Origin: Desulfurococcales archaeon
GTDB taxonomy: Archaea > Thermoproteota > Thermoprotei_A > Sulfolobales > WAQK01
Assembly (NCBI GenBank): GCA_027083135.1
Contig: JALWQH010000029.1
Coordinates: 1-54,869, forward strand
Direction of reading: 5' to 3'
Length of the DNA: 54,869 nucleotides
In this document: positions 1-54,869 of the stretch, piece after piece
Position numbering within the stretch: position 1 is the stretch's first letter
Layout: every line of letters starts with the position of its first letter
The notes under the pieces: model-generated
What the model saw: the letters and a program-made list of their open reading frames with translations, nothing else
Databases searched by the model: none
Told to the model about the DNA's origin: nothing
Position numbers and translations under genes: made by a program

Positions 1-551
1 GGAAGATAAGGGAGTTCCACGGCGTCTTCCCAGCAGTGGTGAGAGCCTACGCCTGGCTGATGAGCCTGGGCGGAGAGGGGGTAAGGGAGGTTGCAAGAAC
101 AGCCGTGCTGAACAACAATTACCTCATATCCAGGGTTCTCAGGGAGGTGAGGGGGATGAGCCTATCATTCCCGAAGACAAGGTACCGTGTAGGGCAGGCC
201 AGATACACTATCGAGAAGCTGGCAAGGGAGACAGGCATACATGTCGACGACTTCATAAGGAGGATGATAGACTTCGGCTTCCACCTCTGGACAAGCCATC
301 ACCCATGGATAGTTCCCGAACCCCTCACCATAGAGCCCACTGAATCCTACTCTAAGGAAGACTTAGACGAGTATGTTGAGGGATTAAAGAAGGTTGCCCG
401 AGAAGCATACGAGGATCCTGAGAGGGTTAGGGAAGCCCCACATCAAAGCGTTATCCACCGGATAGCTGACCCAAGCATGCTTGAAGACCCTGAGAAATGG
501 GCGCCTACATGGAGAGTCTACCTTAGAAAATACGGTGGAGGAAACAGGTAA
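1..551 (+). CDS. gcvPB: Glycine dehydrogenase (decarboxylating) subunit 2, C-terminal part
   Basis: This is the 3' end of a gene that begins before the window; the frame is open from base 3 with no start needed. The product is the C-terminal half of the PLP-dependent P-protein of the glycine cleavage system, subunit 2 of the split archaeal/bacterial form. It decarboxylates glycine and passes aminomethyl to lipoyl-H protein. The visible run FHGVFPAVVRAYAW followed by LGGEGVREV and AVLNNNYL is typical of this region of the family, as is the acidic C-terminal tail before the stop. The next gene starts about 40 bases after the stop, so the two are probably cotranscribed. The missing N-terminal part, including the PLP lysine, cannot be checked here. 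Confidence 0.88.
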   Translation, partial: KIREFHGVFPAVVRAYAWLMSLGGEGVREVARTAVLNNNYLISRVLREVRGMSLSFPKTRYRVGQARYTIEKLARETGIHVDDFIRRMIDFGFHLWTSHHPWIVPEPLTIEPTESYSKEDLDEYVEGLKKVAREAYEDPERVREAPHQSVIHRIADPSMLEDPEKWAPTWRVYLRKYGGGNR

Positions 552-591
552 GCCGCGAGGCGAGCCTAGCACATCAGCATGGTGGCGGGCT

Positions 592-1713
592 TTGAGGAGG
601 ATAGGGCTAATAGTCAACCCTATAGCAGGGATGGGGGGACGTGTAGGGCTTAAAGGCACAGACGGCTGGGATATAGTTGAGAGGGCTGTCAGGCTTGGAG
701 CCAAGCCCTGGTCTCCCCTCAGGGCTAGGAGAGCATTAGAGGAGATGCTGCCCCTGAAAGACAGAGTAGAGCTTGTCACATATCCAGGCATAATGGGCGG
801 CGAAGTCGCAGCTAAGTGCGGCTGGAAGCCCAGGGTGATCGGGGAGCTGTCCTCAAAGCACACCACCCCCGAGGATACTAGGCATGCAGCGAGGGAGATG
901 GTGGAGCTAGGAGTAGACCTAATAATGTTTGTTGGAGGGGATGGCACCGCCAGAGACATATATGATGCAGTAGGCCTCAACGCTGTCGTAGTAGGTGTTC
1001 CAGCAGGCGTCAAGATGTACTCAGCGGTCTTCGCATCCAGCCCTGAGGCTGCGGGGAGGCTTGCAGCCAGGTATCTTAGGGGAGAGGTGAGAGGCACCGT
1101 GGAGAGAGAGGTTCTAGACATAGATGAGGAGGCTTTCAGGAGGGGGAGGCTTTCAATAAGGCTTTACGGGTACTTGAAGGTGCCAAGCGATGCTCGCCTC
1201 ATAGTGGGAGGCAAGGCCCCTACAAGCATGAGTGAGAAGCTGAACCAGGAGGCAATAGCAGCCGACATCATAGAGGGCATGAAGGACAGCTACTATTATA
1301 TCATAGGGCCTGGAACCACCACTAAAACCATACTTGAAAAGCTTGGCTGCGAATACTCCCTCCTAGGCGTAGACGTGGTGCGTGGAGGGAGGCTTGTAGG
1401 CAGGGATCTCAGCGAGGCGGAGATGCTCGACGTGATCAGGGGTGGTGAGGCAAGGATCATTGTGAGCCCCATAGGAGGCCAGGGATACGTGTTTGGGAGG
1501 GGGAACCAGCAGATAAGCCCAAGAGTCATAAGGAGAGCTGGAGGCCGGAAGAGTATAATCATAGCTGCAACCATGCATAAGATAGCATCCCTGAGGGGCA
1601 GGCCCCTCCTAGTAGACACTAATGATAGAGAGCTGGACGGCGAGCTCAGCGGGTGGTATAGGATTATAGTAGGCTATAAGGAGAGATTAATGTACCGAGT
1701 CGTTCCAGGATGA
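592..1713 (+). CDS. ATP-NAD kinase family protein (COG3199-like)
   Basis: The product belongs to the ATP-NAD kinase/AcoX-like family, related to NAD kinases that phosphorylate NAD to NADP. The N-terminus reads IGLIVNPIAGMGGRVGLKG, the usual first strand and loop of the family. A GGDGT motif (FVGGDGTARD) sits near residue 115 of the chosen frame, and GPGTTTK and SPIGGQGYVFGRGNQQ follow in the C-terminal half. The TTG at 592 is chosen because family members start at this strand and a GGTGG sits 6 bases upstream. A GTG at 535, overlapping the end of gcvPB, would add 19 residues. The same-strand position just after gcvPB suggests one operon. Cytoplasmic. The exact phosphate acceptor is not shown by the sequence. 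Confidence 0.85.
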   Translation: MRRIGLIVNPIAGMGGRVGLKGTDGWDIVERAVRLGAKPWSPLRARRALEEMLPLKDRVELVTYPGIMGGEVAAKCGWKPRVIGELSSKHTTPEDTRHAAREMVELGVDLIMFVGGDGTARDIYDAVGLNAVVVGVPAGVKMYSAVFASSPEAAGRLAARYLRGEVRGTVEREVLDIDEEAFRRGRLSIRLYGYLKVPSDARLIVGGKAPTSMSEKLNQEAIAADIIEGMKDSYYYIIGPGTTTKTILEKLGCEYSLLGVDVVRGGRLVGRDLSEAEMLDVIRGGEARIIVSPIGGQGYVFGRGNQQISPRVIRRAGGRKSIIIAATMHKIASLRGRPLLVDTNDRELDGELSGWYRIIVGYKERLMYRVVPG

Positions 1714-1714
1714 A

Positions 1715-2776
1715 TTATGCCTGCACTGATCTAAGCACCGCTGGCTTAAGCCCTAGATGCCCAGCAGCTGTTGTGAGCCTTACACCCTGCTTTTCAGCCT
1801 CCCTCCATACAGGCATAGTCCTCTCCATATAGCGGGGTTCTCTGAGGAGGTGGTGGTCGTATATTACTAGCTCCAGCCTCTCAGCCTCCCTGAGGATCCT
1901 GACAGCATTATCCACGGCTCTACGTAGATTAGTGTTGTTGAGCATGTATCCCAGCATGTAGGTTGGAGGGCCGTCGAGGATGAGTATGTGGGGGTTGAGG
2001 TCTATGATCATCGACGCATAGTCCTCTATTATGGGGCCGTTAATGTCCGAGGAGTAATGTATCCTCCACTTCCCCCTATCTATGGTTAGGCCAAGCACCC
2101 ATCCAACCCTAGAATACTCTACTCCATGGAACAATGGCTCCGTGAACCTGAGCCTGGAGCCGCAGAGCTCGAAGCTCCTCCCATCAGCAAACCTAGCCTC
2201 AAAGCCCTCCCCTCTGAGCTCGGGGATCCTCCTATACCTCCTCCACTCCTCAACCCTCCTCTCAAACCACCTCCTACCCTTCTCCAAGAGCTCCCTCCTA
2301 CGCTCCTCATAGTCCCCGAAGCTCTTGGAGAGAGCTTCGCCCAGATCTTCCAGCATGTCAGGATACTCCTCTTCCCGGGGAGGCTCCAAGACCTCCTCCA
2401 ACCTACCCCCACCCAAGATAGAGAGATAGTTAGCATAGAATGATAGGGCCCTCCTCCTCTGAGACCCATTGATATACTTGTTTGGATCCTTGGCTAGCAG
2501 CAGCTTATCCCTGTAGAGCATGGGGTCGAAGTCAGTGTAATGGTCATAGTGGTAGTGCGTTATAACAACTATTGAAGCCTCCGTGGCAGCGCTTCTTATA
2601 GCCTCATAGCCCTCCTCAGCCCATCGCACCTTATCCTCCACGGATGCAGGAAAACTCAGATGCATGATCGCTACCCCTGGATCAACTAGAAGCCTGCATC
2701 CCCCGAGATCAACAAGTATGCTGGACGACTTAGCACCCATAGAGTCAAACCACACGGGCCTAAAAGCATCCTCCAA
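1715..2776 (-). CDS. Metallo-beta-lactamase-fold hydrolase, UPF0282-like
   Basis: This is a 353-residue predicted metal-dependent hydrolase. Near residue 75 it carries the metal-binding motif THYHYDH (HxHxDH), preceded by a first beta strand that ends in LLVDPGVA. Further His and Asp ligands are plausible at DHHLLRE and in the SSDINGP segment. Fold, length and the start DSMGAKSSS...VDPGVA resemble the archaeal UPF0282/COG2248 family, whose substrate is unknown. The chosen TTG at 2776 gives the N-terminal length typical of the family. GTG at 2755 and ATG at 2740 are alternatives. It is convergent with the NAD-kinase gene, with 1 base between the stops. Cytoplasmic; no signal peptide. Confidence 0.8.
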   Translation of the reverse strand: MEDAFRPVWFDSMGAKSSSILVDLGGCRLLVDPGVAIMHLSFPASVEDKVRWAEEGYEAIRSAATEASIVVITHYHYDHYTDFDPMLYRDKLLLAKDPNKYINGSQRRRALSFYANYLSILGGGRLEEVLEPPREEEYPDMLEDLGEALSKSFGDYEERRRELLEKGRRWFERRVEEWRRYRRIPELRGEGFEARFADGRSFELCGSRLRFTEPLFHGVEYSRVGWVLGLTIDRGKWRIHYSSDINGPIIEDYASMIIDLNPHILILDGPPTYMLGYMLNNTNLRRAVDNAVRILREAERLELVIYDHHLLREPRYMERTMPVWREAEKQGVRLTTAAGHLGLKPAVLRSVQA

Positions 2777-2986
2777 CAGTCAACCCATAGTCACAGTAAC
2801 ATGAGGCATCCCTTAGAGTTATTCGAAACCCCATGAACCCACAAATATCTTTTCAAACCCTGAAATATGTGTTAGATGCTTCTAGAAGCCTTTATCCCTC
2901 TACCCGGCAATAATACTCACATGAGAATTAGGTATCTTCATAAAGCAGACTGCTGCTCAGAAACAGCATGATACTTGCAGGGAGAC

Positions 2987-3015
2987 TGAAGTTTCACGAG
3001 CGCATCCAAACTTCA
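2987..3015. repeat. Perfect 8-base inverted repeat upstream of surface-protein gene
   Basis: The arms TGAAGTTT (2987-2994) and AAACTTCA (3008-3015) are exact reverse complements with a 13-base spacer. They lie about 40 to 70 bases before the TATA element of the rightward gene. This could be a regulator site or a chance repeat; nothing else in the window shows the same arms to my reading. Confidence 0.4.
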
Positions 3016-3053
3016 ATAATCTATCATACTATGGCTAAAAGAAGCAGGTTTCC

Positions 3054-3067
3054 GATATATACATATG
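3054..3067 (+). promoter_or_regulatory. TATA element, probably giving a leaderless transcript
   Basis: GATATATACATATG is centred about 26 bases upstream of the ATG at 3084. With the usual archaeal spacing the transcript would start at or next to that ATG. No ribosome-binding sequence is present before the ATG, which agrees with leaderless translation. Confidence 0.5.
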
Positions 3068-3083
3068 TTGGGGCTGTGGTACT

Positions 3084-5621
3084 ATGATCTGGGATAATGG
3101 TATGCTGTTTTCATCAACGCTGCCTGGGCTGTTTCTGCTATTCGTATTTACCATGGGAGGAGCAGCCTCAGCGATCCCTGCAGCGTTTACTGAGAGTTCA
3201 GGAACTATGGTAAGCAGTACATCTCTTCCATCCGTAGGCAATACCGAGTGGATCCGTATTAAGGGGGACGAGCTGCAGGGATGCGTTGCTTCCAGGATGA
3301 TAGTGGGTGTGTGGACAAACCTAAGATGGGCTGAGCTCCCCTTCATAGCTCTCCCCCTAAGAAACAATACATATACAACTGGACTGCGCATACTGTACCA
3401 TGGCAGGCCTCTCAGAACTCTCGGCAAGAATACCGCCAGCTATGTTCTCAGAAACCTTGACAAGCTTGTGGATAGAGGAGAAGCCAAGGTGCTTAAGGCC
3501 TTCATCACGCTCTACGCTCAGCCTGTTAAAATAAATCCTAGGCAGGGTATCCTAGTACCTCTCACCAAGGATCTACTAGCCAAGGCGTCCAGAACCTCTG
3601 AGCAAGCCTGGGCCCCGGAGGCCTTAAGGCTAGGGTATGATAGGAGGTTGACCTACAACTACAATGGTGTAGGCATAGAGGTATATTGCTCCAGCAGTAG
3701 GACTGGGAGCAGGACGCCGCTTCTACCACCTCTAACCAGAGGCACCAAGCTCAGCATATATGCAGGCATCCGGCATAACGGGAGGATCAGGAACGTGAGG
3801 CTTTTAGACCAACTAGACCCCCAGGAACTATACAAGCAGTACACCTCACAGACAACAAGCCTAAGCCCTTCTATCCGCCTGGACGGGATGCCTAAGGCTA
3901 AGCTACTGAGAGTAGAGAAGCTTTCCACAAGCAATCTCATGTTGAGTAGTGGTGCCTATTTGTGGTATGTTAGGTATTGGAGGGATGGTGTGCTGAGCAA
4001 CCACACTGTTATGGGCCAGGAGAACGTGGTTTTAGTTGATTATTTTACGACTAAGGGTAACACGTCCCGATACGACATCTACCTAAAGCTTAGAAGCCTA
4101 GCCAACACGGGTAGAACAATACACGTGGAAGCCTATGTTAATGGTTCTCAAGTAATATGTGATGACTTGGTGGAGGATGGCAGGTCAACCTACATGCTAG
4201 AAGCCACCATAAGCGGGAGGGAAGCAGAGATCAGCAACAAGGCATGGGAGGTTAAGGTTGTTCTAAGCGGCCTAGACCCCCAGGAGTCCAAATGGCTGGT
4301 GGACGCCGTGGCTACAGCCAGAGCATGGATACAACCAATAAACTGGGAGAACGGCGTACACGAAGTCCACGCCCAATACTACGGCACAAGCAGCGTCAGC
4401 TATACTGGGAGCCAGGATGACCGCACACCAGGTCAGTACGAGATTAATCCCGAGTCAGGGGACGCAATACTGCTCTTCGCAGGCTCCTCCAACCTTGTTG
4501 AGGGATATTCGGGAACCGGGCTAAGCATAACCGTGAAGAGCACCTCAGACCAACTGTATGACAGGTATGTGGATATATATGTCGGTGATCATTATCTCGG
4601 CTCCTGCCTGGCCAGCGCCCCGGTAGCTAACGGTACACGGGGGGTCAGAAGCTGCACCCTGCAAGCAGATGACATCTCACCCTACCTTATAGGGTCTCTC
4701 AGGCGAAACGAGACGCTAGCCGTAAGAGTCGCGATAAGAGGATACAACTCCCATGATTATAGACACTGGTTTATAAATGAAGCATACGTGAACTTCTATA
4801 TGAGGGAAACCTTAGAGACAAGGGGGTTATATGATGTAAAGGATCCCACTTTAGTGACCTGTGTCCCGCCAGGATGCTCTACAGATATAATTTTAGAGGA
4901 GAATTATATTGGAGGCTCATATTATTACTATGGTTATTGGCTCGATACGGATATGCACCAGTCATTAATTACGGTATCCATACCTAAATTCATGCCTGGA
5001 GCTATGGGGAAGATCAGTGTAGCCATAATTATTCCTATAATGTCTAGACGGCCTGCGAGCCAGGAGTACATGTCCCATTCACTAGTGAGAGCGGAGATCC
5101 AGCTCAGCTTAAGCCAGGAAGGAACAAACGTAAAAATAGCTCAGCCTCCAGGTGCATATATACCTGTCCCACAGGCGTCTTCTCGATACGAATCCAGTAC
5201 CATAAGGTGGGGCCTCAGGATCGCCTCCGTGATCTCAAATCTCATAGGCGTGGTTGTGGGAGAAGCAGCTCAGCTTGAATCAGAGGTACTCCTCCTAGGC
5301 ATAGGGATAGCTACCGCCCCCAGCTCGTACCGTTATGAAGAAGTAGCCTCCCTGAAGCAGGTTGGCAGCAATGCGGTGAGGCTGGCCTGGGATTCGGGTT
5401 ATAGGAAGATCAGTAGTGGTTTATTCATGATAGGGATGGTGTTTATGCCTGGGCTGCCGACCGGCGTCTGGAATGCTAATCCGCTAAATATAAGCCTCTC
5501 AGGATACCTGAGGATATATGTTTCTAAAGAAGCGCCTAATGATTCTCCAATAGTGCCCAGCAGCCTTCTAGATGTATCTATAACTAGGAGCATGGAAAGT
5601 ATGCCTGGGGCGGGGGGATGA
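3084..5621 (+). CDS. Large secreted or surface protein of unknown function
   Basis: I do not recognise this 845-residue protein. It has a hydrophobic N-terminal signal segment (about residues 7-30, LPGLFLLFVFTMGGAASA), with a plausible cleavage after ASA. A long, polar, Tyr/Ser/Thr/Asn-rich extracellular region with several N-X-S/T sequons follows. Moderately hydrophobic stretches lie near the C-terminus (about 710-760 and 770-790), which could attach it to the membrane. Cysteines are few. The membrane protein starting 5 bases after its stop (5626) is probably its operon partner. There is no Shine-Dalgarno sequence, and a TATA box about 26 bases upstream points to a leaderless mRNA. Candidate roles are cell-surface or binding protein; this is inference only. 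Confidence 0.7.
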   Translation: MIWDNGMLFSSTLPGLFLLFVFTMGGAASAIPAAFTESSGTMVSSTSLPSVGNTEWIRIKGDELQGCVASRMIVGVWTNLRWAELPFIALPLRNNTYTTGLRILYHGRPLRTLGKNTASYVLRNLDKLVDRGEAKVLKAFITLYAQPVKINPRQGILVPLTKDLLAKASRTSEQAWAPEALRLGYDRRLTYNYNGVGIEVYCSSSRTGSRTPLLPPLTRGTKLSIYAGIRHNGRIRNVRLLDQLDPQELYKQYTSQTTSLSPSIRLDGMPKAKLLRVEKLSTSNLMLSSGAYLWYVRYWRDGVLSNHTVMGQENVVLVDYFTTKGNTSRYDIYLKLRSLANTGRTIHVEAYVNGSQVICDDLVEDGRSTYMLEATISGREAEISNKAWEVKVVLSGLDPQESKWLVDAVATARAWIQPINWENGVHEVHAQYYGTSSVSYTGSQDDRTPGQYEINPESGDAILLFAGSSNLVEGYSGTGLSITVKSTSDQLYDRYVDIYVGDHYLGSCLASAPVANGTRGVRSCTLQADDISPYLIGSLRRNETLAVRVAIRGYNSHDYRHWFINEAYVNFYMRETLETRGLYDVKDPTLVTCVPPGCSTDIILEENYIGGSYYYYGYWLDTDMHQSLITVSIPKFMPGAMGKISVAIIIPIMSRRPASQEYMSHSLVRAEIQLSLSQEGTNVKIAQPPGAYIPVPQASSRYESSTIRWGLRIASVISNLIGVVVGEAAQLESEVLLLGIGIATAPSSYRYEEVASLKQVGSNAVRLAWDSGYRKISSGLFMIGMVFMPGLPTGVWNANPLNISLSGYLRIYVSKEAPNDSPIVPSSLLDVSITRSMESMPGAGG

Positions 5622-5625
5622 GGCC

Positions 5626-6369
5626 GTGGAGAGCCGTGTTGAGGCTGTATTGCTTCTTGCGGGCTCTACGCTGTTCCTCGTACTTGTAGGCATGTTGTAT
5701 GGGGCTCTATGCGGGCCTATGTTGGAGGCTGCTGCCCATAACCCGTTTGAGAATATGGGTAATATTATTCATGGATTAGTGCTTCACGGTGCAGCAATCT
5801 ATGTGATACTTGCCTTGTTCCCATTGCTCCTGGCTCCTTATAGGGCTGTCCTCCTAGATGCGCCTCTACGCAGGATGATGTTGAGCGATGCCCTCTACCT
5901 ATACCTACCTATGCTGGTCCCCATACTGGTGATCATCGCTTACTACGAGCTGGTGGCCGCGGATATGCCTCCAAGCCTATTCGCAGGGAGGTTTCTGGAC
6001 ATGGTGGGGTTAGCTGAGATCACATATCTGGTTCTCTCAGTATACGTGACCGTGCTGGGCGTGCCCCTATCCACTGCTAGGGCTGCTGGGCTGAGGGTAG
6101 GGGTGAAGCGCCTAGCCTTATACGGCACGGCATCCATAATCCTCACCAAGATCATGGGCTCGATCCTCGCAGTCCTGGCGGGATTAATAGTGCCTGGAAC
6201 ACTGGTAACATGCTCGGCTGAGAATCTAGGCATACATTCCTTGAACCCTAATTTACCCAAGCTTGAGGAAATGTTCACGATAACCTCGAGGGAGGCTGCA
6301 GGCATGCTCCTACTACCACTCCTCTACTTCTACCTCCTAGCATGGTTTCTGAGCAGTGAAGAGCTATGA
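5626..6369 (+). CDS. Polytopic membrane protein, partner of the preceding surface protein
   Basis: The 247-residue product has about five or six hydrophobic segments, including residues 8-28, 48-72, 85-110, 130-150, 165-190 and the C-terminal LLLPLLYFYLLAWFL. There are no recognised catalytic motifs. The arrangement vaguely recalls Yip1-type membrane proteins, but I would not assign it. The GTG start at 5626 follows the upstream stop by 4 bases and overlaps a GGGGGGATGAGG ribosome-site region, so translation is probably coupled. Its constant companion is likely the 845-residue surface protein, and the pair may form one membrane-anchored complex. Confidence 0.65.
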   Translation: MESRVEAVLLLAGSTLFLVLVGMLYGALCGPMLEAAAHNPFENMGNIIHGLVLHGAAIYVILALFPLLLAPYRAVLLDAPLRRMMLSDALYLYLPMLVPILVIIAYYELVAADMPPSLFAGRFLDMVGLAEITYLVLSVYVTVLGVPLSTARAAGLRVGVKRLALYGTASIILTKIMGSILAVLAGLIVPGTLVTCSAENLGIHSLNPNLPKLEEMFTITSREAAGMLLLPLLYFYLLAWFLSSEEL

Positions 6370-6416
6370 GACAAGCGGCTTTGAAAACGTTTCAGCTAAC
6401 CCTTATGCTTTAAGGC

Positions 6417-7169
6417 CTAGCATGTATTAGAGAGGTTTTCTCCGAGGCCTGGAGGGAGTGTGCCTGCAATGTATGCTGAATTCTCGTGTTTCAGGCCTAC
6501 CAGGTATATCCCCATGGTGTTCACGGCTACGCCGTTTAGGCTTTCTCCCTCGAGGTGTAGGGATATGATGAGGGGTGATGAGAGGCGTGCGGCGAGCCTC
6601 TGAGCCCAGATCTTTGGGAGGGGCAGTGTGCCTGAGAATACTATTAGTATAGGCCATTTAGGGCTAACCACGCAGTCTCCTAAGACCGGTGATGCAGGGT
6701 AGCTTTTCGCCCCCCTCTCTAGGAGGAGATCGTTGGCGGCTCCTATGCCGCGGAGCTTTTCAACGGTGCTTGGAGCCACCAGTGTTTTGATCACGCCTTC
6801 TCCGGGGCTTTTAAGCGTGGATTGCTTCAGGCTGATGGCAAGCTCCCTGGAGCCCATGGGGGTGCGGAGCACTAGGTTCCCATTCATCTCCTCTGGAATA
6901 TTTATGGTGGCCCCGCTGAGCTTCACCGTGCTATTAGCACTATGCACCTCTACTACGATCAGGTAGGAGAGCAGGGTCGTGTTACCCGTTCGGATGGGCT
7001 TGAAGAAAACGTATTTCAGGGTGGCGTTAAGCCTAGGCTTCAGCGTAGCAGTGGTTGTGAAGGATGATGTGGGCTGCCTTCTCCCCCCGGATGGTATGAG
7101 GGGGGAGACCACTGCGAATAATATGAGCGCTACAGCAGCTATGAGCAGGTACCAGTGCCTACGCATCAT
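6417..7169 (-). CDS. Membrane-anchored extracytoplasmic protein, unknown function
   Basis: This 250-residue protein has one N-terminal hydrophobic helix (about residues 6-24, WYLLIAAVALILFAVVSPLIP) preceded by MMRRH, so the remainder should face outward. A short Ser/Thr-rich linker (TSSFTTTATLK) follows, then a beta-rich domain with two cysteines (near residues 166 and 250). No family was recognised. A minus-strand TATA element at 7203-7213 lies about 37 bases upstream of the start, leaving a short leader. It is downstream of the pyrophosphatase gene on the same strand but has its own promoter. Either of two adjacent ATGs (7169 or 7166) can start it. Confidence 0.6.
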   Translation of the reverse strand: MMRRHWYLLIAAVALILFAVVSPLIPSGGRRQPTSSFTTTATLKPRLNATLKYVFFKPIRTGNTTLLSYLIVVEVHSANSTVKLSGATINIPEEMNGNLVLRTPMGSRELAISLKQSTLKSPGEGVIKTLVAPSTVEKLRGIGAANDLLLERGAKSYPASPVLGDCVVSPKWPILIVFSGTLPLPKIWAQRLAARLSSPLIISLHLEGESLNGVAVNTMGIYLVGLKHENSAYIAGTLPPGLGENLSNTC

Positions 7170-7202
7170 GATGCATGAGCCTAGAGTAAAAGCTGAGCTG
7201 AG

Positions 7203-7213
7203 TTATAAAAACC
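7203..7213 (-). promoter_or_regulatory. TATA element for the 250-residue membrane-anchored protein
   Basis: On the minus strand the bases read GGTTTTTATAA. The centre is about 26 bases before a predicted start site near 7180, leaving about 11 bases of leader to the ATG at 7169. Confidence 0.5.
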
Positions 7214-7239
7214 GTGTTCTCCAGCTATCAGGGGAATGC

Positions 7240-9369
7240 CTAGAGTATTGAGAGGCCTAGGGCTTCGCGTATAGCTATTATTATTGGCACGAATACTGTG
7301 GATGATATTGCCATCAGCTTTATCAGTATGTTTATTGAGGGGCCTGCAGCGTCTTTGAGGGGGTCGCCGACAGTGTCTCCTATGACTGCAGCCTTATGTG
7401 TCTCTGAACCCTTGCCTCCATAGGCTCCTGACTCTATGTATTTCTTAGCGTTATCCCATGTGTTCCCAACGTTGCCCTGGAATAATCCAAGCAGTATTCC
7501 TGAGGCTGTTGCTCCAAGCAGGGCTCCTCCAAGCGCCCTTAATCCTAGGAGGGGGCCTATTATCAGGGGTGTCAGCAGTGCTAGGAGGCCTGGCAATAGT
7601 AGTCTGCGTATAGCATACTTGGTCACAATGCTTACAGCCTTCTCGTAGTCAGGCTTCTCCTTCCATTCGAGTATTCCAGGCTTCTCCCTGAACTGGCGGC
7701 GTATCTCCTCTATCAGCACGAAGGCTGCCGATGTGACTGCTCCTATGACTATTGCGGTAAATATGGCTGGTATGCCTGCCCCTATTAGGAGGCCTGCCAG
7801 AACCTCAGGGGAGCCTAGGGAGAACAGAGTGGTTATGTCGAAGTGGGCTACATAGGGCTTTATGTTGGAGGCGTAGGTGAATAGCAGTGCCAGGGCTGTG
7901 AGGGCTGCTGAGCCTATGGCGTATCCCTTCGATATGGATTTAGTAGTATTGCCCGCAGCATCAAGCTTGTCTGCAAGCTCCCTGATCTCCTCGGGATATC
8001 CTCCCTGCTCGGCCAGCCCCGCAGCATTGTCTGCGACAGGCCCATAGGCGTCGGCTGAGACTACTAGGCTGGTCATAGCCAGCATGCCTACGCCTGCAAG
8101 GGCTATGGCGTATATGCCGCTTATGTAGCTGTGAGCCCCATATCCAGCCAGAGTATTCTTGCCCAGGTAGAATGCCCCTAGGGCTGAGAGGGCTATGGCT
8201 ATGATGGGTATGAATGTGCTGTAGAACCCCATGGAGAGGCCGCTGAGAATAGTTAGGGCCGGGCCTGCATTAGAGTAGTATGCAACGCTCTTCACAGGCT
8301 TGTAGTCAGCTGAGGTGAAGTAGTCGCTGGTGAACCCCACTATGCCTCCAGCTATGAGGCCTAGGACCAGTGCCCCCCATAGGCCCAGGTAGCTCCACAT
8401 TCCCGCCAGCCTTAGGGCAATGGCTGTGAAGACCATGACCAGAATTATTCCTAGGAGAGAAGTGGCTGTCAGGGTTCTGGACGGATTCCCTATGCTTGAA
8501 ACCTCTACGAACTGGGCTGCAAGGATCGCTGCTATCAGTGCCGAGGATGCGAATATCATGGGCAGGGCTACCAGCTGGGGGGCGAGCGCAGCTCCTATTA
8601 TGCTCGCTATAACCATTGCTGCAACTATGCTTTCAACGTATGATTCGAATAGGTCTGCACCCATGCCTGCACAGTCCCCCACATTATCCCCCACATTGTC
8701 GGCTATTACTCCAGGATTCCTCGGATCATCCTCGGGTATCCCTGCCTCAACCTTGCCTACGAGATCCGCTCCAACATCGGCGGCCTTAGTGTATATTCCT
8801 CCCCCAACCCTTGCGAAGAGGGCTACCGTGCTTGCACCGAAAGCGTATCCGAGCAGGGGTGCAACCACGTCGTATAGATCCTTGCCTGGAGCGTAGAAGG
8901 CCTTGAAGAGCGCTGCTACTCCGAGCAGGCCTACCCCTCCGACGAGGAAGCCTGTAACCGATCCTCCTCTGAACGCGAGTGCTAGGGCTTTTCTCAGACC
9001 CTTGCGTGCAAGGGCGTTTAGAACCCTAATATTGCTGAGTATAGCCACGTACATTCCAGCAATGCTTACCAGAGCTGAGCTTACAGCGCCCACTATGTAT
9101 GCTGCCCCCATGTAGAGCACGGTGCTGTTACCTGAGGCTGCGCCATATATCATTAGGAGGACAGCTATAACCACGAACACTATGGTTACAACAGTGTACT
9201 GCGTCTTCATGAATGCTAGTGCAGCCCTACGTATATGTTCATGTATCTCGGCAGCCTTATCCCTAGCATACTCTTCCCTCAGAATAGAGTATACTATTAC
9301 TGCCACGTAGATTATCGCTGCTACTCCCATAATGATGCCTGCCAGTGCCGCCTGGTCAAGCACGCTCAC
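7240..9369 (-). CDS. hppA: Membrane-bound proton-translocating pyrophosphatase
   Basis: This integral membrane pump couples hydrolysis of pyrophosphate to proton export. The product is about 709 residues with roughly 16 hydrophobic helices. Diagnostic motifs are GGGIYTKAADVGADLVGK, the DDPRNPGVIADNVGDNVGD pyrophosphate/Mg site, and the C-terminal GDTVGDPLKDAAGPS. At the site that sets potassium dependence the protein reads GNTTK rather than GNTTA, which in this family marks the potassium-independent class. The GTG at 9369 is chosen because a minus-strand TATA element at 9403-9413 predicts a transcript start near 9381; the longer TTG frame beginning at 9402 would lie upstream of it. It supplies energy from biosynthetic pyrophosphate and stands alone in its transcription unit. 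Confidence 0.95.
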   Translation of the reverse strand: MSVLDQAALAGIIMGVAAIIYVAVIVYSILREEYARDKAAEIHEHIRRAALAFMKTQYTVVTIVFVVIAVLLMIYGAASGNSTVLYMGAAYIVGAVSSALVSIAGMYVAILSNIRVLNALARKGLRKALALAFRGGSVTGFLVGGVGLLGVAALFKAFYAPGKDLYDVVAPLLGYAFGASTVALFARVGGGIYTKAADVGADLVGKVEAGIPEDDPRNPGVIADNVGDNVGDCAGMGADLFESYVESIVAAMVIASIIGAALAPQLVALPMIFASSALIAAILAAQFVEVSSIGNPSRTLTATSLLGIILVMVFTAIALRLAGMWSYLGLWGALVLGLIAGGIVGFTSDYFTSADYKPVKSVAYYSNAGPALTILSGLSMGFYSTFIPIIAIALSALGAFYLGKNTLAGYGAHSYISGIYAIALAGVGMLAMTSLVVSADAYGPVADNAAGLAEQGGYPEEIRELADKLDAAGNTTKSISKGYAIGSAALTALALLFTYASNIKPYVAHFDITTLFSLGSPEVLAGLLIGAGIPAIFTAIVIGAVTSAAFVLIEEIRRQFREKPGILEWKEKPDYEKAVSIVTKYAIRRLLLPGLLALLTPLIIGPLLGLRALGGALLGATASGILLGLFQGNVGNTWDNAKKYIESGAYGGKGSETHKAAVIGDTVGDPLKDAAGPSINILIKLMAISSTVFVPIIIAIREALGLSIL

Positions 9370-9402
9370 CGCGATGCACCGTAATGCATGGGGCGCATGC
9401 AA

Positions 9403-9413
9403 TATTTAATACT
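9403..9413 (-). promoter_or_regulatory. TATA element of hppA
   Basis: The minus strand reads AGTATTAAATA. The predicted start lies about 26 bases downstream near 9381, which gives a leader of about 12 bases to the GTG at 9369 and excludes the TTG at 9402. Confidence 0.6.
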
Positions 9414-9460
9414 TACCTGGAAGACGTGGGAAGACCTGGCTGAAGGCCTGGAATGCTGGG

Positions 9461-10249
9461 TTAAAGTGCCTGCAGCTCCACTATGCATCTCTTCCCCTTA
9501 ATGCTCGCCTTAGAGGAAAACCTCACTCCAAGTATCGTGGACATGTATCCCTCTAAAACCCCCCTGGTATGACTGCACTCTATTCCCTCAGCATCCCAGA
9601 CGTCATCCAATGTGAACACATATCCCCTAGGCGTTGATTCAACCTTAATGATCCTTGCACGTCCAAGGGCCTGTATGCCTGCCAGGAATGCTCGAACATA
9701 GTCTTCAGGGCTCCCCTCCTGGACAACCCTTCTATACAGGTTGGCGCTCTCCTCCCCGTATAGCCTGCCCTCATGATAGTACAGCGTGTCTGCTAGGAGG
9801 CCCATCCTAGCCTTAAGCCTTGAAGCCATCCCGGCGAACTGTGCTGCCCTAAGGCCAATAATCCTCTCACTCCCAGCTATGAGGGGGAAGCCCACAGTAT
9901 TTATCCAGAGCCCCCTGTACACTTCTCTAAGCACAGCTATGTTCCTCAGGCCAGCCTTCTCCGCTGCTCTTAGAAGACGGTCAGCGGGATCCTCTACACC
10001 TTCAGTGCCCTCCGCTACTCCTAGTATTCGGGGACCGCGTGGAGCAGTATAGTCCACCTCCAGCCTCACCAACCGCACTCCAAGTCTTCCAGCCTCCTCT
10101 AAGAATGATTTAAGCCTGTCTGGGGAAGGCATGTATGCCAGTATGCCTGCAAGCCTAGCCTCGCCTCTAGCTATGAGTGCTCCCAGCCTCCACTCCTCAG
10201 GAGTGTTCGCTGAGAAGTCGATTGTTATGGGTGGCAGCTTTGGATTCAT
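9461..10249 (-). CDS. Protein with a V4R-like C-terminal domain
   Basis: The 262-residue product is not a family I can name firmly. The C-terminal 60 residues (about 200-262) resemble V4R/4-vinyl-reductase small-molecule domains: GIECSHTRGVLEGYMSTILG matches the cysteine-glycine motif, and GKRCIVEL matches the final cysteine strand. The middle conserved E..C pair of V4R zinc sites is not obvious. The N-terminal 130 residues look alpha/beta with no helix-turn-helix seen. It has its own likely promoter (TATTTAGAAG on the minus strand near 10295) and lies downstream of the AOR-ferredoxin genes on the same strand. A ligand-sensing or chaperone role is possible; this is inference. Confidence 0.6.
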   Translation of the reverse strand: MNPKLPPITIDFSANTPEEWRLGALIARGEARLAGILAYMPSPDRLKSFLEEAGRLGVRLVRLEVDYTAPRGPRILGVAEGTEGVEDPADRLLRAAEKAGLRNIAVLREVYRGLWINTVGFPLIAGSERIIGLRAAQFAGMASRLKARMGLLADTLYYHEGRLYGEESANLYRRVVQEGSPEDYVRAFLAGIQALGRARIIKVESTPRGYVFTLDDVWDAEGIECSHTRGVLEGYMSTILGVRFSSKASIKGKRCIVELQAL

Positions 10250-10348
10250 AGTTCTACCACCACGGCGTAACTTCTGCGGCCTGTTATGGCCTCTTCTAAA
10301 TACTCTTCATGGGATAAAAACAATGTGCATTTACTGTTACTCTTTTCC

Positions 10349-12148
10349 TCAGACCTGCGGCTTGGGTGACGGTATGTTCTGCCCGATTATCTCGGCTATC
10401 CTCTCCTTAAAGTAGCTTAGAGCCTCCTCCATATATTCCTCCCTTATCATGCCGTGAGGTGTCAGGGTCTCATATATTCTCCTAGGTATTCTTAGATCCT
10501 CTATTCTGAAGCCTAGCTCGAACTTCAACCTGTATTTCTCAGAATATATTCTCCACCCTAGTTTCAGGATCTCCTCCTCGCTCATCCTTACTCCAAGGGG
10601 CTTCAGGGCTTCTGCAACTATGCCTGGCTTATATATGCCTCTGGCGAAGAAGCATATGACTAGGGATGATAGTATCTGCCTCCACGCCTCCTCTTCCATG
10701 AGGTCGTCCACCACCTTCTCCGGCGGAGGGTATTCATTCTCCTTAAGCTTCTTCTCATCGTAGCTGTAGCCAGCGTTGTCTAGGTGGCTGTGCCTAGCCC
10801 CTATTAGGTATCCTAGATGGGTTGCTGGGCCTACATGGTATCCAGGCATCTCGTTCCGCCCAAAAGCCATGGCGAAGTCTATTCCCCCATACTTCCTGGC
10901 AGCCTCCTCTGATCCTAGAGCGAGGGTCTTGTAGAACTCGTTGGGCTGGTCTACTATTAGGCGGACCATCTCTATGTATGTCTCCCAGTCTCCCCAGCTT
11001 GGCTGAACTATGGTGTCCCTGCCTGACACCAGGCCCCTGATATACGCTTCTGTGGCCCATGCTAGAACCACGCCTGTGCTTATAGCGTCTAGGCCTTGAA
11101 CCTCCACCTCCTCTATTAGGCGTAGCAGGCCCTCCTCATCCCCTATTCCCAGCATTGAGCCTAGAGAGTAGGTGGGCTCATAGTCGTAGGAGACGTAGCG
11201 TGTAGTATAGAAGTATTTTTCATGGGGGTATTCCTGCCTTATTGAGGCTATGTGTATGCATGCTACTGGGCAGTGGCTGCATGCTACTCTGCGGGCCAGC
11301 CTTGTCTCAGCCATGTGCTCCCCGCTTATCCGGTGAGCATCCTCGAAGCGGCTGGAGGTGAGGTTCCTCGTAGGGAAGGCTCCTATCTTGTTTAGGAACA
11401 ATATGTTTGCAGGGGTTCCCAGGTCATGGTATTTTCTCATGAGGGGTGTTTTAACAGCCTTATCGTAGAGCTCCTTGTAGATCTCCTTATACTTCTTCGG
11501 CTCAGCCAGCTTTATTCTCCTCCGCCCCCCTATAACTATGGCTTTAAGCTTCTTAGCCCCCATCACTGCTCCCAGTCCCAGCCTTCCGAAATGCCTGTAG
11601 GTCTCGGTGACCACGCCAGCATATCTCACAAGCCTCTCGCCAGCCCTCCCTATCCTCATAATGCTCCTTGTACCCGGCCAGGGCTCTCTCTCCCTGAGCA
11701 CCCTGCCAACAGTATAGGTGCTTCGAACACCCCATAGGGCTGTAGCATCCTTGAACTCAGCCTTACCGTTCTTTATTGACAGGTATATGGGCGTCTTGCT
11801 GGCCCCCTTAATCACAACTGCTCCCAGCCCAGCCATCCTCATAGCCACGGCGCTCCTCCCGCCGGCGTGGCTTTCACCAAGGTTGCCTGTGAGAGGGCTG
11901 CGGAACATGGCTACAGTCTTGGATGCTGTGGGATACATGGCTGTCATGACGCCTATGGCGAATACTATTACGTTGTCGGGGCCTAGGGGGTCAGCGTTTC
12001 TTGGGAGTTCTTCTAGGAGGAGCCTGGTTGCAACACCTGTACCTCCCAGGTATTTTTCAAATAGGTCCAGTCTATCCTCGGTCCACTGCTTCTTCCTCGT
12101 GAGATCAACGTATAGTATTCTCCCGAGATCCCTGTCTGCTATGGGCAT
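10349..12148 (-). CDS. Aldehyde ferredoxin oxidoreductase family tungstoenzyme
   Basis: The product belongs to the AOR family of tungsten-pterin enzymes that oxidise aldehydes to acids with ferredoxin as acceptor. The N-terminus (DLGRILYVDLTRK, then EKYLGGTGVATRLL) and the SPLTGNLGESHAGGR segment are typical. The [4Fe-4S] ligands are at CSHCPVAC (about residues 290-297), with the fourth cysteine in SLVICFFARG about 210 residues later. The pterin-contacting GRLGLGAVMG segment is present. About 600 residues is normal for the family. The ATG at 12148 shares bases with the ferredoxin stop (TGATG), so the two are translationally coupled. Pairing with a multi-cluster ferredoxin subunit recalls the WOR5 type of Pyrococcus. 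The substrate is not determined. Confidence 0.9.
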   Translation of the reverse strand: MPIADRDLGRILYVDLTRKKQWTEDRLDLFEKYLGGTGVATRLLLEELPRNADPLGPDNVIVFAIGVMTAMYPTASKTVAMFRSPLTGNLGESHAGGRSAVAMRMAGLGAVVIKGASKTPIYLSIKNGKAEFKDATALWGVRSTYTVGRVLREREPWPGTRSIMRIGRAGERLVRYAGVVTETYRHFGRLGLGAVMGAKKLKAIVIGGRRRIKLAEPKKYKEIYKELYDKAVKTPLMRKYHDLGTPANILFLNKIGAFPTRNLTSSRFEDAHRISGEHMAETRLARRVACSHCPVACIHIASIRQEYPHEKYFYTTRYVSYDYEPTYSLGSMLGIGDEEGLLRLIEEVEVQGLDAISTGVVLAWATEAYIRGLVSGRDTIVQPSWGDWETYIEMVRLIVDQPNEFYKTLALGSEEAARKYGGIDFAMAFGRNEMPGYHVGPATHLGYLIGARHSHLDNAGYSYDEKKLKENEYPPPEKVVDDLMEEEAWRQILSSLVICFFARGIYKPGIVAEALKPLGVRMSEEEILKLGWRIYSEKYRLKFELGFRIEDLRIPRRIYETLTPHGMIREEYMEEALSYFKERIAEIIGQNIPSPKPQV

Positions 12149-12570
12149 CACGCCTCACCTTTAACCTCCTCTAATTTGAGGACCCCGTAGGGGCAGTAGT
12201 CAACGCATATTCCGCAGTGGACGCATATCATCGGCTTATTCTCATCGTAGTCCCACATTACTGCTCCGAAGGGGCATGCCTCCTGGCAGAGCCTGCATCC
12301 AATGCATTTGGATGGGTTGAGGATTACTCCCCCACCTTTCCTCGGTATTAGGGCGTCCGTGGGGCAGACCTTCGCGCAAGGCGGGTCGGGGCAAGCCCTG
12401 CACACTATGACTGTGAAGCCCCTTTCAACACCGCCTACGCTTCTCACATGTATCGCGGCTTTCCCTAAGCCTGCCTCAGGAAACCTCCTAGCACATGCAA
12501 ACATGCATGACATGCATCCCACACATAGATCAGGATCCACTACGGCTAGCCTCACTATCTTAGCAGGCAA
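12148..12570 (-). CDS. Four-cluster ferredoxin subunit of the AOR
   Basis: This 140-residue electron-transfer protein has sixteen cysteines arranged as four groups: CVGCMSCMFAC (about residue 16), CRACPDPPCAKVC (about 57), CIGCRLCQEAC (about 89) and CVHCGICVDYC (about 115). These should bind four [4Fe-4S] clusters, as in polyferredoxin subunits of the DmsB/HycB type and the small subunit of WOR5. It starts at TTG 12570, with GAGGTGGGGG just upstream, and overlaps the start of the AOR gene. It would carry electrons from the tungsten enzyme to soluble ferredoxin or another acceptor. There is no signal peptide, so the complex is cytoplasmic. Confidence 0.9.
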   Translation of the reverse strand: MPAKIVRLAVVDPDLCVGCMSCMFACARRFPEAGLGKAAIHVRSVGGVERGFTVIVCRACPDPPCAKVCPTDALIPRKGGGVILNPSKCIGCRLCQEACPFGAVMWDYDENKPMICVHCGICVDYCPYGVLKLEEVKGEA

Positions 12571-12604
12571 GCCCCCACCTCTCTAGGATGCTCTGCTATG
12601 AATT

Positions 12605-12616
12605 CCTTAAAAACCC
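12605..12616 (-). promoter_or_regulatory. TATA element of the ferredoxin-AOR operon
   Basis: The minus strand reads GGGTTTTTAAGG, predicting a transcript start near 12585 and a leader of about 15 bases carrying the GAGGTGGGGG ribosome site before TTG 12570. Confidence 0.5.
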
Positions 12617-12668
12617 ATCTATGGAAAAACACGTTACTATTTAAACAATATATCTAGTCTGCTTCCAG

Positions 12669-13673
12669 TTATCCTTGGGGAGACATGGATACTACTGCTA
12701 TGGATACCTCTGCCCCACCACTGATTGCCGTCACTGAGATCTCTCCTGCCAGTGTAATATTCCTCCCATCCACTGTGAATGCTTTCTGGGAGGCTATCTT
12801 GAAGCCTGTGCTGCTCTGCTGGGTTGTTATGATGCTCCACCCACTGCTCGTTAATGCTTCTAGGAGCTTGGCTGCGTACTGTGGGCTGGCTGAGGATTCA
12901 TAGTTCTTCAGGCTTAGCTGGGCCACGAATACGAGCATTCCCTGGCTCTGAATAGTCTGGGAAGACTTACATGACATGCCTCCTAGAACACTGGTGGCTG
13001 CACTGTACAGCTGGTTAAATGCCTCCCTATAGTTCTCAGGGGCCTGAGAGGAGCATGGGGCCTGGCTCCCGCTACTGCTGGTTGTCTGGCCGCCTGTACT
13101 GGTAGTGGTTGCCGGGGATGTGCTTGTAGTGGTGGTACTAGTAGAAGTGGTGCTGGGGATGCTTGTGGAGCCTGAAACCCTATCGCCGCTCCACTTACCT
13201 CCATCAGCCCCATTAGTGAAGCTCCATGAACCCTCGGCATGCCTGCCATCGCTGCTCAGGGTTCCCGTAAATGTTGCTGCAGGTATGCCTGCACTGCCTA
13301 CTGTCCCAACAGTTATCCTGTTACCATTAACCTTAACCGATATCTCAATGTATCCGCCTGTAGGATAGACATCCTCTGTTTTCAGAACGCCCTCATAGGT
13401 GTTAGGCCCTGTTCTACGGATAATCCAGGTCCAGGAGCCCTTGCTGGATCCCTTCCAGTGGGATGCGGTGAAGCCTCCCCTCCACGTCCCAGATATGTCG
13501 GGAGGGCTTGCGGTAGATGTTGTCTGAGACGTAGTGGTGCTGGTGGCCGTTGTATATGTGCTTGTAGGCGCCGTGTCCCTCCCTGAGCTGTGGTAGCTTA
13601 TGAGGAATGCTGCTCCAACACCCGCCGCCACCAAAACGGCTACGAACACTGCTATTAGGGTCATACTGCCCAT
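12669..13673 (-). CDS. Membrane-anchored two-domain extracytoplasmic protein with Thr-rich linkers
   Basis: This 334-residue protein of unknown function has an N-terminal anchor (about residues 3-25, IAVFVAVLVAAGVGAAFLISY). A Thr/Ser linker is followed by a small beta domain (about 58-165). That domain has spaced Gly/Trp motifs (GTWRGGF, GSWTW, FTGTLS, GSWSF, GKWSG) that recall lipocalin-like barrels. A second Ser/Thr linker (about 166-200) leads to a C-terminal alpha/beta domain (about 205-334) with two cysteines. The linkers suggest an exposed, probably O-glycosylated surface protein. A TATA element at 13711-13718 precedes it by about 40 bases. No partner gene is evident. Confidence 0.65.
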   Translation of the reverse strand: MGSMTLIAVFVAVLVAAGVGAAFLISYHSSGRDTAPTSTYTTATSTTTSQTTSTASPPDISGTWRGGFTASHWKGSSKGSWTWIIRRTGPNTYEGVLKTEDVYPTGGYIEISVKVNGNRITVGTVGSAGIPAATFTGTLSSDGRHAEGSWSFTNGADGGKWSGDRVSGSTSIPSTTSTSTTTTSTSPATTTSTGGQTTSSSGSQAPCSSQAPENYREAFNQLYSAATSVLGGMSCKSSQTIQSQGMLVFVAQLSLKNYESSASPQYAAKLLEALTSSGWSIITTQQSSTGFKIASQKAFTVDGRNITLAGEISVTAISGGAEVSIAVVSMSPQG

Positions 13674-13710
13674 GACTTATCATGCCTTAAGGCCTGTGCT
13701 CCGCGGAGGG

Positions 13711-13718
13711 TTTAAAAA
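13711..13718 (-). promoter_or_regulatory. TATA element for the two-domain surface protein
   Basis: The minus strand reads TTTTTAAA inside TGTTTTTAAACC. The predicted transcript start near 13688 leaves about 15 bases of leader to the ATG at 13673. Confidence 0.5.
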
Positions 13719-13740
13719 CATGGCGCCTCGGCAGGCCAGG

Positions 13741-14085
13741 CTAATGTCCTGGTAAATGCTGGTAGAAGTGCCTCCTTATACCTAGGGCTATGACCACTGA
13801 TAATGCATAGTATGGAAGATACCATGTCAGCTCGTGTACGGGGCTGTCGCCCAGCAGGCCTTCCCCGAACTCATAGCTTGTGGCTAGGCCTGCAAGAGCC
13901 TCGGAGAGGCCTGGATTAATGGATGCTATGAGGCCTGAGGCTACTCCTCCAGCACTATACTCGTCGGGGTGGATGGAATCCAGGATGCGCCTCCAGGTAG
14001 GGGAGCGTAGGTACAGCATCCTGGAGAACACGCCTATGGATAGGCCTACTAGGAGGAGCATTATAAGCCTCTTAACATAACGCAT
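13741..14085 (-). CDS. Small membrane protein with two hydrophobic helices
   Basis: The 114-residue product has a hydrophobic segment at residues 6-24 (LIMLLLVGLSIGVFSRMLY) and another at about 88-105 (LPYYALSVVIALGI), with a polar loop between them. The loop ASGLIASINPGLSEAL weakly resembles the PDGLE region found next to metal-transport proteins, but the key residues differ, so I do not assign it. A strong ribosome site (GGGAGGGGAG) lies directly before the ATG. It is divergent from the sugar ABC importer, with 136 bases between the two starts. Confidence 0.55.
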   Translation of the reverse strand: MRYVKRLIMLLLVGLSIGVFSRMLYLRSPTWRRILDSIHPDEYSAGGVASGLIASINPGLSEALAGLATSYEFGEGLLGDSPVHELTWYLPYYALSVVIALGIRRHFYQHLPGH

Positions 14086-14172
14086 CTCCCCTCCCCCAAC
14101 AGTAACAATATAGGCGTCCAGTCTAATACAGCTTGTTTACAGCCCACCTCAAAGAGAAATGGTGTTCAGGGG

Positions 14173-14187
14173 AAATATAATTTAAAG
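14173..14187 (+). promoter_or_regulatory. TATA element of the sugar importer ATPase gene
   Basis: AAATATAATTTAAAG is centred about 40 bases before the ATG at 14222, giving a predicted start near 14206. It lies in the 136-base gap shared with the divergent small membrane protein gene. Confidence 0.5.
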
Positions 14188-14221
14188 CCCTCCTAAATTA
14201 TGGTGTCTGGAGAAAAACGCC

Positions 14222-15316
14222 ATGGCGACTCTCCAGGTAAGAAACCTGGTTAAGAGGTTTGGGGAGACCATAGCTGTCAACAAGGTTTCATTCGATGTTC
14301 ACGATGGGGAGTTCATGGTTCTCCTAGGCCCTTCAGGCTCGGGTAAAACCACAACTCTACGATGCATAGCTGGGCTGGAGATGCCTGATGAGGGGGAAAT
14401 ATATCTTGATGGAGAGCTGATAAACTATGTTCCACCAAAGGATAGGGATATGGCCATGGTTTTCCAGAGCTATGCCTTGTATCCCCATATGACCGTCTAC
14501 GATAACATAGCATTCCCCCTCAAGCTTAGGAAGCTGCCTAAAAGCGAGATCGACTCCAGGGTGAAGGAGGTTGCAGAGATGCTTAGGATATCCCACCTCC
14601 TCGGCAGGAAGCCCCACCAGCTGAGTGGAGGGGAGCAGCAGAGAGTGGCGCTTGCAAGAGCCATAGTCAGGAAGCCCAGAGTATTCCTCATGGATGAGCC
14701 TTTGAGTAATCTTGATGCTAAGCTTAGGGTTTATATGAGGGCTGAGCTCAAGAAGCTGCAGAAGGAGCTGGGAGTCACAACCATATACGTAACACACGAC
14801 CAAGTAGAAGCAATGACAATGGCAGACAGGGTGATAGTGCTTAATAAGGGGATAATACAGCAGCTTGGAACACCCTACGAGCTCTACCATAAGCCCCAAA
14901 ACCTGTTCGTAGCAGGCTTCGTAGGCAGCCCTCCCATGAACTTCTTCGAAGGAGAACTTGTAGAAGAGGATGGCAGGATACTGTTCAAGACATCTGAGTT
15001 CACATTAGAGTTACCCTATGAGGCAGGTAGAATAGCGTTAAGGAAAGCTTCAGGAAGCATAGTCATACTAGGCGTCAGACCCGAGCACATATACGTGGCT
15101 GAGGAGAAGGGGCCTAGAAGCATAGAGGCAACAGTATTTGTAGTGGAGCCTCTGGGCAGCGAGACCATACTCGACTTCAAGATAGGCGACAAGATATACA
15201 AGTTGAGACATGAGGGGGAACTAGACTTCAAGCCAGGGGACAAAATACTGGTAACATATGATCCAGACAGGATATATCTATTCGATAAGAAGACGGGGAA
15301 AGCCCTACTATATTAA
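14222..15316 (+). CDS. Sugar ABC importer ATPase (MalK/UgpC type)
   Basis: This cytoplasmic ATP-binding subunit of a CUT1-type carbohydrate importer is 364 residues long, normal for the family. Walker A is GPSGSGKTT (about residue 38), the Q-loop is VFQSYALYPHM, and the signature is LSGGEQQR (about 135). Walker B is VFLMDEPLSNLD and the switch His is in VTHDQVEAMTMADR. A C-terminal regulatory TOBE-type domain (from about residue 235) includes LGVRPEHIY. The genes for binding protein and both permeases follow on the same strand. Compared with many bacterial operons the ATPase is first, and the 133-base gap to the binding protein has its own promoter. Confidence 0.93.
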   Translation: MATLQVRNLVKRFGETIAVNKVSFDVHDGEFMVLLGPSGSGKTTTLRCIAGLEMPDEGEIYLDGELINYVPPKDRDMAMVFQSYALYPHMTVYDNIAFPLKLRKLPKSEIDSRVKEVAEMLRISHLLGRKPHQLSGGEQQRVALARAIVRKPRVFLMDEPLSNLDAKLRVYMRAELKKLQKELGVTTIYVTHDQVEAMTMADRVIVLNKGIIQQLGTPYELYHKPQNLFVAGFVGSPPMNFFEGELVEEDGRILFKTSEFTLELPYEAGRIALRKASGSIVILGVRPEHIYVAEEKGPRSIEATVFVVEPLGSETILDFKIGDKIYKLRHEGELDFKPGDKILVTYDPDRIYLFDKKTGKALLY

Positions 15317-15390
15317 ACAAATAAGATGCATGTAAAACATGAAGCATCCATGGATCAATGATACAACCCTAATGTAATTGTTTAGTCTAC

Positions 15391-15419
15391 CCATTATTAA
15401 AAAATTTAACCTATAATGG
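15391..15419 (+). promoter_or_regulatory. Binding-protein promoter with inverted repeat around the TATA box
   Basis: The arms CCATTAT (15391-15397) and ATAATGG (15413-15419) are exact reverse complements. The 15 bases between them hold the A/T-rich TATA-like run TAAAAAATTTAA. The predicted transcript start is near 15430, some 20 bases before the ATG at 15450, with GAGG in the leader. An inverted repeat that brackets a TATA box is a natural place for a repressor to block TBP. This is inference. Confidence 0.45.
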
Positions 15420-15449
15420 TGGTTACAGTCCTTCAGAGGTATTCCTACC

Positions 15450-17036
15450 ATGACCTCCGAATCCGAGAAGGTTTCGAGGAGGGATTTTCTGAAATACAGT
15501 ATAACAGCCATTGCTGGACTCATAGTTGGCGGGGCTGCAGGCTACTATCTTAAACCCTCAGGCAAGAAAGTTACAACCGTGACGCAGCCTGCTAAGACCA
15601 TAACACAGACTATTACATCTACAACCACTGTCAGCGGGGCTGGGAAGAAGATAAAAATATCAGTTGCCTGCGACTCAGGTCACAACTTCCTTCCATGGAG
15701 AGACCCTCAGGAGGCTCCTCAGGGAGGCCATTTCGGCCAGAACCAGGGGCCCAAGATCGAGAATGCTCTTGGAATAGAGCTGGAGTACATTCAGTACAGT
15801 CCTTCGAACGAGTATTCATTGATTATGGCCGACCTGACATCTAAGACAGGCAAATACAACATTATAACATATTTCCCCACGTATAATGGAGATATAATGG
15901 GTGGAGGATGGGTCGTTGACCTAACGCCATTCATACAGAAGTATGAGGTTAATCTTGAGATAGTGCCACCCGTTTACAGATACCTGTACTCAGGGTGGGG
16001 AGGAAAGATCTACGCGCTCCCATATGACGGCGACTTCCACGCCCTGTACTATAGGAAAGACATATTCTCAAAGCCTGAAATTAGGAAAAAGTTCAAGGAT
16101 AAGTATGGTTTTGACCTAGCGCCCCCTGAGACCTATGACCAGTACTTGAAGATAGCTGAGTTCTTCACCGGGTGGGATTGGGACGGAGATGGTGAGGAGG
16201 AGTATGGCACCGTTGAGGACTTCAAGGATCTGACGTGGGGCCTCCTATTCGACAGACTGGGCTCCCTTGGAGAAGTCATATTCGACGAGGAGATGAATCC
16301 AAGGATAAACAGCGACAAGGCTGTCAAGGCTCTCACAGACCTTGTTAAAATAGTGCAGTACATGCCTGAAGGAGCATTGGAGTTTGGGGCCCTCCAGGTA
16401 TTCGACTCCATGACGAAGGGCATAACAGCCATGACTCTCACATGGCCTGACGTAGGCCCTAGGGCTGGAAGCGGCCAGTTCCCAGTCAAGGGAGACCAGG
16501 TTGGAACAGCACTAGTGCCAGGATACGTTGTTAACGGAACCCTGATAAGGAGGAGCTGGACAGGTGTTGGAAGAGTCATGGCTATATCAAAGCTGACACC
16601 CAAGGAGCTCTGGGAACCTGCTTTCAGAGTAATAAAATGGATGTACGATACCTCACCTATATGGGTTCCCTCAGGCCTAAACGGAGAGGACCCGTTCGCT
16701 GATACGCAGACAATGCCTGCTGCATTATACTACTGGAAGAAGGCCAATCCTGCGTGGAGCGAGGCAGGCATACTGGATTACCTAAAGGCGGCTAGAGATA
16801 ACTACCAGCACGGATACCCTGACCTATACATACCCGGTGCCTCAGAGTACCTGGATGTATTGTCAAGAGAGATAATGCTGGCTGCGAAGGGTGAAAAGAA
16901 GCCTAAGGATGCCCTGGACACCGTTGCTGAGGAGTGGGTGAAAATAACTAAGAACCTAGGAGCATCAAAGATGAAGTCCATATGGAAGCAGCAAATAGTG
17001 CAGTACAAGCTGGCTGGAATATGGCCTGGAGGCTAA
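15450..17036 (+). CDS. Tat-exported extracellular sugar-binding protein of the ABC importer
   Basis: This 528-residue substrate-binding protein is of the family-1 extracellular solute-binding (maltose-binding-like) type. The N-terminus has a twin-arginine signal (SRRDFLK, residues 9-15) followed by a hydrophobic segment (about 18-37), so it is probably exported folded by Tat. A Thr-rich stalk (about 40-62) keeps it away from the membrane. The mature part has WVVDLTPFI and KIYALPYDGD, common in sugar-binding proteins. It precedes the two permease genes. The ligand cannot be read from sequence, but the surrounding catabolic genes suggest a 6-deoxyhexose or an oligosaccharide containing one. Confidence 0.88.
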   Translation: MTSESEKVSRRDFLKYSITAIAGLIVGGAAGYYLKPSGKKVTTVTQPAKTITQTITSTTTVSGAGKKIKISVACDSGHNFLPWRDPQEAPQGGHFGQNQGPKIENALGIELEYIQYSPSNEYSLIMADLTSKTGKYNIITYFPTYNGDIMGGGWVVDLTPFIQKYEVNLEIVPPVYRYLYSGWGGKIYALPYDGDFHALYYRKDIFSKPEIRKKFKDKYGFDLAPPETYDQYLKIAEFFTGWDWDGDGEEEYGTVEDFKDLTWGLLFDRLGSLGEVIFDEEMNPRINSDKAVKALTDLVKIVQYMPEGALEFGALQVFDSMTKGITAMTLTWPDVGPRAGSGQFPVKGDQVGTALVPGYVVNGTLIRRSWTGVGRVMAISKLTPKELWEPAFRVIKWMYDTSPIWVPSGLNGEDPFADTQTMPAALYYWKKANPAWSEAGILDYLKAARDNYQHGYPDLYIPGASEYLDVLSREIMLAAKGEKKPKDALDTVAEEWVKITKNLGASKMKSIWKQQIVQYKLAGIWPGG

Positions 17037-17050
17037 AACATACCTCTAAC

Positions 17051-17060
17051 ATAGTTTTTT
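17051..17060 (+). terminator. T-run after the binding-protein gene, possible partial terminator
   Basis: Six consecutive T residues (17055-17060) lie 20 bases after the binding-protein stop. Oligo-T tracts stop archaeal RNA polymerase, and partial termination here would give more binding protein than permease. There is no hairpin, and the effect is inferred. Confidence 0.3.
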
Positions 17061-17113
17061 AACCATCACTCCATGCATCAGTACACTGAGGCTTAATAAA
17101 TTGAGGTAGGAGC

Positions 17114-18028
17114 ATGCCCAGGATCCGTAAGAAGAAAAACTATACGAGGAAATACGTGCTGATTCTGCTTCTACCAGGCCTCATATTGCTAGTAGCAGTA
17201 GTTATATTTCCATTTCTCTATACACTATGGCTGAGCTTTCTCCGATGGAATCTTAGGTTCTCCTGGGCTAAGCCTCACTTCATAGGACTGGAGAACTATA
17301 AGAATGCAATATTATCTGATCCAAGATTCTACAACTCACTTGAAAAGACGTTCTATCTGATGGCGGGGGCTGTTCCAATAGAGCTGCTGTTAGGCCTGGG
17401 CTTGGCACTCTTGTTTCACACAGGGTTTCCGGGGAAACGCATAACGATGCCCTTCTTCCTCATACCACTGGCGTTATCAGGAGCCGTGGTGGGCCTAATA
17501 TGGGGCTTAATATTCGTCCTAACCTATGGGCCGCTAGACTATATATTCCAGGTAACAGGCATATGGCGCTTCGTGTTCGGAGGCAGGGTGGATTTACTCA
17601 TATCGCATCCTATGGGATGTATAATAACCGCCGATATATGGCAGTGGACTCCCTTCTTCTTCATAATACTTCTAGCAGCATTATCATCCGTGCCTAAGGA
17701 TCTAATGGAGGCTGCAATGATGGATGGAGCCTCCTCTACACAGGCCTTCAGATACATAGCCCTCCCCATGCTTAAGCCTGCAATAGCAGTAGCCCTCATA
17801 ATAAGAATGATAGATGTCTTCAAGACCTTTGGAGTACCCTTCGTCATGACTAAAGGCGGGCCTGGATACGCTTCAGAGGTTGTCTCACTCTACATTTATA
17901 ATGAGGCTCTCCAATACCTCGACATCGCCTATGCTGCAACACTGTCCGTGATAGTAATAGTCATAATAATAGTGTTCCTTAACGCCTTCATGAAGGCCTT
18001 TAGATTCAAGTTCACTGGAGGCGGATAG
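17114..18028 (+). CDS. Sugar ABC importer permease 1 (MalF/UgpA type)
   Basis: This 304-residue inner-membrane permease of the CUT1 family has about six transmembrane helices, the first at residues 13-35. The coupling (EAA) loop reads EAAMMDGASSTQAFRYIALP at about residues 195-214, where it meets the ATPase Q-loop. A ribosome site GAGGTAGGAG lies just before the ATG. It stands between the binding protein and the second permease, and should pair with the latter to form the heterodimeric channel. Confidence 0.92.
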   Translation: MPRIRKKKNYTRKYVLILLLPGLILLVAVVIFPFLYTLWLSFLRWNLRFSWAKPHFIGLENYKNAILSDPRFYNSLEKTFYLMAGAVPIELLLGLGLALLFHTGFPGKRITMPFFLIPLALSGAVVGLIWGLIFVLTYGPLDYIFQVTGIWRFVFGGRVDLLISHPMGCIITADIWQWTPFFFIILLAALSSVPKDLMEAAMMDGASSTQAFRYIALPMLKPAIAVALIIRMIDVFKTFGVPFVMTKGGPGYASEVVSLYIYNEALQYLDIAYAATLSVIVIVIIIVFLNAFMKAFRFKFTGGG

Positions 18029-18030
18029 CA

Positions 18031-18879
18031 TTGAGGAGGAAAGCTAAGCCCACCTATGGTGGAAGCCTGGCCTTTAAGATAGGTAAATACTTGTTCCTTA
18101 TAGTAGCCTTCGTGTTCTTCGCCTTCCCGCTGTACTGGATGGTGATAACGGCATTCAAGCCTGAACAGGAATGGACAGCGTTCCCACCCCTCTTCTTCCC
18201 AGCTCCCCCAACCCTGAAGAACTTCTATGAAGGCTTATTCCTGATGCATGGTCTGAAGGGAATAATGGATAGCGCTATAATAGCCACAGGCAATATGGCG
18301 CTAACGCTTAGCCTAGGCATGCTTGCAGGCTATGCTTTCTCTAGATTCAGGCTTGGGGAGAACCTGGCCTTCTTCATTCTCTCCCAGAGATTCGCTCCTC
18401 CAGCAGCCTTCGCTGTAGCCTTCTTCATCCTCTTCGATAAGTTAGGCCTGCTTGACACGTATATTGCAATAATACTGGCTCACACTACATTCAACCTCCC
18501 CTTCGCAGTGTGGCTTATGAAGACGTATTTCGATGGTGTTCCAAGAGCCTTAGATGAGGCTGCAATGATGGATGGGTGTTCCCCTCTAGGAGCCTTCTTC
18601 AGGGTGGTGCTGCCTATCTCTACCCCCGGGGTAATCGCCACCGGTGCACTGCTATTCATGTTCAGCTGGAACGAGTTCCTCCTAGCATTATTCCTCAGCA
18701 GAACAGCGGTCACACCCTTCGTGGTCCTAATACCCAAGTTCTATGGAGGCCACGACATACTGTATGGAGTAGTATCAGCCGTCGCCTTCCTGGCAAGCAT
18801 TCCACCCATAGTCATCATAACACTACTACACAAATACCTAGTTAGAGGCCTGACACTGGGATACGTTAAGGGAGTCTGA
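18031..18879 (+). CDS. Sugar ABC importer permease 2 (MalG/UgpE type)
   Basis: The second permease subunit has 282 residues and about six transmembrane helices. The coupling loop is DEAAMMDGCSPLGAFFRVVLP (about residues 171-191) and the C-terminus is LVRGLTLGYVKGV, both usual for MalG-type proteins. It starts at TTG 18031, two bases after the stop of permease 1, so translation is coupled. It is convergent with the isomerase gene, with 35 bases between the stops. A short T-run (18908-18912) could end the transcript. Confidence 0.92.
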   Translation: MRRKAKPTYGGSLAFKIGKYLFLIVAFVFFAFPLYWMVITAFKPEQEWTAFPPLFFPAPPTLKNFYEGLFLMHGLKGIMDSAIIATGNMALTLSLGMLAGYAFSRFRLGENLAFFILSQRFAPPAAFAVAFFILFDKLGLLDTYIAIILAHTTFNLPFAVWLMKTYFDGVPRALDEAAMMDGCSPLGAFFRVVLPISTPGVIATGALLFMFSWNEFLLALFLSRTAVTPFVVLIPKFYGGHDILYGVVSAVAFLASIPPIVIITLLHKYLVRGLTLGYVKGV

Positions 18880-18914
18880 AAAATAATAGGGGTATAGTGT
18901 TTCAAACTTTTTCA

Positions 18915-20411
18915 TCAGCCCAGCTGCTCCCAGAGCGGCTCCAGAAACCTCTCCTTATCCTCCCCCAATACTATGGGTTTTATTCCAGCTATCTCGCAGA
19001 ACCTTACAAGCTCCTCGACCCTGTCTCCAGGCACGCCGTGTATATGGTTGGCTGGGAACACGTTGATGAATTCATCGTAGCTTGCCTTGAACTTCACATA
19101 CATGTGTGGCCAGGTTGGATTAGTCTGCTCCTTTAGGTGTTTCTTCTCATCTTCAGGCAGGTCCAGTGACTCTCCTCTCACAATAACCATGTATGGTTTA
19201 TCATCCCTTAACCCCAGTCTGGCGAAAGTCATCTCCCCTGGAGCAGCATCGAATTCAACTGAGGCCCCGCCTGTCGGGAAGTACATCTCTATAGCTGGCC
19301 ATAATGTTATCTTCTTGAAATTCTCCCTTGGATCAAAGCTTCTGGAGGCATACCAGCTTGCATGATTGCCTGAGTTGGCCAGGATCCATATATCCTTCTC
19401 AGGCACGTATAGCCTGACATCAGCGAATAATACTGGCAGCCCGCCGCTCACGTATTTCAGTATCTGCATGGTGATCGCTCCCTGGGCATCAGCCTCGGTG
19501 GCGCATACGAAGGGCTCCTTAGGCCCGTTCCAGTCGTATGGATCATTCATAAGCATCTCAGCCACGTCTGTTATTATCACATGCTCTGTTAGATCCCTCT
19601 GTCCCTTAAGGCCGCAGAAGTCGAATCCCCACTCCTCGCATACCTTCCTCATAGCCAGGTATAATTTGAGCTGGGTTTTCAGCTTCTCAGGGGTCAGCAT
19701 CCTGCCATCGTACTTCAACCTGTCTCCGAGGAGCTCCTCAAACCATTTAAGCCCCTTCTCAACTTCTTTTTCATCAACTTTCTCCATCTCCCTGACAAGC
19801 CAGAGCTGATCAACCTGGTATGTCGTGATGCCGAAGTATTTCTGGAAGGGTACTAGATGGAAGTACCCTGTCTCCATCCCCATGGAGTGCCCTCCAAACA
19901 TGCCGTACGCCTGGCCCTTCAGCGAGGCGTAGGCTTCAGCCGCCCTTATCCACCTGGCTATACGGTCCTGGATCCCGGGATCGTCTAGATCTCCAATAAT
20001 CCTATGCGTCCTCAAGCCCGCCTGCCTGAGAGCCCCATCAGTGGCTAGGAGGCCGACATTACCTGGATACAATCCCTCATTATTGGAAACATTGAGTATA
20101 GGCTTATCCTTACCAACCTTGTTTACAAGAGGCCACACGAGATATGGGTAGTCCCAGATATAGTATAATATCACCAGTATGCCTGTATTACGGCTTGCAA
20201 GATACTCTCCAACCTCCTTTGAATCCCTTATCGATGAGATTACCTTGGGAGCGGTTATGACGCTGGGCTTAGAGCCATCCTGGTATACTACTTTCTCCTC
20301 GATGATTTTCTTCAGCTTCTCCATCTGCTCCATGCATTTTCCTTCCAGCCTCTCCATAACGCTTCTCCGCTCGTCTCCCAGCATAGCTATACCTATGTTA
20401 GATAACTTCAT
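18915..20411 (-). CDS. L-fucose isomerase family protein (6-deoxyhexose/aldose isomerase)
   Basis: The 498-residue product resembles the L-fucose/L-arabinose isomerase family (COG2407), which converts an aldose into a ketose with Mn2+. The metal ligands expected in this fold are visible: Glu306 in CATEADAQG, Asp331 in VLFADVR and His456 or His458 in ANHIHGVPGD. The N-terminal Rossmann-like domain includes ILVILYYIWDYP. It starts at ATG 20411, with AGGTG 8 bases upstream. It is divergent from the aldolase-AOR-kinase operon and shares its promoter region. The neighbouring kinase is of rhamnulokinase type, so the substrate may be L-fucose, L-rhamnose or a relative; the sequence alone does not decide. 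Confidence 0.82.
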   Translation of the reverse strand: MKLSNIGIAMLGDERRSVMERLEGKCMEQMEKLKKIIEEKVVYQDGSKPSVITAPKVISSIRDSKEVGEYLASRNTGILVILYYIWDYPYLVWPLVNKVGKDKPILNVSNNEGLYPGNVGLLATDGALRQAGLRTHRIIGDLDDPGIQDRIARWIRAAEAYASLKGQAYGMFGGHSMGMETGYFHLVPFQKYFGITTYQVDQLWLVREMEKVDEKEVEKGLKWFEELLGDRLKYDGRMLTPEKLKTQLKLYLAMRKVCEEWGFDFCGLKGQRDLTEHVIITDVAEMLMNDPYDWNGPKEPFVCATEADAQGAITMQILKYVSGGLPVLFADVRLYVPEKDIWILANSGNHASWYASRSFDPRENFKKITLWPAIEMYFPTGGASVEFDAAPGEMTFARLGLRDDKPYMVIVRGESLDLPEDEKKHLKEQTNPTWPHMYVKFKASYDEFINVFPANHIHGVPGDRVEELVRFCEIAGIKPIVLGEDKERFLEPLWEQLG

Positions 20412-20504
20412 GTCCTGACACCTGGGAATATTTCTCCATCATTATATCAATGAGACGCTGGGTTAAAGCCTTAATCATGGCTTAAGTCAGACTGTAGGAA
20501 CATG

Positions 20505-20511
20505 TTTAAAT
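20505..20511 (+). promoter_or_regulatory. TATA element of the aldolase-AOR-kinase operon
   Basis: TTTAAAT predicts a transcript start near 20534. That places the ATG at 20502 outside the mRNA and supports the ATG at 20547, which has GGGGA 8 bases before it. The divergent isomerase promoter lies 30-60 bases to the left. Confidence 0.55.
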
Positions 20512-20546
20512 CCCGTATTCATTTCAACTTACTGGGGATTCATACC

Positions 20547-21212
20547 ATGTGCGCGGAGACATTCTCACTAGTGTCGGAGGATGAGCTTAAGGAGGAGATC
20601 TGCAGGGTTATGAGAGCCCTGTATGAGAGGGGCCTCATAACAGCTCTTGGAGGAAACGTGAGTGCCAGGGTTCCAGGAGCCAAGGAGTTCTGGATAACTC
20701 CGAGCGGTGTTTTTAAGGGGGCTGTGGAGCCCGATGATCTCGTGAAGCTTGACCTCGATGGAAACATTGTTGAAGGTATTCTCAGGCCATCCATAGAGAG
20801 GCTGATGCATGCAGCCATATATAGGGTTAGGCCCGACGTGAATGCTGTTGTGCATGCTCATAACCCATACACCCTAGGCCTAGCCTTAGCGGGAGTCGAG
20901 CTTAAACCCGTCTCCGATGAAGCCGTAATGGTTTTGAGGAGGGTGGAGATAGTTCCCTTCGCATTCCCAGGCACGGATAAGCTGGCGAACCTTGTTGCAA
21001 AGTACGCGGCTAAGGGGGCTAGAGCACTGGTCCTCCAGAACCACGGCGTGGTTGCTATGGGGGCAAACCTGCTTGAAGCAGAGGCCCTCGTGGAGACTAT
21101 GGAGGAGGTCGCCATAGCACAGTATGTAGCCATGTCTCTCGGCAAGGAGCCCCGCACAATCCCCGAGAAGGACGTTGAACTCTACATGAAGCTATACCAT
21201 ATAAAGGAGTAA
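20547..21212 (+). CDS. fucA: Class II aldolase, L-fuculose/L-rhamnulose-1-phosphate aldolase type
   Basis: This zinc-dependent class II aldolase is about 221 residues long and splits a 6-deoxyketose 1-phosphate into DHAP and L-lactaldehyde. The phosphate-binding loop GGNVSAR is near residue 38 and TPSGV near 54. The catalytic Glu is in RPSIERLMHAAIY, two zinc His are in VVHAHNPYT, and the third zinc ligand is in QNHGVV. The start is ATG 20547, because the promoter lies between it and an upstream in-frame ATG. The AOR gene begins 3 bases after the stop. Context (isomerase, kinase, AOR) fits a phosphorylating deoxyhexose pathway. It is closer to FucA than to ribulose-phosphate epimerase relatives. 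Confidence 0.87.
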   Translation: MCAETFSLVSEDELKEEICRVMRALYERGLITALGGNVSARVPGAKEFWITPSGVFKGAVEPDDLVKLDLDGNIVEGILRPSIERLMHAAIYRVRPDVNAVVHAHNPYTLGLALAGVELKPVSDEAVMVLRRVEIVPFAFPGTDKLANLVAKYAAKGARALVLQNHGVVAMGANLLEAEALVETMEEVAIAQYVAMSLGKEPRTIPEKDVELYMKLYHIKE

Positions 21213-21215
21213 GAC

Positions 21216-23090
21216 ATGAGGGGAGCAGGGCTGACGGAATGGTACGGCTACATAGGCAGGATCCTGTACGTCGATCTAACCAGGGAGTCAATTGAGGCCA
21301 GGGAGCTTAGCGAGGAGGATGCAGACCTCTTCGTGGGGGGGATAGGCCTAGCCACAAAGATAGTTGTCGAGGAGACCGACCCACACGTGGATCCCTATAG
21401 TCCTGAAAACACCCTCGTATTCATGACGGGCCCCCTAACAGGGACCCTTGTCCCATGTACAGGCAGATACGTTGTTGCCGCCAAATCCCCCCTAACCCTG
21501 GCGTGGGGAGAGGCTCATGCCTCAGGATTCATGGGGACGGAGATCAAGAAGGCAGGGTTTGATGGAATAGTGTTTAAGGGGAAGGCAAGCAAGCCTGTCT
21601 ACCTATACGTGCATGACGGTGAAGCCGAGATAAGGAGCGCCGAGCATCTATGGGGTCTCGACATCTATGAGACCGATGCTGCATTGAAAAAAGAGCTTGG
21701 AGAAAACGTGAGGGTTGCAACCATAGGGCTGGCTGGCGAGAGGCTTGTACGCTACGCCCTCATAGCGTCAGACATCCTTCCAGACGGGCCTAGGATGGCT
21801 GGGAGAACAGGTATGGGGGCAGTCATGGGATCTAAGAACCTGAAAGCCCTCGCTGTCAGAGGGGCTGGAAGCATAAGGGTTAAGGATCCCAAGAGGATGA
21901 GGAGCATTCTCAACAGGATACTTCCCCTAATACTATCATCACCCACCATACAGATATACGCGGCTTCAGGCACTCCTGGAGAGGTTGAGGAGTTCTACGA
22001 GTATGGAGACATGCCTATCAAGAACTTCACTAAAGGGGTCTGGGAAGGCATAAAGAACCTGACGGCAGATGCGCTTAAAAAATACGTTAAAGGGCATAGG
22101 GCTTGCTGGGCATGCCCCATACACTGCTGGAAGTACATAGAGCTGAACGGCGAGGTTAAGGGTAGATCCCCCGAGTACGAGACCCTGGCCTCCCTGGGCT
22201 CAATGCTCCTAATAGATGATACTGAGGCGATAATAAGGGCGAACCAGCTCTGCAACAAGTATGGAATAGACACTATTTCAACAGGCAACACTATAGCCTG
22301 GGCTATAGAGTCGTATGAGAAAGGCCTCCTAACAAAGGAGGATACAGGTGGATTAGAACTTAGATGGGGTGACAGCGGGCTTCTATTAAAGCTTATAGAA
22401 ATGATAGGTAGGAGGGAGGGGTTCGGTAGGCTCCTAGGCGAGGGATGCAGGCTGGCGTCAAAGAGGATTGGAAGAGGAACCGAGAAATACTGCATGCATG
22501 TCAAGGGGCTTGAAATGCCCATGCATGATCCAAGGGCCTTTAAGGGAATGGGCCTCCAATACGCTACTAGTAATAGGGGTGCCTGCCACCTCCAAGGCTA
22601 CGTGTTCAGAATAGAGCAGGGGCAGAGATCATATGATCTCGGAATATACGACAGGTATGATAGGTTTGCAACCAAGGGTAAGGGATGGGTTGTAGGGGTG
22701 AGGGAGCTATGGTACGCTATACTGGAGTCCCTCGTAATATGCAAGTTCATGGAGATACCTCCAGCACACATAGCAGGCCTATTCACCCTGGTGACGGGTA
22801 GGAGGAAGACCGTTAAGGATCTCCTGGAGGATGCTAGGAGAATATACGATCTGCAGAGAATGTTCAACGTTGCCAACGGGATATCCAGGAAGGATGACAC
22901 GCTGCCTGAAAGGTTTCTAAAGGAGCCTCTCAAAGAAGGAGAGGCTAAGGGCCAGGTAGTAGAGCTCGACGAAATGCTTGACGAGTACTACGAGTACATG
23001 GGCTGGGATGAGAACGGCATACCTAGGAAAGAGGAGCTTGAACGGCTGGGCATATGGAAGCTGGCTGAAAAACTATACCCTAAGAAATAG
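21216..23090 (+). CDS. Aldehyde ferredoxin oxidoreductase, candidate lactaldehyde-oxidising enzyme
   Basis: This 624-residue tungsten-pterin enzyme of the AOR family has the usual start GYIGRILYVDLTRE followed by FVGGIGLATKIV. The pterin-binding segments SPLTLAWGEAHASG and GRTGMGAVMGSKNLKA are present. The cluster ligands are CWACPIHC (Cys297, 300, 304), with the fourth cysteine in SLVICKFMEIPP about 215 residues on. It sits between the aldolase (3-base gap) and the kinase (15-base gap), so the likely in vivo substrate is the L-lactaldehyde made by the aldolase, giving L-lactate and reduced ferredoxin. That role is inferred from position. Unlike the AOR at 10.3-12.1 kb it has no ferredoxin subunit gene beside it. 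Confidence 0.9.
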   Translation: MRGAGLTEWYGYIGRILYVDLTRESIEARELSEEDADLFVGGIGLATKIVVEETDPHVDPYSPENTLVFMTGPLTGTLVPCTGRYVVAAKSPLTLAWGEAHASGFMGTEIKKAGFDGIVFKGKASKPVYLYVHDGEAEIRSAEHLWGLDIYETDAALKKELGENVRVATIGLAGERLVRYALIASDILPDGPRMAGRTGMGAVMGSKNLKALAVRGAGSIRVKDPKRMRSILNRILPLILSSPTIQIYAASGTPGEVEEFYEYGDMPIKNFTKGVWEGIKNLTADALKKYVKGHRACWACPIHCWKYIELNGEVKGRSPEYETLASLGSMLLIDDTEAIIRANQLCNKYGIDTISTGNTIAWAIESYEKGLLTKEDTGGLELRWGDSGLLLKLIEMIGRREGFGRLLGEGCRLASKRIGRGTEKYCMHVKGLEMPMHDPRAFKGMGLQYATSNRGACHLQGYVFRIEQGQRSYDLGIYDRYDRFATKGKGWVVGVRELWYAILESLVICKFMEIPPAHIAGLFTLVTGRRKTVKDLLEDARRIYDLQRMFNVANGISRKDDTLPERFLKEPLKEGEAKGQVVELDEMLDEYYEYMGWDENGIPRKEELERLGIWKLAEKLYPKK

Positions 23091-23105
23091 TCCTGGGGAG
23101 GATGC

Positions 23106-24596
23106 GTGGAGAACCCTGTCCTCCTAGCCTTCGACCTCGGAGCCAGTAATGGCAGGGCTATGATAGGCGAGCTCAACTTAAAGGAGGGGGAGGTGAGGGT
23201 TGAGGAGCTGTACAGGTTCCCCAACTCACCTGTCCGCGTCGGAGGACACCTCTACTGGGATGTTCTAAGGCTGTGGAGCGAGGTTAAGAAGGGGCTGAGA
23301 CTCGCGTACAGGAGGTATGGAGAGAGGCTTGTAAGCGTGGGGGTGGATACCTGGGGAGTTGACTTCGCCCTCATAGACAGGGATGGGGAGCTGCTTGGAA
23401 ACCCCCATACCTACAGGGATCCAAGGACAAGGGGGCTGATGAGGGAGGTTTTAAGCATCATACCTAGAGAAGAGATCTATAGGAGAACAGGCATACAGTT
23501 CTTAGAGATAAACACATTGTACCAGCTCTACTCCCTAGCCAAGAAGAAGTCACCGCAACTCATGCATGCAGCCAGCTTCCTCATGATCCCTGACCTCTTC
23601 AACTACTGGCTCTCAGGAGCAGTAGCTGCAGAGTACACCGAGGCAACGACCACCCAGTTCCTCGACCCTAGGGATGGGTCATGGTGCCTAGACCTGCTGG
23701 AGAAGCTCGGCGTACCAACCCACATATTCCCCAGAGTGATAAGGCCTGCCACAAGGCTTGGAGAACTCCTCCCAAGCCTGGCCGAGGAGCTTGAGATTAG
23801 GGGAGATGTGGCTGTTGTGGCTCCAGCCACCCATGATACAGCCTCAGCCATAGCTGCAGCCCCGATAACAGGGGATTCAGGCTACGTGAGCTCGGGTACA
23901 TGGAGCCTGGTGGGAGTAGAGCTGGATAAACCCCTCATCAATGAGGAGGCCTTGAAATACAACTTCACCAATGAGGGCGGAGCATTCAACACCATAACAT
24001 TCCTCAAGGATATTCAGGGAATGTGGTTTGTCCAGGAGATAAGGAGAATTCTCGCGGAGAGGGGGGAGGAGCACAGCTACGAGGAGCTTACAAGAATGGC
24101 TGCAGAGGCGGAGGGATTCAAAGCATTCATAGATCCCGATGACCCTAGATTCATAGCTCCCACCAACATGATCGAGGAGATACTCAGGTATCTTGAGGAG
24201 ACAGGGCAGGAGAAGCCAAGCAGTATTGGAGGGCTTGTGAGAATAGTGTTGGAGAGCCTGGCATTGAAGTATAGGCTGGTCTTCGAGCAGGCCTCAAAGC
24301 TCATGGGCAGGAGGATTAGGAGGATAAGCATCGTGGGCGGCGGGTCAAGGAACTGGCTGTTAAACCAGCTTACAGCCGACTTCACAGGCCTCCCCGTAAC
24401 AGCGGGGCCTGAGGAGGCTACGTCCATAGGCAACGTGCTCCTACAGGCTGCGGGCCTCGGAATGATAGGCTCCCTCAACGAGCTTAGGGAAATAGTGAGA
24501 AACTCGTATAAGATTAGGAGCTATGAGCCTAGGCATACGCAGAGACATGAGGATGCATACGCCTCCTACCTTAAACTGCTGGAACAGGAGAAGTGA
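23106..24596 (+). CDS. rhaB: FGGY-family kinase, rhamnulokinase type
   Basis: This 496-residue sugar kinase of the FGGY family should phosphorylate a ketose (rhamnulose or fuculose) at O1 with ATP. FDLGASNGRAMIGE near residue 9 is the phosphate-1 loop. VGVDTWGVDFALIDRDG and NPHTYRDPRT are rhamnulokinase-like. The catalytic Asp lies in ATHDTASAIAAAP, with SSGTWSLVG after it, and the C-terminal adenosine motif is IVGGGSRNWLLNQLTAD. It starts at GTG 23106 with GGGGAGG just before. It is the third gene of the aldolase-AOR-kinase operon. The enzyme type hints at rhamnose more than fucose, but the isomerase looks fucose-like, so the sugar is open. Confidence 0.88.
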   Translation: MENPVLLAFDLGASNGRAMIGELNLKEGEVRVEELYRFPNSPVRVGGHLYWDVLRLWSEVKKGLRLAYRRYGERLVSVGVDTWGVDFALIDRDGELLGNPHTYRDPRTRGLMREVLSIIPREEIYRRTGIQFLEINTLYQLYSLAKKKSPQLMHAASFLMIPDLFNYWLSGAVAAEYTEATTTQFLDPRDGSWCLDLLEKLGVPTHIFPRVIRPATRLGELLPSLAEELEIRGDVAVVAPATHDTASAIAAAPITGDSGYVSSGTWSLVGVELDKPLINEEALKYNFTNEGGAFNTITFLKDIQGMWFVQEIRRILAERGEEHSYEELTRMAAEAEGFKAFIDPDDPRFIAPTNMIEEILRYLEETGQEKPSSIGGLVRIVLESLALKYRLVFEQASKLMGRRIRRISIVGGGSRNWLLNQLTADFTGLPVTAGPEEATSIGNVLLQAAGLGMIGSLNELREIVRNSYKIRSYEPRHTQRHEDAYASYLKLLEQEK

Positions 24597-24633
24597 GCTT
24601 CAAGGCATATTTCCCTGCGCAGTGTAAGCACAC

Positions 24634-24643
24634 CTATATAGTA
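24634..24643 (+). promoter_or_regulatory. TATA element for the M24-fold/FGGY kinase pair
   Basis: CTATATAGTA predicts a transcript start near 24664. GGAGG at 24670-24674 then lies 9 bases before the ATG at 24684. This makes the following two genes a separate transcription unit from the rhamnulokinase operon. Confidence 0.5.
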
Positions 24644-24683
24644 TTCCAAGCATTCTTATTCATCTGAGCGGAGGCCCGTAGAT

Positions 24684-25814
24684 ATGGGTTCACCAAGCCT
24701 TCACAGAGATATAATTCGAGGCCTCAGGTTCTCCATGGAGGCTGAAGGCCTCGACACGCTCGTCATAATGGGGAACGAGAACATACTGTATGCTGCAGGA
24801 GCGAATATGACCACTGCTCTCAGAGCATTCACACCGATCTCAGCCCTAATAGTCACGGGGGATGGGAGCATACTAGTATTGCCTGGAGACGAGTATACCA
24901 GGGTTATGGAGGAGGCTCCCAGAGGAGTATTCGAGGCTAAAACCTATAATCCGCTGGAGACAAGCCTCCCCGAACACCTGCCGGAGATCCTGTTAAAACT
25001 GGGTTCAAGGAGGATAGGAGTGGACTCAGCCTATACTCCTCACTCTGTGGTTAAGGAGTTGGAGGCTAGGACAGGCGCGGAGATCCATGATGCTACAAGC
25101 CTCATCCTGGCTGAAAGGATGGTGAAGAGGGAGGAGGAGATAAGGTGTATGGAGAAGGCGGCAGACATACTTGTCAGGAGCATAGAGAAAGCCCTGGAAT
25201 ACTTGAAGCCAGGGATGAGTGAAAGGGAGATTGCAGCGGAGATAGAGTACTGGTCTAGGAGGATGGGTGCATCCTACACCCCCATGATAAACCTAGTTGC
25301 ATCGGGGGAGAGGCTTATCCACCCCCACCCACACTCAACCGACCGGAGGATAAGGCCCGGCGACCTAGTCATGCTTGATGTCGCCACAACCTACGCCTAC
25401 TATTCCTCAGATATGACGCGTTTCGCCTCCATAGGCCCCCTGAGACAAGAGGACAGGGAGAAGTTCGAGTTCATAGAAGAGGTTATTGGAACGCTAATAG
25501 ACGCCGCAGTTGAGGGAAATACTGTTAGGGACATGTGGGTTAAAGTGGTGGAGGAGTATCGGAGGCACGGCTACTCGGAGCACCTCAACCATGTTGTAGG
25601 GAGAGGCATAGGAATAGAACTCGTAGAACCCCCCATAATAGACGCCAGAGCAGGGGATACGGAGCTACGTAGAAACATGACCCTCGCCTTCAACCCCTCA
25701 CTACACATAGTTGGCCAGGGGGGATGGAGGCTTGAGGACGTCGTAGTAGTAGGTGCTAGGAGGGCAAGAATCCTGACGAGAATGCCGTGGAGAGTCGTGG
25801 AGAAGAAGGGCTGA
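24684..25814 (+). CDS. M24 (pita-bread fold) protein with altered metal site
   Basis: The 376-residue product has the two-domain layout of Xaa-Pro dipeptidase/creatinase proteins: an N-terminal creatinase-like domain (1-140) and a C-terminal pita-bread domain. Two metal ligands are in place, Asp232 and Asp243 (DVATTYAYYSSD), and the last Glu (351, RLEDVVV) is present. The metal His of GHGIG is Arg307 here (GRGIG), and the fourth ligand, usually Glu in EP, is Asn337 (FNPS). His303 is kept. A normal two-metal peptidase is therefore doubtful. It may be a metal-independent creatinase-like enzyme or a non-catalytic protein. Its stop is 3 bases before the next kinase start, which links it to sugar metabolism. 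Confidence 0.8.
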   Translation: MGSPSLHRDIIRGLRFSMEAEGLDTLVIMGNENILYAAGANMTTALRAFTPISALIVTGDGSILVLPGDEYTRVMEEAPRGVFEAKTYNPLETSLPEHLPEILLKLGSRRIGVDSAYTPHSVVKELEARTGAEIHDATSLILAERMVKREEEIRCMEKAADILVRSIEKALEYLKPGMSEREIAAEIEYWSRRMGASYTPMINLVASGERLIHPHPHSTDRRIRPGDLVMLDVATTYAYYSSDMTRFASIGPLRQEDREKFEFIEEVIGTLIDAAVEGNTVRDMWVKVVEEYRRHGYSEHLNHVVGRGIGIELVEPPIIDARAGDTELRRNMTLAFNPSLHIVGQGGWRLEDVVVVGARRARILTRMPWRVVEKKG

Positions 25815-25817
25815 ACC

Positions 25818-27284
25818 ATGAGCAGAGCCGAAGACACGGTTTACCTGGGAATAGATCTCGGGACAAGCGGCGTTAGAGTGGAGGCTTACACCGAGGATGG
25901 CGAGCAGCTACATTTAGGTAGATCCCCCATATCCTCGCAGGATACAGAGGCCTGGATCAGGGCTCTAAGGGAAAGCATGAAGGGAGCAGGATGGAAGCAC
26001 TGGTCTGTGAGGGCAGCGGTGGACAGTACTTCTGGAAGCTTCATAATATGCGGGTCACACGGAGAACCTCTACACCCGCCAGTCATGTATTATGAGAAGG
26101 CTGAGAGAGGCTACCGGAAGGCTGCGAGGCTATCCTCAGCGAGAATGCTTGAGTCAAAAGGACTCAGGCTATCCCCCACATCCCCCCTCCCCAAGATCCT
26201 GGAACTCATGGAGGAGGAGCCCAGCATATTCTCTAAGGCCCGCTGGATACTGCCGCCTGCAACCTGGCTGCTCTATAGGCTTAGATTCAGGGAGGGTGAG
26301 GAGTGGAGGGATCTAAGCGTAGATTACAGCAATGCATTGAAGTTCGGCCTCGACATAACCCCCCCTAAGCCAAGGTGGTTTGAAGCATTGTTCGAGGAGG
26401 CTGGAGTACCCCTCAGCCTCCTCCCCACAGTAGCATCGCCTGGAGATCCTGTAGGACCCGCTGAAAGCAGGCTTGCCGAGAGCCTGGGGCTTAGGGGGGC
26501 AGAGCTATATCACGGCATGACCGACGGCAACGCGGCTGCCCTTGCAGGAGGAGCTTTAAGTGAGGGAGACATGGTAATCTATTCTGGAAGCACAACTGTA
26601 CCTAAATACGTGTCACCCTACATGAAGCCTCACCCAGCAATATATTATCACAGGCATCCCCTAGGAGGCTATCTTGCAGGCGCCGCTACATCTGCTACTG
26701 GAGGCATGATGACATGGCTTGCCGAGAAAGTGTTCGGAATACCCGTAGACGAGGCCTTCAGCCTCATGGAGGAGGCAGGAGATCCCGGCGGATTAGTATT
26801 CTTCCCTCCGGGGGCTAGGAGCCCCTTCAACGACCCTCTTCTAGGAGCATCACTGCTGGGATTATGGCCCCTCAGAGAGGAGAGAAGACGTGTGATAGGC
26901 AGAATAATGCTCGCATCAGCCCTTGGAATAACATTCCTCGAGTACAGCTATATCAGGCTGTTCGAACAGCTGTTCGGGAAGAGGGTGGAGGAGGTTAAGC
27001 TGACGGGTGGGGGGACCCGCAGCCCCCTCTGGAACAAGCTGAGAGCCTCCATATATGAGCGTAGAGTCAAGGTGTATGGAGACCAGGTAGCCGTGGGAAC
27101 AGTGATCCCAGTCCTAATCAGAGTAGGAAAGTATAGGAGTATCAGGGAGGTGGAGGAGAGATTCCTCAAAGTAAGGGAGACCCTGAAGCCTGACCCCAGC
27201 ATCACCGATAAGTATAGGTTTCTGAGAGACAGATATATGGATGCATGGGGGAAGCTAAGGGAAGCATACCACAGTCTCCAATAA
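25818..27284 (+). CDS. FGGY-family carbohydrate kinase (xylulokinase-like), substrate unknown
   Basis: This is a second FGGY kinase, 488 residues. The N-terminal phosphate loop is YLGIDLGTSGVRVE. The catalytic Asp is in MTDGNAAALAGGA (about residue 235), followed by SGSTTVPKYV, and the C-terminal motif is KLTGGGTRSPLWNKL. It is closer to the xylulokinase/ribulokinase branch than to the rhamnulokinase at 23.1 kb. The AAVDSTSGSFI segment stands where xylulokinases have a substrate loop, so the sugar may be unusual. It starts 3 bases after the M24-fold gene and is probably translated from the same mRNA. Substrate not determined. Confidence 0.85.
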   Translation: MSRAEDTVYLGIDLGTSGVRVEAYTEDGEQLHLGRSPISSQDTEAWIRALRESMKGAGWKHWSVRAAVDSTSGSFIICGSHGEPLHPPVMYYEKAERGYRKAARLSSARMLESKGLRLSPTSPLPKILELMEEEPSIFSKARWILPPATWLLYRLRFREGEEWRDLSVDYSNALKFGLDITPPKPRWFEALFEEAGVPLSLLPTVASPGDPVGPAESRLAESLGLRGAELYHGMTDGNAAALAGGALSEGDMVIYSGSTTVPKYVSPYMKPHPAIYYHRHPLGGYLAGAATSATGGMMTWLAEKVFGIPVDEAFSLMEEAGDPGGLVFFPPGARSPFNDPLLGASLLGLWPLREERRRVIGRIMLASALGITFLEYSYIRLFEQLFGKRVEEVKLTGGGTRSPLWNKLRASIYERRVKVYGDQVAVGTVIPVLIRVGKYRSIREVEERFLKVRETLKPDPSITDKYRFLRDRYMDAWGKLREAYHSLQ

Positions 27285-27340
27285 TAACGCCAGGAATTCA
27301 TGGTTTGCCTAGAACGATCTGCGGGAAGCATTTAACACAT

Positions 27341-27350
27341 GTTTTAATTG
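27341..27350 (+). promoter_or_regulatory. TATA element upstream of the AbrB/PhoU-type regulator
   Basis: GTTTTAATTG predicts a transcript start near 27371, leaving a leader of about 37 bases to the ATG at 27408 that contains GGCGGGG. Confidence 0.4.
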
Positions 27351-27407
27351 GAGTATACGTGTAACGCTTCGCAAGCATTAAACTAACCGATGCTGGCGGG
27401 GTTAGGA

Positions 27408-28361
27408 ATGGAGACGCGTAAGCTGATCAGGCTGGGTTCAACTACACTAGTAGTATCGCTGCCCAGCAGCTGGGCTAGGAGGATGGGGTTAAGCCCAGGC
27501 AGCACTGTGACAGTGGAGGAGAGGGGGGACGAGCTGGTTATAAGGGTGCCCAGCGAGGCTGCGGGGAGAAAGCCCCTCACCCTGGACGCCGATAGGATTC
27601 CGAGCCCCGTGATCTTGGGGAAGCTGCCTTCATGCTTCTATGTGCTCGGCCTAGAGGACGTGCTCATCCGCGGCGAGCTGAGTGAGAAACAGCTCTACTC
27701 CCTGAGGCTTAGTGCATCGAGGCTTGGAGGCCTCGAGGTAGTCGAGGAGGATGAGGGAGTACATGTTAGAACACTACTAGACGTCTCTAGGATAAGCCCT
27801 AAAGCCGCGTTGAGGCAGATGTCGATAACGATCTCTAAGATAGCTGACACTGCTGTAAGGATACTGCGTGGAGAGCGTGTTGACCCAGGGCTTCTCAGAC
27901 TCCACGGCTTAGATCTCTTCAGAATCCAGCACATAGTGATTAAGTGCCTTATAACAGGCTCACCTCTCCCAGGAGAGAAGAGGAGAAGCATGGTTTACCT
28001 CATAGCAGCCTCTCTCACAGGCCTTCTAGGAGACTACCTGGCATCCATAGCCGTGGACGCCTACTCGGCTCGTAGTAGAGGAGAGATGGTGGGCGGAGAC
28101 ATGGCTGAGAGGCTTGCCGACCTAGTGGAGGCTATTGGAGCCCTAGCCGTAAGCGTCATGTCATCACTGATACTTTCAAGCCGTAAGAGAACGCTGGAGA
28201 ACCTTGAGCGGATAGGGAGGCTTAAAGGAGAACTAGCCTCCATGGAGAAGCAGGGCCAGCCCTGGGCCTCACGCAATACTGCTAGGCTGGAGGATGGCCT
28301 GAGAATCCTCGAAATAGTGAACAATATGGCTGTATGCAACCTCCTATTAGAGGAGAAGTAG
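27408..28361 (+). CDS. Regulator with AbrB-like N-terminus and PhoU-like C-terminal domain
   Basis: This cytoplasmic protein of about 317 residues begins with a SpoVT/AbrB-type swapped-hairpin DNA-binding domain (residues 1-45, with RKLIRLGSTTLVVSLPSSWA and GSTVTVEERGDELVI). A helical PhoU-like domain follows, with repeated amphipathic helices between about residues 130 and 317. This combination is common in archaeal phosphate-response proteins. A TTG-type extension to 27390 is possible, but GGCGGGG lies between the two starts and favours ATG 27408. The precorrin-2 dehydrogenase begins 13 bases after its stop, so it may be cotranscribed with a tetrapyrrole gene. A role in regulating that locus is inference. 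Confidence 0.8.
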   Translation: METRKLIRLGSTTLVVSLPSSWARRMGLSPGSTVTVEERGDELVIRVPSEAAGRKPLTLDADRIPSPVILGKLPSCFYVLGLEDVLIRGELSEKQLYSLRLSASRLGGLEVVEEDEGVHVRTLLDVSRISPKAALRQMSITISKIADTAVRILRGERVDPGLLRLHGLDLFRIQHIVIKCLITGSPLPGEKRRSMVYLIAASLTGLLGDYLASIAVDAYSARSRGEMVGGDMAERLADLVEAIGALAVSVMSSLILSSRKRTLENLERIGRLKGELASMEKQGQPWASRNTARLEDGLRILEIVNNMAVCNLLLEEK

Positions 28362-28374
28362 CGGAGGTGTCTTC

Positions 28375-29058
28375 ATGAAGATCCCCCTATACGTTGAGAT
28401 GAATGGCCGCAGGATCCTCGTGGTGGGCGGAGGCAGCGTGGGGGCTAGGAGGGCCTTAAAATTCCTAGAGGCAGGTGCCAGGGTAACAGTGGTTAGCCTC
28501 GAGTTCCATGAGAAGCTGGTTGAAGAGGCTTCATCCAACCCTAGGCTGAAGCTGGTCAGGGCAGATGCCTCAGATGAGGAGATCCTGGAGAAAATGATCG
28601 GTGGGAGCGACATAGTAGTTGTGGCCACAGATAACCCCATTATAAACAAGCATACCGTAGAGATCGCTAGGAGGCTTGGAAGACTGGTTAACAATGCTAC
28701 TGATGCTGGGAACACTGATATCATAGTGCCCTTCGAGGTGGAAGCCTATGGCCTCAGAGTAGCCGTGACCAGTGAGGGGCGTTCAGGCATAGCTGCACGG
28801 ACGGCTGCCACACGTATCAAACAGATGCTTGAGGCCGACAGGGAGCTTAGAACACTGTTCACAGCCATGGAGAAGGCTAAGAAATACTTGAAGAAACGTA
28901 TCTCTAAAGCTAAGGAGCGGATACCGGTGTACTTTGAAATAGAGGCTGACCCTGAGTTCAAGCGCCATGTGGCTAGACTTGACTCCGAGTCTGCTTGGAG
29001 GAGGGCTAAGGAGATAATCGACCGAGAAGCCTTGAAGCATCTCCGAGAATCCAGCTAA
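28375..29058 (+). CDS. Precorrin-2 dehydrogenase (Met8p/CysG N-terminal type)
   Basis: The 227-residue enzyme oxidises precorrin-2 to sirohydrochlorin with NAD+. It has the family's opening strand IPLYVEMNGRRILVVGGGSVGARRA, where GGGSVG is the NAD-binding loop. VVVATDNPIINKHTVEIARR and NNATDAGNTDIIVPF (the position of the catalytic Asp) follow. The helical C-terminus begins at SEGRSGIAARTAATRIKQ. Some members also insert iron; that cannot be told here. It follows the AbrB/PhoU regulator by 13 bases. Its last 53 bases overlap the end of the opposite-strand chelatase-like gene. Confidence 0.88.
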   Translation: MKIPLYVEMNGRRILVVGGGSVGARRALKFLEAGARVTVVSLEFHEKLVEEASSNPRLKLVRADASDEEILEKMIGGSDIVVVATDNPIINKHTVEIARRLGRLVNNATDAGNTDIIVPFEVEAYGLRVAVTSEGRSGIAARTAATRIKQMLEADRELRTLFTAMEKAKKYLKKRISKAKERIPVYFEIEADPEFKRHVARLDSESAWRRAKEIIDREALKHLRESS

Positions 29059-29596
29059 GCACATTCATGTAGCCTTCCTCCAGCAGTGGAGGCATGCATA
29101 TGGAAGCCCCCCTACACGCCTCTCTCCACACACGCCCCCTCGAGAAGGCTAGCGGGACTACTGGAATACCCCTAGCACTCTTAGAGCCTGGGCCGTAGGA
29201 TGCCTTCACACCCCTCTCCTCCAGCATTTCTGCAAGCCTCATCATCCTATACTCCTGCTCCTCCCAGTACCTCTCAGACCTATGAGCCGAAAGCATAATC
29301 CTCCTATACTTCATTCTAGCACACCAAGAACCAATCACCTCGGCAAGAACCTCGAGGGGCAGAATACCCCTCCACAAAGCACCCCTCAGCTCAACCAGTG
29401 GTAGGAGCTCCTCCCTAACATGGCTTGCCTCAAATACGAATAACCCGTAGACCAGGTCCCCCCTCCCAATCTCCCCGCCTAGGCTTGCCTGATCCCCGTG
29501 GAGAGCTTCTACACCCAGCCTCTCCGAAACCTCTCCTACAAGCCTCTCAACCATGCTGGGCACAGAGTACTTATGATGGGCTACAATGACCCTCAA
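29006..29596 (-). CDS. Divergent CbiX/SirB-like protein, candidate sirohydrochlorin chelatase
   Basis: This protein of about 196 residues is not an obvious family member by motif. Its layout matches two degenerate CbiX half-domains in tandem. In the first half, strand one ends in VIVAHHK (His7/His8) and the second strand ends in FVFEASHVREEL (His59), where CbiX has its two catalytic His. The second half repeats the pattern with LSAHRSERYW (His105) and VVPLAFSRGRVWRE, where the second His is lost. This is as in long CbiX/SirB proteins, whose N-terminal half is active. Position inside the siroheme/heme locus supports iron insertion. The TTG at 29596 is chosen because the promoter (29646-29665) lies upstream of it. 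A GTG at 29719 would add 41 residues. Confidence 0.6.
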   Translation of the reverse strand: MRVIVAHHKYSVPSMVERLVGEVSERLGVEALHGDQASLGGEIGRGDLVYGLFVFEASHVREELLPLVELRGALWRGILPLEVLAEVIGSWCARMKYRRIMLSAHRSERYWEEQEYRMMRLAEMLEERGVKASYGPGSKSARGIPVVPLAFSRGRVWREACRGASICMPPLLEEGYMNVLSWILGDASRLLGRLSP

Positions 29597-29645
29597 AACA
29601 TTATGCCCCAGCCCCCTCCCGGAGACAGAGGGTAATGAAGGCAGA

Positions 29646-29692
29646 GTATATACAGTATATATATGTGGAGAATAGTATATAGTGGTAAATAT
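29646..29692. promoter_or_regulatory. Bidirectional A/T-rich promoter of hemA and the chelatase-like gene
   Basis: Repeated TATA-like runs (GTATATACAGTATATATATG at 29646-29665, GTATATAG at 29675 and GGTAAATAT at 29684) fill this stretch. Leftward initiation from the first run would start near 29624. Rightward initiation from the last ones would start near 29704-29714, leaving 25-35 bases to hemA ATG 29740. Confidence 0.55.
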
Positions 29693-29739
29693 CTCTGCTT
29701 TTAGCTCATCCTCCTCCACTCCTCCCTGAGGCTGTATGA

Positions 29740-30990
29740 ATGCTTAGGGGAGAGCCTGAATCCCTCTACCGCGCAGTGGTGATCAGCCATAAGACATGTG
29801 GGATGAGGGGGGTTGAAAGGGCTTCAATGCTTCCACTCCCCCAGCTCTACGGCATGCTTTGGAATAGGCTTGGAGGACCAGTGATCCTGGCTACCTGTAA
29901 TAGGGTTGAAGTCTACTGGCATGGCGGGGACGAGGAGGCTGTAGAGGATGTTAGGAGGATGTTTGATGCCTTGGCAGATGTGGGTGGATGCATGGCTGTG
30001 CTCAGAGGCTTAGAGGCGGCCAGACATTTATTCAGAGTCGCAGCAGGCCTCGACTCAATGATGATCGGTGAGACGGAGATCCTTGGACAGGTATCAGAGG
30101 CTCTTAGAGAGGCTCTTAGGCATGGTGAGCCGAACCCCTACGTGGAGTTCCTCTTCAATAGGGCTGTGCATGTGGGTAGGAGGGCTAGGAGGGAGACAGG
30201 GATATCTAAGGGTGCTATAAGTATACCCCTAGCATCCGTAAGAGTTGCTGAGAGGATTCTAGGAGGCCTGAAGGATAAGAGGGTGCTGATAATAGGTGCG
30301 GGGACAGCGGCCTCCATAATAGCCTCAGAGGCGGCTTCAAGGAAGCCTACACGTATACTCATACTTAACAGAACGGTGAAGAAGGCTAGAAGACTGGCTG
30401 AGAAGCTGGGGGCAGAGTGGGGAGGCCTGTCAATGCTCCCCCAAGTACTAGGAGAATTCAACGTAGTATTCGTAGCTGTCTCAGGAGCCCCTACCCTTCT
30501 GCCTGCAAGCCTTCTCCAGGAGGCTGAGGCGAGGCCCCTCATAGTGGATATCTCCACGCCTCCAGCCGCGGAGCACGTGGAAGGTGCAAGGATAATCACC
30601 CTGGACTCGCTGCGCAGGGAGGCTGAGGAGAATGCTGCTAGGAGGAGGGCTGAAGCCCTGAAGGCTGAAGCCCTGGTAGAGGAGGAGGTGAAGCTCTTCT
30701 TAAGGCTTGTTAGAAGGATGGAGGCTGACAGGGTGGTTTCAGCCATAACCATGAAGGCCGAGATAATAAGGAGGAAGGAGGTTGAAAGAGCCTTCAGGGC
30801 CCTGAAGGCCAGAGGCCTCTACACGGGGGACGGGGCCTCAGGGATCATAGAGGCTATGAGCAGATCAATAGCCAGGAAGATCCTTCAACCCGTCTACGAG
30901 GCTGCCCGCAGGGCAGCGGAGGAGGGAGACTACTCCAGGCTCTCCCTAATCCTAGAGTTATTCGGAGGTGATAGGCATGAGCTTCCCTAA
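29740..30990 (+). CDS. hemA: Glutamyl-tRNA reductase
   Basis: This is the first committed enzyme of tetrapyrrole synthesis, reducing glutamyl-tRNA(Glu) to glutamate-1-semialdehyde with NADPH. The 416 residues match the family. The catalytic Cys is in LATCNRVEVYW, the substrate domain contains GLDSMMIGETEILGQV, and KGAISIPLASVRVAE follows. The NADPH-binding loop is LIIGAGTAAS, and a long helical dimerisation arm fills the last 110 residues. It heads a run of nine tightly packed genes that ends at 38966. Its last 14 bases overlap the start of hemB. Confidence 0.95.
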   Translation: MLRGEPESLYRAVVISHKTCGMRGVERASMLPLPQLYGMLWNRLGGPVILATCNRVEVYWHGGDEEAVEDVRRMFDALADVGGCMAVLRGLEAARHLFRVAAGLDSMMIGETEILGQVSEALREALRHGEPNPYVEFLFNRAVHVGRRARRETGISKGAISIPLASVRVAERILGGLKDKRVLIIGAGTAASIIASEAASRKPTRILILNRTVKKARRLAEKLGAEWGGLSMLPQVLGEFNVVFVAVSGAPTLLPASLLQEAEARPLIVDISTPPAAEHVEGARIITLDSLRREAEENAARRRAEALKAEALVEEEVKLFLRLVRRMEADRVVSAITMKAEIIRRKEVERAFRALKARGLYTGDGASGIIEAMSRSIARKILQPVYEAARRAAEEGDYSRLSLILELFGGDRHELP

Positions 30991-31993
30991 GCTGAGGCCG
31001 AGGAGGCTTAGGAGAAGCAGGGTTCTCAGGGATCTCGTAGCTGAAGCCAGGCTTGATGCTGGGAGGCTGATCATGCCTCTATTCTTCAAGGAGGGTATAA
31101 GCAGCCCCGAGCCCATAGAATCCATGCCAGGCTACTATAGATACCCTGTGGAGAAGGCTGCGGAGGCTGTGGAGGAGGCGTATAGCCTCGGGATAAGAGC
31201 AGTGCTTGTCTTCGGAATACCCTCCTCCAAGGATGAGCTTGGAAGCCAGGCCTATAGGAAAGACGGAGTCGTGCAGAGGGCTGTAAGAGTATTGAAAGAC
31301 ACCTATGGCTCATCCCTCCTAGTAGCAACAGATGTATGTGTATGCCAGTACACGACTCATGGACACTGCGGAGTAATGGCTCGGAGGCCTGGATGCAAGG
31401 GGGATGAATGCTGGTATGTGGATAATGATAGAACCATAGGGGTCCTGGGGAAAATAGCAGTATCCCACGCGGAGGCAGGGGCAGACATAGTTGCCCCCTC
31501 AAGCATGATGGACGGCATGGTGCAGGCTATTAGAAGAGCCCTCGATGAGGAGGGTTTCAGCGAAACGGCTATAATGAGCTACTCAGTCAAATATGCTTCA
31601 AGCTTCTACGGGCCCTTCAGGGAGGCAGCATACTCTGCTCCCCGCTTCGGGGATAGGAGAAGCTACCAGATGGATCCCAGGAATGCTGCAGAAGCCGTTA
31701 AGGAGGCGCGCCTAGACGTTGAGGAGGGTGCAGACATACTGATGGTTAAGCCAGCACTACCCTACCTAGACGTGATAAGGCTTGTTAAAACATCCTTCCC
31801 GGAATACCCTCTGGCAGCATACAGTGTTAGTGGGGAGTATGCTATGATAAAGGCTGCAGCAGAGAAAGGCTGGCTCAATGAGAAGAACATCGTGCTGGAG
31901 GCCCTCCACTCCATTAGGAGGGCTGGTGCAGACATTATAATCACATACTATGCAGTAAGCGCAGCTAGGTGGCTTGGAGAAGCATCCTTCTAG
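30977..31993 (+). CDS. hemB: Delta-aminolevulinic acid dehydratase (porphobilinogen synthase)
   Basis: The 338-residue enzyme condenses two aminolevulinates to porphobilinogen. The zinc-binding cysteines are visible in TDVCVCQYTTHGHCGVM, with two more in CKGDECW shortly after. The two Schiff-base lysines are in MSYSVKYASSFYGPF and ILMVKPALPYLD. The ATG at 30977 is chosen because the GGAGGTG ribosome site (30964-30970) overlaps the earlier in-frame GTG at 30968. It overlaps the end of hemA, so translation is coupled. hemL starts 15 bases after its stop. Confidence 0.95.
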   Translation: MSFPKLRPRRLRRSRVLRDLVAEARLDAGRLIMPLFFKEGISSPEPIESMPGYYRYPVEKAAEAVEEAYSLGIRAVLVFGIPSSKDELGSQAYRKDGVVQRAVRVLKDTYGSSLLVATDVCVCQYTTHGHCGVMARRPGCKGDECWYVDNDRTIGVLGKIAVSHAEAGADIVAPSSMMDGMVQAIRRALDEEGFSETAIMSYSVKYASSFYGPFREAAYSAPRFGDRRSYQMDPRNAAEAVKEARLDVEEGADILMVKPALPYLDVIRLVKTSFPEYPLAAYSVSGEYAMIKAAAEKGWLNEKNIVLEALHSIRRAGADIIITYYAVSAARWLGEASF

Positions 31994-32008
31994 CAGGGGT
32001 GCGGGATA

Positions 32009-33292
32009 ATGCCTGGAGAGAAGTCAGGGAAGCTTTACTCGGAGGCTTTGAAGCTTTTTCCAGGAGGGGTTAACAGCCCGGTAAGGGCGGCTGTGAAGCC
32101 CTACCCCTTCTACGTTGAGAGGGCTGAGGGCCCCTACCTCTACACCGTGGATGGAGAGAGGCTGGTCGACTATGTGCTAGGCTACGGTCCCCTCATACTA
32201 GGCCACAAGCATCCAGCAGTGCTTAGAGCAGTGGAGGAGCAGGTGGAGAAGGGCTGGCTCTACGGCGCCCCCACCGAGGCTGAAGTCGAACTCGCAAAAA
32301 CTATTCTCAGGCACTATCCACCGGCAAGCATGATCAGGCTCGTCAACACTGGCACCGAGGCAACCATGCTTGCAGTCAGGCTGGCTAGAGCATATACTGG
32401 GAGGGAGCTCATAGTGAAGTTCGATGGATGCTATCATGGAGCACACGACTACCTATTAGTAGGGGCAGGCAGCGCTGCATCCCATTACGGCGTACCCTCA
32501 TCCCAGGGGATACCGAGATGCGTGGCTGAGAGAACCCTGGTTGCCAGGTATAATGACCCTGACTCACTGGAGGAGATCATGCGGAGGCATGGAGACAAGG
32601 TTGCAGCAGTCATAGTTGAACCAGTCATGGGTAACTACGGCTTAATCCCGCCGCGCCGCGGCTTCCTCAGAGAGCTGCGCAGAATAGTCGACGAGTACGC
32701 CTCACTACTAATACTAGATGAAGTTATAACAGGGTTCAGGCTCAGGCTTGGAGGAGCGCAGGAATACTATGGTGTTAAAGCCGACCTAACCACTCTTGGA
32801 AAGATTATTGGGGGAGGCTTCCCTATAGGAGCAGTCATAGGGCCTGAGGAAATAATCTCAATGATCACGCCTGGGGGAAAGGTATTCAATGCAGGCACCT
32901 TCAACGCACACCCTGTCACAGTGGCTGCAGGCCTAGCCACCATAAAGGTCCTGGAGGAGGGTGAGGCGTACGCTAAGGCCAGGGATGCTGCCAGGAGGAT
33001 CGCGGAGGCATTGGAGGATCAGGCTTCTAGGAGAGGAGTGAAGCACTGGGTCAACAGGGTTGAAAGCATGCTGCAAATATTCTTCACAGAGGGCCCTGTG
33101 GAGAAGCCTGAGGATGCACGTAGGTCTGATAGGAGGTTATACGAGGCGCTTCACCGAGAGCTGCTTCAGAGAGGAGTGTTCATCCCTCCAAGCCAATACG
33201 AGGTAATATTTACAAGCGCTGTTCATGGAGAAGAGGCCTTAGAGCACACGATCAATGCTGTTGAGGAGGCTTTCAGGCAGATCACTGTGTGA
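32009..33292 (+). CDS. hemL: Glutamate-1-semialdehyde 2,1-aminomutase
   Basis: The 427-residue PLP enzyme isomerises glutamate-1-semialdehyde to 5-aminolevulinate. PGGVNSPVRA marks the N-terminus and VNTGTEATM the cofactor phosphate region. The aspartate is in LLILDEVITGFR, the PLP lysine in TTLGKIIGGGFPIGA, and GTFNAHPVTVAAG follows. Length and order are standard. The gene lies between hemB and hemC with short gaps (15 and 6 bases). Confidence 0.95.
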   Translation: MPGEKSGKLYSEALKLFPGGVNSPVRAAVKPYPFYVERAEGPYLYTVDGERLVDYVLGYGPLILGHKHPAVLRAVEEQVEKGWLYGAPTEAEVELAKTILRHYPPASMIRLVNTGTEATMLAVRLARAYTGRELIVKFDGCYHGAHDYLLVGAGSAASHYGVPSSQGIPRCVAERTLVARYNDPDSLEEIMRRHGDKVAAVIVEPVMGNYGLIPPRRGFLRELRRIVDEYASLLILDEVITGFRLRLGGAQEYYGVKADLTTLGKIIGGGFPIGAVIGPEEIISMITPGGKVFNAGTFNAHPVTVAAGLATIKVLEEGEAYAKARDAARRIAEALEDQASRRGVKHWVNRVESMLQIFFTEGPVEKPEDARRSDRRLYEALHRELLQRGVFIPPSQYEVIFTSAVHGEEALEHTINAVEEAFRQITV

Positions 33293-33298
33293 AGAGCC

Positions 33299-34195
33299 TT
33301 GGAGATCAGGATAGCTGCTAGGGGAAGCAGGCTCAGCCTAATACAGGCCGGAATGCTTGCCGAGCATCTGCTCAGAGTTAATCCCAGGCTAACCGTGATC
33401 TTCAGGAGAGTGGTGACAACTGGTGATAGACATGTGGATAAGCCTATCCACCTCATAGGCTCTAAAGGAGTCTTTGAGAAAGAGGTTAACCTAGCAGTTC
33501 TGAGAGGGGAGGCTGACCTAGCAGTGCACAGCTTGAAGGATGTTCCAAGCAGCGTTAACCCCAGGCTAGTATTAGCAGCTGTTCTACCAAGGGATCCCCC
33601 ATACGACGCCCTGGTATCCAGGAGGAGCGTAGACTCGATAGACGAGCTACCTAGCAGGGCGATTGTAGGGACAAGTAGTGCACGTAGAAGGGCCATGCTC
33701 CTCAACTATCGGAGAGACCTCAGAGTCAAGCCGATCAGGGGGAACGTGGATACTAGGCTTAGAAAGCTGCATAGAGGAGAGTATGATGCATTAATCCTAG
33801 CTGAGGCTGGGCTTAGAAGGCTGGGCGTGACAGGTTATGCTAGGATCCCTCCAAGCATAATTATGCCTGCACCCTGCCAGGGAATAGTAGCAGCGTATGC
33901 TAGGCGTGAGGACAGGGATGCGGTCCGCCTAGCATCCTCAATAAACCACAGGGAAACCATGGTGGAGGCGAGGGCTGAGAGAGCCTTCCTCGCCAGGATT
34001 GGAGGCGGATGCAACGTTCCCGTCGGATGTCTGGCTAAAGTGATCGATGGGAGGCTCGTGTTTTCAGCCTCCCTGCTGGACACTGATGGTAGGAGGAGGT
34101 TTGATGTGAGATTAGAGGGGAGCCCATCCAGCCCGGAGAGCCTCGGTGTAAGAGCCGCGGAGATCTTGAGGGAGAAGAGCCGTGTGCAGGGGTAA
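33299..34195 (+). CDS. hemC: Hydroxymethylbilane synthase (porphobilinogen deaminase)
   Basis: The 298-residue enzyme links four porphobilinogens into hydroxymethylbilane. RIAARGSRLSLIQA opens the protein. GSKGVFEKEV and AVHSLKDVP carry substrate-contact residues, with the catalytic Asp position in DYD-like GEYDALILAEAGL. The dipyrromethane cofactor cysteine is in GGGCNVPVG near residue 240. It starts at TTG 33299, 6 bases after hemL, and its last 14 bases overlap the SUMT start. Confidence 0.94.
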   Translation: MEIRIAARGSRLSLIQAGMLAEHLLRVNPRLTVIFRRVVTTGDRHVDKPIHLIGSKGVFEKEVNLAVLRGEADLAVHSLKDVPSSVNPRLVLAAVLPRDPPYDALVSRRSVDSIDELPSRAIVGTSSARRRAMLLNYRRDLRVKPIRGNVDTRLRKLHRGEYDALILAEAGLRRLGVTGYARIPPSIIMPAPCQGIVAAYARREDRDAVRLASSINHRETMVEARAERAFLARIGGGCNVPVGCLAKVIDGRLVFSASLLDTDGRRRFDVRLEGSPSSPESLGVRAAEILREKSRVQG

Positions 34196-34919
34196 AGTAT
34201 ACTTGGTGGGGGCTGGGCCAGGAGATCCAGACCTCATAACGGTGAAGGGTCTCAGAGCACTTAGAGAGGCAGATGTAGTGGTCTATGATAGGCTAGCGCC
34301 CAGCGAGCTGCTCGCCGAGGCTAGGCATGCCTCCAAACTAATATACGCTGGCAAGAAGCCTGGAATGCATGCTATGAGCCAGGAGGAAATAAACAGGCTT
34401 CTAGTAGAGGAGGCCTGCAGGGGCAACATAGTTGTTAGGCTGAAGGGAGGAGACCCCTACCTCTATGGGAGAGGAGAGGAGGAGTGCATATATCTGGCTG
34501 AAAGAGGAGTTAACTGCACGGTTATTCCAGGAGTCCCCAGCGCCACAGCTGTCCCCGCATACGCGGGGATTCCTATAACCACTAGGCTGATGGCCTCAAC
34601 CCTAGGCATAGCTCCAGGCATGAGGGCTCCGGGCAAGGAGAAAATAGATTATGGGAGGCTGGCTGAAGCCGTAGATACTCTTGTAATCCTTATGGGTGTA
34701 TCCAGGGCTCCCCAGATACTTGGAGAGATCGCTGAGGCTAGGGGCTGGGGGGAAGAGGCAGCAGTCATAATGAATGGGACAACCCCCAGGCAGAGGGTCT
34801 ACAGGGGGACACTACTCCAGCTTGTAGAGAAGGCTGAGAGAGGCTTGCTCAAGCCTCCGGCAGTCATAGTTGTAGGAAAAGTCGTTAGGCTGAGGGATAA
34901 GCTTTGGAAGCTGAGCTGA
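34182..34919 (+). CDS. cobA: Uroporphyrinogen-III C-methyltransferase (SUMT)
   Basis: The 245-residue SAM-dependent enzyme methylates uroporphyrinogen III twice to precorrin-2, the branch toward siroheme and cobalamin. Motifs are VGAGPGDPDLITVKG (residues 8-22), VVRLKGGDPYLYGRGEEE and PGVPSATAVPAYAGIPITTR, with VILMGVSRAPQI later. It starts at GTG 34182 inside the hemC end. Its own end overlaps hemD by 16 bases. Together with the dehydrogenase at 28.4 kb and the candidate chelatase it would make siroheme. Confidence 0.93.
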   Translation: MCRGKVYLVGAGPGDPDLITVKGLRALREADVVVYDRLAPSELLAEARHASKLIYAGKKPGMHAMSQEEINRLLVEEACRGNIVVRLKGGDPYLYGRGEEECIYLAERGVNCTVIPGVPSATAVPAYAGIPITTRLMASTLGIAPGMRAPGKEKIDYGRLAEAVDTLVILMGVSRAPQILGEIAEARGWGEEAAVIMNGTTPRQRVYRGTLLQLVEKAERGLLKPPAVIVVGKVVRLRDKLWKLS

Positions 34920-35668
34920 GAGTGCTTCTACTAGGCCCCAGGGAGAAGAAGGGAGGCCTGAGGCTCCTCGAGAAGGGTTTCCATGCAACCCACATTCCAG
35001 TAGTAGTTGTGGAGAAGAGGAGAGAGGGTGTATGGGAGACACGTAGAATGCTGGAGTCATGGAATACAGGTGTGGTTCACCTAGCCTTCACAAGCTCCAT
35101 AGGTGCAGGCATCATAGCGGAGAGGCTTGGATCACTTGTCAAGAAGATGCTGAGAGGAGGAAGACTTGTCACAGCATGCATAGGGCCATCCACTGCCAGA
35201 GAACTGGAGGAGAAGGGCATACCATGCATGCTTATCCCCGAAACATATACTGGCGTAGGGCTGGGCGAAACACTTTGCAGGAGACGTGCTGAGAGGATTG
35301 TCATGCCGCGCTCCGATAAGGGGTTGCAGGGAATAATACGTGTGCTGGAGGATTGTGGAGCCAGGGTAGCTGACATACCAGTATATAGTATTAGGCCTGA
35401 CTGGAACGAGGCTGCAAGGGCTGCATCGCTGATCAAGGAGAGGAGAGTCGACAGGATCATTGTCTCCAGCCCCCTCGTAGCCGAGATCCTTGTAGAGGCT
35501 ATGAGAAGGAGAGGCTTGGAGCCTAGCATGATATGCGGCATAACTGTGGCTATAGGTCCGACCACCGCTAGCAGGCTGGCCGAGCTGCTGGGATGCAGGG
35601 TACCATACCCCCCCAAATACACGCTGAATGATGCTGCAGAAATATTGCTGGGAGGCTGCGGGCAATGA
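34904..35668 (+). CDS. hemD: Uroporphyrinogen-III synthase
   Basis: The 254-residue product closes hydroxymethylbilane with inversion of ring D. Sequence conservation in this family is weak, and the call uses the two-lobe alpha/beta pattern plus position. VHLAFTSSIGAGIIAERLG, VTACIGPSTARELEEKGI and IVSSPLVAEILVEAM are typical, as is the C-terminal CGITVAIGPTTASRL. TTG 34904, preceded by GAGGGAT, overlaps the end of the methyltransferase. GTG 34922 is an alternative. Its TGA overlaps the ATG of ahbAB (ATGA). Confidence 0.88.
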   Translation: MEAELRVLLLGPREKKGGLRLLEKGFHATHIPVVVVEKRREGVWETRRMLESWNTGVVHLAFTSSIGAGIIAERLGSLVKKMLRGGRLVTACIGPSTARELEEKGIPCMLIPETYTGVGLGETLCRRRAERIVMPRSDKGLQGIIRVLEDCGARVADIPVYSIRPDWNEAARAASLIKERRVDRIIVSSPLVAEILVEAMRRRGLEPSMICGITVAIGPTTASRLAELLGCRVPYPPKYTLNDAAEILLGGCGQ

Positions 35669-36648
35669 GCACCTCCGCTCCCAATACTTCACTCCCGCCT
35701 CTAAGCAGAATGGATGTAATGCTGCTAATGGAGGTTCAGTATAGGTTTCCAGTAAGCAGGGAGCCGTTCAGGGAGATCGCTGGGAGGCTGGGTCTAAGCG
35801 TAGGGGAGGTATTAGCCAGGCTGAGACAATACAAGGGGGCAGGGCTGCTTAAGAGGATAGGATTCTACGTGAATTACCGTTCGCAGGGAATGGTTGCAGC
35901 CCTCGTCGGGTACAGGGTGCCTGAGGAAAGCATAGGGATGCTTAGAGGGCTAGTCGAAGAGGATCCAGGGGTCTCACACGCCTATCTGAGGACTCATCCA
36001 CGCTACAATGCATGGATAGTGGCTAAGAAGCCGAGCATGAGGGAGCTAGCAGACTATGCCTCCAAGCTTGCGGGGAAAATCGGCGCTGAGGACTACGTGG
36101 TTCTTCCAAGCGTTAGAACTTACAAGCTCTCAGTAAAATATGATCTTCTGAGAGGGGTCTCATGGAGCATGCCGCAAACCCCTATCCCTAGTACTCCTAG
36201 TATAGGGAGCCTCGAGGTCGATCCAGGAGTGATCAGAATGCTTGGCAGCCTGCCCCTAGCTGAGAGGCCTTTCCGCATCCTAGCTTCGAAGACAGAGATG
36301 GGGGAGGATGAGCTGGTTAGGCTGGCTGAGGAGCTGCTGGCTAGGGGGATCCTAGGCGATCCTGGAGCATCGCTTAACGGCGAGAAGCTTGGATTCAGGT
36401 ATAATGCAATGGTAGCTGCGGCATGCATTGATTGCTGCAGGCTTGCAGCAGGGATTCCCGAGACAACCCACGTTGTGCTTAGAAGAGCTGTCAAGGGGGC
36501 GTGGATGAATCCATGCTTCATGGTGATCCATGCTAGGAGCAGGGGGATCTCGGAGGAAACCATATCAAGGATCAGGAACGCATTGGGGAATCCTCCAGTA
36601 GAGGTGCTATACAGTGTTGAGAACCTTAAGCCGGGTGCTGTGAGATGA
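35665..36648 (+). CDS. ahbAB: Siroheme decarboxylase, fused AhbA-AhbB
   Basis: The protein decarboxylates siroheme to 12,18-didecarboxysiroheme, the first step of the alternative heme pathway. Most organisms make two Lrp/AsnC-like subunits, AhbA and AhbB. Here a single 327-residue chain holds both. The N-terminal unit (about 15-165) has a winged-helix start (EIAGRLGLSVGEVLARL) and the ligand part VSHAYLRTHPRYNAWIV. The second unit (about 185-327) repeats the layout, with RPFRILASKTEMGEDELVRLA and TTHVVLRRAVKGAWMNPCFMVIHAR. A Pro/Ser/Thr-rich linker (about 172-182) joins them. The start overlaps the hemD stop, and the stop overlaps the ahbC start. Confidence 0.88.
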   Translation: MSTSAPNTSLPPLSRMDVMLLMEVQYRFPVSREPFREIAGRLGLSVGEVLARLRQYKGAGLLKRIGFYVNYRSQGMVAALVGYRVPEESIGMLRGLVEEDPGVSHAYLRTHPRYNAWIVAKKPSMRELADYASKLAGKIGAEDYVVLPSVRTYKLSVKYDLLRGVSWSMPQTPIPSTPSIGSLEVDPGVIRMLGSLPLAERPFRILASKTEMGEDELVRLAEELLARGILGDPGASLNGEKLGFRYNAMVAAACIDCCRLAAGIPETTHVVLRRAVKGAWMNPCFMVIHARSRGISEETISRIRNALGNPPVEVLYSVENLKPGAVR

Positions 36649-37817
36649 TACCGGTATCAGTCATGGTTGCAGGGGAGGGCACAGTATCCTTCAGGATCAA
36701 GGGGAGATTCGGGAAGCATAAGCCGAGCAGCTTTGCAGGCCCCCTGCACCCAATAGTCGTGTGGAACATTACATGGAAATGCAATTTGAGATGTAAGCAC
36801 TGCTACATAAACGCTATGCCTGAATCCAGGCTCAGGGAGCTGGGCACAGAGCAGGCCTTGAAGACCGTGGAGCAGATAGCTGAGATCAAGAGCCCCCTCC
36901 TAATAATAAGCGGCGGCGAACCCCTGATGAGGGGAGACCTCTTCGAAATAGCCTCCCATGCCGTTAGGAGAGGGATCAGAGTAGCGTTGAGCAGTAATGG
37001 AACCCTGATAACAGAGAGCATGGCTGAGAAGCTGAGGAGAACAGGCTTCACCTATGTTGGCGTCAGCATAGACAGCCACCTGGCTGAATGGCATGACATG
37101 TTCAGAGGTGTTAAGGGGGTTTTTCAAGCAGCATTGGAGGGCCTTAAAAACGCCATGAACGCGGGGATCCCTGTAGGTATAAGAACAGTTATAACAAGGT
37201 ATAATGTGGAGCATGCGTCCAGGATAGTGGAGCTGGCTGTCAGCCTAGGTGTCCCCAGGATAGCCTTCTATCACTTGGAGCCCATAGGGCGGGGGACAAT
37301 GCTCTCAGACTGGCTGCCGACTCCAAGCCAGTATAGGTTATTCCTAGACACACTGATAGGTCTCGCAAGAAAGTATGCAGGGATGCTTGAAATAGAGACT
37401 GTGACGGCCCCCTTCGACGGCATATATATAGCTGACCGCATAGCTGAGAGCAGGGAGGATTTCCTAAGGCTCCTAGAGGTTGTGAAGGCTCAGGGAGGAT
37501 GTGGGAGGAAAATAGTGTCAATATATCCTGACGGCGAGATACATCCATGTCAGTTCACGCCCACTGTGAGCCTGGGAAATGTCTCTGAGAACAGGCTTTC
37601 AGAGATTTTAAGGGAGGATAATCCTAGGCTCAGGCCCTTCATCCATCCATACGAGTATCTCCGGGGGCCGAGGTGCTCGGCCTGCCCCTTCAAGAAGTAT
37701 TGTGGAGGAGGCTCAAGGATGAGGGCGCTGAGCCTTACAGGCGACTTCTATGGGGATGATCCGTACTGCAGCCTCCCTGTCCGCAGGATAGCTGAGAAGT
37801 GGGGCTTCAAGGGGTGA
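36645..37817 (+). CDS. ahbC: Radical SAM didecarboxysiroheme deacetylase
   Basis: The 390-residue radical SAM enzyme removes the acetate groups of didecarboxysiroheme to give iron-coproporphyrin III. The SAM cluster motif is CNLRCKHCY near residue 46 and GGEPL follows. The C-terminal SPASM-like region has GCGRKIVSIYPDGEIHPC and then CSACPFKKYCGGGSRMRA for auxiliary clusters. The opening HPIVVWNITWKCNLRCKHCY is typical of AhbC and distinguishes it from the next gene. Start and stop overlap or abut its neighbours (ATGA with ahbAB, 6 bases to ahbD). Confidence 0.9.
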   Translation: MIPVSVMVAGEGTVSFRIKGRFGKHKPSSFAGPLHPIVVWNITWKCNLRCKHCYINAMPESRLRELGTEQALKTVEQIAEIKSPLLIISGGEPLMRGDLFEIASHAVRRGIRVALSSNGTLITESMAEKLRRTGFTYVGVSIDSHLAEWHDMFRGVKGVFQAALEGLKNAMNAGIPVGIRTVITRYNVEHASRIVELAVSLGVPRIAFYHLEPIGRGTMLSDWLPTPSQYRLFLDTLIGLARKYAGMLEIETVTAPFDGIYIADRIAESREDFLRLLEVVKAQGGCGRKIVSIYPDGEIHPCQFTPTVSLGNVSENRLSEILREDNPRLRPFIHPYEYLRGPRCSACPFKKYCGGGSRMRALSLTGDFYGDDPYCSLPVRRIAEKWGFKG

Positions 37818-37823
37818 CTAGGG

Positions 37824-38966
37824 ATGCATGGTTCATGGAACTATGATGAGAAGCCTCTCCTAGTGTTCTGGGAGACTACGAAGGCATGCCTCCTGGCATG
37901 CAAGCATTGCAGAGCTGAGGCTGTGACGAAGCCTCTGCCCGGAGAACTATCCTTAGAGGAGGGTGAGATGCTCATAGACCAGGTGGCAGGCTTCGGCAAA
38001 CCCTCCCCGATCCTGGTCTTCACAGGCGGCGACCCGTTGATGAAGAGGGATATATGGCGGCTCCTAGAATACTCTGTGGGGAGGGGTGTGAGGACAGCTA
38101 TAGCTCCAAGCGTCACGTCCCTCCTAACTCCAAGCACTCTGGACAGGCTGCTGAGCATAGGTGTTAGATCAGTATCCCTAAGCCTAGACTCAGGGGTAGA
38201 AGAAGTGCATGATTCGATCAGGGGGGTTAGAGGGACGTGGAGGAGAACCGTGGAGATGATAGGCGAGGCTGCCAGGCGTGGCATGATGATCCAGGTGAAC
38301 ACCGTTGTAATGAGGAATACTGTTGAAACACTCCCTGAAACGCTGAGCCTCATAGTGAGGCTGGGAGCTAAGGCCTGGGAAGTCTTCTACTACGTGCCTA
38401 CAGGGAGGGGTGGGGAGGCAATGGATCTCACACCACGGGAATACGAGGATGTATCCCACTACCTCTACGATGCCTCGAAATACGGGATCCCTGTGAGAAC
38501 CACTGAGGGACCAATGTTCAGGAGAGTAGTAGCAGAGAGGAAAAAGCTGGAGGAGAGTGGAGGAGACCCAGCCGAGGCTTTCAGGCTAGGCCCCCTGTAT
38601 AAGAGGCTTATGGAGAAGACACGTAGGCTTCTAGGAGAACCTAGGACCCCTCCCCTAGCCCACACCACTGGGACGCGGGATGGAAGGGGAATAATATTCG
38701 TCTCATATAATGGAACAATATATCCCAGCGGCTTCCTACCCCTCCCCCTAGGCAACATCAGGACAAGTGATCTGAGAGACGTCTACAGGCATCACCCCGT
38801 GCTCAGAGGCCTCAGGACAGGCGAGCTGCTTAAGGGGAGATGCAGGATATGCCCCTACAGGAACATATGCGGTGGAAGCAGGGCGAGGGCATATGCTTAT
38901 ACTGGAGACCCCTACGCAGAGGATCCAGCATGCCCATATAATCCAGCTAAGAATAACCTGAGATGA
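37824..38966 (+). CDS. ahbD: Radical SAM heme synthase
   Basis: The 380-residue radical SAM enzyme decarboxylates two propionates of iron-coproporphyrin III to the vinyl groups of heme b. LVFWETTKACLLACKHCRAEA carries the SAM cluster (C-x3-C-x2-C), VFTGGDPLMKRDIW the SAM-binding segment, and SVSLSLDSG the next conserved strand. The C-terminal auxiliary region includes YPSGFLPLPLGNIR and CRICPYRNICGGSRARAYAYTGDPY. It is the last gene of the hemA-ahbD run, and a gamma-glutamyltransferase gene ends 32 bases later on the other strand. Confidence 0.9.
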   Translation: MHGSWNYDEKPLLVFWETTKACLLACKHCRAEAVTKPLPGELSLEEGEMLIDQVAGFGKPSPILVFTGGDPLMKRDIWRLLEYSVGRGVRTAIAPSVTSLLTPSTLDRLLSIGVRSVSLSLDSGVEEVHDSIRGVRGTWRRTVEMIGEAARRGMMIQVNTVVMRNTVETLPETLSLIVRLGAKAWEVFYYVPTGRGGEAMDLTPREYEDVSHYLYDASKYGIPVRTTEGPMFRRVVAERKKLEESGGDPAEAFRLGPLYKRLMEKTRRLLGEPRTPPLAHTTGTRDGRGIIFVSYNGTIYPSGFLPLPLGNIRTSDLRDVYRHHPVLRGLRTGELLKGRCRICPYRNICGGSRARAYAYTGDPYAEDPACPYNPAKNNLR

Positions 38967-38998
38967 AGGAGCACTCCATCCTAAGATTGCTGGGAAGC

Positions 38999-40513
38999 CT
39001 ATATTCTTATAGCTGGGCTTGGTATCCCTGCTCCCCGCGGATCAGTGGCTCCTACAGCTACCCCGCTTCTCCAGGAGGATGCACTGGCCACTCCTATAGT
39101 ATCCCTCAGCCTAACCACAGTGTTGCTCGGCACCACGACACTTCTCTCAGCCAGCAGTATACATGTCTCAGGATCCCATGCTGCTCTAGGATGGCTTATT
39201 GCTTCCAGCAGGCTCATCCCGTAATCCATGATGTTGGACGCCATCCAGGCATAGAGCTGCGGCCTCAGATGCCCTGCAGAGGCTCCAAGGGCGAATACCT
39301 CTCCTCCAGGATGCTCCATTATCAGGGCTGACAATGTGTGCAGAGGCCTTCTCCCAGGCTTAAGCGTGCTCGGCCTCCCAGGCTTCAACGTGAATCCCAG
39401 GGCCCTGTCATTCAGCGTCACCTGGAATACAGGCTCTGTGACCAGTGAGCCGAAGTGGTGGAAGAGGCTCTGTATACCTGCAACGATCCTCCCCTCACCA
39501 TCAACTACAGTGAAAAACGTCGTATCGCCCTCTCCACCTACTCTCCTGCATCCAGTGTACCTCAGCTCCCTGATCTCGCTTATAGTTCTGGGGCTAACCA
39601 GCTCTTCACGGCTTATCCTCATGGCTTCAGGATCCCCGATATTCCTATCCCTCCACTCGTAGAGAGGTGGAGCCAGCCTAAGCAACTGCTCTACGCGGCT
39701 GGGTGACTCCGGACCCGGGAGGGGCTCCCCCTCCATTAGGAGAAGTAGCTGCAGCGTTGAGGCTCCCTGAGTGTTAGGCGGGGTCTCCCATAGTTTCCAG
39801 CCCTTATACTCTGTCGACAGGGGTTTATCCTCGAAGCCCTTATAGCCTGCTAGATCATCCTCTGAGAGTACTCCTCCCACCCTTGACACGTAGTCTGCCA
39901 TGAGTTCTGCAGGCTTGTCCTCGTAGAATGATCTTGGATCCTCAGCTATCATTCCCAGCAGTTCTCCCAGGCCTGGAAGCCTGAAAACCCCGCCCTCCCT
40001 GGGCGGTGCTTCAAGGTATGTTTTCCTTGAACCCTCATCTCTCTCCAGCAGGCTTCTATTCTTCTCAACAGCTCTGGCCAGGGTTTTAGAGGCTGGGAAC
40101 CCGTTCGAAGCAAGCTTCGCGGCAGGCATTATCAGCCTCCTCCACTCAGCCGAGCCTTGCTTCCGCCACATCAAGTATAGGCTGTCCACGAGTCCAGGCA
40201 CTGTGGGTGATAGTGGGCCCCGCGGCATGTATTCGTAGCCCCTTGACTCAACGAGTTCTCTTGTCAGAAGCCTTGGAGCCACTCCGCTGCCATTGATAAA
40301 CCATACTTTTCCTTCAGGTTCTCTTATAAGGGCGAAGAAGTCTCCTCCAAGGCCTCCTAGGTGAGGCACGGTGACTGCTAGCGTCATGCTTGTAGCTACT
40401 GCAGCATCGATTGCGTTGCCCCCTGCCTCCAGCACCGAGGCCCCTATTCTCGAGGCGTGAGGTTCCTCCGATGCCACTACGCCGTGCTTAGAGTATACGA
40501 GTGCTGCGCCCAT
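38999..40513 (-). CDS. ggt: Gamma-glutamyltransferase family protein
   Basis: The 504-residue member of the Ntn-hydrolase gamma-glutamyltranspeptidase family opens with VVASEEPHASRIGASVLEAGGNAIDAA and VPHLGGLGGDFFALI. The autoprocessing/nucleophile Thr is in GDTTFFTVVDGEG (about residue 337), which would start the small subunit. GASAGHLRPQ forms the oxyanion-hole region, where classical enzymes have GGSGG. No signal peptide is seen, so it is likely intracellular and may act as a gamma-glutamyl hydrolase or acylase. It follows an LD-carboxypeptidase-family gene by 10 bases on the same strand; both suggest peptide turnover. Confidence 0.88.
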   Translation of the reverse strand: MGAALVYSKHGVVASEEPHASRIGASVLEAGGNAIDAAVATSMTLAVTVPHLGGLGGDFFALIREPEGKVWFINGSGVAPRLLTRELVESRGYEYMPRGPLSPTVPGLVDSLYLMWRKQGSAEWRRLIMPAAKLASNGFPASKTLARAVEKNRSLLERDEGSRKTYLEAPPREGGVFRLPGLGELLGMIAEDPRSFYEDKPAELMADYVSRVGGVLSEDDLAGYKGFEDKPLSTEYKGWKLWETPPNTQGASTLQLLLLMEGEPLPGPESPSRVEQLLRLAPPLYEWRDRNIGDPEAMRISREELVSPRTISEIRELRYTGCRRVGGEGDTTFFTVVDGEGRIVAGIQSLFHHFGSLVTEPVFQVTLNDRALGFTLKPGRPSTLKPGRRPLHTLSALIMEHPGGEVFALGASAGHLRPQLYAWMASNIMDYGMSLLEAISHPRAAWDPETCILLAERSVVVPSNTVVRLRDTIGVASASSWRSGVAVGATDPRGAGIPSPAIRI

Positions 40514-40523
40514 ATGTATGCAC

Positions 40524-41498
40524 CTATTCTGCTAGGGATTCCTTCATGATTAATGCCCCCCTATCAGCATCCACCTCCAGTTTTATTCCTATGGGGTATG
40601 GGAGTATGTAGCGTGCATGGCAGCATGAGTAGTTCATGAATGCTGGGGCGCTTGTCGCCTCCCTTATCCTAGTTGCAAGCACTTCCTCCAGGCTTGGCGA
40701 GGGGTATGGGTAGCTCTTAGGCTCGGGGAACTCTCCTAAAACTATTCCCGAAGCCTCGGCTAAAACCCCTCTGAGCTGGAGGACGCTCATATAGTCGTCA
40801 ACCCTCCAGGCAGGCTCCTCAATGTTCTCCAGGAACAATATGCTTCCCTCATGGCTCGGGGCACGTCCTGCTGCTAGGAGGAAGACATGTATTATTATGT
40901 TGCCTCCAACACTTATCCCCACAGCTCTGCCGGGGTTAATGGTTTTCGGGAGAGGAGCGTCGGGAGGATTAGCTAGTTCAAGCATCTCCCCCCTCATTAT
41001 CTTGAAGGCTAGCCGTAGGCTATGCATGTAGGTTTTAAGCCTATCCTCCTCTCCGAAGTATATGTGGGGTCTTGGGCCAGGCATGGCTGCCTGCAGGCTT
41101 GGAACCCCTGTCCTAGCATATATTGCCTCCTGAAGCCCAGTAGTATCACTATATCCTACGAGGATCTTCGGATTATCCCTTATTGCATCATAGTCTAGGA
41201 GGTCTAGCAGCCTGAGGGCCCCTACCCCGCCCCTAGCACATATTATGGCATCTATCCCTGGATCCCTGAAGGCCTTGTTCAGCTCCTCAGCCCTCTTCTC
41301 AGGGGGAGCCGAGTAGAACCAGCTTCTAAGAGCATGGCGCACTGTCTCCCCCAGGATGACGTGGTACCCCATGCTCCTAAGGATCTCAACGCCTTCTGCA
41401 AGCCTCATCTCAGGGAATGATGGGTAGCTTGAAGGAGCTGTTACAAGTATTGTAGCCCCCTCACGGAGCTTTGGAGGCTTGTTTCTCCCCCTAGCCAC
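40524..41498 (-). CDS. LD-carboxypeptidase / MccF family serine peptidase (S66)
   Basis: The 324-residue S66-family protein opens with the strand TILVTAPSS and has ICARGGVGALRLLDLLDYD. The nucleophile Ser is in ILVGYSDTTGLQ (about residue 117). The Glu of the catalytic triad lies in SILFLENIEEPAWRVDD, and the His is likely in NYSCCHARYILPYPIG. Archaea lack murein, so an MccF-like or general carboxypeptidase role on peptides or peptide-nucleotides is more likely than wall recycling. GTG 41498 is the first start. It precedes ggt and follows the nitroreductase gene by 15 bases on the same strand, so the three may be cotranscribed. Confidence 0.85.
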   Translation of the reverse strand: MARGRNKPPKLREGATILVTAPSSYPSFPEMRLAEGVEILRSMGYHVILGETVRHALRSWFYSAPPEKRAEELNKAFRDPGIDAIICARGGVGALRLLDLLDYDAIRDNPKILVGYSDTTGLQEAIYARTGVPSLQAAMPGPRPHIYFGEEDRLKTYMHSLRLAFKIMRGEMLELANPPDAPLPKTINPGRAVGISVGGNIIIHVFLLAAGRAPSHEGSILFLENIEEPAWRVDDYMSVLQLRGVLAEASGIVLGEFPEPKSYPYPSPSLEEVLATRIREATSAPAFMNYSCCHARYILPYPIGIKLEVDADRGALIMKESLAE

Positions 41499-41513
41499 AC
41501 CTATGCACCACTG

Positions 41514-42230
41514 CTAGTATTTGAAGCCCATGGATTTAAGGCACTCTGCAAGCGTCCCGCCTACCCTATCATAATACGCGTTAGGGGCGAGCACAGACTC
41601 GAAGAGCCTGTGGGCTCTCCCACCATAGGTTTCAGCTACAAGTACTCCCCTCTCAGCAGGCCCCGGCTCATACCTGTTCTCAGAGTATAGGGCTCGGGGC
41701 GGATGCCTAGGCCTAAGCCCAGGATTCTCTGCAGGCATGCCTACAGTAAGCCCTACCACGGGGAGGGTGAGGGATGGGAGGCTGAGGATATCAGCCACCC
41801 CACATGGATTGCTGTATAGGGCTATGAAGGTCACACCATACCCCAGCCTCTCCGCAGCTAGGGCAGCCCACCCCGACATTATTCCAACATCTATGAGGGC
41901 AGGCGCTAGATGCCCTAATCCAGGCTCAGCATGCCTGGCTCCAACTCTCCTCGCAGCCTCCCTCATCTTAGCATAGTCTACAGCGAATACCAGGAAGAGG
42001 GGAGCTGATGCAACATGCTTCTGTCCTCCCACAGCCTCTGAAAGCATTTCTCTAAGCCTAGGATCAGTTACAGCAATTATTGATACGGGCATCAGGTTGT
42101 AGGATGTAGGCGCCCTCCTCGCAGCCTCAAGGATTATTCCAACATGCTGGTCAGGGATACCTTCATCCCTATACCTCCTTATACTGCGGTGGCTTGAGAT
42201 AACTTTCAGTAGATCTATGCATTTCTCCAA
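41514..42230 (-). CDS. Nitroreductase-family flavoprotein
   Basis: The 238-residue FMN-dependent oxidoreductase of the nitroreductase fold begins with ISSHRSIRRYRDEGIPD and ILEAARRAPTSYNLMPVSIIAV, the FMN-phosphate region. It then has a central helix and the LSLPSLTLPVVGLTVGMPAENPGLRPRHP segment. The start is TTG 42230 with no strong ribosome site. It heads a leftward group with the LD-carboxypeptidase and ggt genes. It is divergent from the DDAH gene, with 104 bases between the starts. The substrate is not known; the family also includes iodotyrosine deiodinase and enone reductases. Confidence 0.85.
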   Translation of the reverse strand: MEKCIDLLKVISSHRSIRRYRDEGIPDQHVGIILEAARRAPTSYNLMPVSIIAVTDPRLREMLSEAVGGQKHVASAPLFLVFAVDYAKMREAARRVGARHAEPGLGHLAPALIDVGIMSGWAALAAERLGYGVTFIALYSNPCGVADILSLPSLTLPVVGLTVGMPAENPGLRPRHPPRALYSENRYEPGPAERGVLVAETYGGRAHRLFESVLAPNAYYDRVGGTLAECLKSMGFKY

Positions 42231-42334
42231 GGCTCATCAGGGGTCACTACCATGGCCAGCACTATTAACAATGCCTCCTGGGCCGCGTATTTTAGGCGTG
42301 GCGTGTCACTATGGTTCGGGTGCCGTTATAATTG

Positions 42335-43117
42335 ATGCTGTTCCACAAGGCTTTAACCAGGCCTCCCACGAGGAGCCTGGTCAAATGTGTATCAAGCAAC
42401 CCTCTTAGAAGCACGGTTGATCCCAGCAGAGCATTAGAGCAGTATAGAGCCTATGTTAAGACGCTCATAGATCTGGGGGTAGATGTGGTTGAAATGAAGC
42501 CCCTTGAAGATCATTCTGACTCAGTGTTCATCCAGGACACAGGGGTTGCAGGAGCCTCCACGCGTAGAGCATTGATCTCAAGGATGGGGGTAGAGTCGAG
42601 GAGAGGGGAAGAGAGGGATGTTGAGGATTATCTCAGGAGGGAGGGATTCGAGACTATTAGGCTGAAGGCTCCAGGCACACTTGAAGGCGGAGACGTACTG
42701 GTTACAGGTGGAGGCATAGTATACGTGGGGTTATCGGGGAGGACTAATGCTATTGGGGTAGGAAGGCTGGCTGAAGCTTTCCCCGAGAAGAGCATTGTAG
42801 GAGTGAGGGTTAGCGGCGTGCTTCACCTTCTATCAGCTGTTAAGAGCATTGGGCCAGACGTATACATATATATGCCTGGACACGTGGATACAGGCGTGTT
42901 TGGGGAGGCTAGGCTCATAGAGGCTCCCCGGGACCCCATGGGCCTCAACTTCATGTATCTGGGAGACGATGTAGCCATGCTTGCTTCAGGCAGCCCCAGG
43001 TTAAGGGAGCTGCTCAGGAGGCTTGGAGTAAGACCGGTTGAAGTAGATGTATCTGAGTTCTGGAAATGTGATGGAAGTATGACCTGCCTGAGCTTCCCCC
43101 TCTACACGTCCCTCTAG
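42335..43117 (+). CDS. Amidinotransferase-fold hydrolase (DDAH-like)
   Basis: This product of about 260 residues belongs to the arginine deiminase/dimethylargininase superfamily, which hydrolyses guanidinium groups. SVFIQDTGVA and EGGDVLVTGGGIVYVGLSGRTN are typical. The catalytic His is in VLHLLSAVK (about residue 170) and the catalytic Cys in GSMTCLSFPL near the C-terminus (about 251). Likely substrates are N-methylated arginines or ornithine-type compounds. The start is ATG 42335, directly after TTG 42332. A TATA-like GTATTTTAGG at about 42287 gives a plausible leader. It is followed after 23 bases by the ABC exporter genes. Confidence 0.85.
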   Translation: MLFHKALTRPPTRSLVKCVSSNPLRSTVDPSRALEQYRAYVKTLIDLGVDVVEMKPLEDHSDSVFIQDTGVAGASTRRALISRMGVESRRGEERDVEDYLRREGFETIRLKAPGTLEGGDVLVTGGGIVYVGLSGRTNAIGVGRLAEAFPEKSIVGVRVSGVLHLLSAVKSIGPDVYIYMPGHVDTGVFGEARLIEAPRDPMGLNFMYLGDDVAMLASGSPRLRELLRRLGVRPVEVDVSEFWKCDGSMTCLSFPLYTSL

Positions 43118-43140
43118 CATAGTGGCCTGGTGGATCAAAG

Positions 43141-44892
43141 GTGACCGGGGCGCAGTATGGTAGGGGAGAAGTGCTTGTAAGGCTGCTTAGATTCATGGCT
43201 AGGAGGTGGCATATACTATTAGCCTCGGCCGCTTCAGTCATACTCTACGCTTATACTGTTAGCTTCGGCCCAATAGCGATAAGATACGCTATAGATAGGG
43301 GGATCAGCGTAGGAGATGTGGGCGCCGCCACCAGGTATTCCCTCCTGCTCATGGGCCTCGTAGCCATAGGTGCTGCAGCATGGTTTGCAACAAGGTATAC
43401 TTCAGCCCTCCTCTCACAGCTGCTTGCCCATGACCTGAGGGTTGAGGCCTTCAAGGCTATTCACAGGCAGTCCATGGAGTTCTTCGACCGAATGGCTGCA
43501 GGCCAGCTGATCTCAAGGATAACTAATGATACTAATAGGATTGCGCGCAGCCTGTCATGGCAGGTTAGAAACATCTTCAACCTATCCTTCACTGCAGCCA
43601 TATCGCTCTATTATATGTTCACCATGAGTCCCAGACTATCATACATAGCTCTCGCAGCCATGGCTGTTATGGCCGTGGTTAACACCAAGTATTCAACTAT
43701 GATTAGACCAGTCTACGATAAGATCAGGAATCAGCTCGGAGTACTCGCATCAATAACTGCAAGCAATCTTAACGGCATAAGGACGGTTAAGGCCCTGGCC
43801 CTCGAGGACCGTGAGACTTCAAGGTTCATGGAGGAGAACGAGGTATTCATGAAACTGGGCCTTAAGGCTGCCAGGATAAGAGCCGTCTATGGGAACGCCT
43901 CGCAGCTCGTGTTAGGCTTATCCATGGCCACCGTGCTATACTATGGTGGAAGAGCCATAGCCATGGGTGCCCTCAGCGTAGGCGAGCTCACAGCCTTCAT
44001 AACTTATCTCACCCTGCTCATGTGGCCTATGAGGGCCCTGGGATTCACCATAGCCTCTATTCAGAGAGCGCTGGCAGCCTCCCAGAGAGTCTTCGAAATA
44101 ATAGACACAACCCCCTCTGTCACCAGCCCTCCAGGAGCCGAGAAGCTTGAGAGTGTTAGGGGTGAGATAGTCTTCGATAATGTATCCTTCAGCTATGTTC
44201 CAGGGAAACCTGTGCTTAGAGGTGTGAGCTTCAAGGTTAAGGCTGGGGAGAAGGTGCTCCTGGCAGGACCTCCAGGCTCAGGTAAGACAACCATACTTAA
44301 ACTATTAATGAGGTTCTACGAGCCCGATGAAGGCAGAATACTGGTTGATGGGAGGGATATTAGAAGCCTAGACCTTGACTCCCTTAGAAGACACATGGCC
44401 CTCGTACCCCAGGAGCCATTCATATTCTCAGGCACCGTGAGGGAGAACATAGCCTTCGGGAACCCAGAAGCCTCGGATAAGGATATTGTGAGGGCTGCGA
44501 AGATAGCTAAGATACACGACTTCATTGCGAGTCTGCCTCAAGGCTACGATACCCTCGTAGGGGAGAGAGGAGTTACGCTGAGCGGTGGGCAGAGGCAGAG
44601 AATAGCTATAGCTAGAGCACTGCTCAGAGACCCTGAGATAATACTCCTAGATGATCCCGCCTCAAACCTTGACGCTGAGACCGAGAGGAGGCTGGCAGAT
44701 GATCTCAGAGTCATGCTGAAGGATAAGACAGCCATAATTGTGAGTCAGAGGATGAGTCTTGCAAGCCTTGCAGACAGGATCATAGTCCTAGAGGCTGGCA
44801 AGATTGTTGAGGAGGGATCCCATGGGGAACTGATGGCTAGGAGAGGCCTATACTACAGGCTCTACACTGAAAGCATGAGGGGTGAGGCGTGA
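43141..44892 (+). CDS. Heterodimeric ABC exporter, subunit with degenerate ATPase site
   Basis: The 583-residue exporter half combines a six-helix membrane domain (1-320) with a nucleotide-binding domain. Walker A is GPPGSGKTT, the Q-loop VPQEPFIFSGTVRENIAFG, and the signature LSGGQRQRIAIARA. Walker B ends in LLDDPASNLD, so the catalytic Glu is Asp, and the switch His is replaced by Gln (VSQRMSL). This is the same asymmetry as TM287 of TM287/288. The gene starts at GTG 43141 and its stop overlaps the start of the partner (GTGA). The partner supplies the complete catalytic set. Substrate unknown; lipid or drug export is the family default. Confidence 0.92.
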   Translation: MTGAQYGRGEVLVRLLRFMARRWHILLASAASVILYAYTVSFGPIAIRYAIDRGISVGDVGAATRYSLLLMGLVAIGAAAWFATRYTSALLSQLLAHDLRVEAFKAIHRQSMEFFDRMAAGQLISRITNDTNRIARSLSWQVRNIFNLSFTAAISLYYMFTMSPRLSYIALAAMAVMAVVNTKYSTMIRPVYDKIRNQLGVLASITASNLNGIRTVKALALEDRETSRFMEENEVFMKLGLKAARIRAVYGNASQLVLGLSMATVLYYGGRAIAMGALSVGELTAFITYLTLLMWPMRALGFTIASIQRALAASQRVFEIIDTTPSVTSPPGAEKLESVRGEIVFDNVSFSYVPGKPVLRGVSFKVKAGEKVLLAGPPGSGKTTILKLLMRFYEPDEGRILVDGRDIRSLDLDSLRRHMALVPQEPFIFSGTVRENIAFGNPEASDKDIVRAAKIAKIHDFIASLPQGYDTLVGERGVTLSGGQRQRIAIARALLRDPEIILLDDPASNLDAETERRLADDLRVMLKDKTAIIVSQRMSLASLADRIIVLEAGKIVEEGSHGELMARRGLYYRLYTESMRGEA

Positions 44893-46673
44893 CGGGCTTC
44901 TTCGCTAGGACAGCTATGCTGGGTGAGGAGGCTCCTGAGACATCCCCCTGGATTCTGCTTAGAAGGATAGCCAGGGATCTAGCGAGATATAAGGGCACAC
45001 TCATACTGGTGGCAGTGTCGATAGGCGTATATACTCTTACAAGCCTCTCAGCCCCCTACGTGCTTGGCAGGATAATAGACGTGAATATTCTGGGAGGCAG
45101 GCTGGAAGGACTAGCATACATGTCAACCATATATCTCCTCCTACTGGTGGGGCAGTGGGCTTCAGCCACCTTCAACACGTATGGTATTCAGAAGGTTGGG
45201 CAGCTCTACTTGAGGGACCTCAGAAACAATGTGTTCAGCAAGCTTCAGAGGCTCTCCATGAGGTTCTATACTGGTAGGAGGATAGGCGACCTGATATCAG
45301 CTGCAATTAATGATACATCCACCCTCAACGATGTCCTCGTTTCAGGCATACTGTCCGTTATGGGCAGTATGTTCTCCCTCGTAGGCATAATAGGGATAAT
45401 GGTGTATCTTAGCCCCCGCCTAACCCTAGTAGCCCTGGCCAACCTGCCCCTACTAGTACTGATATCCAGAAAGTTTGGGGGGAAGCTGAGGGAGGCTCAC
45501 AGGGCTGTTAGGAGGAAGGTTGCCGAGGCAACAATGATCGTGGAGGAGTCTATTGCAGGCATGCCTGTCATAAAGGCTTTCGGAAGGGAGAGGGATGTTG
45601 AGAGAAGCTTCACAGCGATCTCCGGCGAGACTGCTAAGGCCTACGTGAATATTGCTAGGCTTATGGGCTTGTTCTGGCCCTCCATGGATATAGCTGTCAC
45701 ACTGTCGGTTGTACTTGTACTGATATATGGAGCCCACCTGGTAAGCGCTGGCATGGTTACCATAGGCCTCGTTGTAGCCTTCCTCCAATATGTGAATAGG
45801 ATGGGGAGGCCTATAACACAGTTCATAAACATGTATGACTCTCTTCAAGCAGCATTAGCCGCGGCGGAGAGGATTTACGCTATAGTGGACTCCGAGGACG
45901 TGGAGAAGCCTGGCGGAATAGTGTTGGAGAAGCCTAGAGGAGAGGTTGAGGTTAGAAACGTCTCCTTCAGCTATATTCCAGGTAGGCCTGTGCTGAGGAA
46001 CATCAGCCTCCACGTCAAGCCCGGCGAGACTGTTGCAATAGTGGGTAGCACTGGTGCGGGTAAGACTACCCTCGCAAGCCTCATCATGAGGTTCTATGAG
46101 CCCGATGCGGGCATCATTCTGATAGACGGGGTTGACTCAAGGATGATTAGGCTCTCAGAGCTTAGGAGGATTATAAGCTATGTTCCACAGGAGACATATC
46201 TTTTCCCAGGTACAGTTCTGGATAATATTAGGCTTGGCAGGCCTGATGCAAGCGACAGGGAGGTTGTGGAGGTTTGTAGGAGGCTGGGGATCCATGAGTT
46301 TGTGGAGAGGCTTCCCCACGGCTACGAGACTGATGTAGGCGAGATGGGTAAGAAATTATCGACTGGTGAGAAGCAGCTCATAGCTATAGCCAGAGCCATG
46401 CTCAGGAACCCCGCCATAGTTATACTTGACGAGGCTCTTTCAAGCGTGGATGCCGCCACCGAGGCGTTGATCAGGAGGGCTATGAGGAGGCTTATGAGCG
46501 GCAGGACGGGGATAATAATAGCACACCGCTTAAGCACTGCGAGGGAGGCTGACAGAATAATCGTGATAGAGGAGGGAAGGATAGTTGAGGAGGGTTCGCA
46601 TGAAGAGCTGCTTAGGAGGAAGGGCAGGTACTATGAACTCTACCGGAGCATGGCTGAAGCGCAGGCAGCATAG
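44889..46673 (+). CDS. Heterodimeric ABC exporter, subunit with canonical Walker B and switch His
   Basis: The 594-residue exporter half has a membrane domain (about 40-340) and an NBD. Walker A is GSTGAGKTT, the Q-loop YVPQETYLFPGTVLDNIRLG, and Walker B VILDEALSSVD with catalytic Glu. The switch His is in IIAHRLST. Its signature reads LSTGEKQLIAIARA rather than LSGGQ, which completes the degenerate site together with the partner's Walker motifs, as in TM287/288-type exporters. The start overlaps the stop of the upstream subunit, so the two are made together in equal amounts. It is convergent with surE. Confidence 0.92.
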   Translation: MTGFFARTAMLGEEAPETSPWILLRRIARDLARYKGTLILVAVSIGVYTLTSLSAPYVLGRIIDVNILGGRLEGLAYMSTIYLLLLVGQWASATFNTYGIQKVGQLYLRDLRNNVFSKLQRLSMRFYTGRRIGDLISAAINDTSTLNDVLVSGILSVMGSMFSLVGIIGIMVYLSPRLTLVALANLPLLVLISRKFGGKLREAHRAVRRKVAEATMIVEESIAGMPVIKAFGRERDVERSFTAISGETAKAYVNIARLMGLFWPSMDIAVTLSVVLVLIYGAHLVSAGMVTIGLVVAFLQYVNRMGRPITQFINMYDSLQAALAAAERIYAIVDSEDVEKPGGIVLEKPRGEVEVRNVSFSYIPGRPVLRNISLHVKPGETVAIVGSTGAGKTTLASLIMRFYEPDAGIILIDGVDSRMIRLSELRRIISYVPQETYLFPGTVLDNIRLGRPDASDREVVEVCRRLGIHEFVERLPHGYETDVGEMGKKLSTGEKQLIAIARAMLRNPAIVILDEALSSVDAATEALIRRAMRRLMSGRTGIIIAHRLSTAREADRIIVIEEGRIVEEGSHEELLRRKGRYYELYRSMAEAQAA

Positions 46674-46675
46674 CT

Positions 46676-47500
46676 TCACCTGGATCCACTCTTCTCTAAG
46701 GCTGCTTCAGCCTCTCCAGCCACTCTGAGCAGCATAGGGTCTCTCAGGCTTCCAGGATTAGTGTTTATGTCTACTGTAAGAGGAGTTATGGAGACGCATC
46801 CCTCAGCTAGGACTGCATGCGCATCCGTCCCTGGCTCAAGCTTCAGTGTCTTCGGAGTCAACCAGTAGTATGGTCTCCCCCTGGTGTCGATCCTCTTCTC
46901 GAAGCCCGGCTCCCATCTACGCCTAGCAGCCCTCGTCACCCTAACACATCCCTTCATGGTGTGGGGTGAGGGTATGTTAACCGATATTAGATCTACTCCT
47001 CTAGGCATGCCGCGCCTCAGCACCTCTTCTGCAAGGAGGCCTGCAACCGTTAGAACTGTTCTCCTAAGCCTCTCATCCCTGAACTCCTCGAACAGGTTTA
47101 CATCCGCTGAGAACGCTATGGCAGGTATTCCTAGAAGCGCGGCCTCCCTTGCAACAGCTATGGTTCCACTATAAGCTATATGCTGGATGCTTAGATTCTC
47201 CCCTACATTAACCCCTGATACGACGAGGTCTGGGCGGAAGCCGTGGGCGGCTACAGCTAGGTGGAGCACATCTATAGGGGATCCATCAGTCACATACACC
47301 TTGTAGCCCATTAGACTGGTCTCAGAGAGCCTTAAAGGCCTGTTAAAAGAGACGCTGTGGCCGACAGCGCTCCTAGGCCACTCAGTGGAATATATCCTAG
47401 CCTCACCCAGCCCACGTACAGCCTCGTAGAGCAGGTATAGGCCTTGAGACAAGTAGCTATCATCATTAGACACGATTATCCTAGGCCTACTCTCACCCAT
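46676..47500 (-). CDS. surE: 5'/3'-nucleotidase SurE
   Basis: This metal-dependent phosphatase of about 274 residues acts on nucleoside monophosphates. IIVSNDDSYLSQGL at the N-terminus carries the two metal-binding Asp (NDDS). VVSGVNVGENLSIQHIAYSGTIAVAREA includes the family's SGxN metal/phosphate motif, and VYVTDGSPIDVLHLA is also conserved. ATG 47500 is chosen because SurE proteins begin a few residues before the IIVSNDD strand. A TTG at 47530 would add ten residues. The neighbouring genes do not point to a pathway. Confidence 0.92.
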   Translation of the reverse strand: MGESRPRIIVSNDDSYLSQGLYLLYEAVRGLGEARIYSTEWPRSAVGHSVSFNRPLRLSETSLMGYKVYVTDGSPIDVLHLAVAAHGFRPDLVVSGVNVGENLSIQHIAYSGTIAVAREAALLGIPAIAFSADVNLFEEFRDERLRRTVLTVAGLLAEEVLRRGMPRGVDLISVNIPSPHTMKGCVRVTRAARRRWEPGFEKRIDTRGRPYYWLTPKTLKLEPGTDAHAVLAEGCVSITPLTVDINTNPGSLRDPMLLRVAGEAEAALEKSGSR

Positions 47501-47680
47501 GCTATCATCAATCCTATGAGGACACTCCACACAAATATACGTTGATGCCTGTTCTCAGGAAATCTTTAGGAGGATGTTATTTGAGTATCGTTATAGGTAG
47601 GGTAAGCTGAATAGATCTGCTTGAAGGAGGATGCCCATTAACAGACCCCACTGCAGGGCTGTATGCGGAAGGCTTCCTGG

Positions 47681-47693
47681 AAATATTATTAAT
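47681..47693 (+). promoter_or_regulatory. TATA element of the FtsX-type operon
   Basis: AAATATTATTAAT predicts a transcript start near 47713, and GGAGGG (47726-47731) then lies 9 bases before the TTG at 47741. Confidence 0.5.
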
Positions 47694-47740
47694 GCTACTG
47701 AAGGCTCATTACTTATCGTTGGTGTGGAGGGCAGGCCTGC

Positions 47741-48808
47741 TTGAAGATGCTTTCCAAGGCTCTTTCCATTATCATGAAGGGGTTGTTGAGGCGTAGGGAA
47801 AGTATGCTGGCTATTATTGCCCTGGCTCTTCCAGTCTCCATACTTGCAGCCGCTGTAAGTCTTTCATTATATGTGGGTGTGGGTGAAAGGCTGCTTGAAG
47901 AGTGGGGGGAGAGGGGCAGGCTTTACGCTATATGGGGGAAGTGGAGCGGGGATTGGAGCAGGCTTGAATCATCTTTGAAGAGGCTTAGCTGTGTGAGATC
48001 CATTGCATATGAGAATATTCTATGGGTGAGGGTAGAGGGCTGGGGGGAGGCAAGCCTCGTATCCACGGATAATGCTTCAAGCCTAGTATCAATGCTTGGA
48101 GGAAGGGTTACAGGAAGGCTGCCTAGGAGGGCTGGGGAGGCCGCCGTAGGAAGCCTCATAGCATCGGGAGGCAACCTATCTATAGGCTCAGCCCTGAGGA
48201 TTAGCCATGGTGGAGTTGCGGAGAACTACAGGGTTACAGGTATAATCTACTCTAACAGCCAGCTTGATGCCTCTATAATAGTTCTCGGCAGAGGCGGGGA
48301 TGGCTTCAGGCTCATCCTACTGCAGGCTAGTGGGGATGGAGGGGTGAGGAGAGTCCTGCCAAAAGGTGTGAGAATGGAGGCTCTGGGGGATCCATGGAGG
48401 TTTGCATTAAGCATTGAGGGTGAGGTTAGGAGGAGCCTCGACTACTGGATGATTGCAGCATACCTCGTGGTAGCAGCGTCATCCTACGCTATATCAGCCA
48501 GGCTTGTAGCCGAGGCTGAGGATGATGTCAGGCTGCTTAGAAGGCTTGGGGCGAGTGGAGGCCTCATACTAGCATCCCTTGCATCATACATGCTTATCCT
48601 ATCCCTTGCTGCAGGGATGCTTGGAGTAGCCCTCGGAGTAGTGGGCTCTCAGGTTACATCTACTGCTGCATGGTGGGCTGGGCTTGGAAGGCTGATCTCA
48701 CCCTACCTAGACATACCTGAGGCTCTCAGAATAATGCTGTTCACGGCTGCCTCATCGCTCATGGGTGGATTCTACCCTGCCTACAGGGCCAGTAGGCTGG
48801 AGGGATGA
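47741..48808 (+). CDS. FtsX/MacB-type ABC permease
   Basis: The 355-residue product has one N-terminal helix (about residues 22-45, MLAIIALALPVSILAAAVSLSLY). An extracytoplasmic domain (about 46-225) follows, then three C-terminal helices (about 228-250, 278-305 and 320-345), the layout of FtsX/MacB/LolC permeases. It begins at TTG 47741 with GGAGGG 9 bases upstream. It is the first gene of a four-gene operon with a second FtsX-type permease, a large membrane protein and an ABC ATPase. The export substrate is unknown. Confidence 0.82.
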   Translation: MKMLSKALSIIMKGLLRRRESMLAIIALALPVSILAAAVSLSLYVGVGERLLEEWGERGRLYAIWGKWSGDWSRLESSLKRLSCVRSIAYENILWVRVEGWGEASLVSTDNASSLVSMLGGRVTGRLPRRAGEAAVGSLIASGGNLSIGSALRISHGGVAENYRVTGIIYSNSQLDASIIVLGRGGDGFRLILLQASGDGGVRRVLPKGVRMEALGDPWRFALSIEGEVRRSLDYWMIAAYLVVAASSYAISARLVAEAEDDVRLLRRLGASGGLILASLASYMLILSLAAGMLGVALGVVGSQVTSTAAWWAGLGRLISPYLDIPEALRIMLFTAASSLMGGFYPAYRASRLEG

Positions 48809-48811
48809 GGA

Positions 48812-49953
48812 GTGAGCATCCTTAGATACTGGTATCTTAGGTGGGGCAGGATCCTACCATTACTGCTTGTAGTTGCCTCAGCCTCCATGCTTGCCTCCTC
48901 CACTGCCACCCTCCTCTTAGGAGCCTATAGGGGTGTAGAGGCTTTCGCAGCCTCGAGTAACGTTATCGTAGTATATGATGCTTCCAGTAGAACACCCTTC
49001 ACAGGCCTCCTACCCCTAAGCCTAGTGGAAAACATAAGTGCGGCTAGAGGCGTGGAGGCAGTCAGCCCTGAGGTCATAGCCCCTTGCCTTATCAATGGTA
49101 AACCAGTGTTCGTCAGAGGCGTCGAGTGGGAATCATTTACCAGGCTTACAGGCCTCAAGATTGTTTCAGGAGAGCCGGGGCTCCCTAAGAATTCCATCCT
49201 CATAGGATTCAGGGCTGCTGAGAGGCTGGGGCTAAAGCCTGGAGACACTGTTCTAGTGGCCAGGCTATAAGGCCTGTCTACCTAGCCCTCAAGGTGAGAG
49301 GAATATATGTGTCTGGAAGCCCGCTCGACGATGAGCTTATAGTGGGGTTGGGGGAGGGCCAGTGGCTTCGAGGGGCAGGCCAAAATGCTGTCACAATTAT
49401 TAGGGTTAAGGCCTCAGAGAAGCTGAGCCTCCCTGAGGCTGGTGGAATAGTGCATGGAGGGAGGCCTAGCCTAGGGGATCTGGCTTCAAGGCTTGCGAGA
49501 TACCTGGAGCGTATGGGAAGCCTGCATGGAGGCTCTGCTGCTAGTCCCGGAGGATTCGCTGAGAAATACTTGGAGCCCTATGGTTTTTCAAGGGAGGTTC
49601 TCCTCACCCTGTCGGTAATAGTCATCCTATTCTCATCTGCAGGCATCGCTGTTGCCGCGGGGGCCCTGGTTCTCCTGCATAGGCTGGAGATAGGTGTGCT
49701 TGAATTAATAGGCGCCTCTCCGAGCACTATTAGGATTGACATGGTGTTGAAGCTTGCTCCACTGGTTGTAGGGGCCTCGCTTATAGGGGTTGGGCTGGGA
49801 GCCCTGCTCATGAGGCTGGGAGGCAACATGATTCTTGCACACATGATGCCGTGGAGCCCTGGAGCCAATGCCGCATTACTAGTAGTTGTAGCTACAAGCA
49901 TCCTAGCCCTCCTAACCCTTGCAGCTCAGCATCCAGGAGGAGGTAAGGGTTGA
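48812..49953 (+). pseudogene. Second FtsX/MacB-type permease, interrupted by a -1 frameshift
   Basis: Two abutting frames together make one permease of about 380 residues. The first (48812-49270) has the N-terminal helix and part of the outer domain, ending abruptly in GLKPGDTVLVARL. The second frame (one base back) is open from 49222 and continues as AIRPVYLALKVRGIYVSG, then three C-terminal helices ending near 49953. Adding one base at 49262-49264 (AGG CTA to AGG GCT) joins them as GDTVLVARAIRPVYLAL. The outer-domain motif (GDTV... then VRGIY) fits the family. Either the gene is inactivated, the window has a one-base error, or frameshifting occurs. The rest of the operon is intact. Start GTG 48812. 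Confidence 0.75.
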
Positions 49954-51500
49954 GGAGGATCAGCCTCCTACTACCTGTCGCTGTGCTGCTGGGCTTTCTC
50001 CTCAGAATCTACCCCTACCTTGCATCAGGGCTCCCATACTCCATAGACTCCTGGCCTCTCCTCAGGGACTCGGAGCAGCTGGTTCTCCACACCCCTATTC
50101 CACTATCCTCCAAGGTGTTCGACGGCTACAATAATTATTGGCCCTCCACCAGCATCTATGGGGCAGTGTTCTCCGGGATCATGGGGTTAAGGGTAGCTGA
50201 ATCCATGCCCCTAGCAGTACCCATGGCCTCTACTCTCACCCTCATCTTAATCTATGCTGCTGCTAGGAGGATTGGAGGCCTGAGAGCCGGAGTATTTGCA
50301 TCGTGGATTGCTGCCACCGCCTTCCCATTCTCGTTTTTCTCATCTGGTGTTGTTAAGGAGGCCTATGCTTACCCAATATACATGGCTATGATTCTTGGCT
50401 ACCTTGTAGGAGGCGTTAAGCTCATCCCCCTGGAGATACTCCTTGCAGCAGGCCTTGTGCCAGCCCATCATCTAACAACCCTTATAGCAGGAGTCTCATT
50501 GGCAGCAATGAGTCTAGCAGAGCTTGTACGGGGGGTTGTCAGCAGGGATGCTCGGAGAGGCCTGCTAGGACTACTATACACTGGTGTCCTAGGAGTAATA
50601 GCCTATTCATACTACGTGTTCTATGCTTATAGGGGTATGAGGCTGCCCCTATATTCCAGCGAGTTCGTCTCGCTCTCATCCTACCAGCTCGTATTCCTGG
50701 CTGGAGCCCTGTATTACGCGTCTAGGAGTCCTGGGAGAAGCGTGTGGCCGAGCCTAGCTGTGGCTGCGGGTACAGGCCTCCTACTCCCCCTGGCTTCAAG
50801 CGTCAGACTGATGCCCCTTCTACCCAGACTTCCCCCAGAATACCTGCTCTACGCTACTCCATTTATAGCTGCGGCTCCAGCCGCCCTGCAGGGCCTGGAT
50901 CATGTTAGGAGGAGGGGAGATGATGCGCTTATAGCCTGGCTCTTCTCGGCTGTCGGCCTAATAGTGTATGCTGTGTTCAGCGGCCAGCCTCTAGGCAGGG
51001 GGCTGGCTTCAAGGCTCCTGGACTTCCTATGGATCCCCCTCTCAGCTGCGGCAGGCATAGGTGTCGCTAGGATTTGGAGGGGGGTGGGTGGGGCAGCATT
51101 AGCATCAATACTGTTATCCCTCATGATCGTTGTAGGGGCATATTCGACGCTGGCCCCTATTAGGGGGGAGAAGTATATGGGATACTTCTGGCTCTACAGG
51201 GGAGGAGAGTATGAGGCCTGCAGCCTCGCGGCGGAGCTTTGGCACGGGGTGATCCTGGGCGACGCTAAGATACAGTCCCTCCTCAAAGGATACTTCAAGG
51301 CTGATGCTAGGGGAGGCTACGATGCCTTGAGTAATGGGAGGCTGAGCGGACTACTCGTAGTTGAGAGGGATGTATGGCTTCACGGATATCTTGAGGCTGG
51401 AGGGGTATTGAGAAATGTTGAACAGTCATGGGCTTGGAGGCTGAATAATCATGATGCCAGAATATATTGTGGCGGAGGCGCTGTGATCTATGCAGAGTGA
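49950..51500 (+). CDS. Large polytopic membrane protein, possibly GT-C glycosyltransferase-like
   Basis: The 516-residue product has about eleven to thirteen hydrophobic segments over residues 5-400 and a soluble C-terminal part (about 410-516). The first outer loop (LPYSIDSWPLLRDSEQL) is acidic, as in GT-C-fold glycosyltransferases, and AHHLTTLIAG holds a conserved-looking His pair. I cannot assign a precise family. It starts at TTG 49950, overlapping the stop of the frameshifted permease (TTGA), and lies before the ABC ATPase. It may act with the FtsX-type exporter, for example in building or moving a lipid-linked glycan; this is inference. Confidence 0.65.
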   Translation: MRRISLLLPVAVLLGFLLRIYPYLASGLPYSIDSWPLLRDSEQLVLHTPIPLSSKVFDGYNNYWPSTSIYGAVFSGIMGLRVAESMPLAVPMASTLTLILIYAAARRIGGLRAGVFASWIAATAFPFSFFSSGVVKEAYAYPIYMAMILGYLVGGVKLIPLEILLAAGLVPAHHLTTLIAGVSLAAMSLAELVRGVVSRDARRGLLGLLYTGVLGVIAYSYYVFYAYRGMRLPLYSSEFVSLSSYQLVFLAGALYYASRSPGRSVWPSLAVAAGTGLLLPLASSVRLMPLLPRLPPEYLLYATPFIAAAPAALQGLDHVRRRGDDALIAWLFSAVGLIVYAVFSGQPLGRGLASRLLDFLWIPLSAAAGIGVARIWRGVGGAALASILLSLMIVVGAYSTLAPIRGEKYMGYFWLYRGGEYEACSLAAELWHGVILGDAKIQSLLKGYFKADARGGYDALSNGRLSGLLVVERDVWLHGYLEAGGVLRNVEQSWAWRLNNHDARIYCGGGAVIYAE

Positions 51501-51549
51501 GCTGGTATTACATGCTGGAACTATGCCTGCTGCTTGGAGGTAGGAGTGA

Positions 51550-52224
51550 ATGAAGGACAGGGCTGTGCTGAAGGCTTTAAGCGTGTGGAAGAGCTATGGC
51601 GGAGTACTGGTGCTCAGGGATATTAGCCTGAGTGTCGGGGAAGGAGAGATAGTTGAGGTTAAGGGTAGGTCAGGAGTCGGCAAGACAACGCTGCTCAGAA
51701 TACTGGGGCTTCTAGAGGAGCCTGATAGAGGTGACGTGTGGGTTCTAGGTAGAAGGGCTTCGTCTATGAGCATGGAGGAGAGGGCTGAGATGAGGCTCCG
51801 CCATATAGGCGTTGACCTACAGCCTGTCACCCTGATCCCCACGCTCACAGTGTTGGAGAACATTGAGCTGCCCATGGCTCTCGCGGGAATTGGGAGGGGG
51901 GAGAGGAGGAGAAGAGCTCTAGAACTCCTAGAGTACTTTAATCTTGGAAGTCTGGCTTCAAGGAAGCCTGGAACCCTAAGCATGGGTGAGAGGAGGAGGA
52001 TATCCATCATAAGAGCACTAGCCAACAATCCAGAAGTACTGCTGGTAGATGAGCCTACAGCCAATCTCGACGAGGATAATGCTGCCCTGGTAGTAGAGCT
52101 GCTGAGAGAGGCGTGCAGAGATAGGGAGATAAGCGTGGTGGCAACAACTGTAGAGGAGCTGGGGATACCTGGCTCAATAACATATAGGCTTGAAAAAGGA
52201 GCACTAATACCAGTAAACCACTAG
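51550..52224 (+). CDS. ABC ATPase of the FtsX/MacB-type exporter
   Basis: This 224-residue ATPase is of the MacB/LolD type. Walker A is GRSGVGKTT (about residue 40), and the Q-loop region is DLQPVTLIPTLTVLENIELPM. The signature is LSMGERRRISIIRALA, slightly off the LSGGQ consensus. Walker B is VLLVDEPTANLD, and EIELPM-like coupling residues match those of FtsX partners. The expected switch His is not clear in VVATTVEELG. GGAGGTAGGAG precedes the ATG. It should power the two FtsX-type permeases encoded upstream. Confidence 0.88.
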   Translation: MKDRAVLKALSVWKSYGGVLVLRDISLSVGEGEIVEVKGRSGVGKTTLLRILGLLEEPDRGDVWVLGRRASSMSMEERAEMRLRHIGVDLQPVTLIPTLTVLENIELPMALAGIGRGERRRRALELLEYFNLGSLASRKPGTLSMGERRRISIIRALANNPEVLLVDEPTANLDEDNAALVVELLREACRDREISVVATTVEELGIPGSITYRLEKGALIPVNH

Positions 52225-52398
52225 AGGTGGAATTCTAATGATGTATTACTCAATGAAGCGTCTCCCCACGGCGCTTCTAAAATAATACTCTTGGAGATGA
52301 TGCTCTTGAAACGATGATGCAGGGATTATGGGAACACTGCCAGCTCCGAAATAAATGTGGCCTTAGGGCTCACAGGGATTTTAGAATGAAATGTCCTG
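52225..52398. other. Convergent intergenic region, nothing recognised
   Basis: The 174 bases between the ABC ATPase and the M20 peptidase stops hold no reading frame of note and no RNA gene I can support. It should carry transcription stop signals for both sides. Confidence 0.5.
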
Positions 52399-53649
52399 CT
52401 AGCTGGAAAGCCTTGATTTAAAGGTTGTTTTGGCCAGCATGTATAGTAGTGTTTCGATATCTGAGATCAGGTAGCTTAGCCTTGTATACTCGTTGGGCTG
52501 GTGTGCTGTTTCATCGCAGGTCATCCAGACTACGGCTGGATAACCCTTCTTTCTGAGCAGTCTGGCTACTGTTCCCCCACCTATACCCATCGGCTTCGCC
52601 TTTATGCTTCTCGTCTCCCTTATGGCTTCAGCCATGCTTTCCACGAGGGGATGGTTTGGGGGTGTGGGTTCGCCTGCATCACTATACCCTGTAACCTGAA
52701 CCTCGACTCTAGCCCCCGTGGATGAGGAGAAAGCATAGGCTGCTGTCCTCAGTATTCCTTCCAGGTCTTTCAGCCCGTAGGATGGTAGGAGGCGGCAGTC
52801 CCAGTGAACCACGTCTACCCCTGGAATAGTATTAGTGTTCTCAATGTTGGCTTCCTTCTTAGTAGGCTCGCATGTGGTGACAGGTGGCTCGTAGAGCTCG
52901 TCGTAGCCCACTAGTCTTTCATGGAGGATTTCATCCAGCATGATGTTGAACTGCATGCCCAGCCTATGTGCATTCAACCCCTTATGCGGCGTGCTTGCAT
53001 GGGTTTGCCTACCTCTCACTATTACCTTGAAGTGAAGTATGTTCTTCTCAGCCACAATCATCTTGGATCCATCGGGGCTTCCAGCATCAGGCACTATGAA
53101 GCTATTCTCCCCCCACCCGTGAAACGCGTTTTTCTCCAAGAGGTATCCAAGCCCATACCTGCTGCCAACCTCCTCGTCGCTTACAAGGGCTATGCCCAGG
53201 TTTACGCTGGGCTTCACGTCTCTGTCTAGGAGATACTTAGCTAGAGCCAGGGCCGTCACAATGGCCTGCCCATCATCCTCCACGCCCCTACCGTAAACAT
53301 AGTCTCCCTCCACTGTTACACCGTAGGGGGGATACTTCCACGCGGAGACGTCGCCTGCAGGAACAGTGTCCATGTGGCCCACTATCCAGAGAGTCCTATC
53401 ATCCCGCTCCCCCCGCAGCACAGCCAGTATGTTGGGCCTAACATTATTCTTAGCCCTCTCGTCAGGAGCGTCTAGCCTCCTTGTCTCGAGGCCTAGGCTT
53501 ACCAGCTCCTCCTCAAGCACCTCAGCCCTATCAGCCTCGCCCTCCCCGCCGAACTCTGGGGCCAATGCCCTAACAGGTATGAATTTCCTGTAGAGGCTTA
53601 CAATATAGTTCCTCAGCTCTTCAACCTCGTCTTCGGAGAGAAGCTTCAT
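52399..53649 (-). CDS. M20-family metallopeptidase/deacylase (ArgE/DapE type)
   Basis: This product of about 416 residues is a two-zinc amidohydrolase of the M20 family. The zinc ligands are His in WIVGHMDTVPAGD, Asp in GRGVEDDGQAIV (bridging), and Glu-Glu in LVSDEEVGSRYG (catalytic base plus ligand). A further Asp is in PDAGSPDG and the final His in CDETAHQPNEYT. The lid domain lies between about residues 200 and 320. ATG 53649 is used; an ATG-like start at 53661 adds four residues. The substrate (amino-acid acyl or peptide amide) is unresolved. It is convergent with the ABC ATPase. Confidence 0.88.
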   Translation of the reverse strand: MKLLSEDEVEELRNYIVSLYRKFIPVRALAPEFGGEGEADRAEVLEEELVSLGLETRRLDAPDERAKNNVRPNILAVLRGERDDRTLWIVGHMDTVPAGDVSAWKYPPYGVTVEGDYVYGRGVEDDGQAIVTALALAKYLLDRDVKPSVNLGIALVSDEEVGSRYGLGYLLEKNAFHGWGENSFIVPDAGSPDGSKMIVAEKNILHFKVIVRGRQTHASTPHKGLNAHRLGMQFNIMLDEILHERLVGYDELYEPPVTTCEPTKKEANIENTNTIPGVDVVHWDCRLLPSYGLKDLEGILRTAAYAFSSSTGARVEVQVTGYSDAGEPTPPNHPLVESMAEAIRETRSIKAKPMGIGGGTVARLLRKKGYPAVVWMTCDETAHQPNEYTRLSYLISDIETLLYMLAKTTFKSRLSS

Positions 53650-53753
53650 GAATACTAACACCAGGGGAAAGCTTCAGCATACATGTTTATTTAGGTATTG
53701 CCCATATTCAGGCTGGGATCACAGATGCAAGTATAATGATCACTATGGTTCCC

Positions 53754-54384
53754 CTAGGCTTCAGGAAGCGTTATACTCAGCTCATCCGTCTTCTCAACCT
53801 TATCTATCTCTGCCTCCTCAGCCTCATAGGATTCCACGTATCTTAGCCTCCCAATCCATGCTCCCCTCCCAATAATGCATCTAATGCATTCAAGCAGGCC
53901 TATTTCTGCCTCCCTAGCCACCTCTGCCTCCCTAGCTACGGCATGCTCTACCTCAGCTCTCCTCCCAACTTTAAGCTCCCCTGCAACTACTGTCCCCTTA
54001 ACCTTGGATTTCTTCTCAACCACTATTCTGCCTCCGGTAAGCCTTCCCTTAAAAGTTCCCGACACGCGGGCTTCTCCGGCCTTCACCTCCTCAGCCTCCA
54101 CTGAGCCCCCTGCCTCCAGCCTACCTACTACAGCCTCACCGAGCACAGCACTTCCCCCTACAACCAGTTCATCAGCCTTAACCCTACCTGACACTGTGAT
54201 ACTTCCACCAATCCTTATCCTACCTGCCTCCAAGCTCCCCGTGATCTTACCGCTCCCCCCCCAGCCTGAAATCACCTTTGACCCTTAGGTCTCCTTCAAC
54301 ATTCAGAGAGCCCCCGATCTCAATATTCTCGAATTCAACTGGTCCTCTAAGCTTAACCGATCCCCCTACTCTAAGCTCACTCAT
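53754..54384 (-). pseudogene. Bactofilin-like polymer-forming protein, split by an extra G in a G8 run
   Basis: The minus strand encodes a protein of repeated Gly-Gly/Val beta-helix turns, like bactofilin/DUF583 polymer-forming proteins. The frame opened by ATG 54384 (MSELRVGGSVKLRG...GGSLNVEGDLRVKGDFRLGG) ends at a TAA just after a run of eight G (54255-54262). The repeat pattern goes on in the next frame from about 54275 (GKITGSLEAGRIRIGGS) to the stop at 53754. With seven G the two join in frame as FRLGGSGKITGS, about 209 residues in all. The C-terminal tail is rich in Glu/Lys. A sequencing error, a real inactivating mutation or slippage are all possible. Confidence 0.75.
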
Positions 54385-54464
54385 ACTTATCCTACCCGTG
54401 ATCACCATGAGGCTTTCAGCTTATATTAGAATCTCACAAATTGCGATGTCTGGTGTAGGCCTCC

Positions 54465-54731
54465 TTGAAATATAGGTGTAGGCATGACATAGTGGCTGAT
54501 ATACTGACAGCCGTGACTGAGGAAGGAGGGCTACGCGTGTCAGGCATAGCTCTCAGAGCAAACCTCCCCCTCAATAGGGCTAAGCCTATACTAGAGGATC
54601 TCGTAAGCCATGGCATACTAGTCTGCAATGAAGCCAGCCGCCTATATCAGGCAACAAGCAGAGCGTACGAGTGGCTTGAACTCTACAGGCTGCTCAGAGA
54701 AACATATGATTCCAGGGCAACTGACCCATAG
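54465..54731 (+). CDS. Small winged-helix protein (HTH_45-like)
   Basis: The 88-residue product matches archaeal single-domain winged-helix proteins. DIVADILTAVTEEGGLRVSGIALRANLPLNRAKPILEDLVSHGIL forms the helix-turn-helix, followed by a wing (YQATSRAYEWLELYRLLRET) typical of the HTH_45 group. It is likely a DNA-binding regulator. Start TTG 54465 is inferred from the conserved opening MKYRCRHDIVADIL. A TATA-like TTATATTAG at 54421 precedes it. It is divergent from the bactofilin-like gene, with about 80 bases between the starts. Confidence 0.72.
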   Translation: MKYRCRHDIVADILTAVTEEGGLRVSGIALRANLPLNRAKPILEDLVSHGILVCNEASRLYQATSRAYEWLELYRLLRETYDSRATDP

Positions 54732-54869
54732 CACAATTCCACTAGCGATCATCAGCATATGAGTTGAAGATGGAAGGAAATAATTGTCAAGGCAGCTCTC
54801 CGAGCCGGAGCGAATGGCTAACTAATAGTAGCTGCTCTTCATTCAGTATTCTCCAACAATTCTACGAGC

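Follow-up and report, generated by a model that had tools for sequence, protein, structure and literature searches.

The window is the whole 54,869-nucleotide stretch of Desulfurococcales DNA analysed here, and the genes and features with which we are concerned are these:

14222-18879, + strand: sugar ABC transporter, comprising an ATPase, a solute-binding protein and two permeases (family and NCBIfam models)
18915-20411, - strand (divergent): L-fucose/D-arabinose isomerase-family protein, 498 aa (PF07881, PF07882, PF02952)
20412-20546: intergenic region common to the divergent isomerase and the aldolase, with TTTAAA at about 20505-20510
20547-21212, + strand: class II aldolase, FucA/RhaD-like (PF00596; the longest ORF runs from 20502)
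21216-23090, + strand: AOR of the AFOR/WOR family, large subunit alone, 624 aa, AFOR_N and AFOR_C full length
23106-24596, + strand: FGGY kinase of the rhamnulokinase/fuculokinase type, GTG start (TIGR02627, 482 bits)
25818-27284, + strand: second FGGY kinase, weakly XylB-like and far under cut-off (domain and NCBIfam models)

The gene order described in the sequence-only reading, in which aldolase, AOR and rhamnulokinase follow one another and a fucose-type isomerase is divergent from them, is confirmed by the open reading frames and the sequence. The gaps are 3 bases between aldolase and AOR and 15 bases between AOR and kinase, all three genes are on the + strand, GGAG-type ribosome-binding sites lie upstream of the AOR and of the kinase, and the isomerase carries three L-fucose isomerase domains. 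With the aldolase beginning at 20547, 135 bp separate its start from that of the isomerase, and we prefer this start to the ATG at 20502 because of the position of TTTAAA. The intergenic region that holds this motif is a putative promoter region shared by the two genes. The transporter, which adjoins the far side of the isomerase, is probably the uptake system of the operon; by NCBIfam its ATPase is UgpC-type, above cut-off, and its permeases are GlcT/GlcU-like, below cut-off, and in L038 the binding protein and both permeases likewise adjoin the isomerase, with their order kept. The second FGGY kinase is a possible accessory of the operon, as homologues of it (45-59% identical) directly follow RhaK in L039, L040 and L050.

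Other genes of the window may be mentioned in passing. Between the two FGGY kinases is an M24-family peptidase-like protein (24684-25814, +). A tetrapyrrole cluster starts at 28375-31993 (+) with genes that by eye are siroheme-synthase-like and glutamyl-tRNA-reductase-like, the next gene of the cluster being a delta-aminolevulinic acid dehydratase (Pfam). A second, distant AOR at 10349-12570 (-) adjoins a 140-aa 4Fe-4S protein, the two resembling a WorL and WorS of Class II; its homologue (57-58%) is found beside the aldolase-AOR/GlcD/Etf cluster in L151, L155 and L165.

How well do the sequences define the enzymes? The Pfam assignments are strong, with E=3e-51 for the aldolase (Aldolase_II, PF00596) and E=4e-77/7e-140 for AFOR_N/AFOR_C of the AOR. 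A ketose kinase of the RhaB/FucK type is present: the nearest NCBIfam model of the first kinase is rhamnulokinase TIGR02627, for which its score is just under the equivalog cut-off of 528, and its nearest solved structures are pneumococcal FucK 4c23 (364 bits) and E. coli RhaB 2cgj (325 bits). The aldolase scores at most 127 bits with NCBIfam models, the nearest of which have cut-offs of 250 or more, and its nearest solved relatives are fuculose-phosphate aldolases (4c24, 6btd), pneumococcal FucA being the nearest. The isomerase, at 153 bits against a cut-off of 775, is below any named equivalog and is nearest to the solved 3a9r (D-arabinose isomerase) and 1fui (FucI). Since isomerase and aldolase fall so far below equivalog cut-offs, family models do not settle the exact sugar, which could be L-fucose, L-rhamnose or D-arabinose.

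The residues expected for catalysis are in place. In the alignment, the aldolase's catalytic Glu and three metal-binding His, roles assigned from FucA, are invariant in 57/57 homologues compared. The AOR's C297, C300, C304 and C509 match C288, C291, C295 and C494 of P. furiosus AOR, and its E322 and H458 match E313 and H448; in the P. furiosus enzyme these belong to the [4Fe-4S] cluster and the W-site, respectively. There is no small Fe-S subunit gene beside the AOR, whose neighbours are the aldolase and the kinase. With its full-length domains, its cluster and W-site residues, and its lack of an adjoining small subunit gene, the AOR fits Class I of the AFOR/WOR family. Identity as GAPOR was considered and rejected (GAPOR_Arch, 53 bits against a cut-off of 1300).

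In bacteria, lactaldehyde is either oxidised by the NAD-dependent AldA or reduced by FucO. We think it probable that the present genes form a phosphorylative 6-deoxyhexose operon of the L-rhamnose/L-fucose type in which the AOR makes L-lactate and reduced ferredoxin rather than NADH. The sugar would be imported, isomerised to the 2-ketose and phosphorylated at C1, after which the class II aldolase would split the ketose-1-phosphate into DHAP and L-lactaldehyde. The tungsten-type AOR would then oxidise L-lactaldehyde to L-lactate while reducing ferredoxin, and so stand in for AldA or FucO. In the home genome the lactate might go on to pyruvate through LutB-type proteins, and in relatives through a lactate racemase and an LctBCD-like dehydrogenase with Etf. 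We infer the AOR substrate, ferredoxin as acceptor, tungsten and the direction of flux; many class II aldolases and AORs accept a wide range of substrates, which counts against this reading.

Is the AOR beside the aldolase by chance? There are seven AFOR_C matches in the home genome, including a fragment at the end of a contig, and none of its other AORs has such an aldolase beside it. AOR orthologues, 62-78% identical, occur at 14 public loci in Ignisphaera, Caldivirga, Desulfurococcales and other Thermoprotei, and at 14/14 the aldolase is directly upstream. In a class sample of 229 genomes, with orthologue thresholds of at least 71% identity for the aldolase and at least 62% for the AOR, the two share the same 10 genomes. 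They are adjacent in 10/10, where the sequence-only reading would have been undone by close relatives whose AOR was missing from beside the aldolase and scattered elsewhere. The recurrence in other archaea for which it proposed a search holds at the public loci, and it extends to a tight pair in 22 further genomes of a 398-genome phylum sample, with AOR identity down to about 55%. An arrangement that recurs across the phylum is not due to chance.

The AOR tree gives the same picture. Its 32 rows with 100% SH-aLRT support as one clade come from Caldivirga, Ignisphaera, Desulfurococcales and other Thermoproteota, about 15 genera in all. Scored from hit coordinates, the aldolase is immediately upstream in 32/32, and the clade keeps the cluster cysteines and W-site residues, one member ending before the last cysteine. 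Of the six AORs in the sister group, one is about 170 bases from its aldolase, two are parted from it by a single gene, and three have no linked aldolase. No adjoining aldolase was seen at the compared AORs outside the clade and its sister group, and the solved AORs 1aor, 9mqx, 9g7j and 8c0z branch elsewhere. From the aldolase side, all homologues at least 59% identical have an adjoining AOR; those at 58% or less are mostly without one and several are on long branches, which suggests that the aldolase may have changed function after separating from the AOR.

Some loci have features of their own. In one family (L158, L159 and L160) a 54-55% identical AOR is unlinked to the aldolase and is divergent from a block that by eye resembles archaeal shikimate biosynthesis. 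In L162 and L164 a gene that by eye resembles seryl-tRNA synthetase separates aldolase and AOR.

The pair is constant among the loci and the flanking genes vary. A rhamnulokinase adjoins it at seven loci and FGGY kinases do so at others, and further sugar-pathway neighbours are FucI-type or xylose-isomerase-like isomerases and sugar transporters; outside the closest relatives, no isomerase was recognised alongside most pairs. The order in Caldivirga is aldolase-AOR-rhamnulokinase-xylose-isomerase-like protein. Several loci add genes that might act on lactate. In L044 and L142 a single operon reads EtfB-EtfA-GlcD-LarA-aldolase-AOR, in L051 and L138 the order is aldolase-AOR-LarA, and in L151, L155 and L165 GlcD and EtfAB surround the pair. 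EtfBA-GlcD-LarA forms its own cluster away from the pair in L219, L221, L222 and L226, the L226 contig ending inside EtfA. LutB is found in L147 (aldolase-AOR-CCG-LutB) and in L050 and L170 (rhamnulokinase-second FGGY-aldolase-AOR-CCG-LutB).

Is lactate the product? The main argument for lactate over glycolate or acetate is the LarA racemase beside the pair, as a racemase fits a chiral product. The best solved match of LarA is the nickel lactate racemase 2yjg, and the LarA proteins, at 419-439 bits, fall short of the lactate-racemase cut-off of 460; malate racemases also occur among LarA homologues. The GlcD of L044 matches LctD of A. woodii best (7qh2_C, 291 bits against 214 for the next), and its EtfB scores 145-171 bits with bifurcating Etfs against at most 69 with canonical ones, so that by its closest relatives the L044 enzyme is of the LctBCD type. 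LarA is found in 23/30 genomes with the pair against 15/226 in the class sample, an enrichment that is phylogenetically clustered (p=5e-6 by genome, p=0.06 by genus). The genomes with the pair that lack LarA have a LUD/LutB gene in 7/7 cases. We reject LutB as proof of lactate, since LUD genes are present in 102/226 class genomes and the argument is a weak one.

The home genome presents a different inventory. A PF00171 search of this genome, which is 99.6% complete, found no AldA-type NAD lactaldehyde dehydrogenase; its single PF00171 protein (G000:C43) scores 828 bits against a cut-off of 780 for archaeal NADP-dependent glyceraldehyde-3-phosphate dehydrogenase and on that score is GAPN. With GAPN as the sole PF00171 protein, the AOR is the best candidate there for lactaldehyde oxidation. 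Among the 30 genomes with the pair, some of which are incomplete, 13 have no PF00171 match and five have weak or partial matches only, against matches in 14/14 control genomes. The home genome also has no LarA and no LctBCD-type confurcating lactate dehydrogenase, its only GlcD-type gene having no Etf alongside and sharing 30% identity with the LctD-like one. It carries a LutB-like protein, and with this and without LarA it likely uses another lactate route. Taken as a prediction from sequence, the oxidation of aldolase-released L-lactaldehyde to L-lactate by the AOR, as proposed in the sequence-only reading, draws support from the conserved pair, the LarA, LctBCD-like and LutB neighbours, and the GAPN-only home genome.

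What else might the pair do? The ketose phosphate could be ribulose-1-phosphate, with D-ribulose made from D-arabinose by the isomerase, or with nucleotides as the source; the aldolase would give DHAP and glycolaldehyde and the AOR would make glycolate for GlcD-type oxidation. A D-arabinose isomerase as the nearest solved structure of the isomerase is consistent with this, as is the demonstration that a haloarchaeal FucA homologue is a ribulose-1-phosphate aldolase (PMC9700705). The best family model of GlcD is glycolate-oxidase, with a score under its cut-off, and RuBisCO form III and a phosphoglycolate-phosphatase-like HAD protein just before the pair in two Ignisphaera genomes (L145 and L169) hint at C2 metabolism. 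Against it, a racemase such as the LarA found next to the pair would be superfluous for glycolate, which is achiral, the A. woodii lactate dehydrogenase is the closest match for GlcD and Etf, and the kinase is rhamnulokinase/fuculokinase-like, so we consider this variant unlikely. We give clearly less credence to salvage of 5-deoxyribose (or methylthioribose) 1-phosphate, in which 5-deoxyribulose-1-phosphate would yield DHAP and acetaldehyde and the AOR would make acetate. DrdA of B. thuringiensis (6btd), which ranks third among the aldolase's solved matches, does cleave 5-deoxyribulose-1-phosphate in that way (PMC6079011), acetaldehyde is oxidised by PfAOR (PMC13328260), and many pairs have no sugar kinase alongside. 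The route employs an enzyme of the methylthioribose-kinase or phosphorylase type and an MtnA-type isomerase (PMC6079011), none of which was recognised beside the pair; instead the window has FGGY kinases, a sugar isomerase and a sugar transporter, and several loci have lactate genes.

Three further explanations seem to us very improbable. One would have the AOR be a general aldehyde detoxifier that is in a sugar operon by happenstance: those Class I WORs that have been characterised, PfAOR among them, have broad specificity and for the most part a detoxifying role is ascribed to them (PMC13328260), but an aldolase stands beside every member of a clade that spans about 15 genera and beside no compared AOR outside it and its sister group. 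Least probable is the reverse direction, in which the AOR would reduce lactate to lactaldehyde with reduced ferredoxin and feed a synthetic aldolase. The aldol condensation is favoured thermodynamically (PMC6079011) and AORs given low-potential donors can reduce acids (PMC9295118); against this, the kinase and the uptake transporter imply breakdown, and relatives carry lactate-oxidising genes. These genes of the relatives, together with the operon's kinase, isomerase and transporter, point to catabolism and hence away from the third explanation, that the pair makes L-lactate for coenzyme F420. It was prompted by Methanocaldococcus jannaschii, whose fuculose-phosphate aldolase and lactaldehyde dehydrogenase were proposed to make L-lactate for F420 by the same two-step logic, and one of the best-scoring models for the aldolase is a methanogen FucA (123 bits against a cut-off of 250).

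Returning to L-lactaldehyde oxidation, how might the electrons be balanced? For relatives with LarA and an LctBCD-like enzyme we suggest, tentatively and as something short of our expectation, that the AOR and the lactate dehydrogenase form a ferredoxin-balanced module. The AOR would produce one two-electron-reduced ferredoxin from L-lactaldehyde, LarA would turn L-lactate into D-lactate, and the Etf-linked dehydrogenase would spend that ferredoxin and two NAD+ in making pyruvate. The sum would be lactaldehyde to pyruvate plus two NADH with a net ferredoxin change of zero. By the A. woodii stoichiometry, the ferredoxin needed per lactate oxidised by confurcation equals that made per lactaldehyde. 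We know of no described ferredoxin-balanced route from lactaldehyde to pyruvate of this kind, and should the confurcation link prove real, energy would be coupled in a new way. The electron-confurcating lactate dehydrogenase LctBCD of A. woodii (7qh2) is not known to be beside an AOR. It is like the Etf/GlcD-type enzyme that, with a lactate racemase, shares one operon with aldolase and AOR in a relative. In Fusobacterium an Ldh-linked Etf is canonical and not bifurcating (PMC12630350).

The proposed pathway has several known counterparts. The bacterial L-rhamnose/L-fucose route (RhaA/FucI, RhaB/FucK, RhaD/FucA, AldA or FucO) also proceeds by isomerase, kinase and class II aldolase to DHAP and lactaldehyde, but in the archaeal operon a ferredoxin-type AOR would replace the NAD enzymes at the aldehyde step, and the isomerase and aldolase are remote relatives of their bacterial counterparts. 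The present AOR has fold, domains, W-site and cluster residues and the single large subunit in common with P. furiosus AOR and its Class I kin (1aor, 9g7j), at about 40% identity, although it belongs to a separate clade fixed beside one aldolase; the known Class I WORs are assigned to detoxification or acid reduction, without a sugar operon role. P. furiosus GAPOR likewise replaces an NAD(P) dehydrogenase within a sugar pathway, but it is of another clade and its substrate is a phosphorylated C3 compound. The M. jannaschii system also turns lactaldehyde from an archaeal aldolase into lactate, though with an NAD(P)-type dehydrogenase and for anabolic F420 synthesis. In the haloarchaeal ribulose-1-phosphate pathway an archaeal FucA-family aldolase gives DHAP and a short aldehyde that is reduced with NADH (PMC9700705), whereas here a ferredoxin-linked oxidation is predicted, following an isomerase and an FGGY kinase.

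Every component comes from a known family, and provisionally it is the combination and the role that are new. The sequence-only reading knew of no standard description, and in the open-licence literature we too found none of an AOR in deoxyhexose catabolism or with lactaldehyde, rhamnose or fuculose aldolase. The main text of a 2026 WOR survey (PMC13328260) contains no aldolase, rhamn- or fuco-, and by its count a defined physiological role is known for some member of only 5/92 WOR clades. If the proposal is true, the present clade would gain such a role, deoxyhexose breakdown would be tied to ferredoxin instead of NAD, and the handling of lactaldehyde by thermophilic archaea without AldA-type dehydrogenases would be explained. 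The constant link of its members to a single aldolase makes the role of the clade directly testable, and Caldivirga homologues make bench tests practical.

Other genes recur near the aldolase. In one family (L149, L152, L154, L157 and L175) a BtuR/CobO ATP:corrinoid adenosyltransferase and a 136-153 aa protein are beside the aldolase whether or not the AOR is there. In L143, L144, L145, L168 and L169 a gene of 93-103 aa is divergent to the aldolase; the L046 copy is weakly MoaD/Urm1-like and may correspond to the WorX-type cofactor protein named in the WOR survey.
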